A DNA stretch of 64,000 bases from Beverwykella pulmonaria (taxonomy: Eukaryota > Ascomycota > Dothideomycetes > Pleosporales > Melanommataceae): positions 1,991,035 through 2,055,034 of the forward strand of contig BCHH01000010.1 of the NCBI GenBank assembly GCA_001599595.1, given 5' to 3'. Below, piece by piece: positions 1 through 64,000 of this stretch. Position 1 is the stretch's first letter; each line of letters opens with the position of its first letter. The notes beneath the pieces are model-generated. The model was not told where the DNA came from. It made no database searches and was given only the letters and a program-made list of their open reading frames with translations. A program made the position numbers and the translations under genes.

Positions 1-302
1 ACGTGACGAGGGGCACATTGGAGGTGCAAGGTGCGCTACCTGTTTCATATGGCCTGCCGTAGTGGATCGAGGCGATGTGTCGTGAAGCAAAAGTGGGATG
101 GCCGATCGGGCTTCGGTCCAGCGTAGCGGCACCAATCAGCAATAAGCTTTACGCAACGGCGGTCTGGATGGTAAGCTTGCTGATGCTTGTTATTAGGAGG
201 GGCTGTCGTGGTCGTGACGTTGCGTAGTGCTCTTCATTTTATTGCTAATCTTCTTTCCTACGCTTTGTTTCCTACGGGTGTGGTTGAGGTTCGACATTTG
301 CT
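1..302. other. Upstream flank of the molybdenum hydroxylase gene
   Basis: No gene is supported here. The stretch is the 5' flank and presumably the promoter of the hydroxylase gene starting at 303. No clear TATA box or known operator was recognised. Confidence 0.5.
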
Positions 303-3300
303 ATGGCCCTGCCAGTTCCCAACACGGCGTCAGACGCACCGCGGGCCCTTTCCGCTTCCGAAGCCCTCACACCTCTCATCGCATCGACATACACATCGTC
401 AGCTATCAACTGCTACATCAATGGAAGGAAAACAGTCCTCAGCAACCCGAATCCGTATTGGACATTGCTCGACTTCATCCGGGCACAGCCGAACCTCAAA
501 GGAACAAAGCTGGGATGCGGCGAAGGAGGATGTGGAGCATGCACAGTCGTACTGCAGGTCCCAGACGCGCGATCCGAGAAGAGGCGGATAAAGCACGTAG
601 CTGTGAACGCATGTCTCTTCCCGCTTGTGGGAATTGATGGCAAGCATGTCATCACAATCGAGGGCATTGGCAGCGTGGACAAGCCGCATCCACTGCAAGA
701 AAGAATCGCAAAGTTGCATGGGAGTCAATGTGGATTCTGCACGCCGGGAATTGTCATGAGCCTCTATGCTTTGATTCGGAACTCATATGATCTCGAGTCA
801 AAGAAGTTTTGTTTGAGCGAGCGGGATATCGAGCTTGAAGGACATTTAGACGGGAATTTATGTAGATGCACGGGGTACAAGCCGATACTGCAGGCTGCGA
901 AGACTTTCATTGTCGAGGATTTGAAAGGCCAATTAGCGGAGGGGCCAAAAGATGACCTGAATGGAGCAGATGAGCTGAAGGTGGAGAAGGAGGTCTCTGA
1001 GTTTGCGCGGAAGACTGGGAAGGCCTCCAATATGTCATGCGGCCGTCCGGGTGGCTGCTGTCGAGATGCTCTAGCTTCAACTTCAGCTCCTGCATGTTCA
1101 GATAGTAGTTCCACAGACAGCAAGTCAGCTGCTTCCACGCCACTCACCGAGCCATCGTCAACGTCGGATGATGGGAATATTCCCGCCATGGTCGAAGCCA
1201 AGGAGAAACCAGAACAACACGCTTCTGTGAGCGGCGCCACATACAACAAACCCGTGAAGAGTAAAGAGGATACGGCTGGAGCAACCGAATTCAAAACCGA
1301 GACTTCACTTGAGGTACCAACAGCAGGCTCAAAGCGCGGTATTCCAGAGGTACATTTCCAGGAGTACATCCCCGATACTGAAGTCATATTCCCCTCTTCG
1401 CTCTGGAAGTACACATCTCAGCCGCTGTGCTATGGGAGCGAGAAGAAGATCTGGTTCAGGCCTACAACACTGGATCAATTGATTGAGTTGAAGAGCGCAT
1501 ACCCTTCCGCCAAGCTGGTAGGCGGTGCCAGTGAGGTGCAAGTCGAGGTTCGCTTCAAGAACTCGGATTTCGCTGTATCAGTCTACGTCTCAGACGTTCA
1601 AGAACTGAAGCAAACAACGCTCCCGTCAGATGCGGAGCTCGAGTCCGCGAAGGAGCTGATTATTGCTGCAAACACACCGCTCACAGAACTGGAAGCTATC
1701 TGCAAAGAAGTGTATACTAAGCTGGGGAAACGTGCCCTAGTATTAGAAGCTCTTCGAAAGCAACTCCGATATTTCGCAGGTCGTCAAATTCGTAATGTCG
1801 CATCGCTCGCTGGTAACATTGCTACTGCTTCGCCCATCTCCGACGCGAACCCCGTATTAATGGCTTCTGGTGCGACCTTGGAAGCTGTAAATAAGCAAAA
1901 GGGCACCATTGATCTTCCCATGAGAAAGTTTTTCATCGCATATCGTACTACCTCATTGCCACCAGACGCCATCCTAAGCCGAATCCGTATTCCTTTGGCA
2001 GAACACGGGACGAGAGAGATTACGAAGGCTTACAAGCAGGCCAAACGGAAGGACGACGACATCGCTATCGTCACAGCGGCATTCCGGGTACGGCTCGATT
2101 CGAAAGACCTTGTTGAAGACGTGTGTCTAGTCTACGGCGGCATGGCTCCGACTACTAAGGAATCTCTAAAGGCGCAAAGTGTGTTGAAGGGGAAAAGGTG
2201 GTTCGACTCTGAGACTCTGGATGCTGGTCTTGCTGCACTGCTTGAGGACTTCGACCTCCCATTTGGAGTTCCCGGAGGTATGGCAGACTATCGCAAGACG
2301 CTCACTCTATCGCTTTTCTTCCGCTTTTGGCACGAATCGGCCGCCGAACTCGGACATAAGGACGCTGATGGCCAAGCAATTGATGAAATTCACAGAGGCA
2401 TCTCTACCGGCGACCGCGACAACTACAACCCCACCGAACAGCGTGTTGTCGGAAAGCAGGTCCCGCATCTCTCGGCCCTCAAACAGTGTACTGGCGAAGC
2501 CGAGTACATCGACGACATGCCTCGATTCGAGCGTGAGCTGTTTGGTGGTCTGGTATTATCTTCGAAGACCCACGCACACATTATTAGTGTGGACTGGGAA
2601 CCAGCGTTAGAAATGCCTGGTGTTGTGGGTTATATCGATAAGAATAGCATCTCGAAAGAGGCGAACATCTGGGGATCAATCAAGAAAGATGAGCCCTTCT
2701 TCGCCGATGGGAAGGTGTTGCATCACGGCCAGGTTATTGGCATGGTGTACGCGGAGACGGCACTAGAAGCGCAAGCTGCAGCAAGGGCCGTCAAGGTTGG
2801 GTACGAGGAGCTTCCCGCGATTCTCACTATTGACGAGGCTATCGAGGCGAAGAGCTTCTTCGCGCATGGAAAGGATCTCAAGAAAGGGCTTGCGATTGAT
2901 GATAATATGGACCAAGCTTTCGCTGAATGCGACAAAATATTTGAAGGTCAAACAAGGATAGGAGGCCAAGAGCACTTCTACCTGGAAACGAACGCCGCCT
3001 TGGTTATCCCCTCAGGAGAGGATGGCCAAATGGAGGTGTGGTCGTCTACACAAAACTGCATGGAGACACAAGAGTTTGTAAGTCAGGTCACCGGTGTGCC
3101 TAGCAACCGCATCAATGCCCGAGTCAAGCGCATGGGGGGTGGATTTGGCGGAAAGGAGTCGAGAAGTGTACCATTTGCTTGCTACCTGGCCATTGCTGCT
3201 AAGAAGGAGAAAAGACCCATGCGACTGATGCTAAATCGCGACGAAGACATGCTCCTCAGCGGACAGCGACATCCTATCCAAGCGCGCTGGAAGGTTGGAG

Positions 3301-4862
3301 TAACGAAAGAGGGCAAGTTACATGCGCTTGAAGCGGATATTTACGACAATGCTGGATTCTCTCAGGATATGAGTGGTGCGGTCATGGATAGGTGCATCAC
3401 GCATTTCGACAACGCGTACGAGACACCGAATGTACATCTCAGAGGGCATGTTTGTCGAACAAATATCCACAGCAACACAGCCTTCAGAGGATTCGGAGCA
3501 CCACAGGGAATGTACTTCGCGGAGACGCTGATGTACAACATTGCTGAAGGTATGGGCATAGATGTTGACGAGCTTAGACTGAGGAACCTTTATAAAATCA
3601 GAGAGTGGACGCCGTTCTTCCAGAAAATTGATGATGACTGGCATGTGCCGCTACTTCTTCATCAACTTAAGAAGTCAGCAGAGTACGAGAAAAGGAAAGC
3701 AGCGGTTGCCAACTTCAATGAAAAAAATCGCTGGAGGAAACGAGGCATCTGCCTCATCCCGTCCAAATTCGGCCTTAGTTTTGCCACTGCGCTGCATCTC
3801 AACCAGGCCGGCGCATACGTCAAAATCTTTGCTGATGGTAGCGTGTTGCTACACCACGGTGGCACGGAGATGGGACAAGGCTTGTATACGAAGATGTGCC
3901 AAATCGCAGCGCAGGAGCTCGGCACACCTCTCGACTCCATATTCACGCAAGATAGCTCTACGTACCAGATCGCTAACGCGTCCCCCACCGCCGCATCCTC
4001 AGGTTCCGATCTAAACGGTATGGCTGTCAAGCACGCATGCGACCAGATCAACGAGCGCCTCGCGCCACTGAAGGAAAAGATGGGCAAGAACGCAACTTTC
4101 AGAGAGATTGTACATGCGGCGTATTTAGATCGCATCAATCTCGCAGCAAACGGGTTCTGGAAAATGCCAAGAGTTGGGTATACTTGGGGCGACACGAATC
4201 TCGAGACAGTCAAGCCAATGTACTACTACTTCACCCAAGGCGCGGCGTGCTCCGAGGTTGAGTTAGACCTACTAACTGGAGACCACACAGTTTTAAGGAC
4301 CGACATCTTGATGGTAAGTCGCTTTCCTTCATGGCCCGCCCCGTACAATGCTGATGGCCATGCTCAGGACGCCGGAAACTCTATCAACCCGGCCATCGAC
4401 TACGGCCAAATCGAAGGCGCCTTTATCCAAGGCCAAGGCCTTTTCACTCTCGAAGAAACGCTATGGACGCGCAACGGCCAACTCTTCACCAAAGGCCCCG
4501 GAACCTATAAAATCCCGGGCTTCTCCGATATCCCACAGATCTTCAACGCCGCGATGCTGAGATACGATAATGACGGGAATAAACTGAACTGGAATCATTT
4601 GAGGAGCGTGCAGTCCAGTAAAGGGATCGGTGAGCCGCCGTTATTTTTGGGTAGTTCCGTGTTCTTTGCGTTGAGAGAGGCGGTTAAAGATGCAAGGAAG
4701 ATGAATGGCCAGGGCCTTGGGGAGGAGGGGGGTGGAAAGTGGAAGTTAGATTCTCCGGCTACTGCGGAGAGGTTGAGGTTGGCTGTGGGGGATGATCTGG
4801 TGAGGAGGGCGGAGGTGAAGCGGAAGGAGGGTGAGCAAGGGTTTTTGGTCTCGGTTGCGTAG
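303..4862 (+). CDS. hxnS: Xanthine dehydrogenase-family molybdenum hydroxylase (HxnS/HxA type)
   Basis: This enzyme hydroxylates a purine or N-heterocycle at a molybdopterin centre and passes electrons through two 2Fe-2S clusters and FAD to NAD. Cys72, Cys77, Cys80 (motif CGEGGCGAC) and Cys143/Cys146 (CGFCTP) with CRC at 187-189 are the cluster ligands. The FAD domain carries KLVGGASEVQVE and NVASLAGNIATASP. The Mo domain carries MGGGFGGKESRS, AFRGFGAPQG, GGTEMGQG and the catalytic Glu in GIGEPP. An in-frame 54-bp GT-AG intron at 4314-4367 should be removed, giving DILM-DAGNSINPAIDYGQ and a 1501-residue protein. This is longer than the roughly 1350 usual for the family because of a Ser/Thr-rich linker at about residues 210-350. 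The Glu and Arg that bind purines in XDH are both present (GGKESRS, VMDRCITHFDN), so sequence alone does not exclude a true xanthine dehydrogenase. The hxnS name rests on the neighbouring regulator and the linked catabolic genes. Confidence 0.9.
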   Translation: MALPVPNTASDAPRALSASEALTPLIASTYTSSAINCYINGRKTVLSNPNPYWTLLDFIRAQPNLKGTKLGCGEGGCGACTVVLQVPDARSEKRRIKHVAVNACLFPLVGIDGKHVITIEGIGSVDKPHPLQERIAKLHGSQCGFCTPGIVMSLYALIRNSYDLESKKFCLSERDIELEGHLDGNLCRCTGYKPILQAAKTFIVEDLKGQLAEGPKDDLNGADELKVEKEVSEFARKTGKASNMSCGRPGGCCRDALASTSAPACSDSSSTDSKSAASTPLTEPSSTSDDGNIPAMVEAKEKPEQHASVSGATYNKPVKSKEDTAGATEFKTETSLEVPTAGSKRGIPEVHFQEYIPDTEVIFPSSLWKYTSQPLCYGSEKKIWFRPTTLDQLIELKSAYPSAKLVGGASEVQVEVRFKNSDFAVSVYVSDVQELKQTTLPSDAELESAKELIIAANTPLTELEAICKEVYTKLGKRALVLEALRKQLRYFAGRQIRNVASLAGNIATASPISDANPVLMASGATLEAVNKQKGTIDLPMRKFFIAYRTTSLPPDAILSRIRIPLAEHGTREITKAYKQAKRKDDDIAIVTAAFRVRLDSKDLVEDVCLVYGGMAPTTKESLKAQSVLKGKRWFDSETLDAGLAALLEDFDLPFGVPGGMADYRKTLTLSLFFRFWHESAAELGHKDADGQAIDEIHRGISTGDRDNYNPTEQRVVGKQVPHLSALKQCTGEAEYIDDMPRFERELFGGLVLSSKTHAHIISVDWEPALEMPGVVGYIDKNSISKEANIWGSIKKDEPFFADGKVLHHGQVIGMVYAETALEAQAAARAVKVGYEELPAILTIDEAIEAKSFFAHGKDLKKGLAIDDNMDQAFAECDKIFEGQTRIGGQEHFYLETNAALVIPSGEDGQMEVWSSTQNCMETQEFVSQVTGVPSNRINARVKRMGGGFGGKESRSVPFACYLAIAAKKEKRPMRLMLNRDEDMLLSGQRHPIQARWKVGVTKEGKLHALEADIYDNAGFSQDMSGAVMDRCITHFDNAYETPNVHLRGHVCRTNIHSNTAFRGFGAPQGMYFAETLMYNIAEGMGIDVDELRLRNLYKIREWTPFFQKIDDDWHVPLLLHQLKKSAEYEKRKAAVANFNEKNRWRKRGICLIPSKFGLSFATALHLNQAGAYVKIFADGSVLLHHGGTEMGQGLYTKMCQIAAQELGTPLDSIFTQDSSTYQIANASPTAASSGSDLNGMAVKHACDQINERLAPLKEKMGKNATFREIVHAAYLDRINLAANGFWKMPRVGYTWGDTNLETVKPMYYYFTQGAACSEVELDLLTGDHTVLRTDILMVSRFPSWPAPYNADGHAQDAGNSINPAIDYGQIEGAFIQGQGLFTLEETLWTRNGQLFTKGPGTYKIPGFSDIPQIFNAAMLRYDNDGNKLNWNHLRSVQSSKGIGEPPLFLGSSVFFALREAVKDARKMNGQGLGEEGGGKWKLDSPATAERLRLAVGDDLVRRAEVKRKEGEQGFLVSVA

Positions 4863-5533
4863 GGCGGTGTACTCCCTTTTGTAGATTCCGCAAACGAAGC
4901 ATTTCCTATTCAATTCGCAAAGTGGACATCATGTCCGTTCTCTAACTTCGGCCACGTGGTTGTTCTTTTGAATGCACGTGACTTGATCACTCCTACGATG
5001 TAGATGTTAGAGTGCAACGGCAGGTCTAGTTTCGATCTAAAAAAAGATGGCCTCCAAATTCAATAAATATCTTCTTTCAGCACAAGCTTTCAAACCGCTT
5101 GCTAAATATGACAAAGCCGTCGGCAACCCATGTGTCACTAGTAAGCGGCAAGCGGCAAGCGAAGCCGCACTTTCCTCGGAGACTTTTGTTCGATAGGTCT
5201 TCCATGCATTACCCACTACTACCACGAACCACATCAGGGTAGCCAGCGCAGCACATCGTCCCCACCTTTGATTATGCGCGGCTATCGTGCCCCCATTCTT
5301 GGGCTTGGCTGTTCGAGACAGCGTTTGCGGACATCTCAACCCCGCTATATGCAAGGTGCCGGCATGCTGCCGGCTCACTACGGACCGAATGCACGCGGAG
5401 GTCCATCACCCTGATAACATGGGTTCCGCAAGGCGTGCGTTGACGTGAACCTTCGAACCCCCATTATACTCCAACCTTCCCCAACCTTCAATTGTGTCAC
5501 CCAAATTTACGCTCCCAACCCGCAATATTAGCA
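4863..5533. other. Intergenic region between the hydroxylase and regulator genes
   Basis: This 671-bp spacer lies between two genes on the same strand and probably holds the hydroxylase 3' end and the regulator promoter. I found no convincing gene. The antisense frame at 5037-5378 has no recognisable domain. Confidence 0.5.
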
Positions 5534-8500
5534 ATGGTTTCGACCACTCCCGCTACCGCGGCCACCATGCCCAGAGGAAGAAAGAGGAAGGAAACTGCAA
5601 GTGGGAAGAATGACGGGAAGCGGTTCTTGTGTAACAATGAGGGATGTGGGAGGAGTTTCACCAGGGCAGAGCATTTGCAACGGCATTTGCTGAACCATTC
5701 GACGGGCGAGTACACGTGCTCGAGGTGTAGAGCTCATTTCAAGAGAAGAGACTTGTTAGGTAAGAGTCTACAATTTCCCTGCATGGGATTAGTAGAGTGG
5801 GAAGACATGGTCGGCAATATTAAGCCATCGGAGATCCCCATTGCACGTGTCATCCACTTTCCAACTCTTTGTTTCTCCAAGAGTGGATCAACTCAGCCTT
5901 TCCACCCTTCCTTCGCTCTTCCTCCACACCCTCTTCATCATGTTGCAAGCCTAGTCCATGCACTTCAACAACTCCGGAACCGAGAAATGTTAGCTAATAG
6001 CATGCAGACAGGCATATGGCCCGTCACCGCCAGAAGGACGATGAGGCTGGCGCCGCAGGCTTTGGCGTGCTGAATACCCGAAAGCGCATGTGGAAGGACG
6101 CCGAGGGCAACATCGTGACCAAGAAGCCTAATCTGAACAAGGACAGCGAACAATCTCAGTCGCCATACGAAGGCCCACTCCAGCAGCTGACGGATATTGT
6201 GCCCTTCCAACACCATCAGCAAGGAGCTCCAATATCACCGCCCATCTCACATGAACCATCGTCCCTTGGCCATTCAACATTGTCAGACCACGATACCAGT
6301 GCGTATCCTCATGCGCTCGACGCAAACACCTTGTCCAATCCTGCCTATTCCCCTAATCTCGACCAACGTTTCTGGTCCACCAACCTCTCCCAGCCCGAAC
6401 CTGGGCCCGAGCCTTTCGTAGCTGGTACTTTCGATGATGCGCCATTTGAGGATATCTTCAACCCTGATACGGCGAGCTCGTTCAACAACCCCTTTACCAC
6501 TATGAACAACTACAACTGGTTATTCGACATGGACCTGTCACGACAGGGACAAATACCTGCTCCCATGCCAGATTCCTTCCCGTCATTCCAACTTTCTCCA
6601 AACACTGTCACCCAGCCGAGTCACGCATTCGATCTCCAACTCGATCATATGGTGATCGATAAGACATTGTCTACCGCTGGGCATTATGGATCGCTTCCTT
6701 CGCAGCGCGCAGACTCTCTGCATCAAGTCTCATCACCCGCACCACTGGCCTCGCCGCCTCTCACCGACGAAGGACTGAATGTTGCAAAACCAGAGGCCCA
6801 AACAACGTCACTTCAGCAAGCTATCAATAGTGCATTAGAGATTCCAGCAACTAAGGCTTCACAGAATGCCCCTCCGGTCGACGTTGAACGTCCTCTCTCC
6901 ATGCTCCAGCCTTCTCGCAGCTTGCCCATTATCGATGAACTCGCCAGGGCGCAGCTTCTAGATCTGATCGACATTACCCAACCCATGGCCCCGGATGGCA
7001 GCTTAGTAACTCGAGATCACCACCTCCTATCCCTATCCTGCTTGCAGACATATTGTGACCTCTTCTTCACACGCTTCAACACTGCATATCCACTTATTCA
7101 CATGTCCACATTTGATCCCTCGCACATCGACACCTTGTTTCTAACATCCGTGCTACTTCTTGGCGCGACATATGGAGAGAAGGACGCACATCAACTAGCC
7201 GTACGTTCTCTGCGCCCAAACAACCATGCCAAGCAACCATTCCAAGCAACCATACTCAATTCTAACATCACGTAGGTCTGTATCCACGACGTACTGCGAC
7301 CTCAAATATTTGCAAATGCAGGTTTCTCCTCGAAGCCCGAGCTCTGGGTGTTGCAGACCATTTTGCTAGTCGAATGTTTTGGGAAGAGCAGGGCTGGACA
7401 AAAGCAGCACGAAATGTCGCATTTGTTCCATGGACTGCTCATCAACCTCATCCGACGAAGTGACTGCCAGTCTATTCGTCCACCGACACTAGAAGACGCT
7501 ACCGACGACCTCGAAGACGATTGGCAGACGTGGGTTGATGCAGAGCAGAAGAAGAGGTGGGTCAACATCATCCCCTGAATGAGATTCTTATTGCTGATAC
7601 TGTAATAGACTCGCGTTCCTATGCTTCATGTGGGATACACAACACGCAGTCCTGTTCTGCCAATCCCTTTGCATGTCTGCTTTTGAGCTGCGGTCCCCTG
7701 TGCCCTGCCACCAGTCACTCTGGGAGGCTGACTCGGCAGAGAGCTGGCATCAGCAACGCCAAAAACAGTATCCTACGCCTCTCTTCCTCTCATGTTTAAA
7801 GACGTATCTGAACCCCGGTACTTCTCAGGTTCCAAAGAATCTCAACGCCTTATCGAGAGCTCTACTGCTCCACGGTTTGATGTCTATCGCCTGGGACATG
7901 CAGCGGCGCGACCAAACTACTCTTAGTATGTCTCTCTTCTCTTCCCGTGCACAGAAAAATATAATTGACTTTATCAGGTGTCATCGACACTAATCCCCTC
8001 GGGAATTGGCAATCCCGTCTCGCAGCCTCCTATACAGCTTGGCACCACGACTTCTCCCTCTTCAGCACCGACTACTTATCCATGCTCCCCACACATTGTC
8101 CCACCCTCGCCAGAGAATTCCAAGCCTCTCGCACAGCCACCCTAACCCTGTATCATGCCGCACACATCCTACTGTACACACCATTCCTCGACCTACAGAT
8201 CTACGCCGGCGCGCGACATATCCTGGGGCGTTCTGTTGCACGAGCAGACTACGCTCGCTCGCAACGTGTGGTTAAGAGGTGGGTTGCGGAGAATATTAAG
8301 GAAGCAAGCAAAGCAGTCTGGCATGCAGCCGAGCTTGTCGATCGCGGCGTCGATATTCTAGACGGAGAAGCTGGATCCAGCGAGCTCGGTGGAGGACGCC
8401 TGTGGCACCTACCCTGGGCCGTGTATCTTGGCACGTTAGTCGTCTGGGGCTTCTGGTACGCACGGCCCACACCCTCGTCTCTTCCATCTACATACCCGGC

Positions 8501-8768
8501 TGCGATGGACGAAGATGATGACGATGAGATTATCTGGGATCCGAACGCGGAAATGAAAGGGTTTCTCACACTTATCTTGAAAAGTCCGCCGGAAGGCTTG
8601 CTGGATGGAGGGATTCGGAACGGAGTGGGGAAGCGGGGCACGAATGGGCTGGCGGCTGTGGTGAGCAGGTGTTTAAGTAAGGTGAGATGGGCGGTGGTGC
8701 ATGATGGGATGATGGTGCTTAGAGGGTTGGTGTGTTGGAGGCTGGTGGGTAGTGGAGGGATTAGTTGA
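5534..8768 (+). CDS. hxnR: C2H2 zinc-finger / fungal_trans transcription factor (HxnR-like)
   Basis: This is a DNA-binding regulator. Exons 5534-5759, 6008-7200, 7276-7556, 7609-7925 and 7978-8768 join in frame to 935 residues. Two C2H2 fingers lie at residues 33-55 (CNNEGCGRSFTRAEH...H...H) and 62-82 (CSRCRAHFKRRDLL + DRHMARH); the second is completed only by splicing the 248-bp first intron. After a low-complexity linker, the C-terminal half matches the fungal-specific transcription factor (fungal_trans) region: LFFTRFNTAYPLIHMSTF, LLLGATYGEKDAHQLA, then RLAFLCFMWDTQHAVLF. The ATG at 5534 is the first in frame. This C2H2 plus fungal_trans architecture is that of HxnR, the nicotinate-pathway activator of Aspergillus nidulans. 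Its place beside a molybdenum hydroxylase supports that role, but other regulators share the layout. Confidence 0.85.
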
Positions 8769-9098
8769 TCTGGGATGGGGTGGGATTGAGGAGTTCGGCA
8801 TTTGGGATGTTGCAATAAAGTTGCACCAGGGAAATCTACACTGTTTATCTTTCATTATATTTATGTTCTTGAGGTGGAGCAAATATTTCTAGGATTGATT
8901 TGGTGAGACATTTTTAACCTGTCTGCGTCGGAATTGTACTGTTTAGTTTGCACACCGCTCCCTTAAACGAACAATCTGGTAAGATAAACGATCAGGCTAG
9001 TCTAAAAAAGGCTTAGCGCTAGAACAGCAACAACCCGTCGCTTCCTTGGAACTCAGCTTACTATTTTATCCCAGCTTGCGATCAATGATTGTAGCCAC
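8769..9098. other. Intergenic spacer
   Basis: Nothing gene-like was found. The stretch would hold the regulator 3' end and the promoter of the downstream gene. Confidence 0.4.
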
Positions 9099-10169
9099 AT
9101 GCTTGGTTCATCCATTGAACTAAGCCCCCTAATCATCATGTCAACAAGTCACCTCTCACACACTGCGGGCGCTGGACCTGCGTATCAAGAATATACCAGC
9201 GCTAGCCACTTCTTCACCAAGCTGAACTACGATGTCCGGACCACGATATATAGCTACATGGATCTGCCACCCTTAGCCGACAAAAAATATTCCATCGGCC
9301 TAATCCTTTCATGCCGCCAGGCCCATTCCGAGCTAGCGATTGCCTCCGCTGTCCAGCTAAAACACTACCTCACTCAATTCTTCACCTCCTACTCTAAAAA
9401 CACAGGCAGCGCACTCACCCTCCTAAACCCAGTCGACGTATCAGCCTCAAGAACTTTTACATCCCTCAAGCATCTCTCCATTGGAATCCCTTACGGGCTG
9501 CTCAAACACAACTTCTCACGAGCTGGGCCCAATGTCCCAGAAACGCCAATATCAAGGCTTCGGCCGCTGATGACGAAGTACTTTTCCAAGCTCACGCTTC
9601 GTGTCGAGGTCCCCGAGGACTTTAATCCGCTTACCCAGAGTGTGTTGGGTCATCTGCGGCTCGCGCTTAAGGATATTCAAAAACATGTTAATTTGACGTG
9701 CGTGGATCCTGAGACACTGTCGCCTTTTGATCCTAATCTACAGCGCTTATACAATCGGCTGTACAAGCCTGGATTGGAGCCTGTGAGGACGAGCAGGATA
9801 GTGATAGTGTGGGATCTCCTCCCTACAGGCGCAGATACGCGGCCATTACCCCGTCGATTGTATGGGAGTCGCTGGTGGTACGCGGATCAATACCTCTCGC
9901 GGCTAGGACAAGAACTCCAATCCGACGCACTTTTTCAGGCGGGGAATATTTGGCCATCCCGCTACGAGGTCACGGGGAGAGAAGCGCTGATTGGCGAGAT
10001 GGGGCTGGAGAGTAGTAATCGGTGGGCATTGCTGCCTAATGAGAACTTGCACCAATTGTGGAGGAGCGATCGGTATTGGCAGGACAGGCATAGGTCGGTT
10101 GAGCCAAAGTTCGGGAAGGCTAGTAGTACGGGTTTGGGAGGGATGGTCGTCGATGGGTATAGGGGGTGA
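9099..10169 (+). CDS. F-box-like hypothetical protein
   Basis: This is a single-exon 356-residue reading frame. An alternative in-frame ATG at 9138 would remove 13 residues. Residues about 36-75 (FFTKLNYDVRTTIYSYMDLP ... LSCRQAHSEL) resemble the F-box-like LPxELRxxIY...CRxxxxE pattern common in fungal proteins of unknown function. No transmembrane segment or enzyme motif is seen. If the N-terminal similarity is real, it could act as a substrate adaptor of an SCF-type ubiquitin ligase. It lies between the regulator and an NRPS relic and shows no sign of belonging to the catabolic pathway. Confidence 0.6.
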   Translation: MLGSSIELSPLIIMSTSHLSHTAGAGPAYQEYTSASHFFTKLNYDVRTTIYSYMDLPPLADKKYSIGLILSCRQAHSELAIASAVQLKHYLTQFFTSYSKNTGSALTLLNPVDVSASRTFTSLKHLSIGIPYGLLKHNFSRAGPNVPETPISRLRPLMTKYFSKLTLRVEVPEDFNPLTQSVLGHLRLALKDIQKHVNLTCVDPETLSPFDPNLQRLYNRLYKPGLEPVRTSRIVIVWDLLPTGADTRPLPRRLYGSRWWYADQYLSRLGQELQSDALFQAGNIWPSRYEVTGREALIGEMGLESSNRWALLPNENLHQLWRSDRYWQDRHRSVEPKFGKASSTGLGGMVVDGYRG

Positions 10170-10420
10170 AGTCGCGGCTTCATTAAGGAAATACCCTTTT
10201 GGAAGTGACGGCCTACGGTATAGGAAGGCAATAATGTGCCGGATCGACCCTCAAGATTAGAGCGCTTGACTTACTACAACTCGCCTTCCTTTGTTTTCAG
10301 GTTCTGAAATTTAGTCTTACACTTCAAATTTCGAACTCCCTCTTTTTTTTCGATGACCATATGGGACTAATTAGTCTGCCCGTTACGGCCACAGAATTAG
10401 GTACGATTCAGTTCAGTAAC
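10170..10420. other. Spacer before the NRPS relic
   Basis: No gene is seen. A stop codon at 10417-10419 in the frame of the NRPS remnant marks where recognisable adenylation sequence begins. Confidence 0.4.
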
Positions 10421-13396
10421 GCACTATCCCGGCCATAAAGGCGGGAGCAGCATACTTTCCCCTGATCCCGGAGAACCCCGTAGAGCGCAATCACTTCATC
10501 TTAGGAGACGTCGGGGCAAAGGTCATGGTGGTTCAAACTAAATATGCGGATTTCGGCCTCCATAAGGGACTCCCCGTTGTTATGATAGACAACTTGCCGT
10601 TCGGAGACAGAAAGGTTCCTGCGTTAAAGTCTTGCGTTACACCGGATGATCTCGCTTATGTGATCTATACTTCTGGCTCTACAGGTGAACCAAAGGGCGT
10701 AAAAGTTCCGCGCCGCGCCGCTGCCTCAGCAGTAAGCAGCATGGAGGTTTTCGAAGGCCGGAACAGTGGCGAATGGCGCACGCTGCCGTTTTCAAACTAC
10801 GTCTTCGACGCATCGGTGCAGGAAATCTTCAATGCGCTGTCCACAGGCGGCACACTTTGCATGGTACCCACTAAGACGTTGCTTTCAGACTTTAGCGGCG
10901 CCATAAATGCCATGCACGTCAAGCAGGCTATCATCACACCCACCGTCGCAAAACTCATCACACCGGTGGATGTGCCCACGCTGGAAACACTTATTGTGAG
11001 TGGCGAGTCAATTACTAGCGACATTGTCGAAGCGTGGACACCAGACCGCCAGCTGTTGAATGTGTATGGGCCGACTGAAATCAGCATGGTAGTCACAACC
11101 AAGGACATCGTACCTGATGGTCTCGTCTCCAACATTGGTGCGCCTTTCCCGACGGTGCTCGACCCCGAAAGTGTTGACTTGGCACCCTATGGCGGGATTG
11201 GGAAACTTTGCGTAGCACGTCCTCAGCTCAGTAACGGCTATGTGAACAGACCCAATCTCACGGCGGCTGCATTCGTCGATGGAACAGCACTAGGAGTATC
11301 GACACTGTACCGCACGGGTGACCTCGCTCGTTGGCTGCCCGAGGGAGAAATATTTTGTCTAGGACGGAAAGATAGCCAGGTCAAGATCCACGGCCACAGA
11401 ATTGAATTGGGTGAGATCGTAGTAGCCATTTCGAAGACGAACGTGGTCCAGAATGATGCAGTGATTTCGACCAACGTCAATGGAAAACCCTGCCTCGTGG
11501 CCTTCTGTATATTCAACACAGTTGACAAACTATCCATATCTACTGCTGTTAAGAGTGCACAAGACCACGTGGAGGACTTTGTGCAGCTACATGAAGGCCT
11601 AATCACCGCTGGCTTGACGCCATACATGATCTCGAACATTGTCCTCCCAGTCAGCGACCTTCCAAAACTCCCTAGCCGCAAGGTTGATACAAAGGCTCTC
11701 CGATATCTAGTCAAAGAGATGGATTCTTCAGAACTGCGCCAATATACTTTGTCCTCCGCGGGAGCCAAACATAACATCGTACCAGTCGAAACCTCGATGG
11801 AAGCTACATTGGAGCAACTTTTCGGCGAGGTCCTCCAGCTTCTCACATCTGAAATTGGTAGGAATGCCAACTGGGCGGCGATTCAGTGGCGGCGATCTTG
11901 CTGTCGAGCTCGGCGCGTAAAGTAGGATTCTTGCTTCGCGTGAAGCATATTCTAAAGTCGGCGGGCCTGAAAGATATGGCTGCAGCTATGTAGACGATGG
12001 AGGATAAAGTTTTGGGACTAGAGCAAGAGTTTGTAGTACCGAAAGATGTAAAACCGAGGGTAGAAAATGTAGGGCTAGATTGGGAGCAAGATGTTGAGTA
12101 TGGTGAGTCGCATCAGATCTACTCCTTTGAGGATTCAGATACTGACTCTGATAGTGTACCCGTGCCCGCCTGGTCAGGCCGAATTTGCATCCCAGGGCTC
12201 TCGCGACGAGCAGATGTGGACATTGACTGCGACTTGTCGTATGCCCATGGGAACAGACAGTGCCACCTGGCTAGCAGCTACAACGAAGCTTACTCAACCC
12301 GATGATATCCTCCGCACATCCTGGCTCTGCACAGAAAGTGGAGAGTGGGTCGGCGTTGTGTTGCGCTCCTCCCAACTTGACGTAGTATCTATGACTTGCG
12401 ACACCGAAGATGATTCTAAGAACGCTCTAGAATCGTTCGTCCAAGAGCCTTTTGCCTTCGGCCACCCTTTCATCCGGTACGCGCTTCTCACATACCCTGA
12501 CAGTTCCTTCGACATCGTCATCAAAATGAACCACGCCATGTACGACGGTACGCTGCTCCGGCTCTTTGACGACCACTTTGCCGCGACCCAGACTGGCGCC
12601 CCGATCTCACCGCACACTTCCTTCCGGGACTACACCCTTCATTTTTATGCTTCAGATAAGACCACTTCCCTAGAATTCTGGAAGAAGACTCTTATAGACA
12701 TGCCATCACCGTATCTGAGCTCCGTCAACAGCCCTAAAACTACGGCTGCACACCGAAGCATCATCCCCACCAACGTGGACGCGCTGGCCCAATCCTGCGG
12801 TGCCACGCCTTCCGCCATCTTTCAAGCCGCATACCAGCTCTGGCTCGCGCGAACCACGGGCAACCTAGATGTAAGCTTCGACTACCTGCTCTCAGAGCGG
12901 AACATCGCCTTCTCCGACGACTCGATAAAAATCAACAGCACATTAGCCAACTTCCTGCCGTTGCACTCTCCATCTCTTCAAGACACTGTCTCGCTGAAAT
13001 CCTACCTTGAAGCCACGCAAGATGCATTCTAGGCGGCGACCGAGAACGGCTCTGTAGGGTTGACGTCGATTTACGAGCACGCTAGTATGGATCGCAGAAC
13101 CGTTAGCAACAGGACGATGTTCCTATTCCAGCCGTTTGAGCCTGAGACTGGGGATAATAAGCTGAGGTGGCTTATGATGGCTAAGAGTCACGTGCATATA
13201 GTACAGCCGTATGCGCTGGTTGTTGAGGTTGCAAAAACGAAAGAGCGCGGCAAGCATCGTTTAGCCGTCTTTTATGACGACAGTGTTTAAGAAAGAGAAT
13301 GTAGAGGGGATTGCAAGAGAGATCAAAAGATTGGTGGATAGAATGGTGAAGGGAGGTAGTGAGACAGACTTGAAGACGTTTTTAGAGGAAAATTAA
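10421..13396 (+). pseudogene. Decayed NRPS terminal module (adenylation-carrier-condensation)
   Basis: The homology starts inside an adenylation domain at motif A2 (IKAGAAYFPLIP) without A1 or anything before it. A3 (YVIYTSGSTGEPKG), A4 (FDASVQEIF), A5 (NVYGPTEIS), A7 (YRTGDLARW), A8 (GRKDSQVKIHGHRIELGE) and a degenerate A10 (LPSRKVDTKAL) follow in one open frame to 11925. The carrier core GGDSVAAILLSSSARK is present but in another frame (about 11876-11990), so a frameshift lies near 11870. A stop ends that frame at about 11988. A condensation domain follows in a third frame, with YPCPPGQAEF and an altered HHxxxDG motif (NHAMYDG). It has a TAG at 13030-13032 and a further shift near 13285, then recognisable C-terminus to 13396. 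This is a relic of the last module of a peptide synthetase. The product is unknown; a siderophore-type synthetase is one possibility only. Confidence 0.85.
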
Positions 13397-13487
13397 TCGA
13401 TACATACTGACACTACCTAAAGAAAGTTTGACTTATAGCTCGAGCATTTGCTTTTGCAGCTGGAGGATTTAAAAAAAAAGTCTTTTC

Positions 13488-13601
13488 TGTAAGCAGGTGT
13501 GTAAGTAAAAGGATGTGTATTCTGTCTGTGTTTATAATGAATGTACAGCTGATATATATGTAACGGACGTGATTAGTCAGTCACATATCCACGTAACTAT
13601 C
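13488..13601 (+). repeat. TGTAAGC-family small element, copy 1
   Basis: Begins TGTAAGCAGG and carries the conserved core GTACAGCTGATATATATG ... GATTAGTCAGT ... CATATCCACGT shared with copies at 13602, 24459, 27334, 53678 and 53965. The right end is not intact and runs into copy 2. Confidence 0.65.
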
Positions 13602-13763
13602 TGTAAGCTGGAGTGTGTGGGAATGAGTATGAAGATGTGTATTGTATGTCTGTGTGTGTATATATGTGTGTGATGTGTGTATAAGATATGTACAGCTGAT
13701 ATATATATATGACGGAGTGATTAGTCAGTGGCATATCCACGTGACATAGTGTCCGGGATTACA
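13602..13763 (+). repeat. TGTAAGC-family small element, copy 2
   Basis: Runs from TGTAAGCTGG to GGGATTACA. The same core as copy 1 is present, with extra GT/TA-rich sequence at about 13640-13690. The flanks do not show a clean target duplication. Copies 1 and 2 are head-to-tail, so one may have inserted into or beside the other. Confidence 0.65.
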
Positions 13764-14126
13764 CATTCTCTTAGCCCAGGTGTGATAACGAGAGCTATTT
13801 AAAGAAAAAGTACATATATATATTGTGACATTTTGCTAACTATGTTTTTAGCTGCTGCCCTTCTTAAAACAACCCTACCAGCTCCTCCTGGAATGGCTGA
13901 AGTTCAATTAGGGGACGACCAGCTACGTACGTAAGCCTATTAAAATTATAACTGCGTGGTAATAAAGCTACTGGTTGTAGGCCACTTAAAATTTTTGTAA
14001 GGGTTTTCAGATGGGGACAATGATCATATGGTAACTGCGTTGTTCTGGGACATATCAAGCTTAAACCGTTACAATTTTTGACTTATGCGGGGCTCGTTTA
14101 ATTGTTGCACGAAACCCAACAGCAAT

Positions 14127-14453
14127 CTAGCGTACAGTGGCGAAACCGACGAGATTGATGATGGCGTGCATTCCTGCCCCAAGTGGAGTGTTTGAATCAT
14201 CGCCGTTGCCAAGGCCGTGCCACTCATGATGGCTGTAGAGGTGAAGTCTGAAGAAATCAGTAGCTAGATTTGCAAATGGAGCTAGTAGAGTGAAGAATGC
14301 GATTGAATTTGTTTTCCAATCCGACGATACTTTCGGGTCAAATTTGTAGATGCCGTATGCGATCCAAACTGTTAGGAGTACGAAGGAGCTAGTATTTATT
14401 GATGCATATTTCCAAGGTGAGAATCTGACTTTAACCCAATAGAACCACCACAT
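14127..14453 (-). CDS. Small hypothetical membrane protein (possibly a fragment)
   Basis: This 108-residue frame has an ATG and two or three hydrophobic segments (TSSFVLLTVWIAYGIY, SIAFFTLLAPFANLATDFF, AGMHAIINLVGFATV). No family was recognised. It lies just beside a partial MITE copy at 14474-14555, so it may be the remainder of a longer gene. The codons look protein-like, but there is no other support. Confidence 0.35.
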   Translation of the reverse strand: MWWFYWVKVRFSPWKYASINTSSFVLLTVWIAYGIYKFDPKVSSDWKTNSIAFFTLLAPFANLATDFFRLHLYSHHEWHGLGNGDDSNTPLGAGMHAIINLVGFATVR

Positions 14454-14473
14454 TACAAGATGTCAAAGTTTAT

Positions 14474-14555
14474 GGTCACATTATATGGACGAGATAATAT
14501 TGAGGGACTGAATTGATTCAGAAGCTATGGAGATCAACGAGCATATATATCCAGC
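14474..14555 (-). repeat. Partial copy of the 44-bp-TIR MITE
   Basis: Contains GGTCACATTATATGGACGAG and, further on, the reverse complement of the loop of the full element at 14895-15030 (AGAAGCTATGG, ACGAGCATATATATCCAG). The second inverted-repeat arm is missing. Confidence 0.65.
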
Positions 14556-14894
14556 CATGACTAATCAGAACGTGTGACTCAGCGTACAGTACACGTAATA
14601 TCCAAGATCTATGGTGCACGTGATATACACGTGATGCGCCGTGATACAAGAATATTTCCTAAGGAATCTTGCAGCATAGGAATATTATGCTAAAGAATAA
14701 GTCCTGCAATTTTTAGAAATTTTTCTGTTGTTGTTAAAGGTATAGATCTGAAATCGGCAAATCTTAGGATATGCCTCAAAAAATACTAGCTCCTTCGTAT
14801 ATCGAACGTGGTTATCACGTGTTAATTACGTAATGTATTAGTCATGCTTGGCGGCAAAGGGATGGGACGATTCCCTCAGCCCCACCTCACATAG

Positions 14895-15030
14895 TATCAG
14901 AGTGCGCGGTCACGTTATATGGACGAGATAAATCAGGGCTGGATATATATGCTCGTCGACCCCCATAGCTTCTAAATCAACTCAGTCCCTGATTTATCTC
15001 GTCCATATAACGTGACCGCGCACTCCGATA
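14895..15030. mobile_element. MITE with 44-bp inverted terminal repeats and 5-bp target duplication
   Basis: Arms at 14895-14938 and 14987-15030 are inverted copies differing at one base (TATCAG versus TATCGG, then GTGCGCGGTCACGTTATATG and onward). The loop is 48 bp. CATAG stands immediately on both sides (14890-14894 and 15031-15035). There is no coding capacity, so it is a non-autonomous element. The transposon superfamily cannot be told from the ends. Confidence 0.8.
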
Positions 15031-15035
15031 CATAG

Positions 15036-15998
15036 AGATATACATGAATTATTACCCCGTTTGAGAACACCCCCATTGCAATTGCAATAGACTTGTGATG
15101 CCAACACAAACAGTGCACATGGCTTCGAAGGTTTTCGCGCAGATGCAGATCAAGCATTTGCGGGCTGGGAAGCCGCGGAAGACAGATGGGTTTGCCTGTT
15201 AAGATGTTGGGTGAGATGTCGATATTATCCGGCGTGGGTACGTTCAATGGGCAACGGATATCCCACCAGTGTAATGTAAATGGCCATCGTTGTCGCGGGA
15301 CCCCACGTAGCGGCCGACTATATGAAGCTTCCATCTTGGTTTTGAGAAGTTTTGGCTTGGAGATTGGTGCATACTCCTATGAAGGCCGCTGCCATGGTTT
15401 TAACCACCTGCGTCTCTTCAGCCAACACTCTCGGCGGAACAAGTTGGGGGCTTACTCTGCCAACAGTTTCTAATTTTCTCGCGAATCGCGAACCAGTAGT
15501 TCGGTTCAGTCTTCTATTCGTCATCCTCCTCCCCTTTCTTGGTCAAGGTGTTCTTCACTACTGTGGCGATCGGCCTTGGAGTACCTGTTCGCACCATCGG
15601 CAAGCTATTAAACCAAGTTTGAGTTGCCTGCGTCATCTTCGTCACCGGGATGCGTGATAAGTTTCGCCGCATGTGCTGTCTCCATGTCCCATCTTAAATT
15701 GAGAAGGCGGCACAGCAGGGTAATACAGGCCTAATTTGGTAAGCGTTGTAAACAACTTCGGCAGCATCAAGCTGCAGAAGACTTTCCCTGCCACGTCTCC
15801 TTCATATATTACCTGCATGAGTCAGGGGTGACTTCTCGATTCCCAGGCCAAACTGTTCTGCCTAACTGAAAAGTTCACTGGAAGTGCGGCTTACTAATGC
15901 CCAAGCTCTAGCATATATACTTAATCACCCCTCCCTCGACTATTTCGACCACAAATTGTCGTGCAATGCTAATTATCTTCTTCATTAGCCTCTTCACC
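15036..15998. other. Intergenic region
   Basis: About 960 bp upstream of the peptidase-like gene. Several open frames exist on both strands, but none shows a domain, a plausible start with splice signals, or family similarity that I recognise. Confidence 0.4.
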
Positions 15999-17025
15999 AT
16001 GGTCCTAATCGCAAACCGTCCCATCTCTGAAGGCACAGCCTCATTCGATTTACCTGGTGCTGGAAAGCCGGTATCGACGTGGTATAAAGTGGTGGGCGAC
16101 CTTTCCTCTCAAGGCCCGGCACTCATCACGCTGCATGGTGGTCCTGGAGCAGGACATCCATACCTATTGTCTCTACTCGACCTCTATGACCAGCACCAGA
16201 TTCCTATCATTTTCTACGACCAAATCGGCTGCGGCAACTCGACCCATTTCCGCGAGAAGATAGGAGATGAGAGCTTTTGGACAGTGGAGCTTTTTATCCG
16301 TGAACTTGACAACCTGATTGATCACCTAGAGTTGCGATCTCAAGGATTCTACGTTTTAGGTCAGAGCTGGGGAGGCGTACTTGCCGGAACCTATGCCGCT
16401 ACTCGACCCACCGGCCTTCAGAAAGTTGTAATTGCCAGCGGACCAAGCGATATATCAGTATATGTGAAGGGCACTCAAGAGTTTTTGAAGAAATTGCCCG
16501 CAGATGTAAGGAAGACGCTAGAGGAATGCGAGGCAAAGGGTGACTTCATAAGTCCTGAGTATGAGAAGGCTTCAGGAGTTTGGTCAAAGCGTCACGTGTG
16601 TACAATTGACCCATGGCCTCAACCTTTGCAAGATACCTTCGCGAACTTACATGATGACCCAACATCATATATGACTATGTAAGTACCTGAGTCCTGTATG
16701 TTTGTAATGTACTAAGGAGCTTTTAAGGCAAGGACCCTCTGAATTCCACGTCATTGGCTCCCTGCGCGACTGGGAAGGCTGGTCTAAAGCCCATCTCATT
16801 GCCGCACCAACACGTCTCACCAATGGAAAGTACGATGAAGTGACAGACATTAGTATTAAGCCGTGGAAAGACAATATCCCTGATTCGAAATGGGTAAAGT
16901 TTGAGAAGTCAAGTCATATGGCCCATTGGGAAGAGAGAGAGGAGTACATGAAGGTTATTGGTAGATTTTTAATAGATGTGGAAGAGAGAGTTGCGGACGA
17001 GAAGAAATTGGTAAAAGAAATTTAA
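15999..17025 (+). CDS. Prolyl iminopeptidase-like alpha/beta hydrolase
   Basis: Exons 15999-16678 and 16728-17025 flank a 49-bp intron and give 325 residues. The family removes N-terminal proline from peptides or hydrolyses related amides and esters. The oxyanion motif HGGPGAG lies near residue 43, and the nucleophile elbow is GQSWGG. The Asp is probably in the TNGKYDE loop and the His in SSHMAHW near the C-terminus, so the triad looks complete. The splice junction restores YMTM-QGPSEFHVIG, which matches the family's GPSEF region. The ATG at 15999 has a good context (CACCATGG); an in-frame ATG at 15966 would add 11 hydrophobic residues. No signal peptide is needed in this model, so it is probably cytosolic. 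It has no evident link to the catabolic genes. Confidence 0.85.
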
Positions 17026-17835
17026 TGGTTGATTCTATATCACGTGGTTGATGCTTGGTGCCTCAGGACAGAACTCTCTCGTCCTTCTCCTCCACCTTTT
17101 CCATCTCTCCTCAGCTATCATCAACAGCCTCATTGTACGCTCAATAGGCTAATTTGGCTCGATTTTTATCCCCACCCACCATCCCCAAGTTCGACACGAA
17201 CTCAAACTACTTGCATTGTTTTTTGTATTTATTTGATTCTTTTACTTTTCTGTATATAGTCCGAGGCCGGGTGGCCAGCTCCCACTCAGAGTACTACGTA
17301 CTACGTACTCTCCAATCTCTGTAGGCCACTGAGTACCATCGGAGGGCATCTCATCGCTCGCACGTGACTGGGCCATGAGAGCTCTCACACGAGACTCGAC
17401 TACGGGAGCTGCCCCTGAGCTTACGCCCCCAAATCAAGCATTACAAACAAGATAAACACCTACTTCCCTGATGATGATGCGTGAGAGATAGATGTTACAA
17501 TCGGCAGGCGTGGAGGAGTAAGCGTAGGATTCTAAAATAGTCATGGTGTCATTTTATAGATAATGTAACCACAAATATATTAAAACTGAGGAGTAGAGCC
17601 TCTTCAAAACTGAAGATATATACTTCGTGCCAAAGCTCTCAGATGCGTGAATATGGAGGCTGTGTAAGCCTTGGTAAAGCAGTAGGCAAGTGACACAGTA
17701 CACGCCGTCATAATAACACGTACATAAGAACCCAAACCATCTCCCCTCTATTTCAGCTCCCAAAAACCTGCAAGAAACGCTCTCTAAGTGTCCAACCTAA
17801 TACCCTAGCCATATCATCTCAATCTAGCTACCTAA
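17026..17835. other. Intergenic region
   Basis: No gene was found in about 800 bp. A run of overlapping GTAC/TACGTA words near 17290-17312 is the only local structure. Confidence 0.4.
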
Positions 17836-18648
17836 CTAACGCCTTTCACCCCTACTAACACCCTCTCTTTGCTCCATACTCACAACCTCCTCGACCGCAT
17901 TCCTATTATTCTCACTCCAAAAAACTTCATACGGCCGATGATACGATAGAAACTGATCTATAGCGAGCACACATCCCGAGAAAATCAGAAACCCGATCAG
18001 GCCCTCTACCATTGCTAGGGAGGATGACTGTCTATGCTATGGACGGAGGTCATCTAAACATTTGAAGATGGTGGATGGCTTTGAGTGCGGAGGAGTTCGA
18101 AGCTGGGTGTAGTGGGATGCAGGTGCGTTTTAAAGGTTTGGGAGAGGTAGGCAGCGTAGCGGTGGCGGTTCGCGGAGATGATGTCGTGGGCTATCTGGAA
18201 GGCCGTGGTGAGAGGTAGGTTTAAATTTAAGAGGGGTTTTGGTAGAGACGGTGAGGTGTTTCATTACCTTGAGATTTTTGGGCCTCGATGGATGGTTGGG
18301 CTTGGGCTGAGGGGAGGGAGACGGCGACGGTGTGGAGGGGGTTGGAGAGCTGGGTGTGGTTGCTAGGGTGGGAATTGGGATCTCGTGGGTAGTGCACGGG
18401 TAGGCCTTCCTGGGGCATAGGTTAAGTCCTGGGGTTGATAGGAGAGAGGTCGATTGAGGACGGAGCAAAACGGGGCTGGGAATGAAGTGGGGGTAAGGGA
18501 CAAGAGAGAGTTGGAGAACGGAATAACATCCATTATTTTTGCACTGCTCGATGCAGAGGCTATATACACAGTCCTTTACACATATAAAACCGTGACCACT
18601 TATATAAAACGCGGTGAAATGTGAGATGTGTGACATTGTCATAGGCAT
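17836..18648 (-). CDS. Unrecognised protein with a proline-rich part and one membrane segment (tentative)
   Basis: Three minus-strand frames can be joined: an exon ending at 18268 (Pro/Ser-rich, PSPSPSPQPKPNHPSRPKNL), an exon at 18060-18194 (IAHDIISANRHRYAAYLSQT) after a 73-bp intron, and an exon at 17836-18027 with a membrane-like segment (GLIGFLIFSGCVLAI) followed by DQFLSYHRPYEVFW. The second intron would be only 32 bp, which is unusually short, so that junction is doubtful. The start is uncertain: ATGs near 18648 precede a stretch that looks less protein-like. No family was recognised. Confidence 0.3.
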
Positions 18649-18654
18649 ATCCAA

Positions 18655-20487
18655 ACCCGTGGCTGTGCAGAGCGGGGGAACACAGGCATTTGAGGAAGCA
18701 GTTGCTCGTTTGAGCTGCGCGATTTATTTTGTCCTTGGGCGAGTGGTTTTGATATTGCCATGGCGGGACGAGCTTTCCCAGTGCTCCTCAGCTACTAGAA
18801 TATGCGTGTCGCAGTTACCCGCCCAAGCCCTAGGTAATAACCAATGCTGCAGCCCTGCTAGAGCGAAGCCCATCCCCCGCACTTGCACCATACTAGCTGT
18901 AAGCACCCCACTCCGACTGCATAAGCTGGGGGACAGAACGAGACCCAAATCTCCACAGTGAATATCGCGGAATCCAATAGTGGCGACGCTAATACTGGTG
19001 CAGGCTAGCTCTCCGTCTTTAGCACAGAGCTTGGATCACATTTTGGCTCGCGTAAAGCACTTTGTGAACAGGTTGAAAGCTTGATCCAACCCAGTCTTAA
19101 CATCACTGCGCGACGTCAACCGCATAGCATTCACTATCCCAAGTAATTACCAACCGTGTATAAGTGTGCGGTCCTGTTAGTTCTGCATCGCTTGCGCAGG
19201 CTGTAGATCTGAGTCAATTTCTCCAAAATCCCGCAGCACTGCTACACCGCCGGGTCTGCAGAGACACACCAGCGACCAGTCTTTGATGGGGACTCGTGAA
19301 ATGTACCGTAACTAGGCACATGGCTACAGATGTCATGGTACGCCAACCCACGAGACGAAGCAAGCGGTCGCCTTCTCTCGTGTGATTTTGTTGCGATGTT
19401 AAGTGGGGTCTGTTAAGCTACCTCTGGAGATTAACGACACCCGCGCCTGCATCAACCCGAAACGGCTAGCGAGCCTTGGCCACCGTTAATTCTTATCGCT
19501 ACCACCTGCAACGGGGTTATCTCCAATTATCTTCTATACAGTAAGCTGAGCGATTTATTGCCCGCCATGATAGGCTTAAGCATGTGAACGCGACTCGGGA
19601 GCGACTCACCCGTTCAGGTTGTGCAATGCCTTCCTCAATCACTATATTCTCGCACTCTGAAATCCAATTCCATCAGCGCGTAAAGGACATTTTCTAGAAT
19701 GGACGATTCAAGTTCGAAGTTTCCGACGAGGACCTGGAGATTTCTGTCCGCATTGAGCACGATGAAGAGATGGCAGGTTGCTTGAGAACAATTGGACACA
19801 GTCCGTGTCAACTATTTCTGCCAAATCCCTATTCAACATTGCCTGTATCTGTCATCATACATCGGCAAATGCATACATTAGAAGGCTTGCCTAGCAAGCG
19901 TGAAGTGGGTCTTTTATTTTTATCACTGTCGATTCTTGTGCTATTTTATATTCAGATGCAGGCGTCAAGTAGGTATTAAACGCTCGAAATTACGCAGTTA
20001 GTGTGCAAGCATGCCTGGGCAACAATATACTACCCTTGTAGATATCTAAGATTTTGTATAGCGAGATAGTAGGAAGGTAAGCTAAGAGGAAATTAGAACG
20101 AAAATACCAAAATATGAAAATCATGCAAAGAAAAAGGTTGTACTTGTTACTGCGAAATGCAAAACTTGTGGTGGGAAACGCCTACACGTACTCATTGGCA
20201 CCGAAAGCTCAACACCAATACCGTAAAATGAAACGCGCTTGTAGAATTACAGAATGGGGGGGAACCTGGCACTCCAGAATGCGGAGGAGTGAGTAGGAAA
20301 ATACATGAAAGAAATCAATCTATGCAAGAAGTGATTTGCGAGAGTACGGTAAGCTGCGATGCAATCAAGCCATGATAGATACGAAATATGAAAACCCGCG
20401 GATATTGGGGCCATTCGACGATCATTCTGGATTTGGAATGAAGTATGATGCGAGCCTAAATAAACTCCTTGTCAGTACAGTCGACAC
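18655..20487. other. Gene-poor stretch
   Basis: About 1.8 kb with only short open frames on both strands. I recognise no gene, repeat or RNA in it. Confidence 0.4.
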
Positions 20488-22262
20488 CTATGCGGAGGTT
20501 GCCATATACCCAATGATAGTATACCCAGCAAACAAGCTCACACCCTTCAACGAACTACACCTATCATCCAAGATAAGAGATCCAAACAACACCGTCGACG
20601 TAATCAGCGTAACCGTTTCAAATACTGTGAAATGTAACGCAAGATCCCTATTTACACCCCATCCCACAACAACCATCAGCGGTGTGACAAATAGCGCAAT
20701 CTGTATCGCCGAGCCTATAGACACTGCAAATGCGAGATCCATCTGCTTTCGACTCGCAAACATAATGCCTGATACTAGTTCCGCGGTATTACCAACAATA
20801 GGCAAGATAATGAGACCGACCATCGTCTTGCTCAGGGGACTATGGTCCGCGAAGTGATCGATTGAATTGACAAGATGTTCCCCACAGACCGAGATGAGGC
20901 CTGTGGAAAGCATTAGTGCGACGATGGGAAGGCCTTTTCGAATCCACGGCATGGATTTTACTAGTTCAACGGCGGTGGTGAGCTTTGCGATAGATGAAGA
21001 AGAATTAGATTGAGTAGCGAGTGCTGGGCTGTACATCGGTAGTTCGTTGAACATAATCTGCGACGTCGGATCTCGGGAATATGAGAGCGTGTGATGTTGA
21101 TACAAGTGTCGATTCAATCCAGTGATTCGAACGACCTCAGGTTCATTGGGAGAGTCGGGGTCGAGTTGGATAAGGGGGTTGTATACGAACTTTGAGGACT
21201 TCATTTGTGTCAAAAGGTAGATAACGTAGACAAAAATAAGCACTATAGATATGCCTCTGCTAAGACTGAGAATATCACGGGCGAGTTTGGCGTTGTCGGA
21301 CGAGGTTCTCAGGGTTGACTGTTTAGTTTGTTAGATTGGACGCTTACACATGAAGAGTACCGAGAGGAGCAGATGGTATCACTTTGGCGATGACACTTAC
21401 TGGAACCAAAAGACTGACTGTAGTTAGGCAAAATAAGCCTGCTGCGACTCTAGTCGCAAGTACGTTGTATAATTGACCGCGTAGCTGGACTTCTCCAGTG
21501 ATAATGGCGAGACTGAGCACGAGAAGAATATTCACAATGATTGATCCGAGAAGTGAAGTCCTGATGATTATGTACTGCCGTTGTAGCAATGTGTGGCTAA
21601 TCCTTATTAGTTGCACCAATAGCTGAACTGAATCAACTTACACACTAGAGATAATTAGCTTCGTCAACATCAATTTGGAAGGGCTGCAAGAAACTTGCAA
21701 GATTACCACCTCAGGAGCATTCCCCATAGTAACATTCAACAACGCCCCAGTCGTCTCACCCAAGTAACTCGATAAATTATCGGTAGCGCGACATAGTACA
21801 TCCGCTAAGGGAATGATAGCCAAGCAGTTTAAGACAAAAACTGTGGAGTCACTGCAGCCGAGTTGAGGCGCAAGTATGCCGATTGGTACGAACACCAAGA
21901 GAATGTTACTCCAGTTCTTAGCTGTGCACTTTAAAATTGAGACGAACGTCTGCTTGAACTGGAAAGCACTAGTGTCCTTGAATTTCACGGAGATATATCC
22001 GTTGGCGAAGTTGTGAGAGGTCTTTGCGGAGATGTTAGAAAGGTGAAGAACAGTAGAGATTGTATATGCATACAGTAGGTAGGGAGATCGATGGCCTCTC
22101 ATCGAAAATGTGGTAACCTGACGAGGGTAAAGAAGCGAGAACATCATCGGCCTCAGCAGTCACTATACGTATTTGACCCGATAAGTCATCACCATCGTCT
22201 CGAGATCCAGTCTCACGGTTGTCCTCTCCCTCAACAACAGTATTAGTAAACACATGGTGCAT
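20488..22262 (-). CDS. Ca2+/H+ exchanger, CAX family (VCX1-like)
   Basis: This membrane antiporter, usually vacuolar, exchanges Ca2+ or Mn2+ for protons. Minus-strand exons 22262-22074, 22021-21642, 21596-21401 and 21318-20488 join in frame to 531 residues, with introns of 52, 45 and 82 bp. The first repeat has NILLVFVPIGILAP and the cation motif in the form MGNAPEVV followed by RTSLLGSIIVNILLVLS. The second repeat has LPIVGNTAELVSG and SIGSAIQIALFVTPLMVVVG. Joining exons 3 and 4 restores DNAKLARDILSLSRGISIVL, which is characteristic of fungal CAX proteins. Between GNAPEV and the next helix there are about 17 residues more than I expect, so the second intron may have been drawn too short. The N-terminus is hydrophilic. 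It is divergent from the kinase relic upstream. Confidence 0.85.
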
Positions 22263-22402
22263 TCTTTGATACCGACTGGTGGGAAAGAGGACAATGGAAT
22301 GGAAGCGAAGAGTCGAAGCATGGGAACAGCAAGCTCTTAATAAAATACCATGGTTAGTCGAATATGGTCATGCCGATAGGAAGATAAGAGATATGGCGCG
22401 TT

Positions 22403-22977
22403 ATGCGGCCGTATAACGTTGTAGAGGGAAGCTGCGGGCCCACAACGCTTGTTGTTGCTCCCCTCCTTCGCCTCCTAAACTATCCCAAGATGGATGCGCG
22501 ATTTACTAACGGAGATCTGCTAGCGCAATACAATATGATGCGCGGCATCGAATACATGCACGAGATGGGCGTCGCACACCGGGACCTAAAGCCCGAGAAC
22601 ATCCTCACTTCGCGCTTCCCCGACGCCATGTCACGGTAGCGAGGTAACGCTAAGGACTTGTAACAAGGTTATAAACGGCCCCAACACTGACATTGGGGTT
22701 TTGGAGATTGCTGACTTTGGCCTCACCCGCTTCCATTGCAGACAGTCTCAGTCCAACATCTCGCCTGTCAATATGGATAACTCGCCAACTTATCGCGCTC
22801 CCGAATTTGACATGCCCGATGGACTCTTGTCACGGTCCTACGACATCTGGGCCCTGGGCTGCCTTTATCTCGAGTTCATCACTTGGTACTTCCTTGCCTG
22901 GAGTGGTGTCATGGAGTTCTCTGCGTCAAGGGAGACAAAACGAATCGACCTTTCGGCTGATGACCGTTACTTTGAGC
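22403..22977 (+). pseudogene. Protein kinase fragment A (catalytic loop and activation segment)
   Basis: No N-lobe is present. The first frame has MRGIEYMHEMGVAHRDLKPE (HRD and Lys/Asn retained) and stops at 22639. After about 60 bp the next frame has VLEIADFGLTRFH, SPTYRAPEFDMPDGLLSRSY and DIWALGCLYLEF. A small intron could join the two frames, but no clear donor/acceptor pair fits. The fragment then runs straight into a piece of another kinase, so no complete kinase is encoded. Confidence 0.75.
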
Positions 22978-23420
22978 TAAACGGCTGCCTTAAAATTACC
23001 AATTTCGGAAACAGAGAATGCTCCCGTATGGCCTAGAAAGACGATGCACGTATGGTTACAGGTATCTGCGGCTCAGCTCCTTATAGCATTCCTGAAGAGT
23101 ACATCGACAAGGAATTTGACAGACGAATCGCAGATATCTGTTCTATGGGTGTAATTTACATGGCTGTGCGCATTGGACGACATATCTGGAGTGTGGCCAA
23201 AAGTGAAAAAGACAAATTTTACCATGGCTATTTAAAAGATCAGCGAGAACATGCTAAACTAATTCCTCTTTACCCAAAGGCTCGCCATTGCAATGTAACC
23301 TATTCAATACTCGACCTTAACTCCACGAGGCGCATCACTGCCTCCCAAGTCTTGAGATCTAAATGGGTTAGAGACATCGATATAGAGCGGAGGAAGGGAG
23401 TATCTGCATATATGAGCTGA
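22978..23420 (+). pseudogene. HAL4/SAT4-type protein kinase C-lobe fragment B
   Basis: Starts in the magnesium-binding segment as LKITNFGNRECSRMA, where the DFG Asp is replaced by Asn, then meets a TAG stop. After the stop, GSAPYSIPEEYIDKEFDRRI, GVIYMAVRIGRHIW and ILDLNSTRRITASQVL are the C-lobe signatures of HAL4/SAT4 (NPR-type) kinases. The expected residue at the stop is Trp (TGG to TAG), a G-to-A change of the RIP type. Both the altered DFG and the stop mark it as dead. Confidence 0.75.
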
Positions 23421-24379
23421 AAGGAAATTTTGAAATTCAGTACGCACAACCATCCCAATAATATTCACACTAGCTCCACAAAGCAGCTGCATGTACGTTC
23501 CTATTCGGATAGCTTCTTACATCCTTCCAACCCGATCGAAGCCCTCAAGCTTAAGTGATGGATGGAAGGCCTGTTTCATCGCCTCAAGGATTTGACCGCA
23601 CGTGACGCGGACCACCTCAAAAAAATAGTACAAATTCTCATGTTGAGGAATAACTTTTACCAGCATGTGTGATTGCTAGGTTGCTTAGAGTATGAGGGAT
23701 ATTTGCAAGCTTTATTTCGTAAAGTATGCTAGCCAGTTTCGAGATAACGGCCAACATGCGCGATTTTCCAACAAGCTGTCTTTGCCGCAGATAGCTCTCC
23801 CAACACGGTATCAGAAATCCCTAAGCCAACGAGGCGCAGTCAGCAAGCGGGCTTATCTCGTTTGTCCCCAAAAATTGGACTAACTTGCGTTTGCCCTTTT
23901 TTAGCTTGAAATTTTCAACGTTAAGGCTTAAAAACATGCTTAGTTGTTGCGTTCCTGGTGTTTCGATTCCTGGCTTATGCAACTGCACTTTTTTTAATCC
24001 AAAATTTTCCCTTGAGTCATCTTATCCAAGGTAGATTCCTCTACCGTATTGTATCGCATCGCGCACGCCACACTGGATCCGTCTAAAGCTAATTTGTCAA
24101 CATGGCACATAAAACTTATATGCAGCTCTTATATTCCAAAGATCAGTGAGTGCAATAAGTATCTGCACGAGACATCGGGGGTACGGTACAGCTTGAGGCT
24201 TAGCAACCCACCCCTTGTAGAGCGCTGTCAAGAGAGCACTGACAGCTAGAAAATTCACCTTTACAAGCAAACTCGCTCCTATCTCTTCCACGTACACCTT
24301 TCCATTCCTACCAGCTCTTCTCGATGCCTCCGACTACAGGAACCGCACGAACATGATCCCTTGGCTCATTCAACCGTTA
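23421..24379. other. Gene-poor AT-rich spacer
   Basis: About 960 bp with short open frames only. Nothing was recognised. Confidence 0.4.
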
Positions 24380-24453
24380 AGTGGATGTGTCACTGACTAA
24401 TTAGGTCGTCATGTATATATCAGCTGTACAAACTTCACACCAAACATACATCT
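24380..24453 (-). repeat. TGTAAGC-family element, partial copy
   Basis: Has the core TGTCACTGACTAATTAGG, the ATGTATATATCAGCTGTACA block and a trailing CATACATCTTGATA, but no left terminus. It is directly next to the complete copy at 24459-24591. Confidence 0.6.
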
Positions 24454-24458
24454 TGATA

Positions 24459-24591
24459 TGTAAGCCGAGGACACCATAATGTCACGTGGATATGCCACTG
24501 ACTAATCAGTCCGTCACATATATATATCAGCTGTACATACATCACATACAATACACATCTGGACACCTTTTCCTCCGCCCTCCAGCTTACA
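24459..24591 (-). mobile_element. TGTAAGC-family element, complete copy with target duplication
   Basis: 133 bp from TGTAAGCCGAGG to CCAGCTTACA. TGATA stands on both sides (24454-24458 and 24592-24596). The core reads GTCACGTGGATATGCCACTG, ACTAATCAGTCCGTCA and TATATATCAGCTGTAC. There is no coding capacity. This is the best-preserved member and sets the ends of the family. Confidence 0.8.
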
Positions 24592-25031
24592 TGATATTCT
24601 TTCCTGTACCCTGCTGCTTACAATGATACTCGTAGAGCTAAGCAGAGCTCGCCTATGTCACGGATAAGTAATCTTGTTCAAGAATTAGATATTCTACAAT
24701 TGCTTACCAGTAATGATTGATTGGTCGAGCTTAGTATCGGAAGAAGTCTCAACGAAGAGGTCATCAGCAGAGAACTTGTTTCCTGAATTATTCCAATTAA
24801 AGTAACCATCAATCCCGGGTACTGCGGAACGACTCCGCTCACTTTACATAATCATTACGGTATAATTTATTAACGGTGACAGTCAGCACTAGGGCTATGC
24901 CGAGTCTTGGCAAGAGGGTCGACCTAAGCCTTGTAGTCTTGCGATCTAACCTCAACGCTTTACTCGATCGCCAAGCTCTTCCAAAGCAGGGAAGTATTCA
25001 ATAAATCCAAGTTCCTCCGTCTTATTTTAGC

Positions 25032-27123
25032 ATGAGCCTCTGCCATCTCTGCGCCTCTATCTCGCTGTCCAAAATGCGCGGTCCAAAGTTCGACCAAATC
25101 CAGCCCCATCAACCCAGCTATCTTGCACTAAAGAAGTCCGCTGAGGCAGGATGTCAGCTCTGTGGATTCTTCTGGGATGCCCTTGAGCAGGGGACTGGCA
25201 AAAATAGGACAAGAGGTGAAAACCGTGCAGCTGTATCTCATGTTTGCGAACGCTATCCAGGCCGCCAAATCTCACTTGCTGCCTGGGGCGGTCACGGGGC
25301 CACTCTTGACCGTATACACATCATCACCACTGGTGACATTCCAGAGGATGACGATGAAAATGCATCCGCAGATCCGACCATGCATCCTGATCATCAGTTA
25401 GCACTTAATGGTGTCGTCGATTTGTACGCTGACCCGGGTAACGAGCAATTCCTTCCTACCATTTACGGACTCGGATGCTTACATAAGTGATGTAGATGAC
25501 CCTTCTGCATGGCACGGGGAAATAGCTGGCAGGCCATTGCCGCTCTCCGCGGGTAATTCTGAGGAGGACTTCAGGCTGGCGCAAACGTGGCTGCAAGGCT
25601 GCTTTCACAACCACGCTACTTGTCCAAAGCCTGACCTAAGGACACCACTTCCAACCCGAATCATCGACGTCGGCCCTTATAATGAGCCAACTGAGCCATA
25701 TCTTCTCCATTCTAACGGAAGGAAAGGCTTATACGTTGCCCTTAGCCATTGCTGGGGGGGTAAAGTCCCTTTAACTTCAACTATTGCTACACTAGAGGAA
25801 CGAACCCAATCAATTCCTCTCCGGTCTCTACCCAAGACGTTTCGAGAAGCCGTGATTGTTACGCGAAGGCTTGGTGTAAGATATTTATGGATAGACAGCC
25901 TCTGTATCCTACAAGACTCCAAGGTCGACTGGGAGAAAGAATCAGCAGTCATGGGAGATATCTACACTTTCAGCTTCTTGACCATAGCAGCAAGAGGCTC
26001 CACAAACTCAGCAGGTGGGCTCTTTATCCCGAGAGAACCAGAGCCGCCTTCCTGCCACTTACAGTATGAATGTGCGAAGCATTCACTTTCCGGTTCCATG
26101 TACATTCGGTCTCCGGTCTTTCAACCCGAGCGACTGCGCGACACACCCCTAGACACACGTGGCTGGGTCCTCCAGGAGCGCTTGCTGTCGCCCCGAATCC
26201 TCTATTTTGGGCGGCATCAGCTCTACTGGGAGTGTGCCGAGGGTACGTTCCGTCAGGACGGCAAGGCTGCTGATGTTGCGACAGACGACCTACGGTCTGG
26301 CGTAAATCTTAAACAAGCTCTCGATTTTAACAGCCCTTTACCCTTCACCGATAACCCCACATTCTCACGGGATTACCACGCTTCTGACCTAACCCAATTC
26401 GAAAAAGGAGCTAGGTTGCTTCAATGGTACAATGTGGTTTCTGAGTATACCATCCGCCATCTGACCTACCAATCTGACAAGTTACCCGCTATATCCGGTA
26501 TTGCAAAAGCATTCCATAGGAGAACAGGATACACTTATTTGGCCGGACTATGGAAAGAGGACTTAATTGCCGGTATAGCATGGTCCGTCGTACAACCGAG
26601 CGACGAAATCACTTCCCCTACATTGCCCTCGTGGACATGGGCGCGCTTGAAAGTCAAGGTCCAATTCTGGAGTCAGGTGAGAGGCTTGCCTCTTAAAACC
26701 CTTGATGGATCTTGCGAAATGGTCCAGGTAACGCATACGCTTGCTTGCGGGTACAATCCTTATGGTGACATCAGAGACGCTGAGCTGCAGGTCCGAGGTC
26801 GACTCATCAAGGTAACCTATAGGCCGTCTCAGTCACCAGACGACGAATTTCAGACAACGGTATTCTCAATAAGTGGTGTACCAATAGGACGAGTCCAATT
26901 CGACTTGAAGTCTTCTGAGTCCCAGAAGATACGCTCCTTCTCCTGCGTTCTGATTCATGGCGGCGATAATTATGCAGCGGCTTTGGCGCTAGAATCAGCA
27001 GCGGACGCTCGCTTAAACTCTTATAAGAGAATCGGATACGTATCCATGATGTCAGTTAAGTGGAAAACCCAAGGCAAAGCAGCATTCAAGGAGGTGGCAC
27101 CTCGCATCATATCAATCATATAG
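25032..27123 (+). CDS. HET-domain protein (heterokaryon incompatibility type)
   Basis: HET proteins trigger cell death or growth arrest after fusion of unlike fungal strains. The N-terminus has a Cys pattern (MSLCHLCASI, GCQLCGFFW). The HET domain shows YVALSHCWGG, VRYLWIDSLCILQD, AVMGDIYTFSFLTIAARG and then TRGWVLQERLLSPRILYF with FGRHQLYWECAEGTFR. The C-terminal part has LPAISGIAKAFHRRTG and GIAWSV...LPSWTWA, usual in this family. Two frames meet near 25430. A 64-bp GT-AG intron at 25424-25487 (donor GTACGC, acceptor CATAAG) joins them in frame; if it is not spliced, the gene has a frameshift. With the intron, the protein is about 675 residues. A decayed second HET gene lies 0.3 kb downstream. 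Confidence 0.85.
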
Positions 27124-27333
27124 AAAATCCGAATTCTCGCCACCAACCCGAACTTCGACACTTTACTCAACAAAGCCCGCAGAACGCTTCCACTTTACCA
27201 TATCTCATCTTGGCCGGCTTGATGGTGTAGCATGTTTGCTCACCCTACTGCTAATATACTCTCCTCTCAAACATCTACTAATACGACCATAGCCTGACAG
27301 CTGGGATCATACCTTTGACCATGACTTTGGTTT
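27124..27333. other. Short spacer between the HET gene and the repeat
   Basis: No coding similarity is visible. The missing 5' part of the HET pseudogene is not found here. Confidence 0.4.
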
Positions 27334-27463
27334 TGTAAGCAGGGTGTGGGTAAAAGGGTATCAAGATGTGTATTGTGTGTTAGGTATGAACAGCTGATGT
27401 ATATATGACGGGGCTGATTAGTCAGTGGCATATCCAAGTAACTGTATAGTGTCCTAGGCTTGC
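27334..27463 (+). repeat. TGTAAGC-family element at the HET pseudogene edge
   Basis: 130 bp from TGTAAGCAGGGTG to CCTAGGCTTGCA, with the core GATTAGTCAGTGGCATATCC. Flanking 5-mers (GGTTT, GAAGG) differ, so there is no target duplication. Recognisable HET sequence begins within a few bases of its right end. Confidence 0.7.
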
Positions 27464-28222
27464 AGAAGGAGTGTTCGCTTCGGCCTACTGCACGATCGCT
27501 GCAACTTCAGCTGTCGATTCGAACGCGGGATTCCTTAAGCGGAACGTGTACATTGAGAATGTTTACGTTCAAGATTGCTCAGGTCGGTGATTCTATGGCT
27601 GCGCCGATACAGATTATTCCAACAACCATACTGATATAGACGATTTCAACGACCACGTAGAAAAGGCTCCGCTGAACACTCAAGCATGGGTGATTCAAGA
27701 AAGGGTTTTGTTGCGACGAATAATGCATTTAAGCAACAAGTAGATGTTTTTGGAGGTGTAGTAAGGAGCTGTACTGCGAAACTCTTTTAATATTGGAAAG
27801 GTAAGAGATCAACATTATGTGAGAGCCTAACATCATTCTAACCCGGACATTTTCTTCCTCAATTCCTTTGGAAAGAAGGTTTTCATGCTCGATTCAAACT
27901 TTCCGGACCGGCTCCTCCGATCAGGCCATCAATGTACCATAGAATTCATCCACTTTCTTTTTAAGGAGTACTACGCGACAGCCATCGTACAACTTCGCGA
28001 TCCGGTGAAACATACGGCTATTGCAACGTCGCAGACTCGCCTAAAACAAGATCATCACATCCCACCGCCTTGGAGTCTCGCTGTCCGCCAACCGATGAGA
28101 AGCTCTTTGCGCAGGCCCCTGGGTAATCGCGCTCTTCAAGGACATCTGGGTTGGAATGCAAGGCGAAAAGCAGAGACTAAACTAGACTACTGCTTAGTCC
28201 GTAACCAAAACAGCAGGAGGTA
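27464..28222 (+). pseudogene. 5'-truncated, decayed HET-domain gene
   Basis: The remnant begins with GVFASAYCTIAATSAVDSNA, then a stop near 27588, then LNTQAWVIQERVLLRRIMHL followed by a TAG where a Gln/Glu-type codon is expected and LEV in place of the usual WEC. More HET-like C-terminal sequence (FPDRLLRSGHQCTIEFIHFL) is in frame from 27885. The 5' half of the domain, including the SHCWG motif, is absent. Multiple stops show it is not functional. It is a paralog fragment rather than a duplicate of the intact gene upstream, since the two differ at most positions that I can compare. Confidence 0.75.
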
Positions 28223-29426
28223 ATGATATCCATACCTGATCGTCACCTGATTGAATTCACGTTCTTTAGCGACGGACCTTTCTCCATGGCTACCAAAGGC
28301 TGAGTCGGTATTCCGGCCCTTCACAATCGATTCCACGAACTTCCGCGGAATATTACTCGATAAGAATTCCCTCATGTCAATCGTGAAATCTATCACCGGA
28401 TTTTTGAGTGGGAAAACGAACTAAGAAGTCTCAGGCACAGTCGGGAAGGCGATGACCAGTAGCTGTGAAATTCCAGGAAGCCGTAGGCTATTCCCTGGAC
28501 GTGCACTATGGAAGGAATGATTTCTTTAATGACGACGCTAGCCGGTTGGCTCCTGTAGTTGTGGTCATGTTGGCTGCGATGTTTCAATCGCCGATATGGC
28601 CTTGGATACCCTGGGTAACAGGCATTGTATTTGTTGTCGTCAGGCCTGGAGGTACTTGAGTGGAATCTTCGAAATCATTAAACATAGGACGTTGACGGTA
28701 CCCTACTTTCGTGACACTAATAGTCACGTCCTCTGACCTTCTAGTAAATGCCTGCACAACGTACGGAAATCTGGTGTTTGACGCACGATATCTGACCATC
28801 CCTCGTACGCGTCATCAGTTAAAGTCCCACTCAAAGCGACATGCAAATTAATTTATCGATACCGTTCGCCCTACCACGGACATTTTGATTGTGTCCTCAC
28901 GATAGGGAGTGGTCTGTATATGATGAAATGCGGAGAATCTACCTTAATAGCTACCAATAAGTGAATGTCGCACAGTCCTACGCTACAGAGCTGCTTGTTA
29001 GAATACTGATGGATTGAATCTTCGTCGAAATCTGCCTCATATGCATAATCCTACATGGGAAGTTGCTCTGCTCTATGAAACCCAGTAAATGAGGCGCGCA
29101 AACCCAGGTGCACACTTAGTGGACCGGAGTTCGCACAATGGCGGGTAATTTTCCGCATGTGACCTCACTTCCGCAGCACAACACATCGGGCTTGATGAGC
29201 CATGCGTACATGTTACAAGGAACTGCCACTTTCAATATAAGATATTATATAAATTTATATATGGCTCATATCGAGAAGGTCTGAAGAGCGACCTACAACC
29301 GGCACTGTGCTGGTTGAGGCCCTCTTTCATAAGTAGTTAAGGTGTGCAAAAGCCAAGAAAGATCATCAATGGTTAACCCTACAAATTATATGCTTCAAGA
29401 TACCTACTCTACCTCACTGGTTGTTC
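28223..29426. other. Gene-poor stretch after the HET relic
   Basis: About 1.2 kb with no recognised gene. Frames at 28465-28800 on both strands are short and lack motifs. Confidence 0.4.
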
Positions 29427-30958
29427 ATGATGGCGTTCCCTATTTTGGTCGGCATCCTCAGCCTCGCAGGGTGGGCAGTAGCTGCAGTAGTTCAAAACTG
29501 TAAGTCTAAGGGCCATGTCCACCATTTCTTAAAACATCTAACAATAAAGAATTAGTAGCACAGATGACTTCGAGCCTGTCATTCGTCAACTCAACGAGTT
29601 CTACGCCAGTGATAACCACACCACCGAGTATCCCGGCTATCACCCTTCCCCCCTTACCTCCTGATTTCAACGACATTCCACTCAATATCCTGGAATGCTA
29701 CGACTCATGGGCGACTGCCAGAGCAATCAATATATTTGTCGAAGACCAATTTTACTCACTGGCATCCTCCACAAAACTAGCCACTCCATATACACGCCCG
29801 TACCTAACTTCGTGGTTATATGATGCGTGCACTACAAGAGCTTATACGGGTCAATATACCACACTGTGCGATGGCTTTGCCAGGAACCCCGAGCGAAGAG
29901 AAGAGGTTGATTGCAAAAGCGTAACGTCAGTGTACGAAACGGAAGAGACCATGTATTGGGAGACTGTTATCCCAGAGTGGATATCGAGATGGAGCGCAGA
30001 AAATACTGTCAAAATTCCAAGCTGTACGCAGGCACCAGATAGGGAAAAGCTATGCTATAGGTTACATTCAGCCTGGAACTGGCGGTCTGGTCAGGCCGAG
30101 GCATCAGCGTCCGCTAATATCACTCAAACTCCATGGTATATTCTTAGCGCGGAGAAGCCAACGTGCCAAACCTTGAGAAGAACACCACCGGCGAATCTGA
30201 CTACGAAGTCTTGCCAATTTAATGTCGATAATTACGAGGTGTATTACTGGCCTTCTGCTCCGCTAACAGGATCGTTCTTCTGCATGCCTAATGTTACTCG
30301 CCATGCAGGAGGAACGCGCACTATTCCCTGGCTTCCAAACACAGCGGTTGTGTCTGGATTCACTCTTACAAGTCCCTCCATCTACCATTTTCTCAAGGGA
30401 GTGGGGGTGTCGACATCTATTGGCGCACAGCGAGCAGGAAAATATGGGATATCACCCGTATACAACATATCTTCATCGATCGCTCCCGACACTATTCTGA
30501 CTTTTCCCCAAGAAGAATCTGACGTTTGGGTCGTCAAGCCAACTCGTACGGGACGTGGCCTCCATGCACATTGGGAATACCAATATAGAAACGGCACGTA
30601 CAACGCCGATGCTATGGCTACCGTGCAATCGGCGGCCTACTTTGACGCCTGCCGACGCCGATATCTCTGTCAAGGGGACGATAAGACGATCTCTCAAGCG
30701 CACTATCGGCAGGACGCTGCGCTATCTATAAAGGATGTCCTAGATGAGTGGGACAGCGATGAATTTCAAGACTGCAACTGGAGCAGCCAGTATTATCAAC
30801 AAGGACCTTGGCATGATAGAGTGGATATGTGGATTGCTCCCGGTGAACCGTGGAGAGCAATACCAATCGTAACGGATGATGAAGATGAACCCGAAGCTAC
30901 ACGGGCGGCAAAACCAGCATCAACTATTCACGATCCGCCAACTCAAACAGGGGGCTGA
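29427..30958 (+). CDS. Secreted cysteine-containing protein of unknown function
   Basis: Exons 29427-29499 and 29556-30958 flank a 56-bp intron with a CTAAC branch site and give 491 residues. Exon 1 encodes a signal peptide (MMAFPILVGILSLAGWAVAA). The mature part has a Ser/Thr/Pro-rich start and scattered Cys residues (ILECYDSW, DACTTRAY, TLCDGFA, PSCTQAP, KLCYRLH, PTCQTL, SFFCMP, DACRRRYLC, FQDCNW), which suggests several disulfides. Several N-glycosylation sequons are visible. There is no recognisable catalytic motif and no C-terminal membrane anchor. It lies just outside the catabolic block and is convergent with the MFS gene. Function unknown. Confidence 0.75.
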
Positions 30959-31427
30959 GTACCAGATACGACGGAAAATCGATGAGCCTGAATGATACTT
31001 GTTTTTTTTACTTTGCGGCGGAGACCGGTAGTATATTAGGAATTAGTTTAGGATTCGGTCGAAACAAAACCGTTCAGTCGCTGTCTGCTCCCCCAAAAAT
31101 GTTAAGGTATCACACTTCACGTAAATTTACGAAAGCTCAATCACTGATTGTGGGTATATACTATTGATATATGTGGGAACTAAGAGCGGCGTAAAAATCT
31201 GATGAGAATTTGATGAAAACAAAGCCTAACCAGGCCTTCGCCCATTCAAGTGATTAAACTTCCAACTCAGATCCTAATCGCCAAATTAACCCCCAATCAT
31301 TGCAACCAATACACAAAGGTTTGTATTGTCTTTGCAATTACTGAAGTAGTACCAATAAAAGCACTCTTCAAATATTTACTATCTTCCCTAGAATACCCTA
31401 GATTCTACTCTAGTTTCACCTAAGTGC

Positions 31428-33095
31428 CTAAGTAAAGTACCTCCACATCTCGCTCCTCTCCCCATCCTCCAACTTCCCCGTATTAACTTCCTCCGGTCTA
31501 ACCCTGACCCCCTGCTGCCTATCCCTTTTCTGGTTCTCCATTTTCATCCAAAACCCCAATCCTAATGTCGTGCAAATGCATACCACATTGCATACGGCAG
31601 TCGCCGCAAGCGTAGGAACGTACTTGGGCGCATACTCTGTTCGAAACGTCGCCGCTGACAATATGCCACCAAGATTTCCGAGACCGACTAAGAGGCCGGT
31701 GGTCGCAGCGCGAGAGTTCTCGTTGAGATTGTTATTGTTGTGCCAGCTGTGCACGAGACAAGATGGGATGTAAGCGCCGCCCGCGAGGAGGAAACATGCA
31801 AAATATGCCACGCCCTTATTATGCAGGACGTCAATCGTGGCTAACACAATCAACCCCACCAAACTTAAGCATAAACTCCCAACAATATGAAAAGTCCTCT
31901 CCCTAAAGAAATCCGAGCTCTTCGCTACACAAAGCAGGATGACAAACCCCACTGCATTCGGCGCCACAGTCCACAGGTTCGTCTTCACGACACTGTACCC
32001 TAACCGCGCGACAATTTGAGGGAGGAAGTTGGATGTCGTGGAGAAGGCGACTGGGTACGTGAAGGAGATGATGCACCAGGGGATGAATTTCCAGTTTGAC
32101 CAGGATTGGAAGCATTCTTTCATGTTGAAGGAGGAGTGTGATTTGGATGAAGAATCTCTTAAAGTGCGTTGGGAAGCGGCGGTGCGCTCGGTCTCGCTGA
32201 GGAACCAGGCTGTGGTTGGGGAAGAAGGGAGCCAGAAGTATGCGATTACGGCGACGAGGACGGTCATGGCACCTTGAGTTATGTTAGACTGGGTACGGCT
32301 TTGAGGTGATTGAAATTTGGCTTACCTTCAATGATAAACAACCATTTCCACCCCTGCACCTGCGGGTTATGGATCTGGAACACACTATAGCTGATCAACC
32401 CACTAAACGCAGCAGCCAGCAGCGCGGACCCAAAGAAAATTGCGATACGGAAGCCAAGTTCACCACGCGTATAAAATAGCGTAAGATAAAACACCACACC
32501 GGCGAAGAAACCAGCCTCAAATGCTCCAAGAAGGAGACGTAGGACCAGCATGCCGGCAAAGTTGTGGGCTGCGCATTGGAGGAGCGCGCAGGAGCCCCAG
32601 CCGAGCATCACTATATACACATTTGAATTAGCGCTCGGCTTTCGCAAATAATAAGGTTTAAAGAAGGAAACTCACGATTCGGAAGCATGATCTTCCCGCT
32701 CCATTTCGCTGTCAACATGTTCAACGGCAAATCGCACAATCCATTCGGAACATAGAATAGCAGAATCAACAAACTGTACTGTTCGCCCGTGAACCTGAGA
32801 TCTTTGTCCATGCCATCGGTTTTCGCGTTGCCGAGATTGGATCGGTCGACAGAGTTGAAGAAGTACATCAGCGAGAGGAAGGGCAGGAGGTACATATCCA
32901 TCTTGCGGACTACGTGATGTCAGCTATGCGCTTTTTGGGATGAAGAAGGGGAGAGAATGACTTGCCATAGGCGCGCTCAGCAACTGTATCAATCCACTCC
33001 TCTGAATGCCCAATCTCCTGTCCCTTCTCATTATCAATTGAAGTATTGCTCAAATTTTTGCCTTTGTCTTCATCGACGATGGTTTGGGACTCCAT
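31428..33095 (-). CDS. MFS transporter of the allantoate/nicotinate permease (Dal5/TNA1) family
   Basis: This is a plasma-membrane carrier for organic anions. Minus-strand exons 33095-32966, 32909-32676, 32610-32326 and 32272-31428 join to 497 residues. The first intron uses a GC donor (GCAAGT ... CACGTAG). Family marks are RKMDMYLLPFLSLMYFFNSV, DRSNLGNAK, LRLLLGAFEAGFFAGVVFYL, WKWLFIIEG and the loop WLPSSPTTAWFL. The ORF upstream of the ATG at 33095 has no other ATG. Being next to an aromatic monooxygenase, an amidase and a cyclic-imide-type hydrolase, it is the likely importer of the substrate, comparable to HxnP or HxnZ. I cannot tell which of these it resembles more. Confidence 0.9.
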
Positions 33096-33927
33096 CGCAA
33101 GTATATTCCACAATACTGGACTGCGACAAGAGCGGCGATAGCCCAAGGTTGTGTATCGAAGTCGGAATTTCGACAAAATGGATGCCTGTGACCAAATCTA
33201 ATATTGTCATTCTCAATCCTTGCTTATAACCATCTCAATCACTCGCCCCACACCCATTAATCAACCGCAGGCCCCATATGATTCTCAGCCCATTACCTCT
33301 TCTATCCATTACGACTCGAGCTGGGAGCGCAGCCGACACGCCGATCGCCATCTACATTCCTATCATAGGGAGATAGACAGCGATATGAGCGGAAGACAAA
33401 GGTGGGGGATCTCAAGGTAGTACGCTAGATTTGTAAGGGTTAGCGTTCCAGAGAAAGGGGATGGAGATGGAGAACAGCACTGGGGCAAGAGATTGAGTAT
33501 GGAGAACAGCGGCGAGAACTCGTGACCATGTGTTCATATTAATGTTGAACGTGGTATTGAAGGTGATGATGGGGGTTCGCAAAATATTGTGATCATTTTG
33601 ACTAGCCATTAGGTGGACGAAAGCTCGATCATTGATCGATGCCATGGAGGTCTAAATGTTACAAGTGCGTTAAGAAAACTGCAGAAAGGTGGAATAGGCG
33701 TCATTACACGGCTTATAGACTACGTGGGGCTTTTTGATGAAGACGAAGTAGATAAGAGGTGTACATCCAACTATCTAGTTTCTTAAATATTAAAATCACA
33801 GCGCCGGTACAATGATTATCTACCACCCGTCCAAACCCCCATCTGGATCCCTCTATCAACCTTGTGTCCCTAACCTGTATCCTGAGCCTCTATTCCCAAC
33901 CGCTAACCCGAATTTTTATCCCAACCC
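33096..33927. other. Promoter region of the MFS gene
   Basis: About 830 bp between the 3' end of the monooxygenase gene and the start of the MFS gene. No coding sequence was recognised, and no TCCGCGA copy of the kind noted at other cluster promoters was seen. Confidence 0.4.
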
Positions 33928-36125
33928 TCACACGTCGCGTAAAAACTGACTATAATAGTCATCCATCCAATTCACCGCACTCAACCCACTTTCACGACTC
34001 CCATCCACCCACCTCCTCAGCGTCCCAACATACCCATCAGGCCTTACATTCAACACAACCACCTCATTTACCGCTAAGCCACCCAGCCACTTATCAAAGC
34101 ACGTTTGCCTGCGAGTGTCTTTGTGTGCGCAGTCGTCAATGTAAAACGTCCACCTCGAGTCTCGCAAGACAGTAGGAAGCTGGTCGATCTCAATATTGTT
34201 ACGGTCCATGTCTGTCACTAAGGCGTAGGTGAATGTTCCGCTGACGGGAGTGTATCGCTCCGGGCAGACAAACTGGTCGTGGGGGGCAGCAAGTGGGGGT
34301 TGAATCGTGTGAGAGGCATTGCTAGCAGCGGAAACGCGTCCGACATAGGAGGCTTTCGATGAATGCGCGCTGGATACAGTTTCTAAGAATGGCATAGCGG
34401 CATGGACATTGCGAGCGAAGAAATAAATTCGGAACTGGCCAAGAGCGGGGATATCGGTTTGGATGTCCACAGGATTGGCATCGATGAACCGAGTGACCTT
34501 TGCTGGGGGAAGCAGGTAGCCTGATTGCAGAGACCCAAGACTGAGGTGCTGAGTGGGTACGTTTAGGACATTGGAGTCGTAGTTGACACCATAACCGGAA
34601 ATGAATGCAACATTCTTGGCAAAGTTTGCGGCGAGGGCTGCGGGATCACCGGCAGCGAATGCGTTGGCATGCTCGTAGTCGAAGTTGATGAGGTCCTCAG
34701 CGATCTTCTTCCGCTCCTGTTCATACGTTTGGAGAAGGCTTGGCTTGGCAAGACCACGGACAGCGAGGTTCAACTTCCATGCAAGATTCCAGGAGTCGTG
34801 CATGGAGGTATTCATTCCTTGTGCAGCTTTCGGCGAGTGTGTGTGGCTAGCCTGAGTGATGTTAGCGATGGGCAGGAGAAAAGAGTGTGAGTAGTGAGAC
34901 ATACATCCCCGGCAATGAAGACGGTCTGGTCGTCATCTGTGAATCTTGCGGCGACTCGCTGGCCGATTTGATATCGCCCAAACCACTCTGAACACAATTA
35001 GCTCCTAACTTCCGGCATGTTGTAGAGCAACTCACCGACGGAGCTCCATTTGACTCTGTACGGACGCATGATCTCTTGCGCTCGCTTCTGGACAAACTCC
35101 TGAGTGTGTCGCTCCTTCATGCTGGTCTCCGCCGAGCCCGGCTTCAGCTCGATGTATAGGCGCGTCATGTTTCTCTCGCGCGGGATCATCAGCACCGACC
35201 CAAGCTCATCCGAATGCACGACAACTTTGCTCCAAATGTCCGGGAAGTCGGTGTCCAGGACACCATCCAACACACCCCACACAGCATCCGACGAGGCACC
35301 CACAGGTGTCGAGTAGGGTATTTGCTTCCGCACCAGAGAGTGTGCTCCGTCGCACCCGACCAAGTACCGAGTTCCATACGACTTTCTTATAATCTCGTCC
35401 TGGTTGCAGTGGACAGTAAGGGGTCGAAGTTTCTGAGGCGTGTATTCCATGTTAACAAATGCCATACGGCGCTCCACCTTAACTCCTCGCTCTGAAAGAT
35501 CGTCAATGAAGATGTCTTCCACCATGCCCTGGTGTACGAGTAGAATGTAGGGATCGAGAAGGTCTACGACGGGCGGGTAGTGGATTTCTCGACCAGTGCG
35601 ATGCATTGGCTTATGGGCTGTGGATTTCTGAGCGTAGGATTGTGAGCAGGGTCTGGAGAAGACATAATGGTCGAAAAGAAAACCTACCCAGAAGGCAATG
35701 TCGTATATCTTCACGCCCTTCCGTAGCAACGGCTCGGCCAGACGCATCTGTCGCAGCGTCTCGATTGACTTGGGCTGGATGCCATCTGCCCTGCCTGTCG
35801 AGGTCCGATCTGGGCGGTTGTCGATGATGCGAGTCTTGATTCCAAAGCGCACGAGGTTGTCCCTGCTCCTGTCAGTCATATGCCAGCTCGTGGCCAGTCC
35901 CTAGACCTACGCAAGCATAAGCCCCGACGGACCGGCACCGACAACCATGACATCGCTGAGGAAGCTCGAGTAGTCCTGCTCGCCGGCGAGAGGCGGGGCA
36001 GAAATGTCGAGGGTGTGGGAGGAGTTGGAGTCGTTGGTAAGGCCGGGCGCCATCTTGGGGATCTTAGGGAGAGGGGGGCTGTTGGAGGTAGTGCGCTTCA
36101 TGAAGGACATGAATGCGCAACACAT
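33928..36125 (-). CDS. hxnV: Phenol 2-monooxygenase-type FAD hydroxylase (HxnV-like)
   Basis: This is a class A flavoprotein monooxygenase that hydroxylates an aromatic or hydroxypyridine ring using NAD(P)H and O2. Minus-strand exons 36125-35911, 35862-35688, 35627-35036, 34987-34905 and 34851-33928 give 662 residues. The intron at 35628-35687 is 60 bp and in frame; removing it restores DIAFW-KSTAHKPMHRTGRE. The FAD-binding motif is VVGAGPSGLMLA, the DG motif is YLVGCDGAHSLVRK, and the GD motif is VFIAGD-ASHTHSPKAAQG after splicing. The C-terminal 170 residues match the thioredoxin-like tail of the phenol hydroxylase family. In-frame ATGs at 36110, 36101 and 36053 are possible later starts. 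It is divergent from the amidase over a 532-bp shared promoter. In the hxn pathway, HxnV acts on a dihydroxypyridine; that role is inferred from context here. Confidence 0.9.
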
Positions 36126-36657
36126 GGTATAAGACGTGTGCTCCCTATGTGTGGGAGGCTAGGGCTGGAAAATGGGGGTGTGGTGGAGGGGCAAGATCGC
36201 GCATCTGCCCCGTTTGCAGTGCCATTGAGCGTGCATTGAGGGTTATTGAGATGTTGGCGGACAAAGCGGGTAGAAGTCGTGTCTGAGTTTTCAGTCGATG
36301 GGGTGACATTTTGGCTGAATGTGGTTGTTCGTGCAGGACACGCTGAAGTCTGGGGCAGGGCAAGGGCAGGGCGATGGCAGGCGGCCCTTGGCGTCGTGAA
36401 GCTTGAGCGGCCCCTGCGTCGCACCCCCACTGTTCCATCTCCAACCTAACCCAGCACCAACACGGCATCCCGACATCTCCCTACGCATGCCGGTGTCTGT
36501 GCGGATCAATCCCGGCCCAGCTCGGCATATCGCGGATTTGTTATGGTTGTTCTGATACCAGTAGTGCCATGGACAAAACTCAACATGGGACAACAACGTC
36601 GAGCGTTGAACTAAGTATTGTGAATTTCGCCCCACAACACCATCCGTCAATGCCAAC
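36126..36657. promoter_or_regulatory. Shared divergent promoter of the monooxygenase and amidase genes
   Basis: This 532-bp spacer serves two divergently transcribed pathway genes. It contains TCGCGGA (36530-36536). The same word in the other orientation, TCCGCGA, occurs in the promoter of the NodB-type hydrolase. It is a candidate regulator site, but nothing here proves binding. Confidence 0.45.
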
Positions 36658-38668
36658 ATGACCACCTTAACTGAGCCCAAATGGCTACAGACGGCTAACG
36701 AGAAGCGCCGCATTCGCGATGAAGCTATCCAAAAATACAATAACGGCCATGAGCCTGCAGGCTCCACCGGAAATAGCCCTTCTCGCGACGCGACGAGTAT
36801 CGACAAGGTCGACGAGATTCTCCAAGCCATCTCCTCTGGCGCTGTAAACGCTGCAGCGCTTTGTGATGCGTACATTGGCCGGTAAGCATCGAAACCGATG
36901 GACACAGATTTTTCAATCATGGAACGATGCTCACGCCACATGTCGCAGGGCTGTTGCCGCTCATCGTCGTGTAATTCTTCCTTGTGTCTCCACCTCTCAT
37001 CTCTCCGATACGGTCTTGCTGACTGCTGCAGACAAACTGGCACGTATTCACGTTGATTGGCGAGATATGCCGAGGTTACTGACCTTGTATCAGCCTCACA
37101 GAAGTTCTTTTTGACGATGCTCTGAAACAAGCAAAGGCGCTGGATCGATTTTTCAAAGAGCATGGACGACTTGTGGGGCCTCTGCACGGTGTTCCCATGA
37201 CGCTAAAGGACCAGTTCGATGTTCAAGGATACGATAGCACCCTCGGGTATGTCGGGAGGGCCTTCAAGCCAGCCAAGCAGGACTGTGTTATCGTGGCCCT
37301 GCTAAGGCAGATGGGAGCCGTCATTATCGCCAAGTCCAATCTGCCGCAGAGCATCATGGTAGGGCGAGGCGCTCAAATCCGCACTCGAGTCAAGCTTACC
37401 ACTCAACAGTGGTGCGAGACAGACAATCCTCTCTGGGGACGGACAACTCATCCGCGAAATTCCGATTTCACCCCTGGCGGGTCTACCGGCGGTGAAGGGA
37501 CGCTTTTACACCTGCACGGCTCTGTCGTCGGGTGGGGCACTGACATTGGCGGCAGCATTCGTATACCATCACATATGCTGGGTCTATTCGGGTTGAAGCC
37601 AAGCGTAAGTCGTGATCCGGAGCCGAAGTTCCCTCCGATTTGCCAGCTACCATTCTGGTGGATGCCTCTACCCCTTTACAACAGCTGATTGCGTGAATAG
37701 AGCACCCGTCTGCCATATCACAACGTCTCAGTGTCAACCGAAGGCCAGGAACATGTGCCCTCTGTAATTGGACCCATGAGTCGGAATGTCGAATCGCTCA
37801 TTTCAGTCACCAAAGCAGTCATCGATGCAGCCCCATGGAACCTGGATCCAAAGTGCTGTCCCGTGCCTTGGAGAAGTGACATGTTCTCCGATGTTCAGTC
37901 TCGGCCCCTGGTAATTGCTGTCATGCGTGACGATGGAGTGGTCAAGCCTCATCCACCTGTGAGTCGCGTGCTAGAAGAGATTGCGACCAAGCTGGGAAAC
38001 GCCGGACATGACATGGTCGAATGGACACCCGGAAGTCTTCACCAAGAGTGTATCGACATCATGGTACGTTTTCCACTCCTCAAATCCAAGCATGAGACTA
38101 AATGGACATGCAGGATCAATACTACACCGCCGATGGGGGGGAGGACATCAAACGCGACGTTGCAGCTGGAGGCGAACCTTTCATCCCGCATGTTGAAGCT
38201 CTTGTAAATAAGGGGAAAGCCATTTCGGTTTACTCTTACTGGCAGCTGAACAGGCAAAAGCTGGCTGCACAGAAGCGGTTCCTCGATTTGTGGAACTCTA
38301 CAGTGTCGCCAGCCTCAGGCAGGCAGATTGACATTCTCCTCACGCCAGTGATGCCGCATTCTGCAGTCCCTCATCGCAAGTGCAGGTGGGTTGGGTATAC
38401 AAAGGTGTTCAACTTCGTCGATTATCCAGCGGTAGTACTTCCAGCTGGCCACGTCTCGAGAGACCTTGACAGCGCGAGCGCTACAGAGATGGCATCTTAT
38501 AAGCCTAGAAATCGGCTCGATGTTTGGAACTGGGGCAATTTTGATCTCGACGCCATGGATGGCATGCCAATAGGAGTACAAATTGTCGCGAGAAGACTGG
38601 AGGAGGAGAAGGTGCTCAGTGCTGCCCAGGTCGTTGACTCTGTACTTCGGGGCGTGAAGACGCCGTGA
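36658..38668 (+). CDS. hxnN: Amidase signature-family hydrolase (HxnN-like)
   Basis: Seven exons: 36658-36881, 36949-36970, 37032-37039, 37094-37358, 37410-37604, 37701-38063 and 38114-38668, giving 543 residues, the usual length for fungal acetamidase-type enzymes. The third exon is 8 nt; with it the protein reads AVAAHRR-TN-CLTEVLFDDA as the family expects, and without it the frame is lost. The catalytic Lys is in VPMTLKDQ, the cis-Ser in GGSTGGEG and the nucleophile Ser in GTDIGGSIRIP. The intron at 37359-37409 is in frame and 51 bp. The intron following the micro-exon has a GC donor. In the hxn pathway, HxnN hydrolyses the amide left after opening of the cyclic imide; the adjacent NodB-type gene fits the preceding step. 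Substrate not provable from sequence. Confidence 0.9.
37032..37039 (+). other. Predicted 8-nt micro-exon of the amidase gene
   Basis: The exon sequence is ACAAACTG. The upstream intron 36971-37031 runs GTAATT to CTGCAG. The downstream intron 37040-37093 runs GCACGT to TATCAG. It supplies Thr-Asn and the first two bases of Cys. Confidence 0.7.
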
Positions 38669-39048
38669 GCACTCGAAATATGTACACTCACCGGGATACA
38701 CTCTGCAAACACACTTCACGTTAGTATGTCTCTATGGAACAACATAAATCCGACGACTTTGCCCCTCCAGCGGGAGCTAATGCAGCATCTCGCGACAAGT
38801 AGCCGACGGCTGGGATCGATGATTCGGTTTACCACCCCCACCTTCCAGCGTCCGGCGCTGCTTCCTCGTGCAATGTGGGTCCTGGAAGCTAAGAGAGGGG
38901 CAGATGCTCCATAGCTCCTGCTGTTTGTTTGCTATCCGCGATTTTTGCACCGCCTTTCAGACCCTCTCACTCGCTGGTGTCCGTCTTCTCCAGTCCGCGA
39001 AATCAAGAGTATCAGCAGCCACCCTAACTCTGCTCATTCAAAAGAAAA
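38669..39048. promoter_or_regulatory. Promoter region of the NodB-type hydrolase gene
   Basis: 380 bp between tandem pathway genes. TCCGCGA occurs twice, at 38935-38941 and 38995-39001, 108 and 48 bp before the ATG. The first copy is part of TATCCGCGATTTTT. Confidence 0.45.
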
Positions 39049-40160
39049 ATGGGCAAGAAACGCGTTTTGGTAAGCTATGGCGTTGATATCGATGCTGTGG
39101 CGGGGTGGCTTGGGTCGTATGGCGGGGAAGACTCGACCAGCGACATCAGCAGAGGTGAGCTCCTTCCGTGTCGCAACCCAACTCCCATTGACAGGAACAG
39201 GTCTTTGGGCGGGCACTGTAGGAACACAGCGCCTACTAAAGCTATTCGACAAATACAAAATCAAAGCGACGTGGTTCATTCCAGGTGAGTCTTCTGCAGC
39301 GTCTCCCCCGACCCATAGCTGAGATTTCCAGGCCACTCCCTCGAGACCTTTCCTGAAGACTGCGCTGCCGTCCGCGACGCAGGCCACGAAATCGGGCTCC
39401 ATGGCTACTCTCACGAGAACCCCGTAGACATGACCTTCGAGCAGCAGCGCGACGTCCTGGACAAAACCTACAAGATGCTCACCGAATTCACTGGCAAGCC
39501 ACCGCGGGGCAGCGTTGCGCCGTGGTGGGAGACATCCAAGGAGGGCTGCGATCTTCTCCTCAGTTACGGTATCGAGTACGATCATAGCATGTCGCATGAG
39601 GACCACAGGTGCTACTGGTTGCGCACGGGTGACCAGTGGACTAAGATCGATTATAGCAAGAAGGCCGAGGAATGGATGAAGCCGCTTATTCGCGGCGAGG
39701 AGACGGGATTGGTGGAGATTCCGGGGTCGTGGTACATTGATGACCTGCCGCCGATGATGTTCATCAAGAACTCGGCCAACAGCCATGGTTGGGTCAATCC
39801 TAGGGATGTCGAGGCGATATGGATGGACCATTTTGATTACTTCTACAGGGAGTACGATGAGTTTGTTTTCCCCATGACGATTCATCCCGATGTGTCAGGA
39901 CGACCGCACGTTATCCTCATGCATGAAAGGTAGTCTCGCTCCTATACATGCCTATTTTCCGGGCAAAGCTGATAAAAAGGACATGCAGAATCATCGAACA
40001 CATCAACAAGCACGAGGGCGTAGAATGGGTCACAATGGAGCAAATGTGCGACGACTTTAAGAAGAACAACAAGGTGCCCGAGGGCGCGAAGATGCCAGCA
40101 CCGCCGGGCGAGATTCTGAAGAAACAGGCAGAGGAGGCAAAGGCAGCAGGCAAGGCGTAG
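39049..40160 (+). CDS. hxnM: NodB-fold polysaccharide deacetylase family hydrolase (HxnM-like cyclic imide hydrolase)
   Basis: Exons 39049-39154, 39195-39284, 39332-39929 and 39989-40160 (introns of 40, 47 and 59 bp) give 321 residues. The metal-binding triad of the fold is visible: Asp in [12 protein letters not shown] and the two His of [27 protein letters not shown] and the late [16 protein letters not shown] are also typical. There is no signal peptide, which argues against a cell-wall chitin deacetylase. The bacterial cyclic imidases and the fungal HxnM belong to this group of non-secreted NodB proteins. Placement right after an amidase supports imide ring opening followed by amide hydrolysis. 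The C-terminal tail is Lys/Ala-rich. Confidence 0.85.
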
Positions 40161-40803
40161 TTCGCTTGCGTTCGAAGTATACAGGCAAATATAATGCTTT
40201 CCGATGCTTTTACGGGCCACCAATGTTTGCGACCGCCATCGATAGCCTCATTTTCTACACTTTGTACTGATTTTTTTCCCATCGTCGGAACGCGTTCAAA
40301 AAATAAACCACCGCCAATTATTACCCCGATGCCGCCTCGGAGGATGATCTTTGGCTCCCGTACCCCTCGCCTGACATGCTCCCCCACTCTTGCAGGCTTA
40401 GTTCTTACGGTCTGCCGGACAAGATCACCGCCCCAAACACGTCTATCGAGCCAATAGGGCAGGCTAAAGCTCCGTGTTACCGCACCTCCGTATCTCCACT
40501 CCTGCCACCGGAGCTGTGCCGGCGCAGGGCTAGGTCGATAAGATTCGAGCGATGCCACAGCTACAGGAGTCGCGTGCAGATGTACGAGGGTGGGTATCCG
40601 CGGGCTAGAATGGCGGCAATTGACCTGGACTCTCACTCTTGGTCGAGAATGGTGAGGAGAGAAAGGCAGACATATACTTGTCTTTCATTGCTGAGCACCG
40701 TCGAGCTTTTTTTTGGTCTTTAACGTACGCAATTGTCGGTTCCGCAAGCTCAGTCGAGCGATTTCAGCTTATCAAACTAGAGGTGTGAGACGCTGACATC
40801 ATC
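40161..40803. promoter_or_regulatory. Promoter region of the salicylate-hydroxylase-type gene
   Basis: 643 bp between tandem pathway genes. TATCCGCG lies at 40595-40602, about 200 bp before the ATG, and shares ATCCGCG with the other cluster promoters. No gene was recognised. Confidence 0.4.
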
Positions 40804-42392
40804 ATGGCCCCTCCCGCAAAGCCCGAGATCTTGCAGAAGCAACACAGAGCTCCAGAAGACCAACTCCATGTAGGCACCTCCATATCATCTTCCTCTCCTC
40901 TCTTTCCCCTCCTGACGTTCCCCAGGTCATAGTAGTAGGCGCCGGTCTCGGCGGTCTCGGAGCCGCCATCTCCATCCTCCTCTCCGGTCACACCGTACTG
41001 ATCCTCGAATCCGCGCCCGAAATCGCCGAAGTAGGCGCCGGCATCCAATGCCTCCCCAACTCAACCCGAGTCCTCATCGCATGGGGCATGGAGAAAGCGC
41101 TCTCCGAACAAGCTACGCGGCCTAAGCAATGTAACATGCTCGGATGGAAGGGCGAGCAGATCAGCTACATGGACTTCCACGAGTACGAAGAAGAAACCGG
41201 GACCCCGTTTTGGGACTTCCACCGCGCGAGCCTGCACATGGGCCTTCTTGATCGCGCGGTCGAACTCGGCGCCAAAATCGAAACAAATTCCCGCCTCGTG
41301 GACATCGAATACGCATACTCGCCCGACGGGTCGCAAACACAAGCGACAGTCATCCTCGCCAACGGAACCCGGAGAACAGCGGATTTGGTCGTCGGCGCGG
41401 ACGGGATTAATTCAAGGTGCAGAGAATTGTTGTTGGGGAAACCCGACCCCCCGATCCTGACGGGGGATCTAGCGTATAGGTTGCTTTTGAAGACGGAGGA
41501 TATGCTCAAGGATGAAGATTTGAGGAGTTTTGTTGAGGATCCGCAGGTCAATTATTGGCTAGGACCTGATGCTCATGCCGGTATGTCTTCCATCGCTCCT
41601 CTGCGAAGAGAGAGAGAGAGTGTGTGTGTGTGTGTGTGTGGAGGGCTTTGCTGCTGACGTAGTGCAGTCAACTACGTCCTTCGCGGCGGCAAACTCTTCA
41701 ACATGGTCCTCCTCGTTCCCGACGACATGCCGGCTGGCGCTAATACACTCGCCGGCAACGTGGACGAAATGCGTGCACTTTATAAAGACTGGGATCCGCG
41801 GATCCCGAAACTGCTCGCTCTCTGCGAGTCCGTGTACAAGTGGCGATTATGCATTCGCCCTGGTCTAGATCCCACCTGGTCCCATGACAGTGGCACGTTT
41901 ACCATCCTCGGAGATGCAGCCCATGCGACGCTCCCATATTTAGCGTCCGGCGCGGGCATGAGTCTGGAGGATGGACATGTGTTAGGTTTATGCCTGGGAC
42001 GTGCGAAGGGGAGGAGCAATAGGGCGAAGAAAGAAGCGTTGGAAGTGTACGAGCGTTGTCGGAGGGAACGCACCGAGCGTGTTGTGGGACGGGGGAATTA
42101 CCAGCAGCACCTCTACCACGTACACGACGGCTCGGAGCGCGATGAACGGGATAAATTACTCAAGACCTTTGGGGAGTTTAATGGAAGGGGAAAAGTGGAT
42201 GAAAAAGTGTTTAGGGAGCTAGGACTCGAGGAAGAGAGCGATCCGCTGCCCTGGCGGTGGGGAGGCGTGGGGAAGTGGTTGCTTACGTATGATTGTGAAG
42301 TGGACGTTCGGAGGAAGTGGGATGAAGTTGAGAATGAGACGAGGGGTGGAATAGGGGGTGTGGGCGAAGAGGCAGTTAGGGCAGTGTTGTAG
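40804..42392 (+). CDS. hxnX: Salicylate hydroxylase-type FAD monooxygenase (HxnX-like)
   Basis: Exons 40804-40869, 40926-41580 and 41668-42392 give 481 residues. This is a class A flavoprotein monooxygenase: GxGxxG motif VIVVGAGLGGLGAAI split by the first intron, the DG motif DLVVGADGINSRCRE and the GD motif TILGDAAHATLPYLASGAGM. Family members decarboxylate and hydroxylate aromatic acids such as salicylate; the bacterial NicC and fungal HxnX act on 6-hydroxynicotinate. Context with the other pathway genes makes 6-hydroxynicotinate the leading candidate substrate. It has no signal peptide and is presumably cytosolic or peroxisomal. The C-terminus shows no clear SKL signal (ends ...AVRAVL). 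The second intron contains a GA/GT microsatellite. Confidence 0.88.
41609..41640 (+). repeat. GA/GT dinucleotide microsatellite in an intron
   Basis: A run of GA repeats followed by GT repeats inside the 87-bp second intron of the hydroxylase gene. Length may vary between strains and could affect splicing. Confidence 0.85.
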
Positions 42393-43051
42393 CTGAGTGG
42401 GGCTTTGGAGAGAGCTGGGAGTAGATGGACGTATTGCTCGCGTTTTAGTTGGGTATAATAGGTAGCATTGTGGACGCACCGTCGCGTCTTCATCCAAGAT
42501 CTCTGCGCCCTACAACTTAGCCCTAATCTGCCTTGCAACAACGTGTTAGAGGTCGAACCCATTCCATCCTCCCGTTGATCTCAACCTACCGACAGTTCTC
42601 AAATCCTCCTTCAAGCCCCAGCTCAACGACCTTCTGTTCTCCCTTTTCCAGAGCATTGTCAAGTGCTCGTACAGACTGCGCCTCTCCATCTAGAAGAAGA
42701 GTAATGGTATCTAGTTTTGTTTCAGTGGAAGAGAGCCGCGTGCAGTGCGGTCGAGCGGGTTCCCTATTATGCATTCGTGGTTTACGTTGCAATATTTTTT
42801 CTTACTTTTCTTCTTGGTAGACTTTTTAAAATTGTAGTAGTTAGACTGTCTTTACTAACGTTAGAGAAAAGTACCAACAAAGAAACTTCTAACTGGCTTT
42901 TTCGGCAGGGGAATATTGTCTCGTTTTAGTGGTCATATTTCGACATGTTGTGCGAGTCATGCCAGATCGACTATGAAGAAATCTTTTTACTCCATTCGTA
43001 CCAGACTTCTAACATCCATGTCTACCTCCAATCCGTTCTCGATCTGACCGC
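42393..43051. other. Intergenic region between convergent genes
   Basis: About 660 bp holding the two 3' ends. No gene was recognised. Confidence 0.4.
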
Positions 43052-44017
43052 CTAACCAGTCCACACTGGAGGACCTGGAGGCACATACTTCATGAACCCA
43101 TGATACCACCTCCAATCGCTGCCCTGCCCATCGGAAGGATAATACTCTTCCCCATCCGGCACAGTTACCCCCTCAGCCCCTGGCTGATACACACCTGGAA
43201 ATTTTGCAAACGCACTCGGTGTCCCTATCACAAGATCAGCACCATAGAACCACCCTTTGTTCCTCAAGCACACTCACCTCCCCCCGGCCCAATAACGTTC
43301 ACCTGTGCGCAGTTCACGTAGAACTGACTCTCATTCTGCATTCTTGGCCAGATATACTCCACGCGCATGAGATACTCACCCGGCGGCGTCGTCTTCGGAA
43401 TCGTAAAATTATAATCTAGTTTGTGAGTGAGGTACCAGTTCTTATCATCAATCGGGCCCTTGTAATTGATCTTGAAGAAGTTACCGTCGCCATCCCAGTC
43501 GGTGAGATTGATGCCATCTGGCTTCTTGGCTAGGTATATGAAGCCGGGGCCGTGGTGAAAAACGCCAGGGTTAGTGTATTCTGGCTACCACGCGATCAGA
43601 TTAAGTTACACGCTACTAAAATTGCTTGAATATAACGAAGAGCATAACGTACATAGACAGTCCCGACTCGGAAACCAATCGGAGCTCCAGCTACGACATC
43701 TGCGATCGCAGTCTTTGGGCTCGGCTTATAGGCATCGCGGCCGCAGCGTATGTTGGGCGTGAGAATAGCATCAGTGTATTGTGGGTACACCTTGTACAGG
43801 TTTGGCCACTGGGGGAGGTCCGGGTTCGGTATTGCGGTAGCCACGTCGCGGACATATTGCCATTCTGCGGATGCGGTGTTGTTGACTAGAAGGATGGCCC
43901 AGACATCTTTGCTTTGTGAGAAGTATATTCGAGCGATGGAAAAAGGAGAGTTTTACTATGAGCATAGGCGACTATGGGCTTGAGAAGGAAGAGGATCAGG
44001 AGCTGCAGTAATTTCAT
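43052..44017 (-). pseudogene. AA9 lytic polysaccharide monooxygenase with a frameshift
   Basis: AA9 enzymes are secreted copper proteins that oxidise cellulose or related glycans. Exon 1 (44017-43957) gives a signal peptide ending AYA and then His, the copper-binding N-terminus. Splicing 43907-43956 gives H-NVWAILLVNNTASAEW. The next exon ends GFRVGTVY at 43653, and a 68-bp intron follows. Exon 3 (43584-43279) holds the second copper His in HHGPGFIYLA, the aromatic/Gln region ESQFYVNCAQVNV and IGPGG; exon 4 ends at 43052. At 43559-43562 a run of four A (plus strand) shifts the frame: PEYTNPGV and FHHGPG are in different frames, and no alternative AG acceptor avoids the TAA upstream. So the gene is broken by one missing base, unless the base call is wrong. 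Confidence 0.75.
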
Positions 44018-44680
44018 GGCGCTATTTACAGTGCGCGCGCTTGGGTGGGAGTTATTTGGGCGCAGACAATGAGCATTGCAGTTGGTTTCTGGGAAGGTAT
44101 ACATTCTTCGAACTCCTATTGCGCTAGCACGTAGCGGTATCCTTATATAGCGACATATTGGAGGGCGGGGTTTGCAGCGATGCTGATCATGCGCGCTTCC
44201 TTCGGTAGTCAATGATTCGCCCGTGATAGTAAGGCAGAATTGTTGCAAGTAACGCAGCCATGAGAGACAAACCAGGACTATAAGGGAGCAACCGCGGCTC
44301 TCCTATATTCTTTGCCGTCGTTGCTATTATTTGATCATAATTGAAAACGCGAGGACGACATAAATAACACTATTTGAGCAAGCTTATAGACGAATATAAT
44401 GAGCCCATAACTTTGTAGCGATAGAAAAGCCCACTGTTACCATTTAAAGATATTTCCTACATGCTACACAGCGGAGTGTGATTCGGTGTATCAAATTAAT
44501 TTAATACATACCACTCGCTCGGGGCTTCGCTTCGCCTTAGGAGAAAAGTCGCAAAGCATAAACGATTGGGTCAAACTGCCCTTGCATGACTTTACTAGTG
44601 TCCGTGGTGTTGCTCGCCCACCAGTGAGCCGGCTAGCTCGCTAAAACTGCTATCCCCGCTGAGGAATTACTATCGATATC
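44018..44680. other. Gene-poor region after the AA9 gene
   Basis: The first part would be the AA9 promoter. The rest is AT-rich with no recognised gene. Confidence 0.4.
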
Positions 44681-44743
44681 TGTAACCAAAAAGACGTCTT
44701 GAATATATATTTCTAGAATAGAGATATATGTATACTGCTTACA
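44681..44743 (+). mobile_element. 63-bp mini-element with 5-bp target duplication, copy 1
   Basis: Starts TGTAACCAAAAAGACGTCTT and ends TATACTGCTTACA. ATATC lies on both sides (44676-44680 and 44744-44748). Confidence 0.8.
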
Positions 44744-46111
44744 ATATCATTTAGAGCCAGGCCAAATTGGATGCATCCGACCACCCGAATCATCCGCTCA
44801 AACACATGATCGACCTAACGCTTAAGACTGTAAATTTGAGACATGAGCTATTCTAGACATTGCAAAAATTAGCATAAAAATATCTACAAAGTGGTTTAGA
44901 TTGGCTTTAAGGATAGTATAGACAACTTGCTATTAAGGTAAGGAAAACAGGGCCCGAAGAACTGCTAGAATGGATGGAAGATAGGATTGGAAAACTTAAT
45001 TTAATAGAGACTGAGATAAAAGCGGTTTTGAAAGCACCCAGATAGGGCGAACCCTAAGGTTTGTGATAACGCATTAGAAGGCATTGTTACGCCAGTCACT
45101 CAGCAGCTTGGGGTCTGTTCGTTTTACCGGTTTCAGTTGATGCTTGTTTAGTTAGCTGCTACGTTATATAATATAAACAGGATGCTACGGCAGATATAAT
45201 TCTCTTTAGAAGGGTTGTCAGGGAAGTTATTTCAGGCAAATAGTTAAACTTATAGGTACAATGCACCGTCTAATTGGACCAACTGTAGCTCCTGCTACGA
45301 CAATGTCTTTATTACATAATTACTATCTTACAGAGTTTAGATACGAACTCTAAATTGCCCTGTTCGACAAAGCTAATAAATCCAACTGCACTTACCCCAA
45401 ATTCTACTATTGATATGTCCTAGTAACTAGGCATGTAAGCCCAGCACGCTATAGCATCACGTGGATGCTCCACTATTTAATTAATCCGTTATATATATAT
45501 CAGCTGTACATATCTCTACCGAGCACAGCCCGTAGCGATCCGGGAATATATATGCCCAGTCATGTGACATCACCTGACAATAGCCTAGACAGAGTAGGTC
45601 TAGCGTGGTGCACCACCTTGTGACCCGACCTGTCCCAATCTGGCCTAGTCTAACCCATAAGGTTCGACCTGGAACCGGGGGCCTTACAGTTGGCGTGGCA
45701 GGTGTGGAGTAACGTTGGGAGATCGTGGAGCAAACATTGGGACTGTGGAACACGCGCGCAATAATACACGCCAAAACATAGCACAACCACCGCATTAATC
45801 GCACAAGCAGAACGCGACGCTAGTTGTAGAAGCCACTTCGATGTTCAGTACTCAACCTGCAAGGCGCGTTCAATTCGTACCGTTGCTCGCAGTCGCGTGC
45901 TAGGCATAGCCAATCTGGCCACGAAAAAAATAACATCCCCATTACATCTGGTCTGCAAGAAACTTATTCCCCCTAATTTGTTTGGTACATATTAATGTGC
46001 TTTGTTGACAGTTGCTATGTCCTTCCCGAAGTCTAGGTAAACTGCTCCTACCAGCCATAGCCGTCCCTTAAGGCACATCTCTTTGCTAGCATGGCTTTTT
46101 GGTGATGTATG
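44744..46111. other. AT-rich gene-poor tract
   Basis: About 1.4 kb without a recognised gene, interrupted by a partial TGTAAGC-family copy at 45434. The minus-strand frame at 45481-45804 overlaps that repeat and has no domain. Confidence 0.4.
45434..45515 (-). repeat. TGTAAGC-family element, left part only
   Basis: TGTAAGCCCAGCAC, GCATCACGTGGATG and TATATATATCAGCTGTACAT are present; the right terminus is lost. Confidence 0.6.
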
Positions 46112-46174
46112 TGTAACCAAAAAGACGTCTTAATTATATATTTCTAGAGTAGAGATATATGTATACTGCTTACA
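46112..46174 (+). mobile_element. 63-bp mini-element with 5-bp target duplication, copy 2
   Basis: Starts TGTAACCAAAAAGACGTCTT and ends TATACTGCTTACA, exactly as long as copy 1. GTATG lies on both sides (46107-46111 and 46175-46179). Confidence 0.8.
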
Positions 46175-47498
46175 GTATGTAACCAAACCGCTTTCCTAAG
46201 CTACTTGGCTCAACTTGCTATTTCTACACATATGGATTGTTCTATTCATGGTTAGGCTGCCAAGCACCTCACCTACAAGAATTCTCGCGACGAGATATCT
46301 CGGCCTCATCACATCCACCTCATGTGAGCTCATCTCATCAAGCCTCTCACGCAACGCTTTATCGACGATTTGAATCATAAGTCAAGTGCTTCTATCTCTA
46401 TCAGCATAGCTGTGACTACTTGCAGGCAGTAACTACTTCTTAGAGGGTATTGTCGTGCAACGCGACGCGGCACGTCTCTCCTAATGCGTATCTTTTCATC
46501 AACCTGCGCCCACGGCGTCTCTTCTCATTATCCAAGCCACGAGGCTTTATCAACGCAACCACGGCACATCCTCCTATCAACCAAGCTACAAAGCTTTATC
46601 AACGCGACTACGGGGTTTCTCCTTCTGCACGCATTAACCAACGTGCCCACAGCAAGCTAACAAGCCTTATACACAATCCTTACATTGCAAGCCATGCAAA
46701 AGTTTTTCCCACGTAGTTTCTAGGGTCTGTACTAAGTTGATTTCTCTTGCGTTACGCGCACAAACTATACGTCATCCTACACTACACACACGAAGGATTA
46801 AGAGCAACATTATTTGGGCCATCAAGTGATGGATCAACACCTCACTGATTGATAGAGAAGCTCTACTCTCTCTACTCTAATAGGCCTGTCTTGCCAAGCT
46901 CACGGCAAGCTTCAAGGCAAGCGCAACGCTCACAGGGCCTATCATGAGCCTGAGTACGAACCTGAGCCTATCGGTCAATCACGTGAGGCGAGACGAGCTC
47001 TGGCCCCCAATACAAGCGCTCCAAAACCAAACTACCTACTTCCTGCAGGCCGGAGTGATGAATAGATCTAATTATTTTCCTTTATCGGAGTCCTTCTCTA
47101 ACAAGATCAATCTCTCCAACAACCTTCTAGAATATGCACTCACGTGTACTTTCACCAGAGTTATACTATAGTTCCAAAACGGCATCCTCTAAGATTGAAT
47201 TGCCTGGTATTGGTTCTAGACTGTGGCGGGCAGCTATTTGAGCAGAGACATTGATTGTGCTGGGCATCGGATGAAGATAAAAGTTGATGCTGATATCAAT
47301 TTATGACGCAGCTCATAAAAGAAGCGTTGTCTAGTTAGATGGTACCATACTTGAGCAGCCATCTGTAAAGAAGATCTGGCATAAACTATTGCAGCTATAT
47401 GCGGGTTCCAATAAAGATGCAAGATCGTCGACGGTATTGGAAAATTTAGTAGCGTCTACACAGCTACTAGAAAATCAATAAATTCGGGTTTCAGATGT
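46175..47498. other. Gene-poor tract with imperfect tandem words
   Basis: No gene was recognised. At about 46530-46620 the words AGGCTTTATCAACGCAACCA and AAGCTTTATCAACGCGACTA are imperfect direct repeats about 60 bp apart. The open frame at 46450-46716 over them has no domain. Confidence 0.4.
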
Positions 47499-47503
47499 GA
47501 TTC

Positions 47504-47627
47504 TGTTGGAGTTTAAATGAGGTGAATTGAGCTCTCTGTGTGTCAGAGAAGGTTGGGCGAGAGGACCCCTATATATAGCTAGTACAATGGCACGTGATAT
47601 AGTGATGCACATGATATAACCGGAACA
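47504..47627. mobile_element. 124-bp solo-LTR-like element with target duplication
   Basis: Runs from TGTTGGAG to CCGGAACA, with TG/CA ends. GATTC flanks it on both sides (47499-47503 and 47628-47632). It contains a CCCCTATATATAGC block. A 109-bp part is repeated at 62934 with about five differences. Confidence 0.75.
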
Positions 47628-47741
47628 GATTCATATTAGTAACTATCAGCTACTTTCTACTAGATGATGAAAACTGTCTAAGCAGCTCGCAAACATCACC
47701 AACCCTCCTAGCTAATAGATGGCTTTGGCCTCGTAGAGTTG

Positions 47742-48526
47742 TGATGATCAGCACGGTCTTTACTATCGTGGATGTCGGGAGGCAATGAGAGGATAATGCG
47801 CCGTAGCAAAGTGCTACTTTGCGCGAATATACCACTGGCATGGGTGTAAGTCTTGGATGCATAGTGCAGGGAACAGGTCTTGGTTTCTCTGTCAGTTGCT
47901 TGCTTCGTCATCACTCAACGCGGCATATATATATGGGGATCCGAACACGATGCACATCGCACGGAACGAACAAACAATCAACAGAACGGACCATCATGAC
48001 GAGACACACGAACCTCAACCCGATGAGACCATGAACATTTCTTATATCTTTTACCACTTCTTTCTTTCATTTTGGTTTGGTAGCTAGATATATCGAAATT
48101 GCAATAGCCCAATGCCAAACCTCCACCTTGATTCTTCTCCGTCCTTCAGTGTATTGTTGCTTCGGACATGGCATGGCTGCGAGTCGCCCTCCTACCCCCG
48201 TGTGATATTTCTTTATCACACACCCCTTTCCTCCACCGCAATAAGTAGGCTCTATTTCAGCTAAACTAAGATAGAGAGAGAAGAGGTACTTAGGGAGAAT
48301 GATACTATATACAGAAGGGTACGGTACGGGCGCAGGCCGGCCGAGCATGTCCTAAGAGTGTGGCATGGCGTGGCGCGCACATGTCGTCCGACGTGGTTGA
48401 GCTGAGTACGCCACTGTCGCATCCAATGCGTGTTCCTATGATGCGTGGTTGAGCTCACTACCTACTACCATTACCTCTGATACGTGTTCATGTGATTTGT
48501 GGTCAAGCTGGCGAGCAGTACCGTCA
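47742..48526 (+). repeat. Long direct repeat, left copy (LTR-like, interrupted)
   Basis: Starts TGATGATCAGCACGGTC and ends CAGTACCGTCA. About 450 bp (47797-48245) not present in the right copy split it. The rest aligns with 50038-50348, including CATGGCGTGGCGCG and CGTCCGACGTGGTTGAGCTG. Confidence 0.65.
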
Positions 48527-50037
48527 TAAAAGTATGGTCCTATATCTTATTCCTAATAAAAAGAAGATAACCAGTAAATGCCGCAGGCAAACGATCATAT
48601 GAACAACGCTCCAGTAACTAAACTCAGGAGTAGTGTAGCTGTTATGCCCATCCACAATCAAGAATTGATATTCTCCGATTGTACAAGACTGTGTTAAAGT
48701 GCTTTAGCCACTCAAGACCTAGCTTATCTGTTGTCCAGCCATTCTCAGAGGCCGCGATTACCCAGTCGGGTAGGATATCCCGATACAAGCCAGTTTAGTA
48801 GAACTTTCTAGGTAGGATTAAGAACAGTGGCAGACTCTAGCCAGAACCGTTGATAGTCTCAATTGCTGTAGCCTATTGACAATTGAGAGGCTGGATATCA
48901 ATAGCTCGACCAGCAGTATCAGAGCTATTTATAACCTTTGACCTGACAGCTATACCCATCCCAAAGCCAGTCTCATCAAAGTTGTACGTATCCCTACTAA
49001 GTATTCCATGTCTCTAGCGCATCTATTTTACAAGCTTAAACTTGTCAGATTGAAGCACTATTTCGGCTTCAAGAATAATATGGTCACGTTGTGAGATGGA
49101 AGAATAATGAGTTTTGATGAATTGATTGATTGATTGTCCTGTGTCCTCCCAGCCATCGTGTTCTTGGATGGGTTTTATTTCTCGCTTAACCCCATGCGCT
49201 TAGTCCTATTTCGTTGATCCGTTGCAGGCCCATTTAAGCACATTGCGTCCAATACCACGACTAATACCCGTCCATCTGACACTTTGTCTACTTGGGGGTT
49301 ATGGAAATACTATTTCCTAAACCCCCATATAGCCCTTACATCTGACAAAACTAGGTGCCAATCTTAGTAGGATCCTCACATTTTGTGTATTGTAGATGGA
49401 ACTACCTATTCTGCTTAGTTTAAAGTTTAGGATGGCTCTTAGCCAAGAGCATCACCTAGTTCTTGACTAAATCATCTGCACTGTCAACGACTCTCGTCTA
49501 CTGCCTATTTGACACACGTTGTACAACTAGTTCTAGTAAAGGTGTGTAGATCCAGATATACCAACCGGTAGCACAGGGGATGGAGCATGCCAGCACCAGA
49601 ACTGCAGTACAAGGATTAGATAAACTTAAACCTTTAAAGATACATTTCGCAAGTGGTATCGCATTCAGCTGCGGCTGAACATTTTACCTTTTTTCAGCTA
49701 ACCTTATAACAATCTACGCAAGCATTTTGGCCCTGGAAATCGTGGCACGATATTGCATAAGCATTGGAACTCTATTCAAACCTTAGAAGAATCCCACTTT
49801 ACGAAAAATTACTAGAGGGACATCGGCTCTACGAGTTATGGACTAGATGGAAAGTTGTAGCCAATGGACTGGTTCTATTTGTTAGCTCATAGTAAGCGTT
49901 GCAACAGATCGATGCTTCAGCCGTTCAGCTAGGTCGCTTAGCTATATATAGTCAAATGAATATTTGATAACTGAATAAGCTAGAACTAGCGTACTAAGGT
50001 TCTATTCAGCCGATGTAACAGAGATTGTAAGTAATTG
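48527..50037. other. Decayed interior between two LTR-like repeats
   Basis: 1.5 kb with no long open frame. It may be the remains of a retrotransposon interior. I could not recognise gag or pol sequence. Confidence 0.35.
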
Positions 50038-50348
50038 TGATGACGAGCACGGTCTTCACTATCGTGGATGCCGGAGGCAAATGAAAGGATAAGTTGACTC
50101 TATTTCAAATACACTTAGAATGAGAGAGAAGAGGTACTCAGGGAAAACGGTCCGGGCCGCGGCCGACCGAGCATATCCTAAAAGTGTGACATGGCGTGGC
50201 GCGTCGTCCGACGTGGTTGAGCTGAGCGTGCACCACCGTCGCATCCAATGCATGTTCCTGTGATGCGTGGTTGAGCTCACCGCCTGTTGCCATCACCTCT
50301 AATACGTGTTCATGTGATGTGTGGTCGAGCTGGCGATCAGCACCGTCA
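50038..50348 (+). repeat. Long direct repeat, right copy (LTR-like)
   Basis: 311 bp from TGATGACGAGCACGGTC to AGCACCGTCA, with TG/CA ends as in LTRs. Flanking bases do not match those of the left copy, so no target duplication supports a single full-length element. Confidence 0.65.
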
Positions 50349-50711
50349 CAGTAATAATATCTCATCTTATTGGCTAAGAAAGGTCTTGGTGCGCTAATAC
50401 TAGCTTATCCAGTTATTTATAAAATCATTCGCCTATTTATGCATCTAATAGAGTCGCTACATGCAGTTGCCTAATCATTGCCTGTATTGTTACAGCTGCT
50501 TGCAGGTAGCTGATAGCCCGAGGGTTGGTAATTCAGTAGCAACTGCTGACCTGGAGCGGGGCCCGGCATGGATGGTCCGTTATTGGCCAGCCCGACGAGA
50601 GAGAGCCCTTCGCTCTGTAGAATCATGCTATTCTTGTTCTTTTCCAGCATTCTTTCAGCTTATGCAGCTCGAAAAGGAAGAAATAGACAAGTTTCTTTCT
50701 TTCTAAGACGG
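50349..50711. other. Spacer between repeat relics
   Basis: No gene was recognised. Short frames around 50461-50700 lack motifs. Confidence 0.35.
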
Positions 50712-50713
50712 TA

Positions 50714-51878
50714 CTATGGTTGCCGGAATAAGTTTTGTATATTTGCCACAGCGCCAAGATGACGCCAGTAGCATTTCTAAGAAGCTGAGTCAGTTCTTTT
50801 TTCAAAAAATTTCGCTAATTGAAAGATTTTTTAAATCGTAATTTTATATGGAAATTCTATCTTGTTTTCATCCTAGCATACTATATCTTACTAGCGATTA
50901 ACACCTGTACGTTCAAACCCTTGCAAATATTTGTATTAGCCTTCAAGATCTTGAAACTATCTTAAATATTACCTGGAAGCAAACTTAATACACAACTTCC
51001 TTAACCAAAAGTCATCTCTAAGAAGCACAAGAACCATCTATCTAACGTTTTAAAAAAGGATATGAATGAGATTGAACTGTATAAACAACATATTATATAT
51101 CAAAAGCTATCTTTATCAGAGACTAGTTTTTTAAAACGTCTTAAATTTGTTTATATACATTTTAATTGTATCCAAGAACAATTGTACTTAATAATACAGA
51201 GCAATAAGAGCTGTATTTAAGATAGTAGATTCTAGAAACAATAATTACCTTGCAAGTAGATGGGAGAGTTTAATCCTATCTATCGTTTTACTAAGATATA
51301 CAATAAGCATACATATATGTTCTAGGAAAGTTTCTATAGCAATACAAAAGAACCTTCTCTATTCTAGGAGAATGATTAGGGTACTATAACTAAAGAAACT
51401 TATTGTAAGCATACACTGTCACCTGTTAAGAAGCATCTTATTATGAGCTATCTAGAATTTTTATTTATATAGAATAATGTTCTAGAGCATAGCAACAATC
51501 TTACACTAGAAGAACAAGATTATCTATGAATTGCAATACTTTTCTAGCTATGTTTCTTATCTAATCTAAATTTAATTAAAGCATTATATTGCAAGGTAAG
51601 GGATTATATTAAGGATGAAGAGGATACAAACGTAGATCTTTGATATAGCAGGCTACAAGCTATCAAGGAGGCATGGACAGCGGTTCCTTAGAAGTCTTTG
51701 AACGATTTGATAGATAGCATGCCCTCTAGGATGCAGACTGTAATAGATGTTAATAGGGGTTACACAAAGTACTGGGTGTAAATAACTGTATCTGTAGTTA
51801 TATTGTAAAACTCTATATATAAAACTATCAGGATTGGTATAAGTAGCAAATATACAAACCTTATTCCGGCAACCATGG
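50714..51878. mobile_element. Mutated Tc1/mariner-like DNA transposon relic
   Basis: Inverted terminal repeats of about 36 bp with three differences (CTATGGTTGCCGGAATAAG at the left, its near-complement at 51843-51878) and a TA on each side (50712-50713, 51879-51880). The 1165-bp interior is very AT-rich and has no transposase frame left, as expected after heavy C-to-T mutation. Size, TIR length and TA duplication fit the Tc1/mariner superfamily. Confidence 0.75.
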
Positions 51879-52130
51879 TAATAGACTTTTTTGCTTTCGG
51901 TGATCTAGTCATGATCAAATGGTTGCATGAAATGATAGGTGATACAGCAGCAGTGGTTTTTGCAGACATGGCTAAGGTGCGGAGTTGCCAAGGACCTGGT
52001 ATATAAGCTCGTCCATATCTCCTAGATTGATCTCCATCCAGCTGCCATTTACATAAACTCGATACAAAAGCTTAAGATCTGCAATCTTATAGTCGCCTGA
52101 CTAGAGTCGTCTATCCAATACACATCCAAC

Positions 52131-52895
52131 ATGAAGTGGCTCTTTGTTATCGCTCCCTTTGTCGCGGGCTCTCCCCTCAACTCTGCCAACCTCGGCGATA
52201 CTCCGCCAGCTGGCCAGGTAGACATTTCGAACCCTTGAATCTCTAAAAAAATTCTTATACACGTAGGTCACCATCCGCGGCGTTACCTATGGCGGAACTG
52301 GCTGCCCCCAGGGCACTATGAGCTCCCACCTCTCGGCCGACAAAACCACCATGACACTCATCTTCGACTCGTACATCGCGTCCCTTGGCCCCAGCATCCC
52401 TGTCACCGAGCAGCGCAAGAACTGCCAACTTAACGTCGACATCAATTATCCGGGTGGCTTCCAGTACTCGATCCTCAGCGCCGACTACCGTGGCTATGCT
52501 TCCATCCAGAAGGACGTCACCGGCACGCTCAAGTCGACCTACTATTTCTCCGGCCAGACGAACCAGGTACGCCGACACAATTTCTTCCCGTCACTCTCTC
52601 AGAACGCGCATCAAGAATGGCGAATTTTCTGAGATAAAATCATGCTAACGAGAAACAGTGCTCCACTGAATCCACCTTCACGGGTCCTGTAGTCGGCGAC
52701 TATCTCAAGCACGACACTGCCGACCTCATTTCGGTCGTCTGGTCGCCGTGCGGTGCCACCGGCATGCTCAACATCAACTCGCAGGTCCGCCTCACCTCGA
52801 CTAGCAGCACCGCCACCGGCCTACTCACCACCGACTCTACCGATCTGAAATTCACCCAGGTTGTATACGTCCAGTGGCGAAAGTGCACAATGTAA
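52131..52895 (+). CDS. Small secreted protein, DUF4360-type
   Basis: Exons 52131-52217, 52267-52566 and 52659-52895 (introns of 49 and 92 bp) give 207 residues. A signal peptide MKWLFVIAPFVAGSP starts it. The mature part follows the DUF4360 pattern of secreted fungal and bacterial proteins: VTIRGVTYGGTGCPQGTMSS, TMTLIFDSYIASLGPSIPV, RKNCQLNVDINYPGGFQYS, ADYRGYASIQ and VVWSPCGATGMLNINSQVRL. Four Cys residues (CP, NC, CST, PCG) plus one near the end may form disulfides. The molecular function of the family is not established. GC content at third positions is high compared with the AT-rich relics around it, so this is a live gene in a decayed neighbourhood. Confidence 0.85.
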
Positions 52896-53677
52896 ACGGT
52901 CTGCGCTGATGCGTCGCAAAGCGACAAGCAGCCGCCGAGATTTGTTGAGATAAACAAATGGGAGATCCTGCTGGACCAGTTCTAGTGACGAAGATGCTAA
53001 GGACGACGTTGGAGAGATGCTTTTGCTTTTGTTTGTTTTCTCCCCTGAGATAGTAGTTAGTTATCTCGGGTTTGGAATGACAACGCGCGTGCTAAAAACA
53101 TTGGCCTTCCTTTTGCGCAGTGATAGTTTGCTATAATATTTTTTTGGCTACTTATGCATCGATACTTACCTATCCTGACGGAACGAGCTGCAAACGCATC
53201 AATGCTTAGAGCACTAATCGAGAGCGGCGACGAATTAACTTGCTCTGGTCTACACTGCTTTCCACCATGTTTTCTATACCCCCCTCCTATGAACGGATCT
53301 CTAGCTTTGCAGTGGCCTGGCCGTGTGCAACTATGTACATGCACATAGACATATCACGTGAATGTGGTCATAGCTGTCCCGCTACTGAATACCTCCTGTA
53401 CACATACTCAAGTACCTTAGTAGTCTGAAATCACGTTAATTTCCTAATCGGGCGATTCCCACAACACAGGCGTAAATAAAATTATTTGAACGGACTTGCA
53501 TAGACTGCATAGGGATGCAAATTAGAATTGGCTATTTTATGCGTTGTGGTGGTGGGTTCTGTCGCTGCTTTTGATTCTTATTTTGGATCATTTTGGCTGA
53601 AAGTGTAGACCGACAGCTCATGTGATCCACATACTGGTGGTATTTACTAACGTGGGTATGAGTACGTGTCCTGGATA
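52896..53677. other. Intergenic region
   Basis: About 780 bp. No gene was recognised. Confidence 0.4.
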
Positions 53678-53956
53678 CCGTAAGCCAAGGACACAATAAC
53701 GTCACGTGGATGAATTGCTGACTAATCAGCCCGTTATATATTACCTGTACAGAATTGTCACGCAGGTCACGTGCTCTATCATATGTCCTATTCTAGCTAG
53801 CTCATCCTTCATTGGTATATATAGTCGTCGTGCGAGCAGTCAGCTCTTCACGGCTTTCACACTCTTTATACTTTACCCAATAGACGATTGACTTCCTCTT
53901 CTCATCGTGACAAGAATACACATCTTGATACTCTTTCTTCGACTCACCTGCTTACA
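53678..53956 (-). repeat. TGTAAGC-family element split by an internal insertion
   Basis: The left end CCGTAAGCCAAGGACAC with core ACGTGGATGAATTGCTGACT is followed, after about 150 bp of other sequence, by the family right end (ATACACATCTTGATAC ... CTGCTTACA). Flanks GGATA and GGATT agree at four of five bases. Confidence 0.6.
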
Positions 53957-53964
53957 GGATTAAT

Positions 53965-54088
53965 TGTAAGCAGAGTAAGAGTATAGGGATTGTGTATCGT
54001 GTGTTTAATGTTTCCAATGTACAACTGAAATGTATATTGGTAGCGGTCTTGATTAATTGTTGACATACCCACGTGTCCTAGACTTACA
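53965..54088 (+). mobile_element. TGTAAGC-family element, opposite orientation
   Basis: 124 bp from TGTAAGCAGAG to CCTAGACTTACA. Flanks TTAAT and TTAGT agree at four of five bases. It stands 8 bp from the previous copy, in inverted orientation. Confidence 0.65.
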
Positions 54089-54310
54089 TTAGTCAAGCTT
54101 AGAAACGTGGATGTTTGCAAGGTGGCAAGGTATTTCGCTTATTTTGAATTAAGAAGTGAAAGCAACTAATTCTGTTGATAGATAGAGTTCTTGGAGCTCA
54201 CCCCCCAACTTCCCATTGCCCACCGATGAGCTGGCTTCTAGGCTAGGTACGCCAATGCCCTATTCGTCGTCCTCAATTTGTGCATAATACGAATCCAATT
54301 TCGCATCTTC

Positions 54311-56011
54311 TCAAAATAGAAAGAGAACACTTCCTGCATCCATTGCACTGTCATTCAGATGCACTTCCTTTCCACCCTTTGCCGTTAGATCTGTGTCACT
54401 AAAGTACACAAACTGATTATTAGCCTTGCACTGGAGTACATAGTATCCACTTGCATGCCACTTCTCCTGTGTCGGAGTCGGGACTGCTGCGAACAAGCTA
54501 CCTGGGAGTGCAGTCGGCTGGTGGACGGAAAAGACATTCGGATGTCCGCCAAGGGTTTTGACGGTAGTGTCGCCATACAACCAGGTTCCGTATGCGCTAC
54601 TCCTTAAGGTGGTGTACCCCGGGGAATCTGCAGGTGCCATGACCCAGGTATCGGTTGTTGCCCCTGTGGGCGGAGAATGGTAAACTTCCCATGAGGGTGA
54701 GGTAGACGGTGGACCACCTGTGACGACTTGGCTTCCACTGGCGTGGATGCAATCGCCCGATGCCTTGGACAACCACAGAGTGGAATCCTGAGGCAGTTCG
54801 CCGATGAGTTGGAAAGCTCCGGATCTGATCAACTTGAGCTGCTTTCTCACGACGTCGATGGGTCCAGCGATGCCGGCGGGACTGGCGCCCGCAGTTGTAA
54901 GCAGTGCCTCCATTCGGTCAATCATCGGCTTGAGAACAGAGTCGTGGTTCTGTCGTCCAAAAATCGTATTCGCATACACTCTGATTTGCGTGTATAATTT
55001 AGCTGTCGCGGCACTATCATTGCGGATTAAATTGGAAAGCACAGACTTCCCGCCCACATTGAAATCTCGCCCCGACTGCATGATCTGATCGATGCCGCAG
55101 GGAATGAACTTGAGCTTGACGTCGTTGACGGCTGGGTTAGCAACCGCCACCTTGTCGTTGTAGATGTATGTGTTATTTCTGTTCTGCGAGTACCCGTCCC
55201 AATGCTTCAACAGCGTCTCCATCGCAAGCAGCTTTGTAAACTCATCGAAATCGACAAACTGCTTTGCTGCTGTCAAACCCCCGGCTGCAATTTTGTCTGC
55301 CGCTAGCTTGATATCCTTCTGGTCCTTGAAGTCTGAGAACCCCTCGTAACTGATACGGTTCGCCGCGATAATGCCTGGATCGATGTCCTCGCCTACTTCT
55401 AGCTCGTATGCGTTGCCCTTGTCATTGCCCGCGAAGTTATGCTGCAGGAAACTCTTCTTGATCGGCTCCAGGTTCAGGTACACGCCCATATTCACACCGT
55501 TCACAACCACCTTTGCGAAATTGCAACGCGCGTATGGTACACCCGCCTGCCGGAACAACTCGTACCCCAGTGGCTGTCTTATGAACGAATCATCCTGCTT
55601 GCAGTTATTCAGCGTCAAGCTCTTGATCCCAATCAAGTCCTCGACAGGCTTCTCATTTCCATCGCCAAAGTGCGTAAAGTCGAGTCTTAGTGATGGTTTA
55701 CTCGTGCTGAAAGATCCACAGTAAGATTTCTTGATCACGCCTATGGTGGAGAAAGTGCCCTGCTGAGTGGGGAATTTGGTGCCGGATATGGTAACAGAGG
55801 TAGCCTTGTACCAGTCGAAGCGATCGCCAACGTAACTGAAGTTGCAGCGGCCGCCGCGGGGCTCGGCTGCTTTGAGAGCGGCCCAGTCAGCGTCGGGAAG
55901 GGTGATGGCGAAGGTGAGGAAGTTGTCGAGGGCGTAGAAGGAGTTCAAAAGATCTTGTTTATTCACCTTGAGCGGTGACGGCAAGTCTTGAGTGGAGCCT
56001 GCAGAGGTCAT
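54311..56011 (-). CDS. CotH-kinase-like protein with a C-terminal repeat-like domain
   Basis: CotH proteins are atypical protein kinases first known from bacterial spore coats and also present in fungi. The 566-residue frame from the ATG at 56011 has no intron. CotH-type regions are KPSLRLDFTHFGDGN, IKSLTLNNCKQDDSFIRQPL, YELFRQAGVPYARCNFAKVV, VNGVNMGVYLNLEPI and the active-site stretch LKHWDGYSQNRNNTYIY with FIPCGIDQIM. From about residue 420 a separate domain with WLSKASGDCIHASG, WEVYHSP and YYVLQCKANNQFVYF looks like a beta-trefoil or fascin-type fold. An in-frame ATG at 56194 would add 61 residues with no recognisable signal peptide. No clear secretion signal is seen with either start. Confidence 0.8.
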   Translation of the reverse strand: MTSAGSTQDLPSPLKVNKQDLLNSFYALDNFLTFAITLPDADWAALKAAEPRGGRCNFSYVGDRFDWYKATSVTISGTKFPTQQGTFSTIGVIKKSYCGSFSTSKPSLRLDFTHFGDGNEKPVEDLIGIKSLTLNNCKQDDSFIRQPLGYELFRQAGVPYARCNFAKVVVNGVNMGVYLNLEPIKKSFLQHNFAGNDKGNAYELEVGEDIDPGIIAANRISYEGFSDFKDQKDIKLAADKIAAGGLTAAKQFVDFDEFTKLLAMETLLKHWDGYSQNRNNTYIYNDKVAVANPAVNDVKLKFIPCGIDQIMQSGRDFNVGGKSVLSNLIRNDSAATAKLYTQIRVYANTIFGRQNHDSVLKPMIDRMEALLTTAGASPAGIAGPIDVVRKQLKLIRSGAFQLIGELPQDSTLWLSKASGDCIHASGSQVVTGGPPSTSPSWEVYHSPPTGATTDTWVMAPADSPGYTTLRSSAYGTWLYGDTTVKTLGGHPNVFSVHQPTALPGSLFAAVPTPTQEKWHASGYYVLQCKANNQFVYFSDTDLTAKGGKEVHLNDSAMDAGSVLFLF

Positions 56012-56671
56012 CTTAGCTAGGCGTTTGTATGTTCTGTGCAATATTCTATTTCTAAGGATAAAAGTGGTGTTTTGCTTAAGGGAAATGAAGTGGATGCAGT
56101 GACACTTATGATGAACACATCGTAAGATCGTATGACAATCCCCGCTCCACATTAAAGGATTGTGCAAGGCAGAAATTCTGCCAGCCAGCCACATAATGGT
56201 GGTTTGACCACTGCCGAGGACAACATGATGTCGCGTGATGTATTACCATCTTCAGGTGCCCGCCAAGGTTATTCAGCTGCCCTGCTCAATCAATGACATG
56301 TACAGACAACTCGTATAAGTAATTGGCAACTTAACCGCAACCCACAATCTGTCGTATGCTAAAATCGGAAAAGTTCTGGACACGACTGTCATCGGGTTCT
56401 CCGTCACCCGATTTTGTTAGCGATTGTGGAAATTGCTATGATAGCCCGCACCAACCACGTATCTTTATAATATCGCTCTCTATAAATTGAGGTTATATAG
56501 GCAGTAGTAGGGGCCTATATTATACTCTCAATTGGCCATGTATCGTGCGTATGGCATCAACGCGCATTGTTTGACGAGCTAGTACCGGTAACGTACATAA
56601 TAAGCGAGCTGCACATTCAAGCGAGCTGCGCACCCCACCAACTTGTTGTAACACGCCATCTATTAACTACA
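56012..56671. other. Spacer with a weak repeat remnant
   Basis: No gene was recognised. GCCGAGGACAACATGATGTC near 56213 resembles the inner edge of the TGTAAGC family but lacks its terminus. Confidence 0.35.
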
Positions 56672-56875
56672 ATGGCTCAACTATCTACAACTACATTGCC
56701 GTACAATGAAGCAGACACGCTCCTTGCTCTCTCGGCTCTTAATTCTGCCCAAATATTGAGCATGCGCAGCGCTGCAGCAACGTTTAATGTCCCTGAAAGC
56801 ACCCTCCGCAGCGTACGCGCTGGAGTATCTCAAACACTCCCCTGGAAATCTCGTGTCATTGGTGCACATGGCTAG
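56672..56875 (+). pseudogene. N-terminal scrap of a pogo/Fot-type transposase
   Basis: From an ATG, the 67-residue frame reads MAQLSTTTLPYNEADTLLAL and SMRSAAATFNVPESTLRS. This is the psq-type helix-turn-helix that begins fungal pogo-like transposases. It stops at 56873-56875, before the CENP-B-like and DDE domains, so it is a relic. Confidence 0.65.
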
Positions 56876-58396
56876 AGCCCTCACCCATGATGCCGGACGC
56901 CGAGGCAAATTCGCCTTGGAGGTGCACATTCCCGACTGCATGTTATTGTCGGTTTATACGAAGCTTTTGCTCCTTATCTGCTATGTCTGCCCTTCGCCAC
57001 ATCGTTCCGAAGAGGGCATGAATCGCGGCTTGAATAACCTGCGCTAAGCGCTGCCGTACAATATTTCTGCTAATGAGGGATAGAGGAATGATTAAATCAT
57101 GGAAAGCATGGCTAAACTTGTTAGAGTCAATTGTGTCGCCGTCAGCGCGGACTAACTAAAGGGATAAGGCTTCATAGAACGAGGCACAAGGACTTGACAA
57201 TCTCGGGTATGATGAACAGCAACTAGGTCGAAAACTTTCTATGGAACCATTAGGCGGATCGGGTCACATCAAGCACTCCACCGGCGAACCCACTGCCATA
57301 ATAGAAGCTAAACACGAATGGGAAACGCGTCCTCCACTTTTACCATAGCACAAAGGTACAATCTCTTTCCAGTGTTATATAGCCTACTTTTCTAAGCAGT
57401 GTCTTGTGGCGAATATGCTAGCATCAAGTTAAAGCAAGATATTGCTTTTTAGTAATTTCTGATTTTACAATGCCCGGGTCCTTAGCCACTTTCATTCCGG
57501 ACGCACCATTCCAGCCCATCGGAGCTATGATTGGCTGATACGTTGTCCGCGCTAATTCCTTGTTCTGCCTTTTTTACAACAAAGTCGGTCTCACGTCAAC
57601 CATGGCACACATGGTGGCAAAAATCCCTTTCACATTTACACTTAGCCTTTGACGAAGCACTCTTCTTCCTTAGCTATAATAGCTAAAAAAAATTTCTTTG
57701 TATTGTCTTATTTCAACTGTATTATATTTTACTATAATTACGAAGAATAGTGTTGAAATAAGAGAGGGTTAAAGTGCGTGCCTATTAGTAGGTTGGAGTG
57801 CAACTTTTTTTAACCGTTGTGTACGGCCGATGATTAAAATAAAGCTGCACAACCTTCAGCCTCAATTTCATCTCCACCAAATTTGGCCCCAGTACCCAAA
57901 CCATAATATCCGAACACGTGGAGGGACCCATTTGTTTATTCGGGATGAGATTATAAGCACTAGTGTTAGCATTTTCTGGGCAGACCTTAACTTAGACTAG
58001 CATTATCCGGAGCTGAATAAAGTTCACCAAGTACACGGGTCCAACATGCATGGTACTTATACGTAAGATTATGTTTAAACATCCCCATTGTCCTAAAATC
58101 GACTAAGGTACAACAAGCGCACAGATTCAGGTTCTTTGTACGGTGCCTAGAGGATATACTCGTGTCATACAGTGTCGGAATATCAACATGCAACAACAGA
58201 AACACCGCGTCCGACCGTCGATGGCTGATAGATGTGCTCAAGCTTCACGGCAAAGCCCTTTATCCATATGGAGTAGTAATAATCCCCTGGTTCCTATATA
58301 TCTGCTCAACGTTCCCCGTCACTTCAGTTCATCCGATCATTAGTTTTTTTTTTCTCCTAAACCAATACTGTAATTGTTCAAAGTTTAATCATCACC
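56876..58396. other. Gene-poor AT-rich region
   Basis: About 1.5 kb. No DDE transposase domain could be followed from the scrap upstream, and no other gene is recognised. Confidence 0.4.
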
Positions 58397-60154
58397 ATGG
58401 GCCGAGTAACTTCACTCGCTACCGTTGGCCTTCTCGCCGCTATCACCGCAGCATCCGCTCGTCCTGCTATCCCTAAACGCCAAGATGATCCCCAGACCGG
58501 ACCCACTTTCGCGGACATTACACCATCCGCCGACATCAATTGGGTTGACTGCTACGGAAAAAATCTTCAGTGTACCTATCTGACAGTCCCCCTCGACTAT
58601 GCAGACAGTTCAGCTGGAACTACGGATATAGCTTTTATCAGATATCTGCTTGACAAGGACGCTGAGGACTTACTTTTCAATCCGGGTGAGCCTTCTATCT
58701 TCTTTTTAATCAAACACTGCTGATATAGTAATAGGCGGCCCTGGAGAAGGAGGTGTTGATTTTGTCGTTAGTTCGGGAGAGGATTTTGCAAAGAGATGGA
58801 ATTACAACTTCGTCAGTTTCGATCCCCGAGGAGTCAAGAACACGGGCCCAAGGATCGCCTGTTCTCACAATGAGACGGTCCCGCTTACTCGCCGACAAGA
58901 TAGCCACATGGGTAATCTAAAAGAGGCGTGGGATGAGAATCTGAAGAAGAATAAAGCCTGCTCCGATGCCAACAAGGGCACCAAAGCCAAATTTGTAGGC
59001 ACGTCGGCCGTTGTCCAGGACATGATGCATTTCACCAAACTCCAGGCCGAATCAAAAGGCAAAGACCCTGACAAGGCACAAATCAACTACTATGGAGTAT
59101 CGTATGGTACAGGCATAGGCCAGACGCTTGTAGCTATGTACCCTGATCGCATTCGACGCGTGCTTCTCGATGGCAATCTCTACGGTGTCGCTCATTACCA
59201 AGGTTGGGAACCCTCGGGTATTGACGACTTCGCCCACGCTATATGGCTGTTCTCCAAACTCTGCTTCGAGGCCGGACCAGAATGGTGCGTTTTAGCACAG
59301 GACCAAGCTTCCATTGATGACGTCCATGCACGCTTCAATAAGGTCGTGGAAAAGCTGGAGAAGGAGCCTATCACTCTTGGAGAGATCACCTTGGATCACA
59401 ACAAGTTTTTGGGTCAAGTCCAACAATGGATGTATTTTCCACGTCTTCAAAATGGTTATTCCCTCCTTGCAAACGCTACCTTGGCCGTAGAGAAGAACGA
59501 TATAGCTGCGCTCACCAGCAACGCCGTTAAGAAGCGCGATAACCCCACTAGCTCTGGTGATGAGCTCACAATCATCACTGCGGTTGATATCGCAGGAAGG
59601 TATCCTTGGAAGAACTACGAGGACTGGAAGGCCGCTGCCGAGCGACTTGCAATGACCGCTCCCTATGGTGCTTTTGGCTATTCCACTTCCAATGGGTAAG
59701 TCTGAACACTTCTTATCCTTGAAAGACTCTTCTTCAGACCCGCTGAATTTTTGTGTCTCTAGTCTCATCGGCCTTGCTATGGATGCATTTGTTCCCCCAG
59801 AGAGCCAGCTCTTCTCGGGTTTTCAATCCGTAAATACAAGTTTCCCTGTTCTTTTTGTGAACACCGTAGCAGACCCCGTAAGTTTAAATCTCGTATAGAT
59901 AGTAAAACATGCTAATAACACCTCAGGTGACACCCATGAGTTCTGCTAATCAGATGTCCCGCCTGTTCCAAGACTCCATAGTCTTTATCCAAAACTCACC
60001 GGGCCACGGCTTTGCGAATGCACCTTCGAAATGCACCAAGGATATTATCGCTGGGTATTTCCTCGACGGCAAACTGCCTGCTAAAGACACTTGGTGTGAG
60101 CCAGATGTTGATGCTAACTTTTATTTTGGTGGACCAGATCCCGAGGCTCAGTAG
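58397..60154 (+). CDS. Secreted alpha/beta hydrolase, TAP-like peptidase
   Basis: Exons 58397-58685, 58735-59695, 59763-59877 and 59927-60154 (introns of 49, 67 and 49 bp) give 530 residues. This family includes tripeptidyl aminopeptidases that trim N-terminal peptides outside the cell. A signal peptide (MGRVTSLATVGLLAAITAAS) is followed by a KR site at about residue 31. The oxyanion loop NPGGPGEGGVDF is restored by the first splice. The nucleophile is in YYGVSYGTGIG, the Asp in FVNTVADPVTPM across the last intron and the His in SPGHGF near the C-terminus. The FDPRGVKNTGPR region is typical. Triad and length look intact. Confidence 0.9.
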
Positions 60155-61280
60155 GTAAAATCTGGGATCATGCTGTTTATTACCTTTTTATTTGATTAAA
60201 GGTTTATGTTGATAGGGATCTTACAGCTAGCTGCATAGTGGTGCGAGCACTAGTCGGCAAGGCATAAGACAGTTGTACGGTGTACACAGCGTACGGGGAT
60301 AGTAGGGTGGGCAACAGGTTTCTGGTTATTGCTCTGCTAGTCTATGTACGAACGCGAGCGATATTTAAGGAGGCGCGCTCGTGCACGGGCATCACGTGGT
60401 ATAACCACGTGATCCTATACCGGGCTAGACATACTTTACGCCGTATCGCTCCTGCGTACGGACAGTTTATGTAATTCATGCCATACAAATTTTTTTTATT
60501 CAAACAGTCCTCAATAGATATTTAAGTATATTATTGATTTTGGTCAACCTTATAGATATATTTAGACTCTTCACCTTTACCTATATTATCAACGTCCTCT
60601 CTCGTATTCACTAGACCTCGCAGCGTGACTCTGCGTCCGAAGGCATCAACCTTGTCTCTGCATAGGTTCACGAGACAGTGATTCTCCCTACCGCAACGGG
60701 GGTTAAATATACTAACGCCCCACCAGCCTGGGAACCTGATGCTTTTGAAGTTCAGAGCCAGCGCAGAGACGTCGTGTCGGCAGCGATGTTGGTGGTCGAA
60801 GCTGCGCTGGGGTGAGGCAGCGCAGAGTTTTCACGCCACCACAACATACGCGCGACACACCCACGACAGTCGGAAACGGTTCGCGAACTCTATCAAGACA
60901 AAGAGTTACCTTTAAAGACCTCACAAGCGGCAGTAAAACAACTACAAAGACAATAAGCCCTACTCTCCTCACCTCACACCCGCAAGCGGACGAAACAACC
61001 CTCGGTCCAGACCTCTCATCTCTATGCTAGACAAAGCTCTCACCACCCCTCGCCTCTAAATCTATACCCTGTTGGATATCCACGATTGTAAGACGTGGAC
61101 TCGTCACTCTCCTCTTGCTGGGGAGGAGAACCTAGGCTGGGACCCTAGAGTATGGAAGAGGATGGTCCTACGGGACTGGGTAGTCATGTTGCAACGGCAA
61201 CTAGTCATGTCGCAACGGCGGGGGCTGGGATAATAATAGGCGCGTTCTACACCAACAGAGCACAAGGGAGAGGAGGAGGA
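60155..61280. other. Gene-poor region
   Basis: About 1.1 kb. Open frames at 60712-61030 on both strands have no domain that I recognise; they could be remains of a retroelement. Confidence 0.35.
60391..60413. repeat. Perfect inverted repeat with CACGTG cores
   Basis: Arms ATCACGTGGT and ACCACGTGAT are separated by ATA. Each arm carries an E-box-like CACGTG. Confidence 0.7.
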
Positions 61281-61285
61281 GAAAG

Positions 61286-61475
61286 TGTCGGCCTGTGGGT
61301 CACATGGTGAGACACCTTAATGTTTGCTCATGTGACTCACCTCTATGTTTGCGATTGTGTACCTTGGCAGGCTCCTAGCTTGCCTAGTAAGACTATAGAT
61401 ATCTCTCCGGTAGCTCCTCCGTAGAATCAATACAACAATCATCTTTCTCTCTATCTACTTCGTCACATCACAACA
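61286..61475. mobile_element. 190-bp solo LTR with 5-bp target duplication
   Basis: Starts TGTCGGCCTGTGG and ends CACATCACAACA. GAAAG flanks it on both sides (61281-61285 and 61476-61480). TG/CA ends, a CTATAGATAT promoter-like block and a CA-rich 3' part fit an LTR. Confidence 0.75.
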
Positions 61476-61480
61476 GAAAG

Positions 61481-62933
61481 CAAGGAGCGGACAACTATGG
61501 TACAAAGGGCAATCCTCCATATAAGGGAGACATCACTATTATAGGCAAGCGTGACAGGGTGGGTGGTCGAGGCTAGAGGACAACAGCAACCCACGGGCGC
61601 AGGCGTGACGCTTGCGCTTACCTAGGGATGCGCATATGTGGCACACGAGTGAAAGGTTTTTTTTCCCCAGTACAGGGAAGCCTTCGGGAGCTGCTTCTAC
61701 GAAGAGCTAGCTGGATTTTTTTTTGTTTATCTGGTATAAATAATGGCAATACTCTGCATAGCTCTATCGAGGGCTGTATAACAGAGCGTAAATAGAATAT
61801 ATTACTATAATTAGGGAGAATGTGATAGTGGTGGCTTAATACAAAAAACAAATCGTATATCAACATAGGACTAGAATTAATTAGCTTACCTAGCTGTGAG
61901 GGATACTTGTGTTCCTAGAGGGTCTTTTGCGGAGGCCGCTCAGAGGCCTATTGGGGCCGTGTGCCTACGAGTCACGTGACGTACCCTTAGTGACCTGTCA
62001 GGCCGTGGATCTATAGGTCACGGGACATACCATACATATAACTTTCTCCAAATCCTCCGAGTATTTTTAAGGATTCGTCTCTATATAGATTAATCGAGCT
62101 TATTTGTCCTAATTCATCTGTTATTCTGTTCCCTGCCACTGCCAGACCCGCATTACCACACGTGCTTCAATACCATATACTCAAAATGTAACGGTTTCGG
62201 CTTGTTCTGATGTAGTTAGTTGATCATCTTCGGACGGCTTATAAGCTGATCTGACTTGATCTGTCCTAGAACAACGCAGTCGCCATTTGATCATTGTCCC
62301 CATAAGAAAACCCTTACACAAAATATACCCAATTCATCAAGTTTCCAATCAATTTTGCAATTTACGGCCTCAATATCGTTGATTTGATCAATCAAATCAG
62401 CTTACGACGGCCCCAGACCCAATCAACTCAAGACTGAGAGCTCCACTTGATCGATTTGATTGATATCATCTCTGTGTAAGATGCTTGTACCGTGTATGCC
62501 TGGTCAATAGATTGAGACGAAGTTGAAAAACCAGAAGGGTAGTTGTTAGGGTGAGCTGATCTTGCAAAGTATGAGTGTAGAAACACGGTGACGGATGGGG
62601 ATGTCGTTGGTGGTCGAGGTGATGGGGGAACGTGATCATATATCTAAAGGTACGGTTGTGCATCTTTATTGGACTGCTAATTTGGTTATCGGAATTTCTT
62701 AGATCTCCCACAGTCGTGCTACACCGTTTGAACGTATTTTAGGCCAGTAATTAGTGAATCTCGTCACTGCAAAGCATCACCCGCTTATTCATGTCACGAG
62801 AACGAGGCATTAGCTATAATATATTAATTTATTTGCTGTTGCTACACGCGTAGCAGGGGGGTTTGCTTGACTATAGCAGCGTGAGATTTCTTGCCCGAAC
62901 CCCCTTTAATGCGCTTTTATTGGATTTTAGATC
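61481..62933. other. Repeat-rich gene-poor tract
   Basis: No gene was recognised. At 62380-62460 TTGATC/GATCAA words recur in both orientations and form several small hairpins. Confidence 0.35.
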
Positions 62934-63041
62934 AGGTGAATTGAGCTCTCTGTGTGTCAGAGAAGGTTGGGCGAGAGGACCCCTATATATAGCTAGGATA
63001 ATGGCACGTGACATAGTGATGCACGTGATATAACCGTAACA
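62934..63041. repeat. Copy of the 124-bp LTR-like element (left end missing)
   Basis: AGGTGAATTGAGCTCTCTGT through CCGTAACA matches 47520-47627 with about five substitutions. The first 16 bp of the element are absent. Confidence 0.75.
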
Positions 63042-63807
63042 GCTTTTATGTAGTATTTTGATTTCCGTCCCTAGATCAATAGCACTCTAATAAGATTAGA
63101 CTAATTCTCTAGGGCAAGTAAGTACAGTAGAGCGTTAACCAAGAGTGTCAATCAGCCATTGGGGGACTAAAATAGATTTAATTTATGAACTGACTGTCAT
63201 GAGCAAGCTCTATACCACTCGACCACGCTACCTAAAAAGGTTCAGTGAACCCAATAGGGTGAGGTGCGTATAGAATAACATATATACCGTGACAATGGCG
63301 TAGGATGTCTTCCGTTCTCATATCAGTCCGTTTACCGCATCCTTGGAGCCACCGAGAGCTTGAGCAGCTAGTAGATTATAATTATTTCTAAGCGAGGTAA
63401 TTAGGCGAACTGAACTATATATATACTACTCTAACAAGTTTGGATGGTTGTTCTTTTGCTTAAACGATTACCTGTTAGACCCCTGCTGCGCACTCTGAGG
63501 TGGAAAGACGCGGTATATTATAAGCATTTTAACCGGCCAAATACATTGCTAGATGAACCAACCAATAAGGAACGCTGCAGCAAATCCCGTTCACCGATCT
63601 CTTCCAAACAACACACATGACTCGTTCTCAGTACAACGGTAATTCTAAACCAAGTGATGTAGGATTATCCATTCTGCAAAGTAACATTGCCGTGAAAGAA
63701 TAAAGTAGTTACAGATTGCAAGATTATCTACCCTGTGAGAGCATAGAAAATATAAGAACAAATCACCCAACGACGTATCAAGTCTTCTAACTTCAGAAAC
63801 TAGAAAC
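63042..63807. other. Intergenic region before the terminal gene
   Basis: No gene was recognised. It would hold the promoter of the gene starting at 63808. Confidence 0.4.
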
Positions 63808-64000
63808 ATGAAGCTCCTTACCTCTTTGCTCTTCTTTCACTGTATTGCAGCGCTGCCAACCATAGGCATCGATCCTACACCGAACATCACACTAAGCAAT
63901 CTAATCTCCTCCGGCAGCGCCTGCTTTAACGGATCCCTGAACACCGTGCTCACAACCATTAATAGCACGACAGGTGTCTATCGGATGAAGCACATCCTTG
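63808..64000 (+). CDS. Secreted protein, 5' part only (runs off the window)
   Basis: The frame opens with a signal peptide MKLLTSLLFFHCIAALPTIG and continues open to the edge of the window (64 residues). The stretch SGSACFNGS with Thr/Asn-rich surroundings and NxS/T sequons suggests an extracellular protein. The SGxxC...GS start faintly resembles the DUF4360-type gene at 52131, but too little is present to assign a family. Confidence 0.6.
   Translation, partial: MKLLTSLLFFHCIAALPTIGIDPTPNITLSNLISSGSACFNGSLNTVLTTINSTTGVYRMKHIL

What the first reader, a model, noticed from the sequence alone, without database searches (positions are those of the whole stretch)
31428..42392. Probable hxn-type nicotinate catabolic cluster
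Seen: within 11 kb lie a Dal5/TNA1-type carrier, a phenol-hydroxylase-type monooxygenase, an amidase, a non-secreted NodB-fold hydrolase and a salicylate-hydroxylase-type monooxygenase, all with intact key motifs. Known: the A. nidulans hxn system uses exactly these classes (HxnP/Z, HxnV, HxnN, HxnM, HxnX) to turn 6-hydroxynicotinate into hydroxyglutarate through a cyclic imide. Inferred: this is that pathway. The side-by-side order V-N-M-X is compact, while A. nidulans has these genes in separate groups. hxnT, hxnW and hxnY equivalents are not in the window, so they lie elsewhere or the route differs.
Basis: partly seen in the sequence, partly recalled or inferred. Interest (0 to 1): 0.85.

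Follow-up and report, generated by a model that had tools for sequence, protein, structure and literature searches.

The report
Fungal nicotinate-degradation gene cluster
This stretch of a fungal chromosome holds much of the known gene set for using vitamin B3 (nicotinate) as a nitrogen source; it looks like a further example of a published system, here split into two blocks, so mostly ordinary.

Summary
Beside it lies an hxnR-type regulator (5534-8768). An hxnT-type gene begins 110 bp outside the window, divergent from hxnS. V and N form the published divergent couple hxnV-hxnN. Relatives of R, V and X share a contig length in 16 cases; locus tags in eight genomes put two or three of them 1-6 tags apart. 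The predicted HxnR site GHGGGG is enriched upstream (17 against 6.6 expected).

Differences: ~22 kb of other genes (NRPS-type, HET, exchanger) separate T-S-R from carrier-V-N-M-X; hxnW, hxnY and hxnZ were not located, by weak tests; X lacks a canonical peroxisomal signal and ends in RAVL, a tail common in its relatives. The V-N-M-X neighbourhood is not new in kind: hxnM and hxnN within the cluster are published for Pezizomycotina other than Aspergillus. New member of a known kind; modest interest.

The parts
303..4862 (+). hxnS candidate: nicotinate hydroxylase (xanthine-dehydrogenase type), 1501 aa, one 54-bp in-frame intron (4314-4367)
   Evidence: Pfam Fer2, Fer2_2, FAD_binding_5, CO_deh_flav_C, Ald_Xan_dh_C, MoCoBD_1/2; FATAL at 1160-1164 followed by His1165, Ile573, Pro1104, Ser1233-Gly1234, against FTALF, Tyr and Ala-Ser in the genome's other XDH, L009; signature from PMC5746545
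5534..8768 (+). hxnR candidate: pathway regulator, 935 aa, 4 introns, two C2H2 fingers + PF04082
   Evidence: zf-C2H2 and Fungal_trans; model; two C2H2 fingers and aromatic pair Tyr244/Trp246; 389 relatives, 120 listed; next-best region in own genome 31%
31428..33095 (-). MFS carrier, 497 aa; HxnP-like by length and position only
   Evidence: MFS_1 on one exon; model; two GHGGGG sites upstream. Membership of the cluster is inferred
33928..36053 (-). hxnV candidate: 2,5-dihydroxypyridine monooxygenase, 638 aa
   Evidence: FAD_binding_3 + Phe_hydrox_dim; Asp74, Lys240, Leu252, Ile254, Tyr264 with the spacings given for HxnV; PDB relatives 8r2u, 1pn0, 2dkh
36054..36657 (.). 604-bp divergent intergenic region hxnV/hxnN with 4 GHGGGG sites
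36658..38668 (+). hxnN candidate: amidase, 543 aa (HxnN of A. nidulans: 543 aa)
   Evidence: Amidase PF01425; model; best PDB relatives are fatty acid amide hydrolases, Lys and Ser motifs aligned
39049..40160 (+). hxnM candidate: cyclic imide hydrolase (CE4 fold), 321 aa
   Evidence: Polysacc_deac_1; best PDB 3qbu (HpPgdA) 441 bits; 58-67% identical to the 80 bacterial and archaeal loci kept of 125 relatives
40804..42392 (+). hxnX candidate: 6-hydroxynicotinate 3-monooxygenase, 481 aa, C-terminus RAVL
   Evidence: 8 of 8 residues that PMC9304392 lists for HxnX present; relatives share contig lengths with hxnR relatives; canonical PTS1 absent
8769..31427 (.). ~22 kb stretch separating the two hxn blocks: ORF without Pfam match above cut-off (9006-10166), NRPS-type AMP-binding and Condensation ORFs (10420-13029), alpha/beta hydrolase, Na/Ca exchanger, kinase-like ORFs (below cut-off), HET-domain ORF
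   Evidence: not every ORF of the stretch was scanned

Best explanation
This is the hxn (nicotinate utilisation) locus of a fungus whose nearest listed relatives are Pleosporales. Inferred from A. nidulans: a carrier brings in nicotinate or 6-hydroxynicotinate; HxnS hydroxylates nicotinate to 6-hydroxynicotinate; HxnX replaces its carboxyl group by a hydroxyl to give 2,5-dihydroxypyridine; HxnV hydroxylates that to 2,3,6-trihydroxypyridine; HxnT reduces the ring; a ketoreductase (HxnW, not located here) makes 3-hydroxypiperidine-2,6-dione; HxnM opens this cyclic imide; HxnN releases ammonium to leave alpha-hydroxyglutarate. HxnR switches the genes on. Shown here: gene content, order, open reading frames, diagnostic residues, enrichment of predicted HxnR sites, linkage in other fungi. 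Inferred: substrates, regulation, localisation.
For: HxnS signature at the five positions tested, absent from the only other PF02738 gene found in the genome. hxnT-type OYE divergent from hxnS, 412 bp between start codons. HxnR-type regulator next to hxnS; its aromatic pair (Tyr244/Trp246) lies in a motif found in 81 of 120 listed relatives. hxnV-hxnN divergent couple as published. Residue spacings of V equal those of HxnV. X matches HxnX at 8 of 8 listed residues; of 14 paralogous loci examined the best two match 4, though several are exon pieces that do not cover all eight positions. N has exactly the HxnN length and FAAH-type relatives. M is closest to 3qbu, as HxnM is. X and R relatives share a contig length in 50 of 120 listed rows each, and X, R and V (120 rows each) in 16. 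Locus tags: Plenodomus lindquistii V 004190, X 004193, R 004195; Coniothyrium glycines R 010260, X 010263, V 010266; pairs in six further genomes 1-4 tags apart. GHGGGG: 17 sites in seven upstream regions, shuffle mean 6.6, 0 of 500 shuffles reach it; nine control stretches hold 4 in 5.0 kb.
Against: hxnW, hxnY and hxnZ not located: 263 SDR candidates exist and only 18 were scored, none near the cluster; the dioxygenase nearest to the cluster (C10:1972418-1973606) is 16 kb beyond hxnT and closer to SpoC than to thymine dioxygenase. X lacks the canonical PTS1 that PMC9304392 says is conserved in HxnX; its nearest solved relatives are 4-hydroxybenzoate and vanillate 1-hydroxylases (354 and 279 bits), not NicC (149-151). 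The HxnT C-terminal Tyr is not at the distance published for HxnT; the HxnV Ile126 position holds Leu. AreA sites (HGATAR) are not enriched: 12 against 9.3 expected, 113 of 500 shuffles reach it. No A. nidulans protein was compared. The two blocks are ~22 kb apart.
Confidence: 0.9

Rival explanations
1. A hydroxybenzoate/vanillate (hydroxyquinol) aromatic pathway: X is a decarboxylating hydroxylase of the 4-hydroxybenzoate 1-hydroxylase type and V a hydroquinone or phenol hydroxylase.
For: Best solved relatives of X are 8gsm, 8x38 and 8r2t and of V 8r2u.
Against: An amidase and a cyclic imide hydrolase have no role in such a route; hxnS, hxnR and hxnT types are linked; no ring-cleavage dioxygenase family appeared among the ORFs scanned (not every ORF); X carries the HxnX residue set and V the HxnV spacings, though V's residues are not exclusive to HxnV.
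Confidence: 0.04
2. An incomplete hxn locus that no longer supports growth on nicotinate, because hxnW (and hxnY, hxnZ) are lost and the cluster has been split.
For: hxnW not located (weak test); published hxnM-hxnW couple not present here; ~22 kb of other genes between the two blocks.
Against: All eight gene models (S, R, T, V, N, M, X, carrier) are open, and S, V, N, M and X keep the catalytic or diagnostic residues examined, with the exceptions named above; GHGGGG sites occur upstream of genes in both blocks; A. nidulans itself works with three separate clusters (PMC8478523); hxnW may be unlinked.
Confidence: 0.12
3. X is a neighbour of the cluster and not the 6-hydroxynicotinate monooxygenase; the true HxnX is the paralogue at C12:449815-451014, which ends in the canonical PTS1 AKL and has 463 aa in its open frame (HxnX has 461).
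For: PTS1-like end and His/Tyr pair in L060; X lacks a canonical PTS1.
Against: L060 has Ser-Thr-Ala where HxnX and X have Val-Leu-Leu, and Ile for Val; it matches 4 of 8 listed residues against 8 of 8 for X. X relatives share contig lengths or neighbouring tags with hxnR relatives in Dothideomycetes and Sordariomycetes.
Confidence: 0.07

Closest known systems
hxn regulon of Aspergillus nidulans (PMC5746545, PMC8478523, PMC9304392)
   Same: hxnS with FATAL signature, hxnR with two C2H2 fingers, divergent hxnS-hxnT couple, HxnV/HxnN/HxnM/HxnX classes, GHGGGG sites upstream
   Different: One chromosomal locus in two blocks instead of three clusters; hxnM and hxnN next to hxnV and hxnX; hxnW, hxnY, hxnZ not located; X without canonical PTS1
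Single 11-gene hxn cluster of Cyphellophora europaea and clusters of other Pezizomycotina (PMC8478523)
   Same: hxnV-hxnN and hxnS-hxnT divergent couples; hxnM and hxnN within the locus
   Different: hxnW-hxnM couple not present here; ~22 kb of other genes between hxnR and the carrier next to hxnV
Clusters of Plenodomus lindquistii and Coniothyrium glycines (locus tags only)
   Same: V and X three tags apart, room for N and M between them as in V-N-M-X; R nearby
   Different: There R lies on the X side, 2-3 tags from X; here R lies on the V side, ~25 kb from V

Membership tests
hxn nicotinate catabolic system | HxnS: XDH paralogue with FATAL insertion, His after it, aliphatic at 478, Pro1008, Ser-Gly 1137-1138 | tested here: met
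   the other genomic XDH (L009) has FTALF, Tyr, Ala-Ser. Pro is at the published distance from FATAL, but the pairwise alignment puts Thr, the neighbour of a His, opposite it in L009. The published insertions in the Fe/S region were not tested
hxn nicotinate catabolic system | HxnR: two C2H2 fingers, NLS after them, PF04082, aromatic pair in the 208-239 region | tested here: met
   (VLNTRKRMWK against the published NLS VLETRKRMRRA, by eye); HxnR itself not compared
hxn nicotinate catabolic system | HxnT: old yellow enzyme with His and Asn three apart, divergent from hxnS | tested here: met
   His225, Asn228. The published C-terminal Tyr is not at the published distance (Glu there)
hxn nicotinate catabolic system | HxnV: Asp65, Lys231, Leu243, Ile245, Tyr255 and PHOX domains | tested here: met
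   Asp74, Lys240, Leu252, Ile254, Tyr264, domains; not exclusive to HxnV; the Ile126 position holds Leu
hxn nicotinate catabolic system | HxnN: amidase of FAAH type, 543 aa, divergent from hxnV | tested here: met
hxn nicotinate catabolic system | HxnM: cyclic imide hydrolase, closest to 3qbu, about 60% or more to bacterial enzymes | tested here: met
   (58-67% in the 80 loci kept of 125); AAY98498 itself not compared; unclustered HxnM paralogues also exist in fungi (PMC8478523)
hxn nicotinate catabolic system | HxnX: active-site residue set (Gln59, Val223, His232, Val234, Tyr236, Val247-Leu248-Leu249) | tested here: met
   8 of 8
hxn nicotinate catabolic system | HxnX: canonical PTS1, reported as conserved in Pezizomycotina HxnX (a property of that protein, not of the cluster) | tested here: not met
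   ends RAVL; canonical tripeptide in 2 of 50 relatives that share a contig length with R and 6 of 120 listed
hxn nicotinate catabolic system | HxnW ketoreductase present | tested here: inconclusive
   263 candidate SDRs, 18 scored, none near the cluster; no HxnW sequence at hand
hxn nicotinate catabolic system | HxnY and HxnZ present | tested here: inconclusive
   27 PF14226 matches, one 16 kb from hxnT; second MFS gene beyond hxnT
hxn nicotinate catabolic system | Predicted HxnR sites (GHGGGG) upstream of cluster genes | tested here: met
   17 against 6.6 expected, 0 of 500 shuffles; 4.35/kb against 0.79/kb in control stretches
hxn nicotinate catabolic system | AreA sites (HGATAR) upstream | tested here: inconclusive
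   12 against 9.3 expected, 113 of 500 shuffles reach it; none in the T/S, V/N and M regions
hxn nicotinate catabolic system | Reciprocal best hits or trees with A. nidulans Hxn proteins | not tested
   no hit named as an A. nidulans Hxn protein among the 120 listed in each
hxn nicotinate catabolic system | Co-induction by 6-hydroxynicotinate through HxnR | not testable with these tools
   needs expression data
hydroxyquinol (4-hydroxybenzoate/vanillate) pathway | Ring-cleavage dioxygenase beside the two monooxygenases | tested here: inconclusive
   none among the ORFs scanned, but not every ORF was scanned

The most novel reading that the evidence does not exclude
In Dothideomycetes and Xylariales the 6-hydroxynicotinate monooxygenase HxnX has a conserved non-canonical tail R-[A/P/S]-x-[L/I] in place of the canonical peroxisomal signal of A. 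nidulans (SRL), so the step that makes toxic 2,5-dihydroxypyridine is imported weakly, shared between cytosol and peroxisome, or moved out of the peroxisome.
Probability: 0.35. Interest if true: 0.4.

Novelty: new member of a known kind. Interest (0 to 1): 0.3.

Why it matters
It adds a locus with hxnS, hxnR, hxnT, hxnV, hxnN, hxnM and hxnX types on one stretch, and a clear case of a metabolic cluster divided by ~22 kb of other genes, useful for asking what keeps such clusters together. The shared non-canonical C-terminus of X and its relatives challenges the statement that the HxnX peroxisomal signal is conserved, and can be tested with a GFP fusion in A. nidulans.

Tried and rejected
Considered and rejected: a hydroxyquinol-type aromatic pathway (V and X have such solved relatives, but S, R, T, N and M do not fit); C12:449815 (L060, canonical PTS1) as the true hxnX (4 of 8 residues); the fused SDR-CE4 frame on C8 (L013) as hxnW plus hxnM: the Asn-to-Ser distance (36), counted by eye and by no script, differs from HxnW (28), so it is left as an observation; the dioxygenases at C10:1972418 and C12:1028364 as hxnY: PDB comparison does not single out thymine dioxygenase for either.

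Led nowhere: PF13561 survey for hxnW (18 of 263 candidates scored); NCBIfam on X, M and S listed only scores below cut-off; Pfam at E up to 0.5 on ten ORFs of the 22-kb stretch added nothing above cut-off; paper searches on non-canonical PTS1 tails and on hxnS in Dothideomycetes (listings only) showed no paper on the HxnX tail. Each of the three protein-database searches lists only its best 120 hits, so no tree with A. nidulans was possible. The first contig-length comparison held all 120 rows for X and R but 67 of 120 for V; one search repeated it with all 120 V rows: X-R 50, X-V 26 (25 before), R-V 23, all three 16. The one added X-V match, at 2,526 bases, is too short to hold both genes and is a coincidence, so short equal lengths can arise by chance. 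Of the 49 genome matches to X, twenty gave loci and 14 of these were examined for residues, several of them exon pieces.
Full report
What is there. The window lies at C10:1991035-2055034 of a 45.6 Mb genome in 31 contigs. The closest listed proteins to X and V come from Melanomma, Pleomassaria and other Pleosporales, so the host is probably a pleosporalean fungus. Domains are as described (of the carrier one exon was scanned).

A PF02738 search of the genome found two genes, one of them inside the window. Its ORF 288-4859 has the xanthine dehydrogenase domain set. PMC5746545 (abstract, passages and sections 2.2-2.4 read) gives residues that separate nicotinate hydroxylase HxnS from xanthine dehydrogenase HxA: an Ala inserted to make FATAL, His in place of Phe just after, an aliphatic residue for an aromatic one, Pro for His, and Ser-Gly for Ala-Ser. 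The window gene has FATAL-His, Ile, Pro and Ser-Gly; the other gene (L009) has FTAL-Phe, Tyr and Ala-Ser at the matching places; opposite the Pro the alignment puts a Thr that neighbours a His. Beside it, at 5534-8768, is a 935-aa regulator with two C2H2 fingers and PF04082, the architecture of HxnR, with a similar basic stretch after the fingers and an aromatic pair (Tyr244, Trp246) in a Y-x-W-L motif found in 81 of 120 listed relatives. 110 bp left of the window begins an old yellow enzyme on the minus strand (C10:1989480-1990924), divergent from hxnS with 412 bp between the start codons. Its His and Asn are three apart as in HxnT; the C-terminal Tyr is not at the published distance. hxnS-hxnT and hxnV-hxnN are named as conserved divergent couples in PMC8478523 (all of Results and discussion read); both are present here.

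The individual enzymes. V has Asp74, Lys240, Leu252, Ile254 and Tyr264, with the spacings listed for HxnV in PMC9304392 (all of Results and discussion read); the Ile126 position is Leu; these residues are not exclusive to HxnV. N has 543 aa, as HxnN has, and its nearest solved relatives are fatty acid amide hydrolases. M is nearest to 3qbu, as reported for HxnM, and 58-67% identical to the 80 bacterial and archaeal loci kept of 125. X has all eight residues listed for HxnX; of 14 paralogous loci examined, some of them exon pieces that cover only part of the positions, the best two have four. Against this, X is nearer in sequence to 4-hydroxybenzoate and vanillate 1-hydroxylases (354 and 279 bits) than to bacterial NicC (149-151 bits), and it ends in RAVL, not in a canonical peroxisomal tripeptide.

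Linkage elsewhere. Each of the searches with X, R and V lists 120 hits. X and R lists share 50 contig lengths, R and V 23, X and V 26 (one a coincidence), and 16 are shared by all three. Locus tags agree in eight genomes: Plenodomus lindquistii V 004190, X 004193, R 004195; Coniothyrium glycines R 010260, X 010263, V 010266; Pleosporales sp. CAS-2024a X 007371, R 007374; Neocucurbitaria cava R 003771, V 003774; Didymella pomorum R 008327, V 008329; Diplodia intermedia X 000554, R 000558; Stylonectria norvegica R g400, X g401; Parahypoxylon ruwenzoriense R 001302, X 001303. A ninth, Neocucurbitaria sp. VM-36, has X 053430 and R 053370. The two tags between V and X in the first two genomes leave room for N and M, which is inferred. 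So X goes with the hxnR type in two classes of fungi, and a V-N-M-X order may be ordinary in Pleosporales.

Regulation. GHGGGG, the predicted HxnR site (PMC8478523), occurs 17 times in seven upstream regions (two MFS genes, T/S, R, V/N, M, X), at least twice in each; dinucleotide shuffles give 6.6 +/- 2.4 and 0 of 500 reach 17. Nine control stretches hold 4 in 5,037 bp. GNGGDG: 38 against 26.1, 7 of 500 shuffles reach it. HGATAR (AreA) is not enriched: 12 against 9.3, 113 of 500 reach it. The HxnR site is a published prediction, not a measured one.

What differs from known clusters. (a) Between hxnR and the carrier/hxnV block lie ~22 kb with NRPS-type ORFs (AMP-binding, Condensation), an alpha/beta hydrolase, a Na/Ca exchanger, kinase-like ORFs below cut-off and a HET gene. 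In Plenodomus and Coniothyrium R is 2-3 tags from X. Here R lies on the other side, so an insertion and a rearrangement seem likely (inferred from tags only). (b) hxnW, hxnY and hxnZ were not located; the tests were weak. A second MFS gene (C10:1985502-1987197, 527 aa) lies beyond hxnT; by length alone it resembles HxnZ (533 aa) and the carrier in the window HxnP (491 aa). (c) The tail of X: 98 of 120 listed relatives have Arg or Lys at -4 and Leu, Ile or Met at -1, most often RAVL (39) and RANL (10); a canonical PTS1 in 6 of 120, and in 2 of the 50 that share a contig length with R. PMC9304392 states that the PTS1 is conserved in Pezizomycotina HxnX. PMC12316961 (passages read) describes working non-canonical tripeptides such as ANI, so the tail may still be a weak signal. 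Some tails may be wrong gene models.

Verdict. The hxn interpretation is supported (0.9). It is a new member of a known kind. The parts worth following are the tail of X and the split of the cluster.

Noticed in passing
L013 (C8:2216555-2220184): A short-chain dehydrogenase and a CE4 hydrolase related to M (38% and 47% identical stretches) run on in one open frame, apparently a fused SDR-cyclic-imidase-like protein; the two activities would be consecutive steps of an hxn-type route. The SDR part was recognised by eye, not by a family scan.
   Followed up: partly
L012/L014 (C12:1028541-1032401): A second M-like CE4 gene (47-50% identical) faces a 2-oxoglutarate dioxygenase that is the genome's best PF14226 match.
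   Followed up: partly
window 9006-13029: NRPS-type ORFs (AMP-binding, Condensation) between hxnR and the V-N-M-X block; whether one intact gene or remnants is not settled.
   Followed up: partly
window 36949-37093: The amidase gene seems to have an 8-nt exon flanked by a GT-AG and a GC-AG intron; the carrier gene also has a GC-AG intron.
   Followed up: partly
window 44000-52000: AT-rich stretch with few long ORFs (38-45% G+C in 2-kb steps) right of hxnX; the S-R and V-X blocks are 52-55% G+C, the carrier 48%.
   Followed up: no
P0226 (Aureobasidium melanogenum): A database protein joins PF00724 (OYE) and PF04082, probably hxnT and hxnR run together by annotation, which suggests that they are neighbours there.
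   Followed up: no
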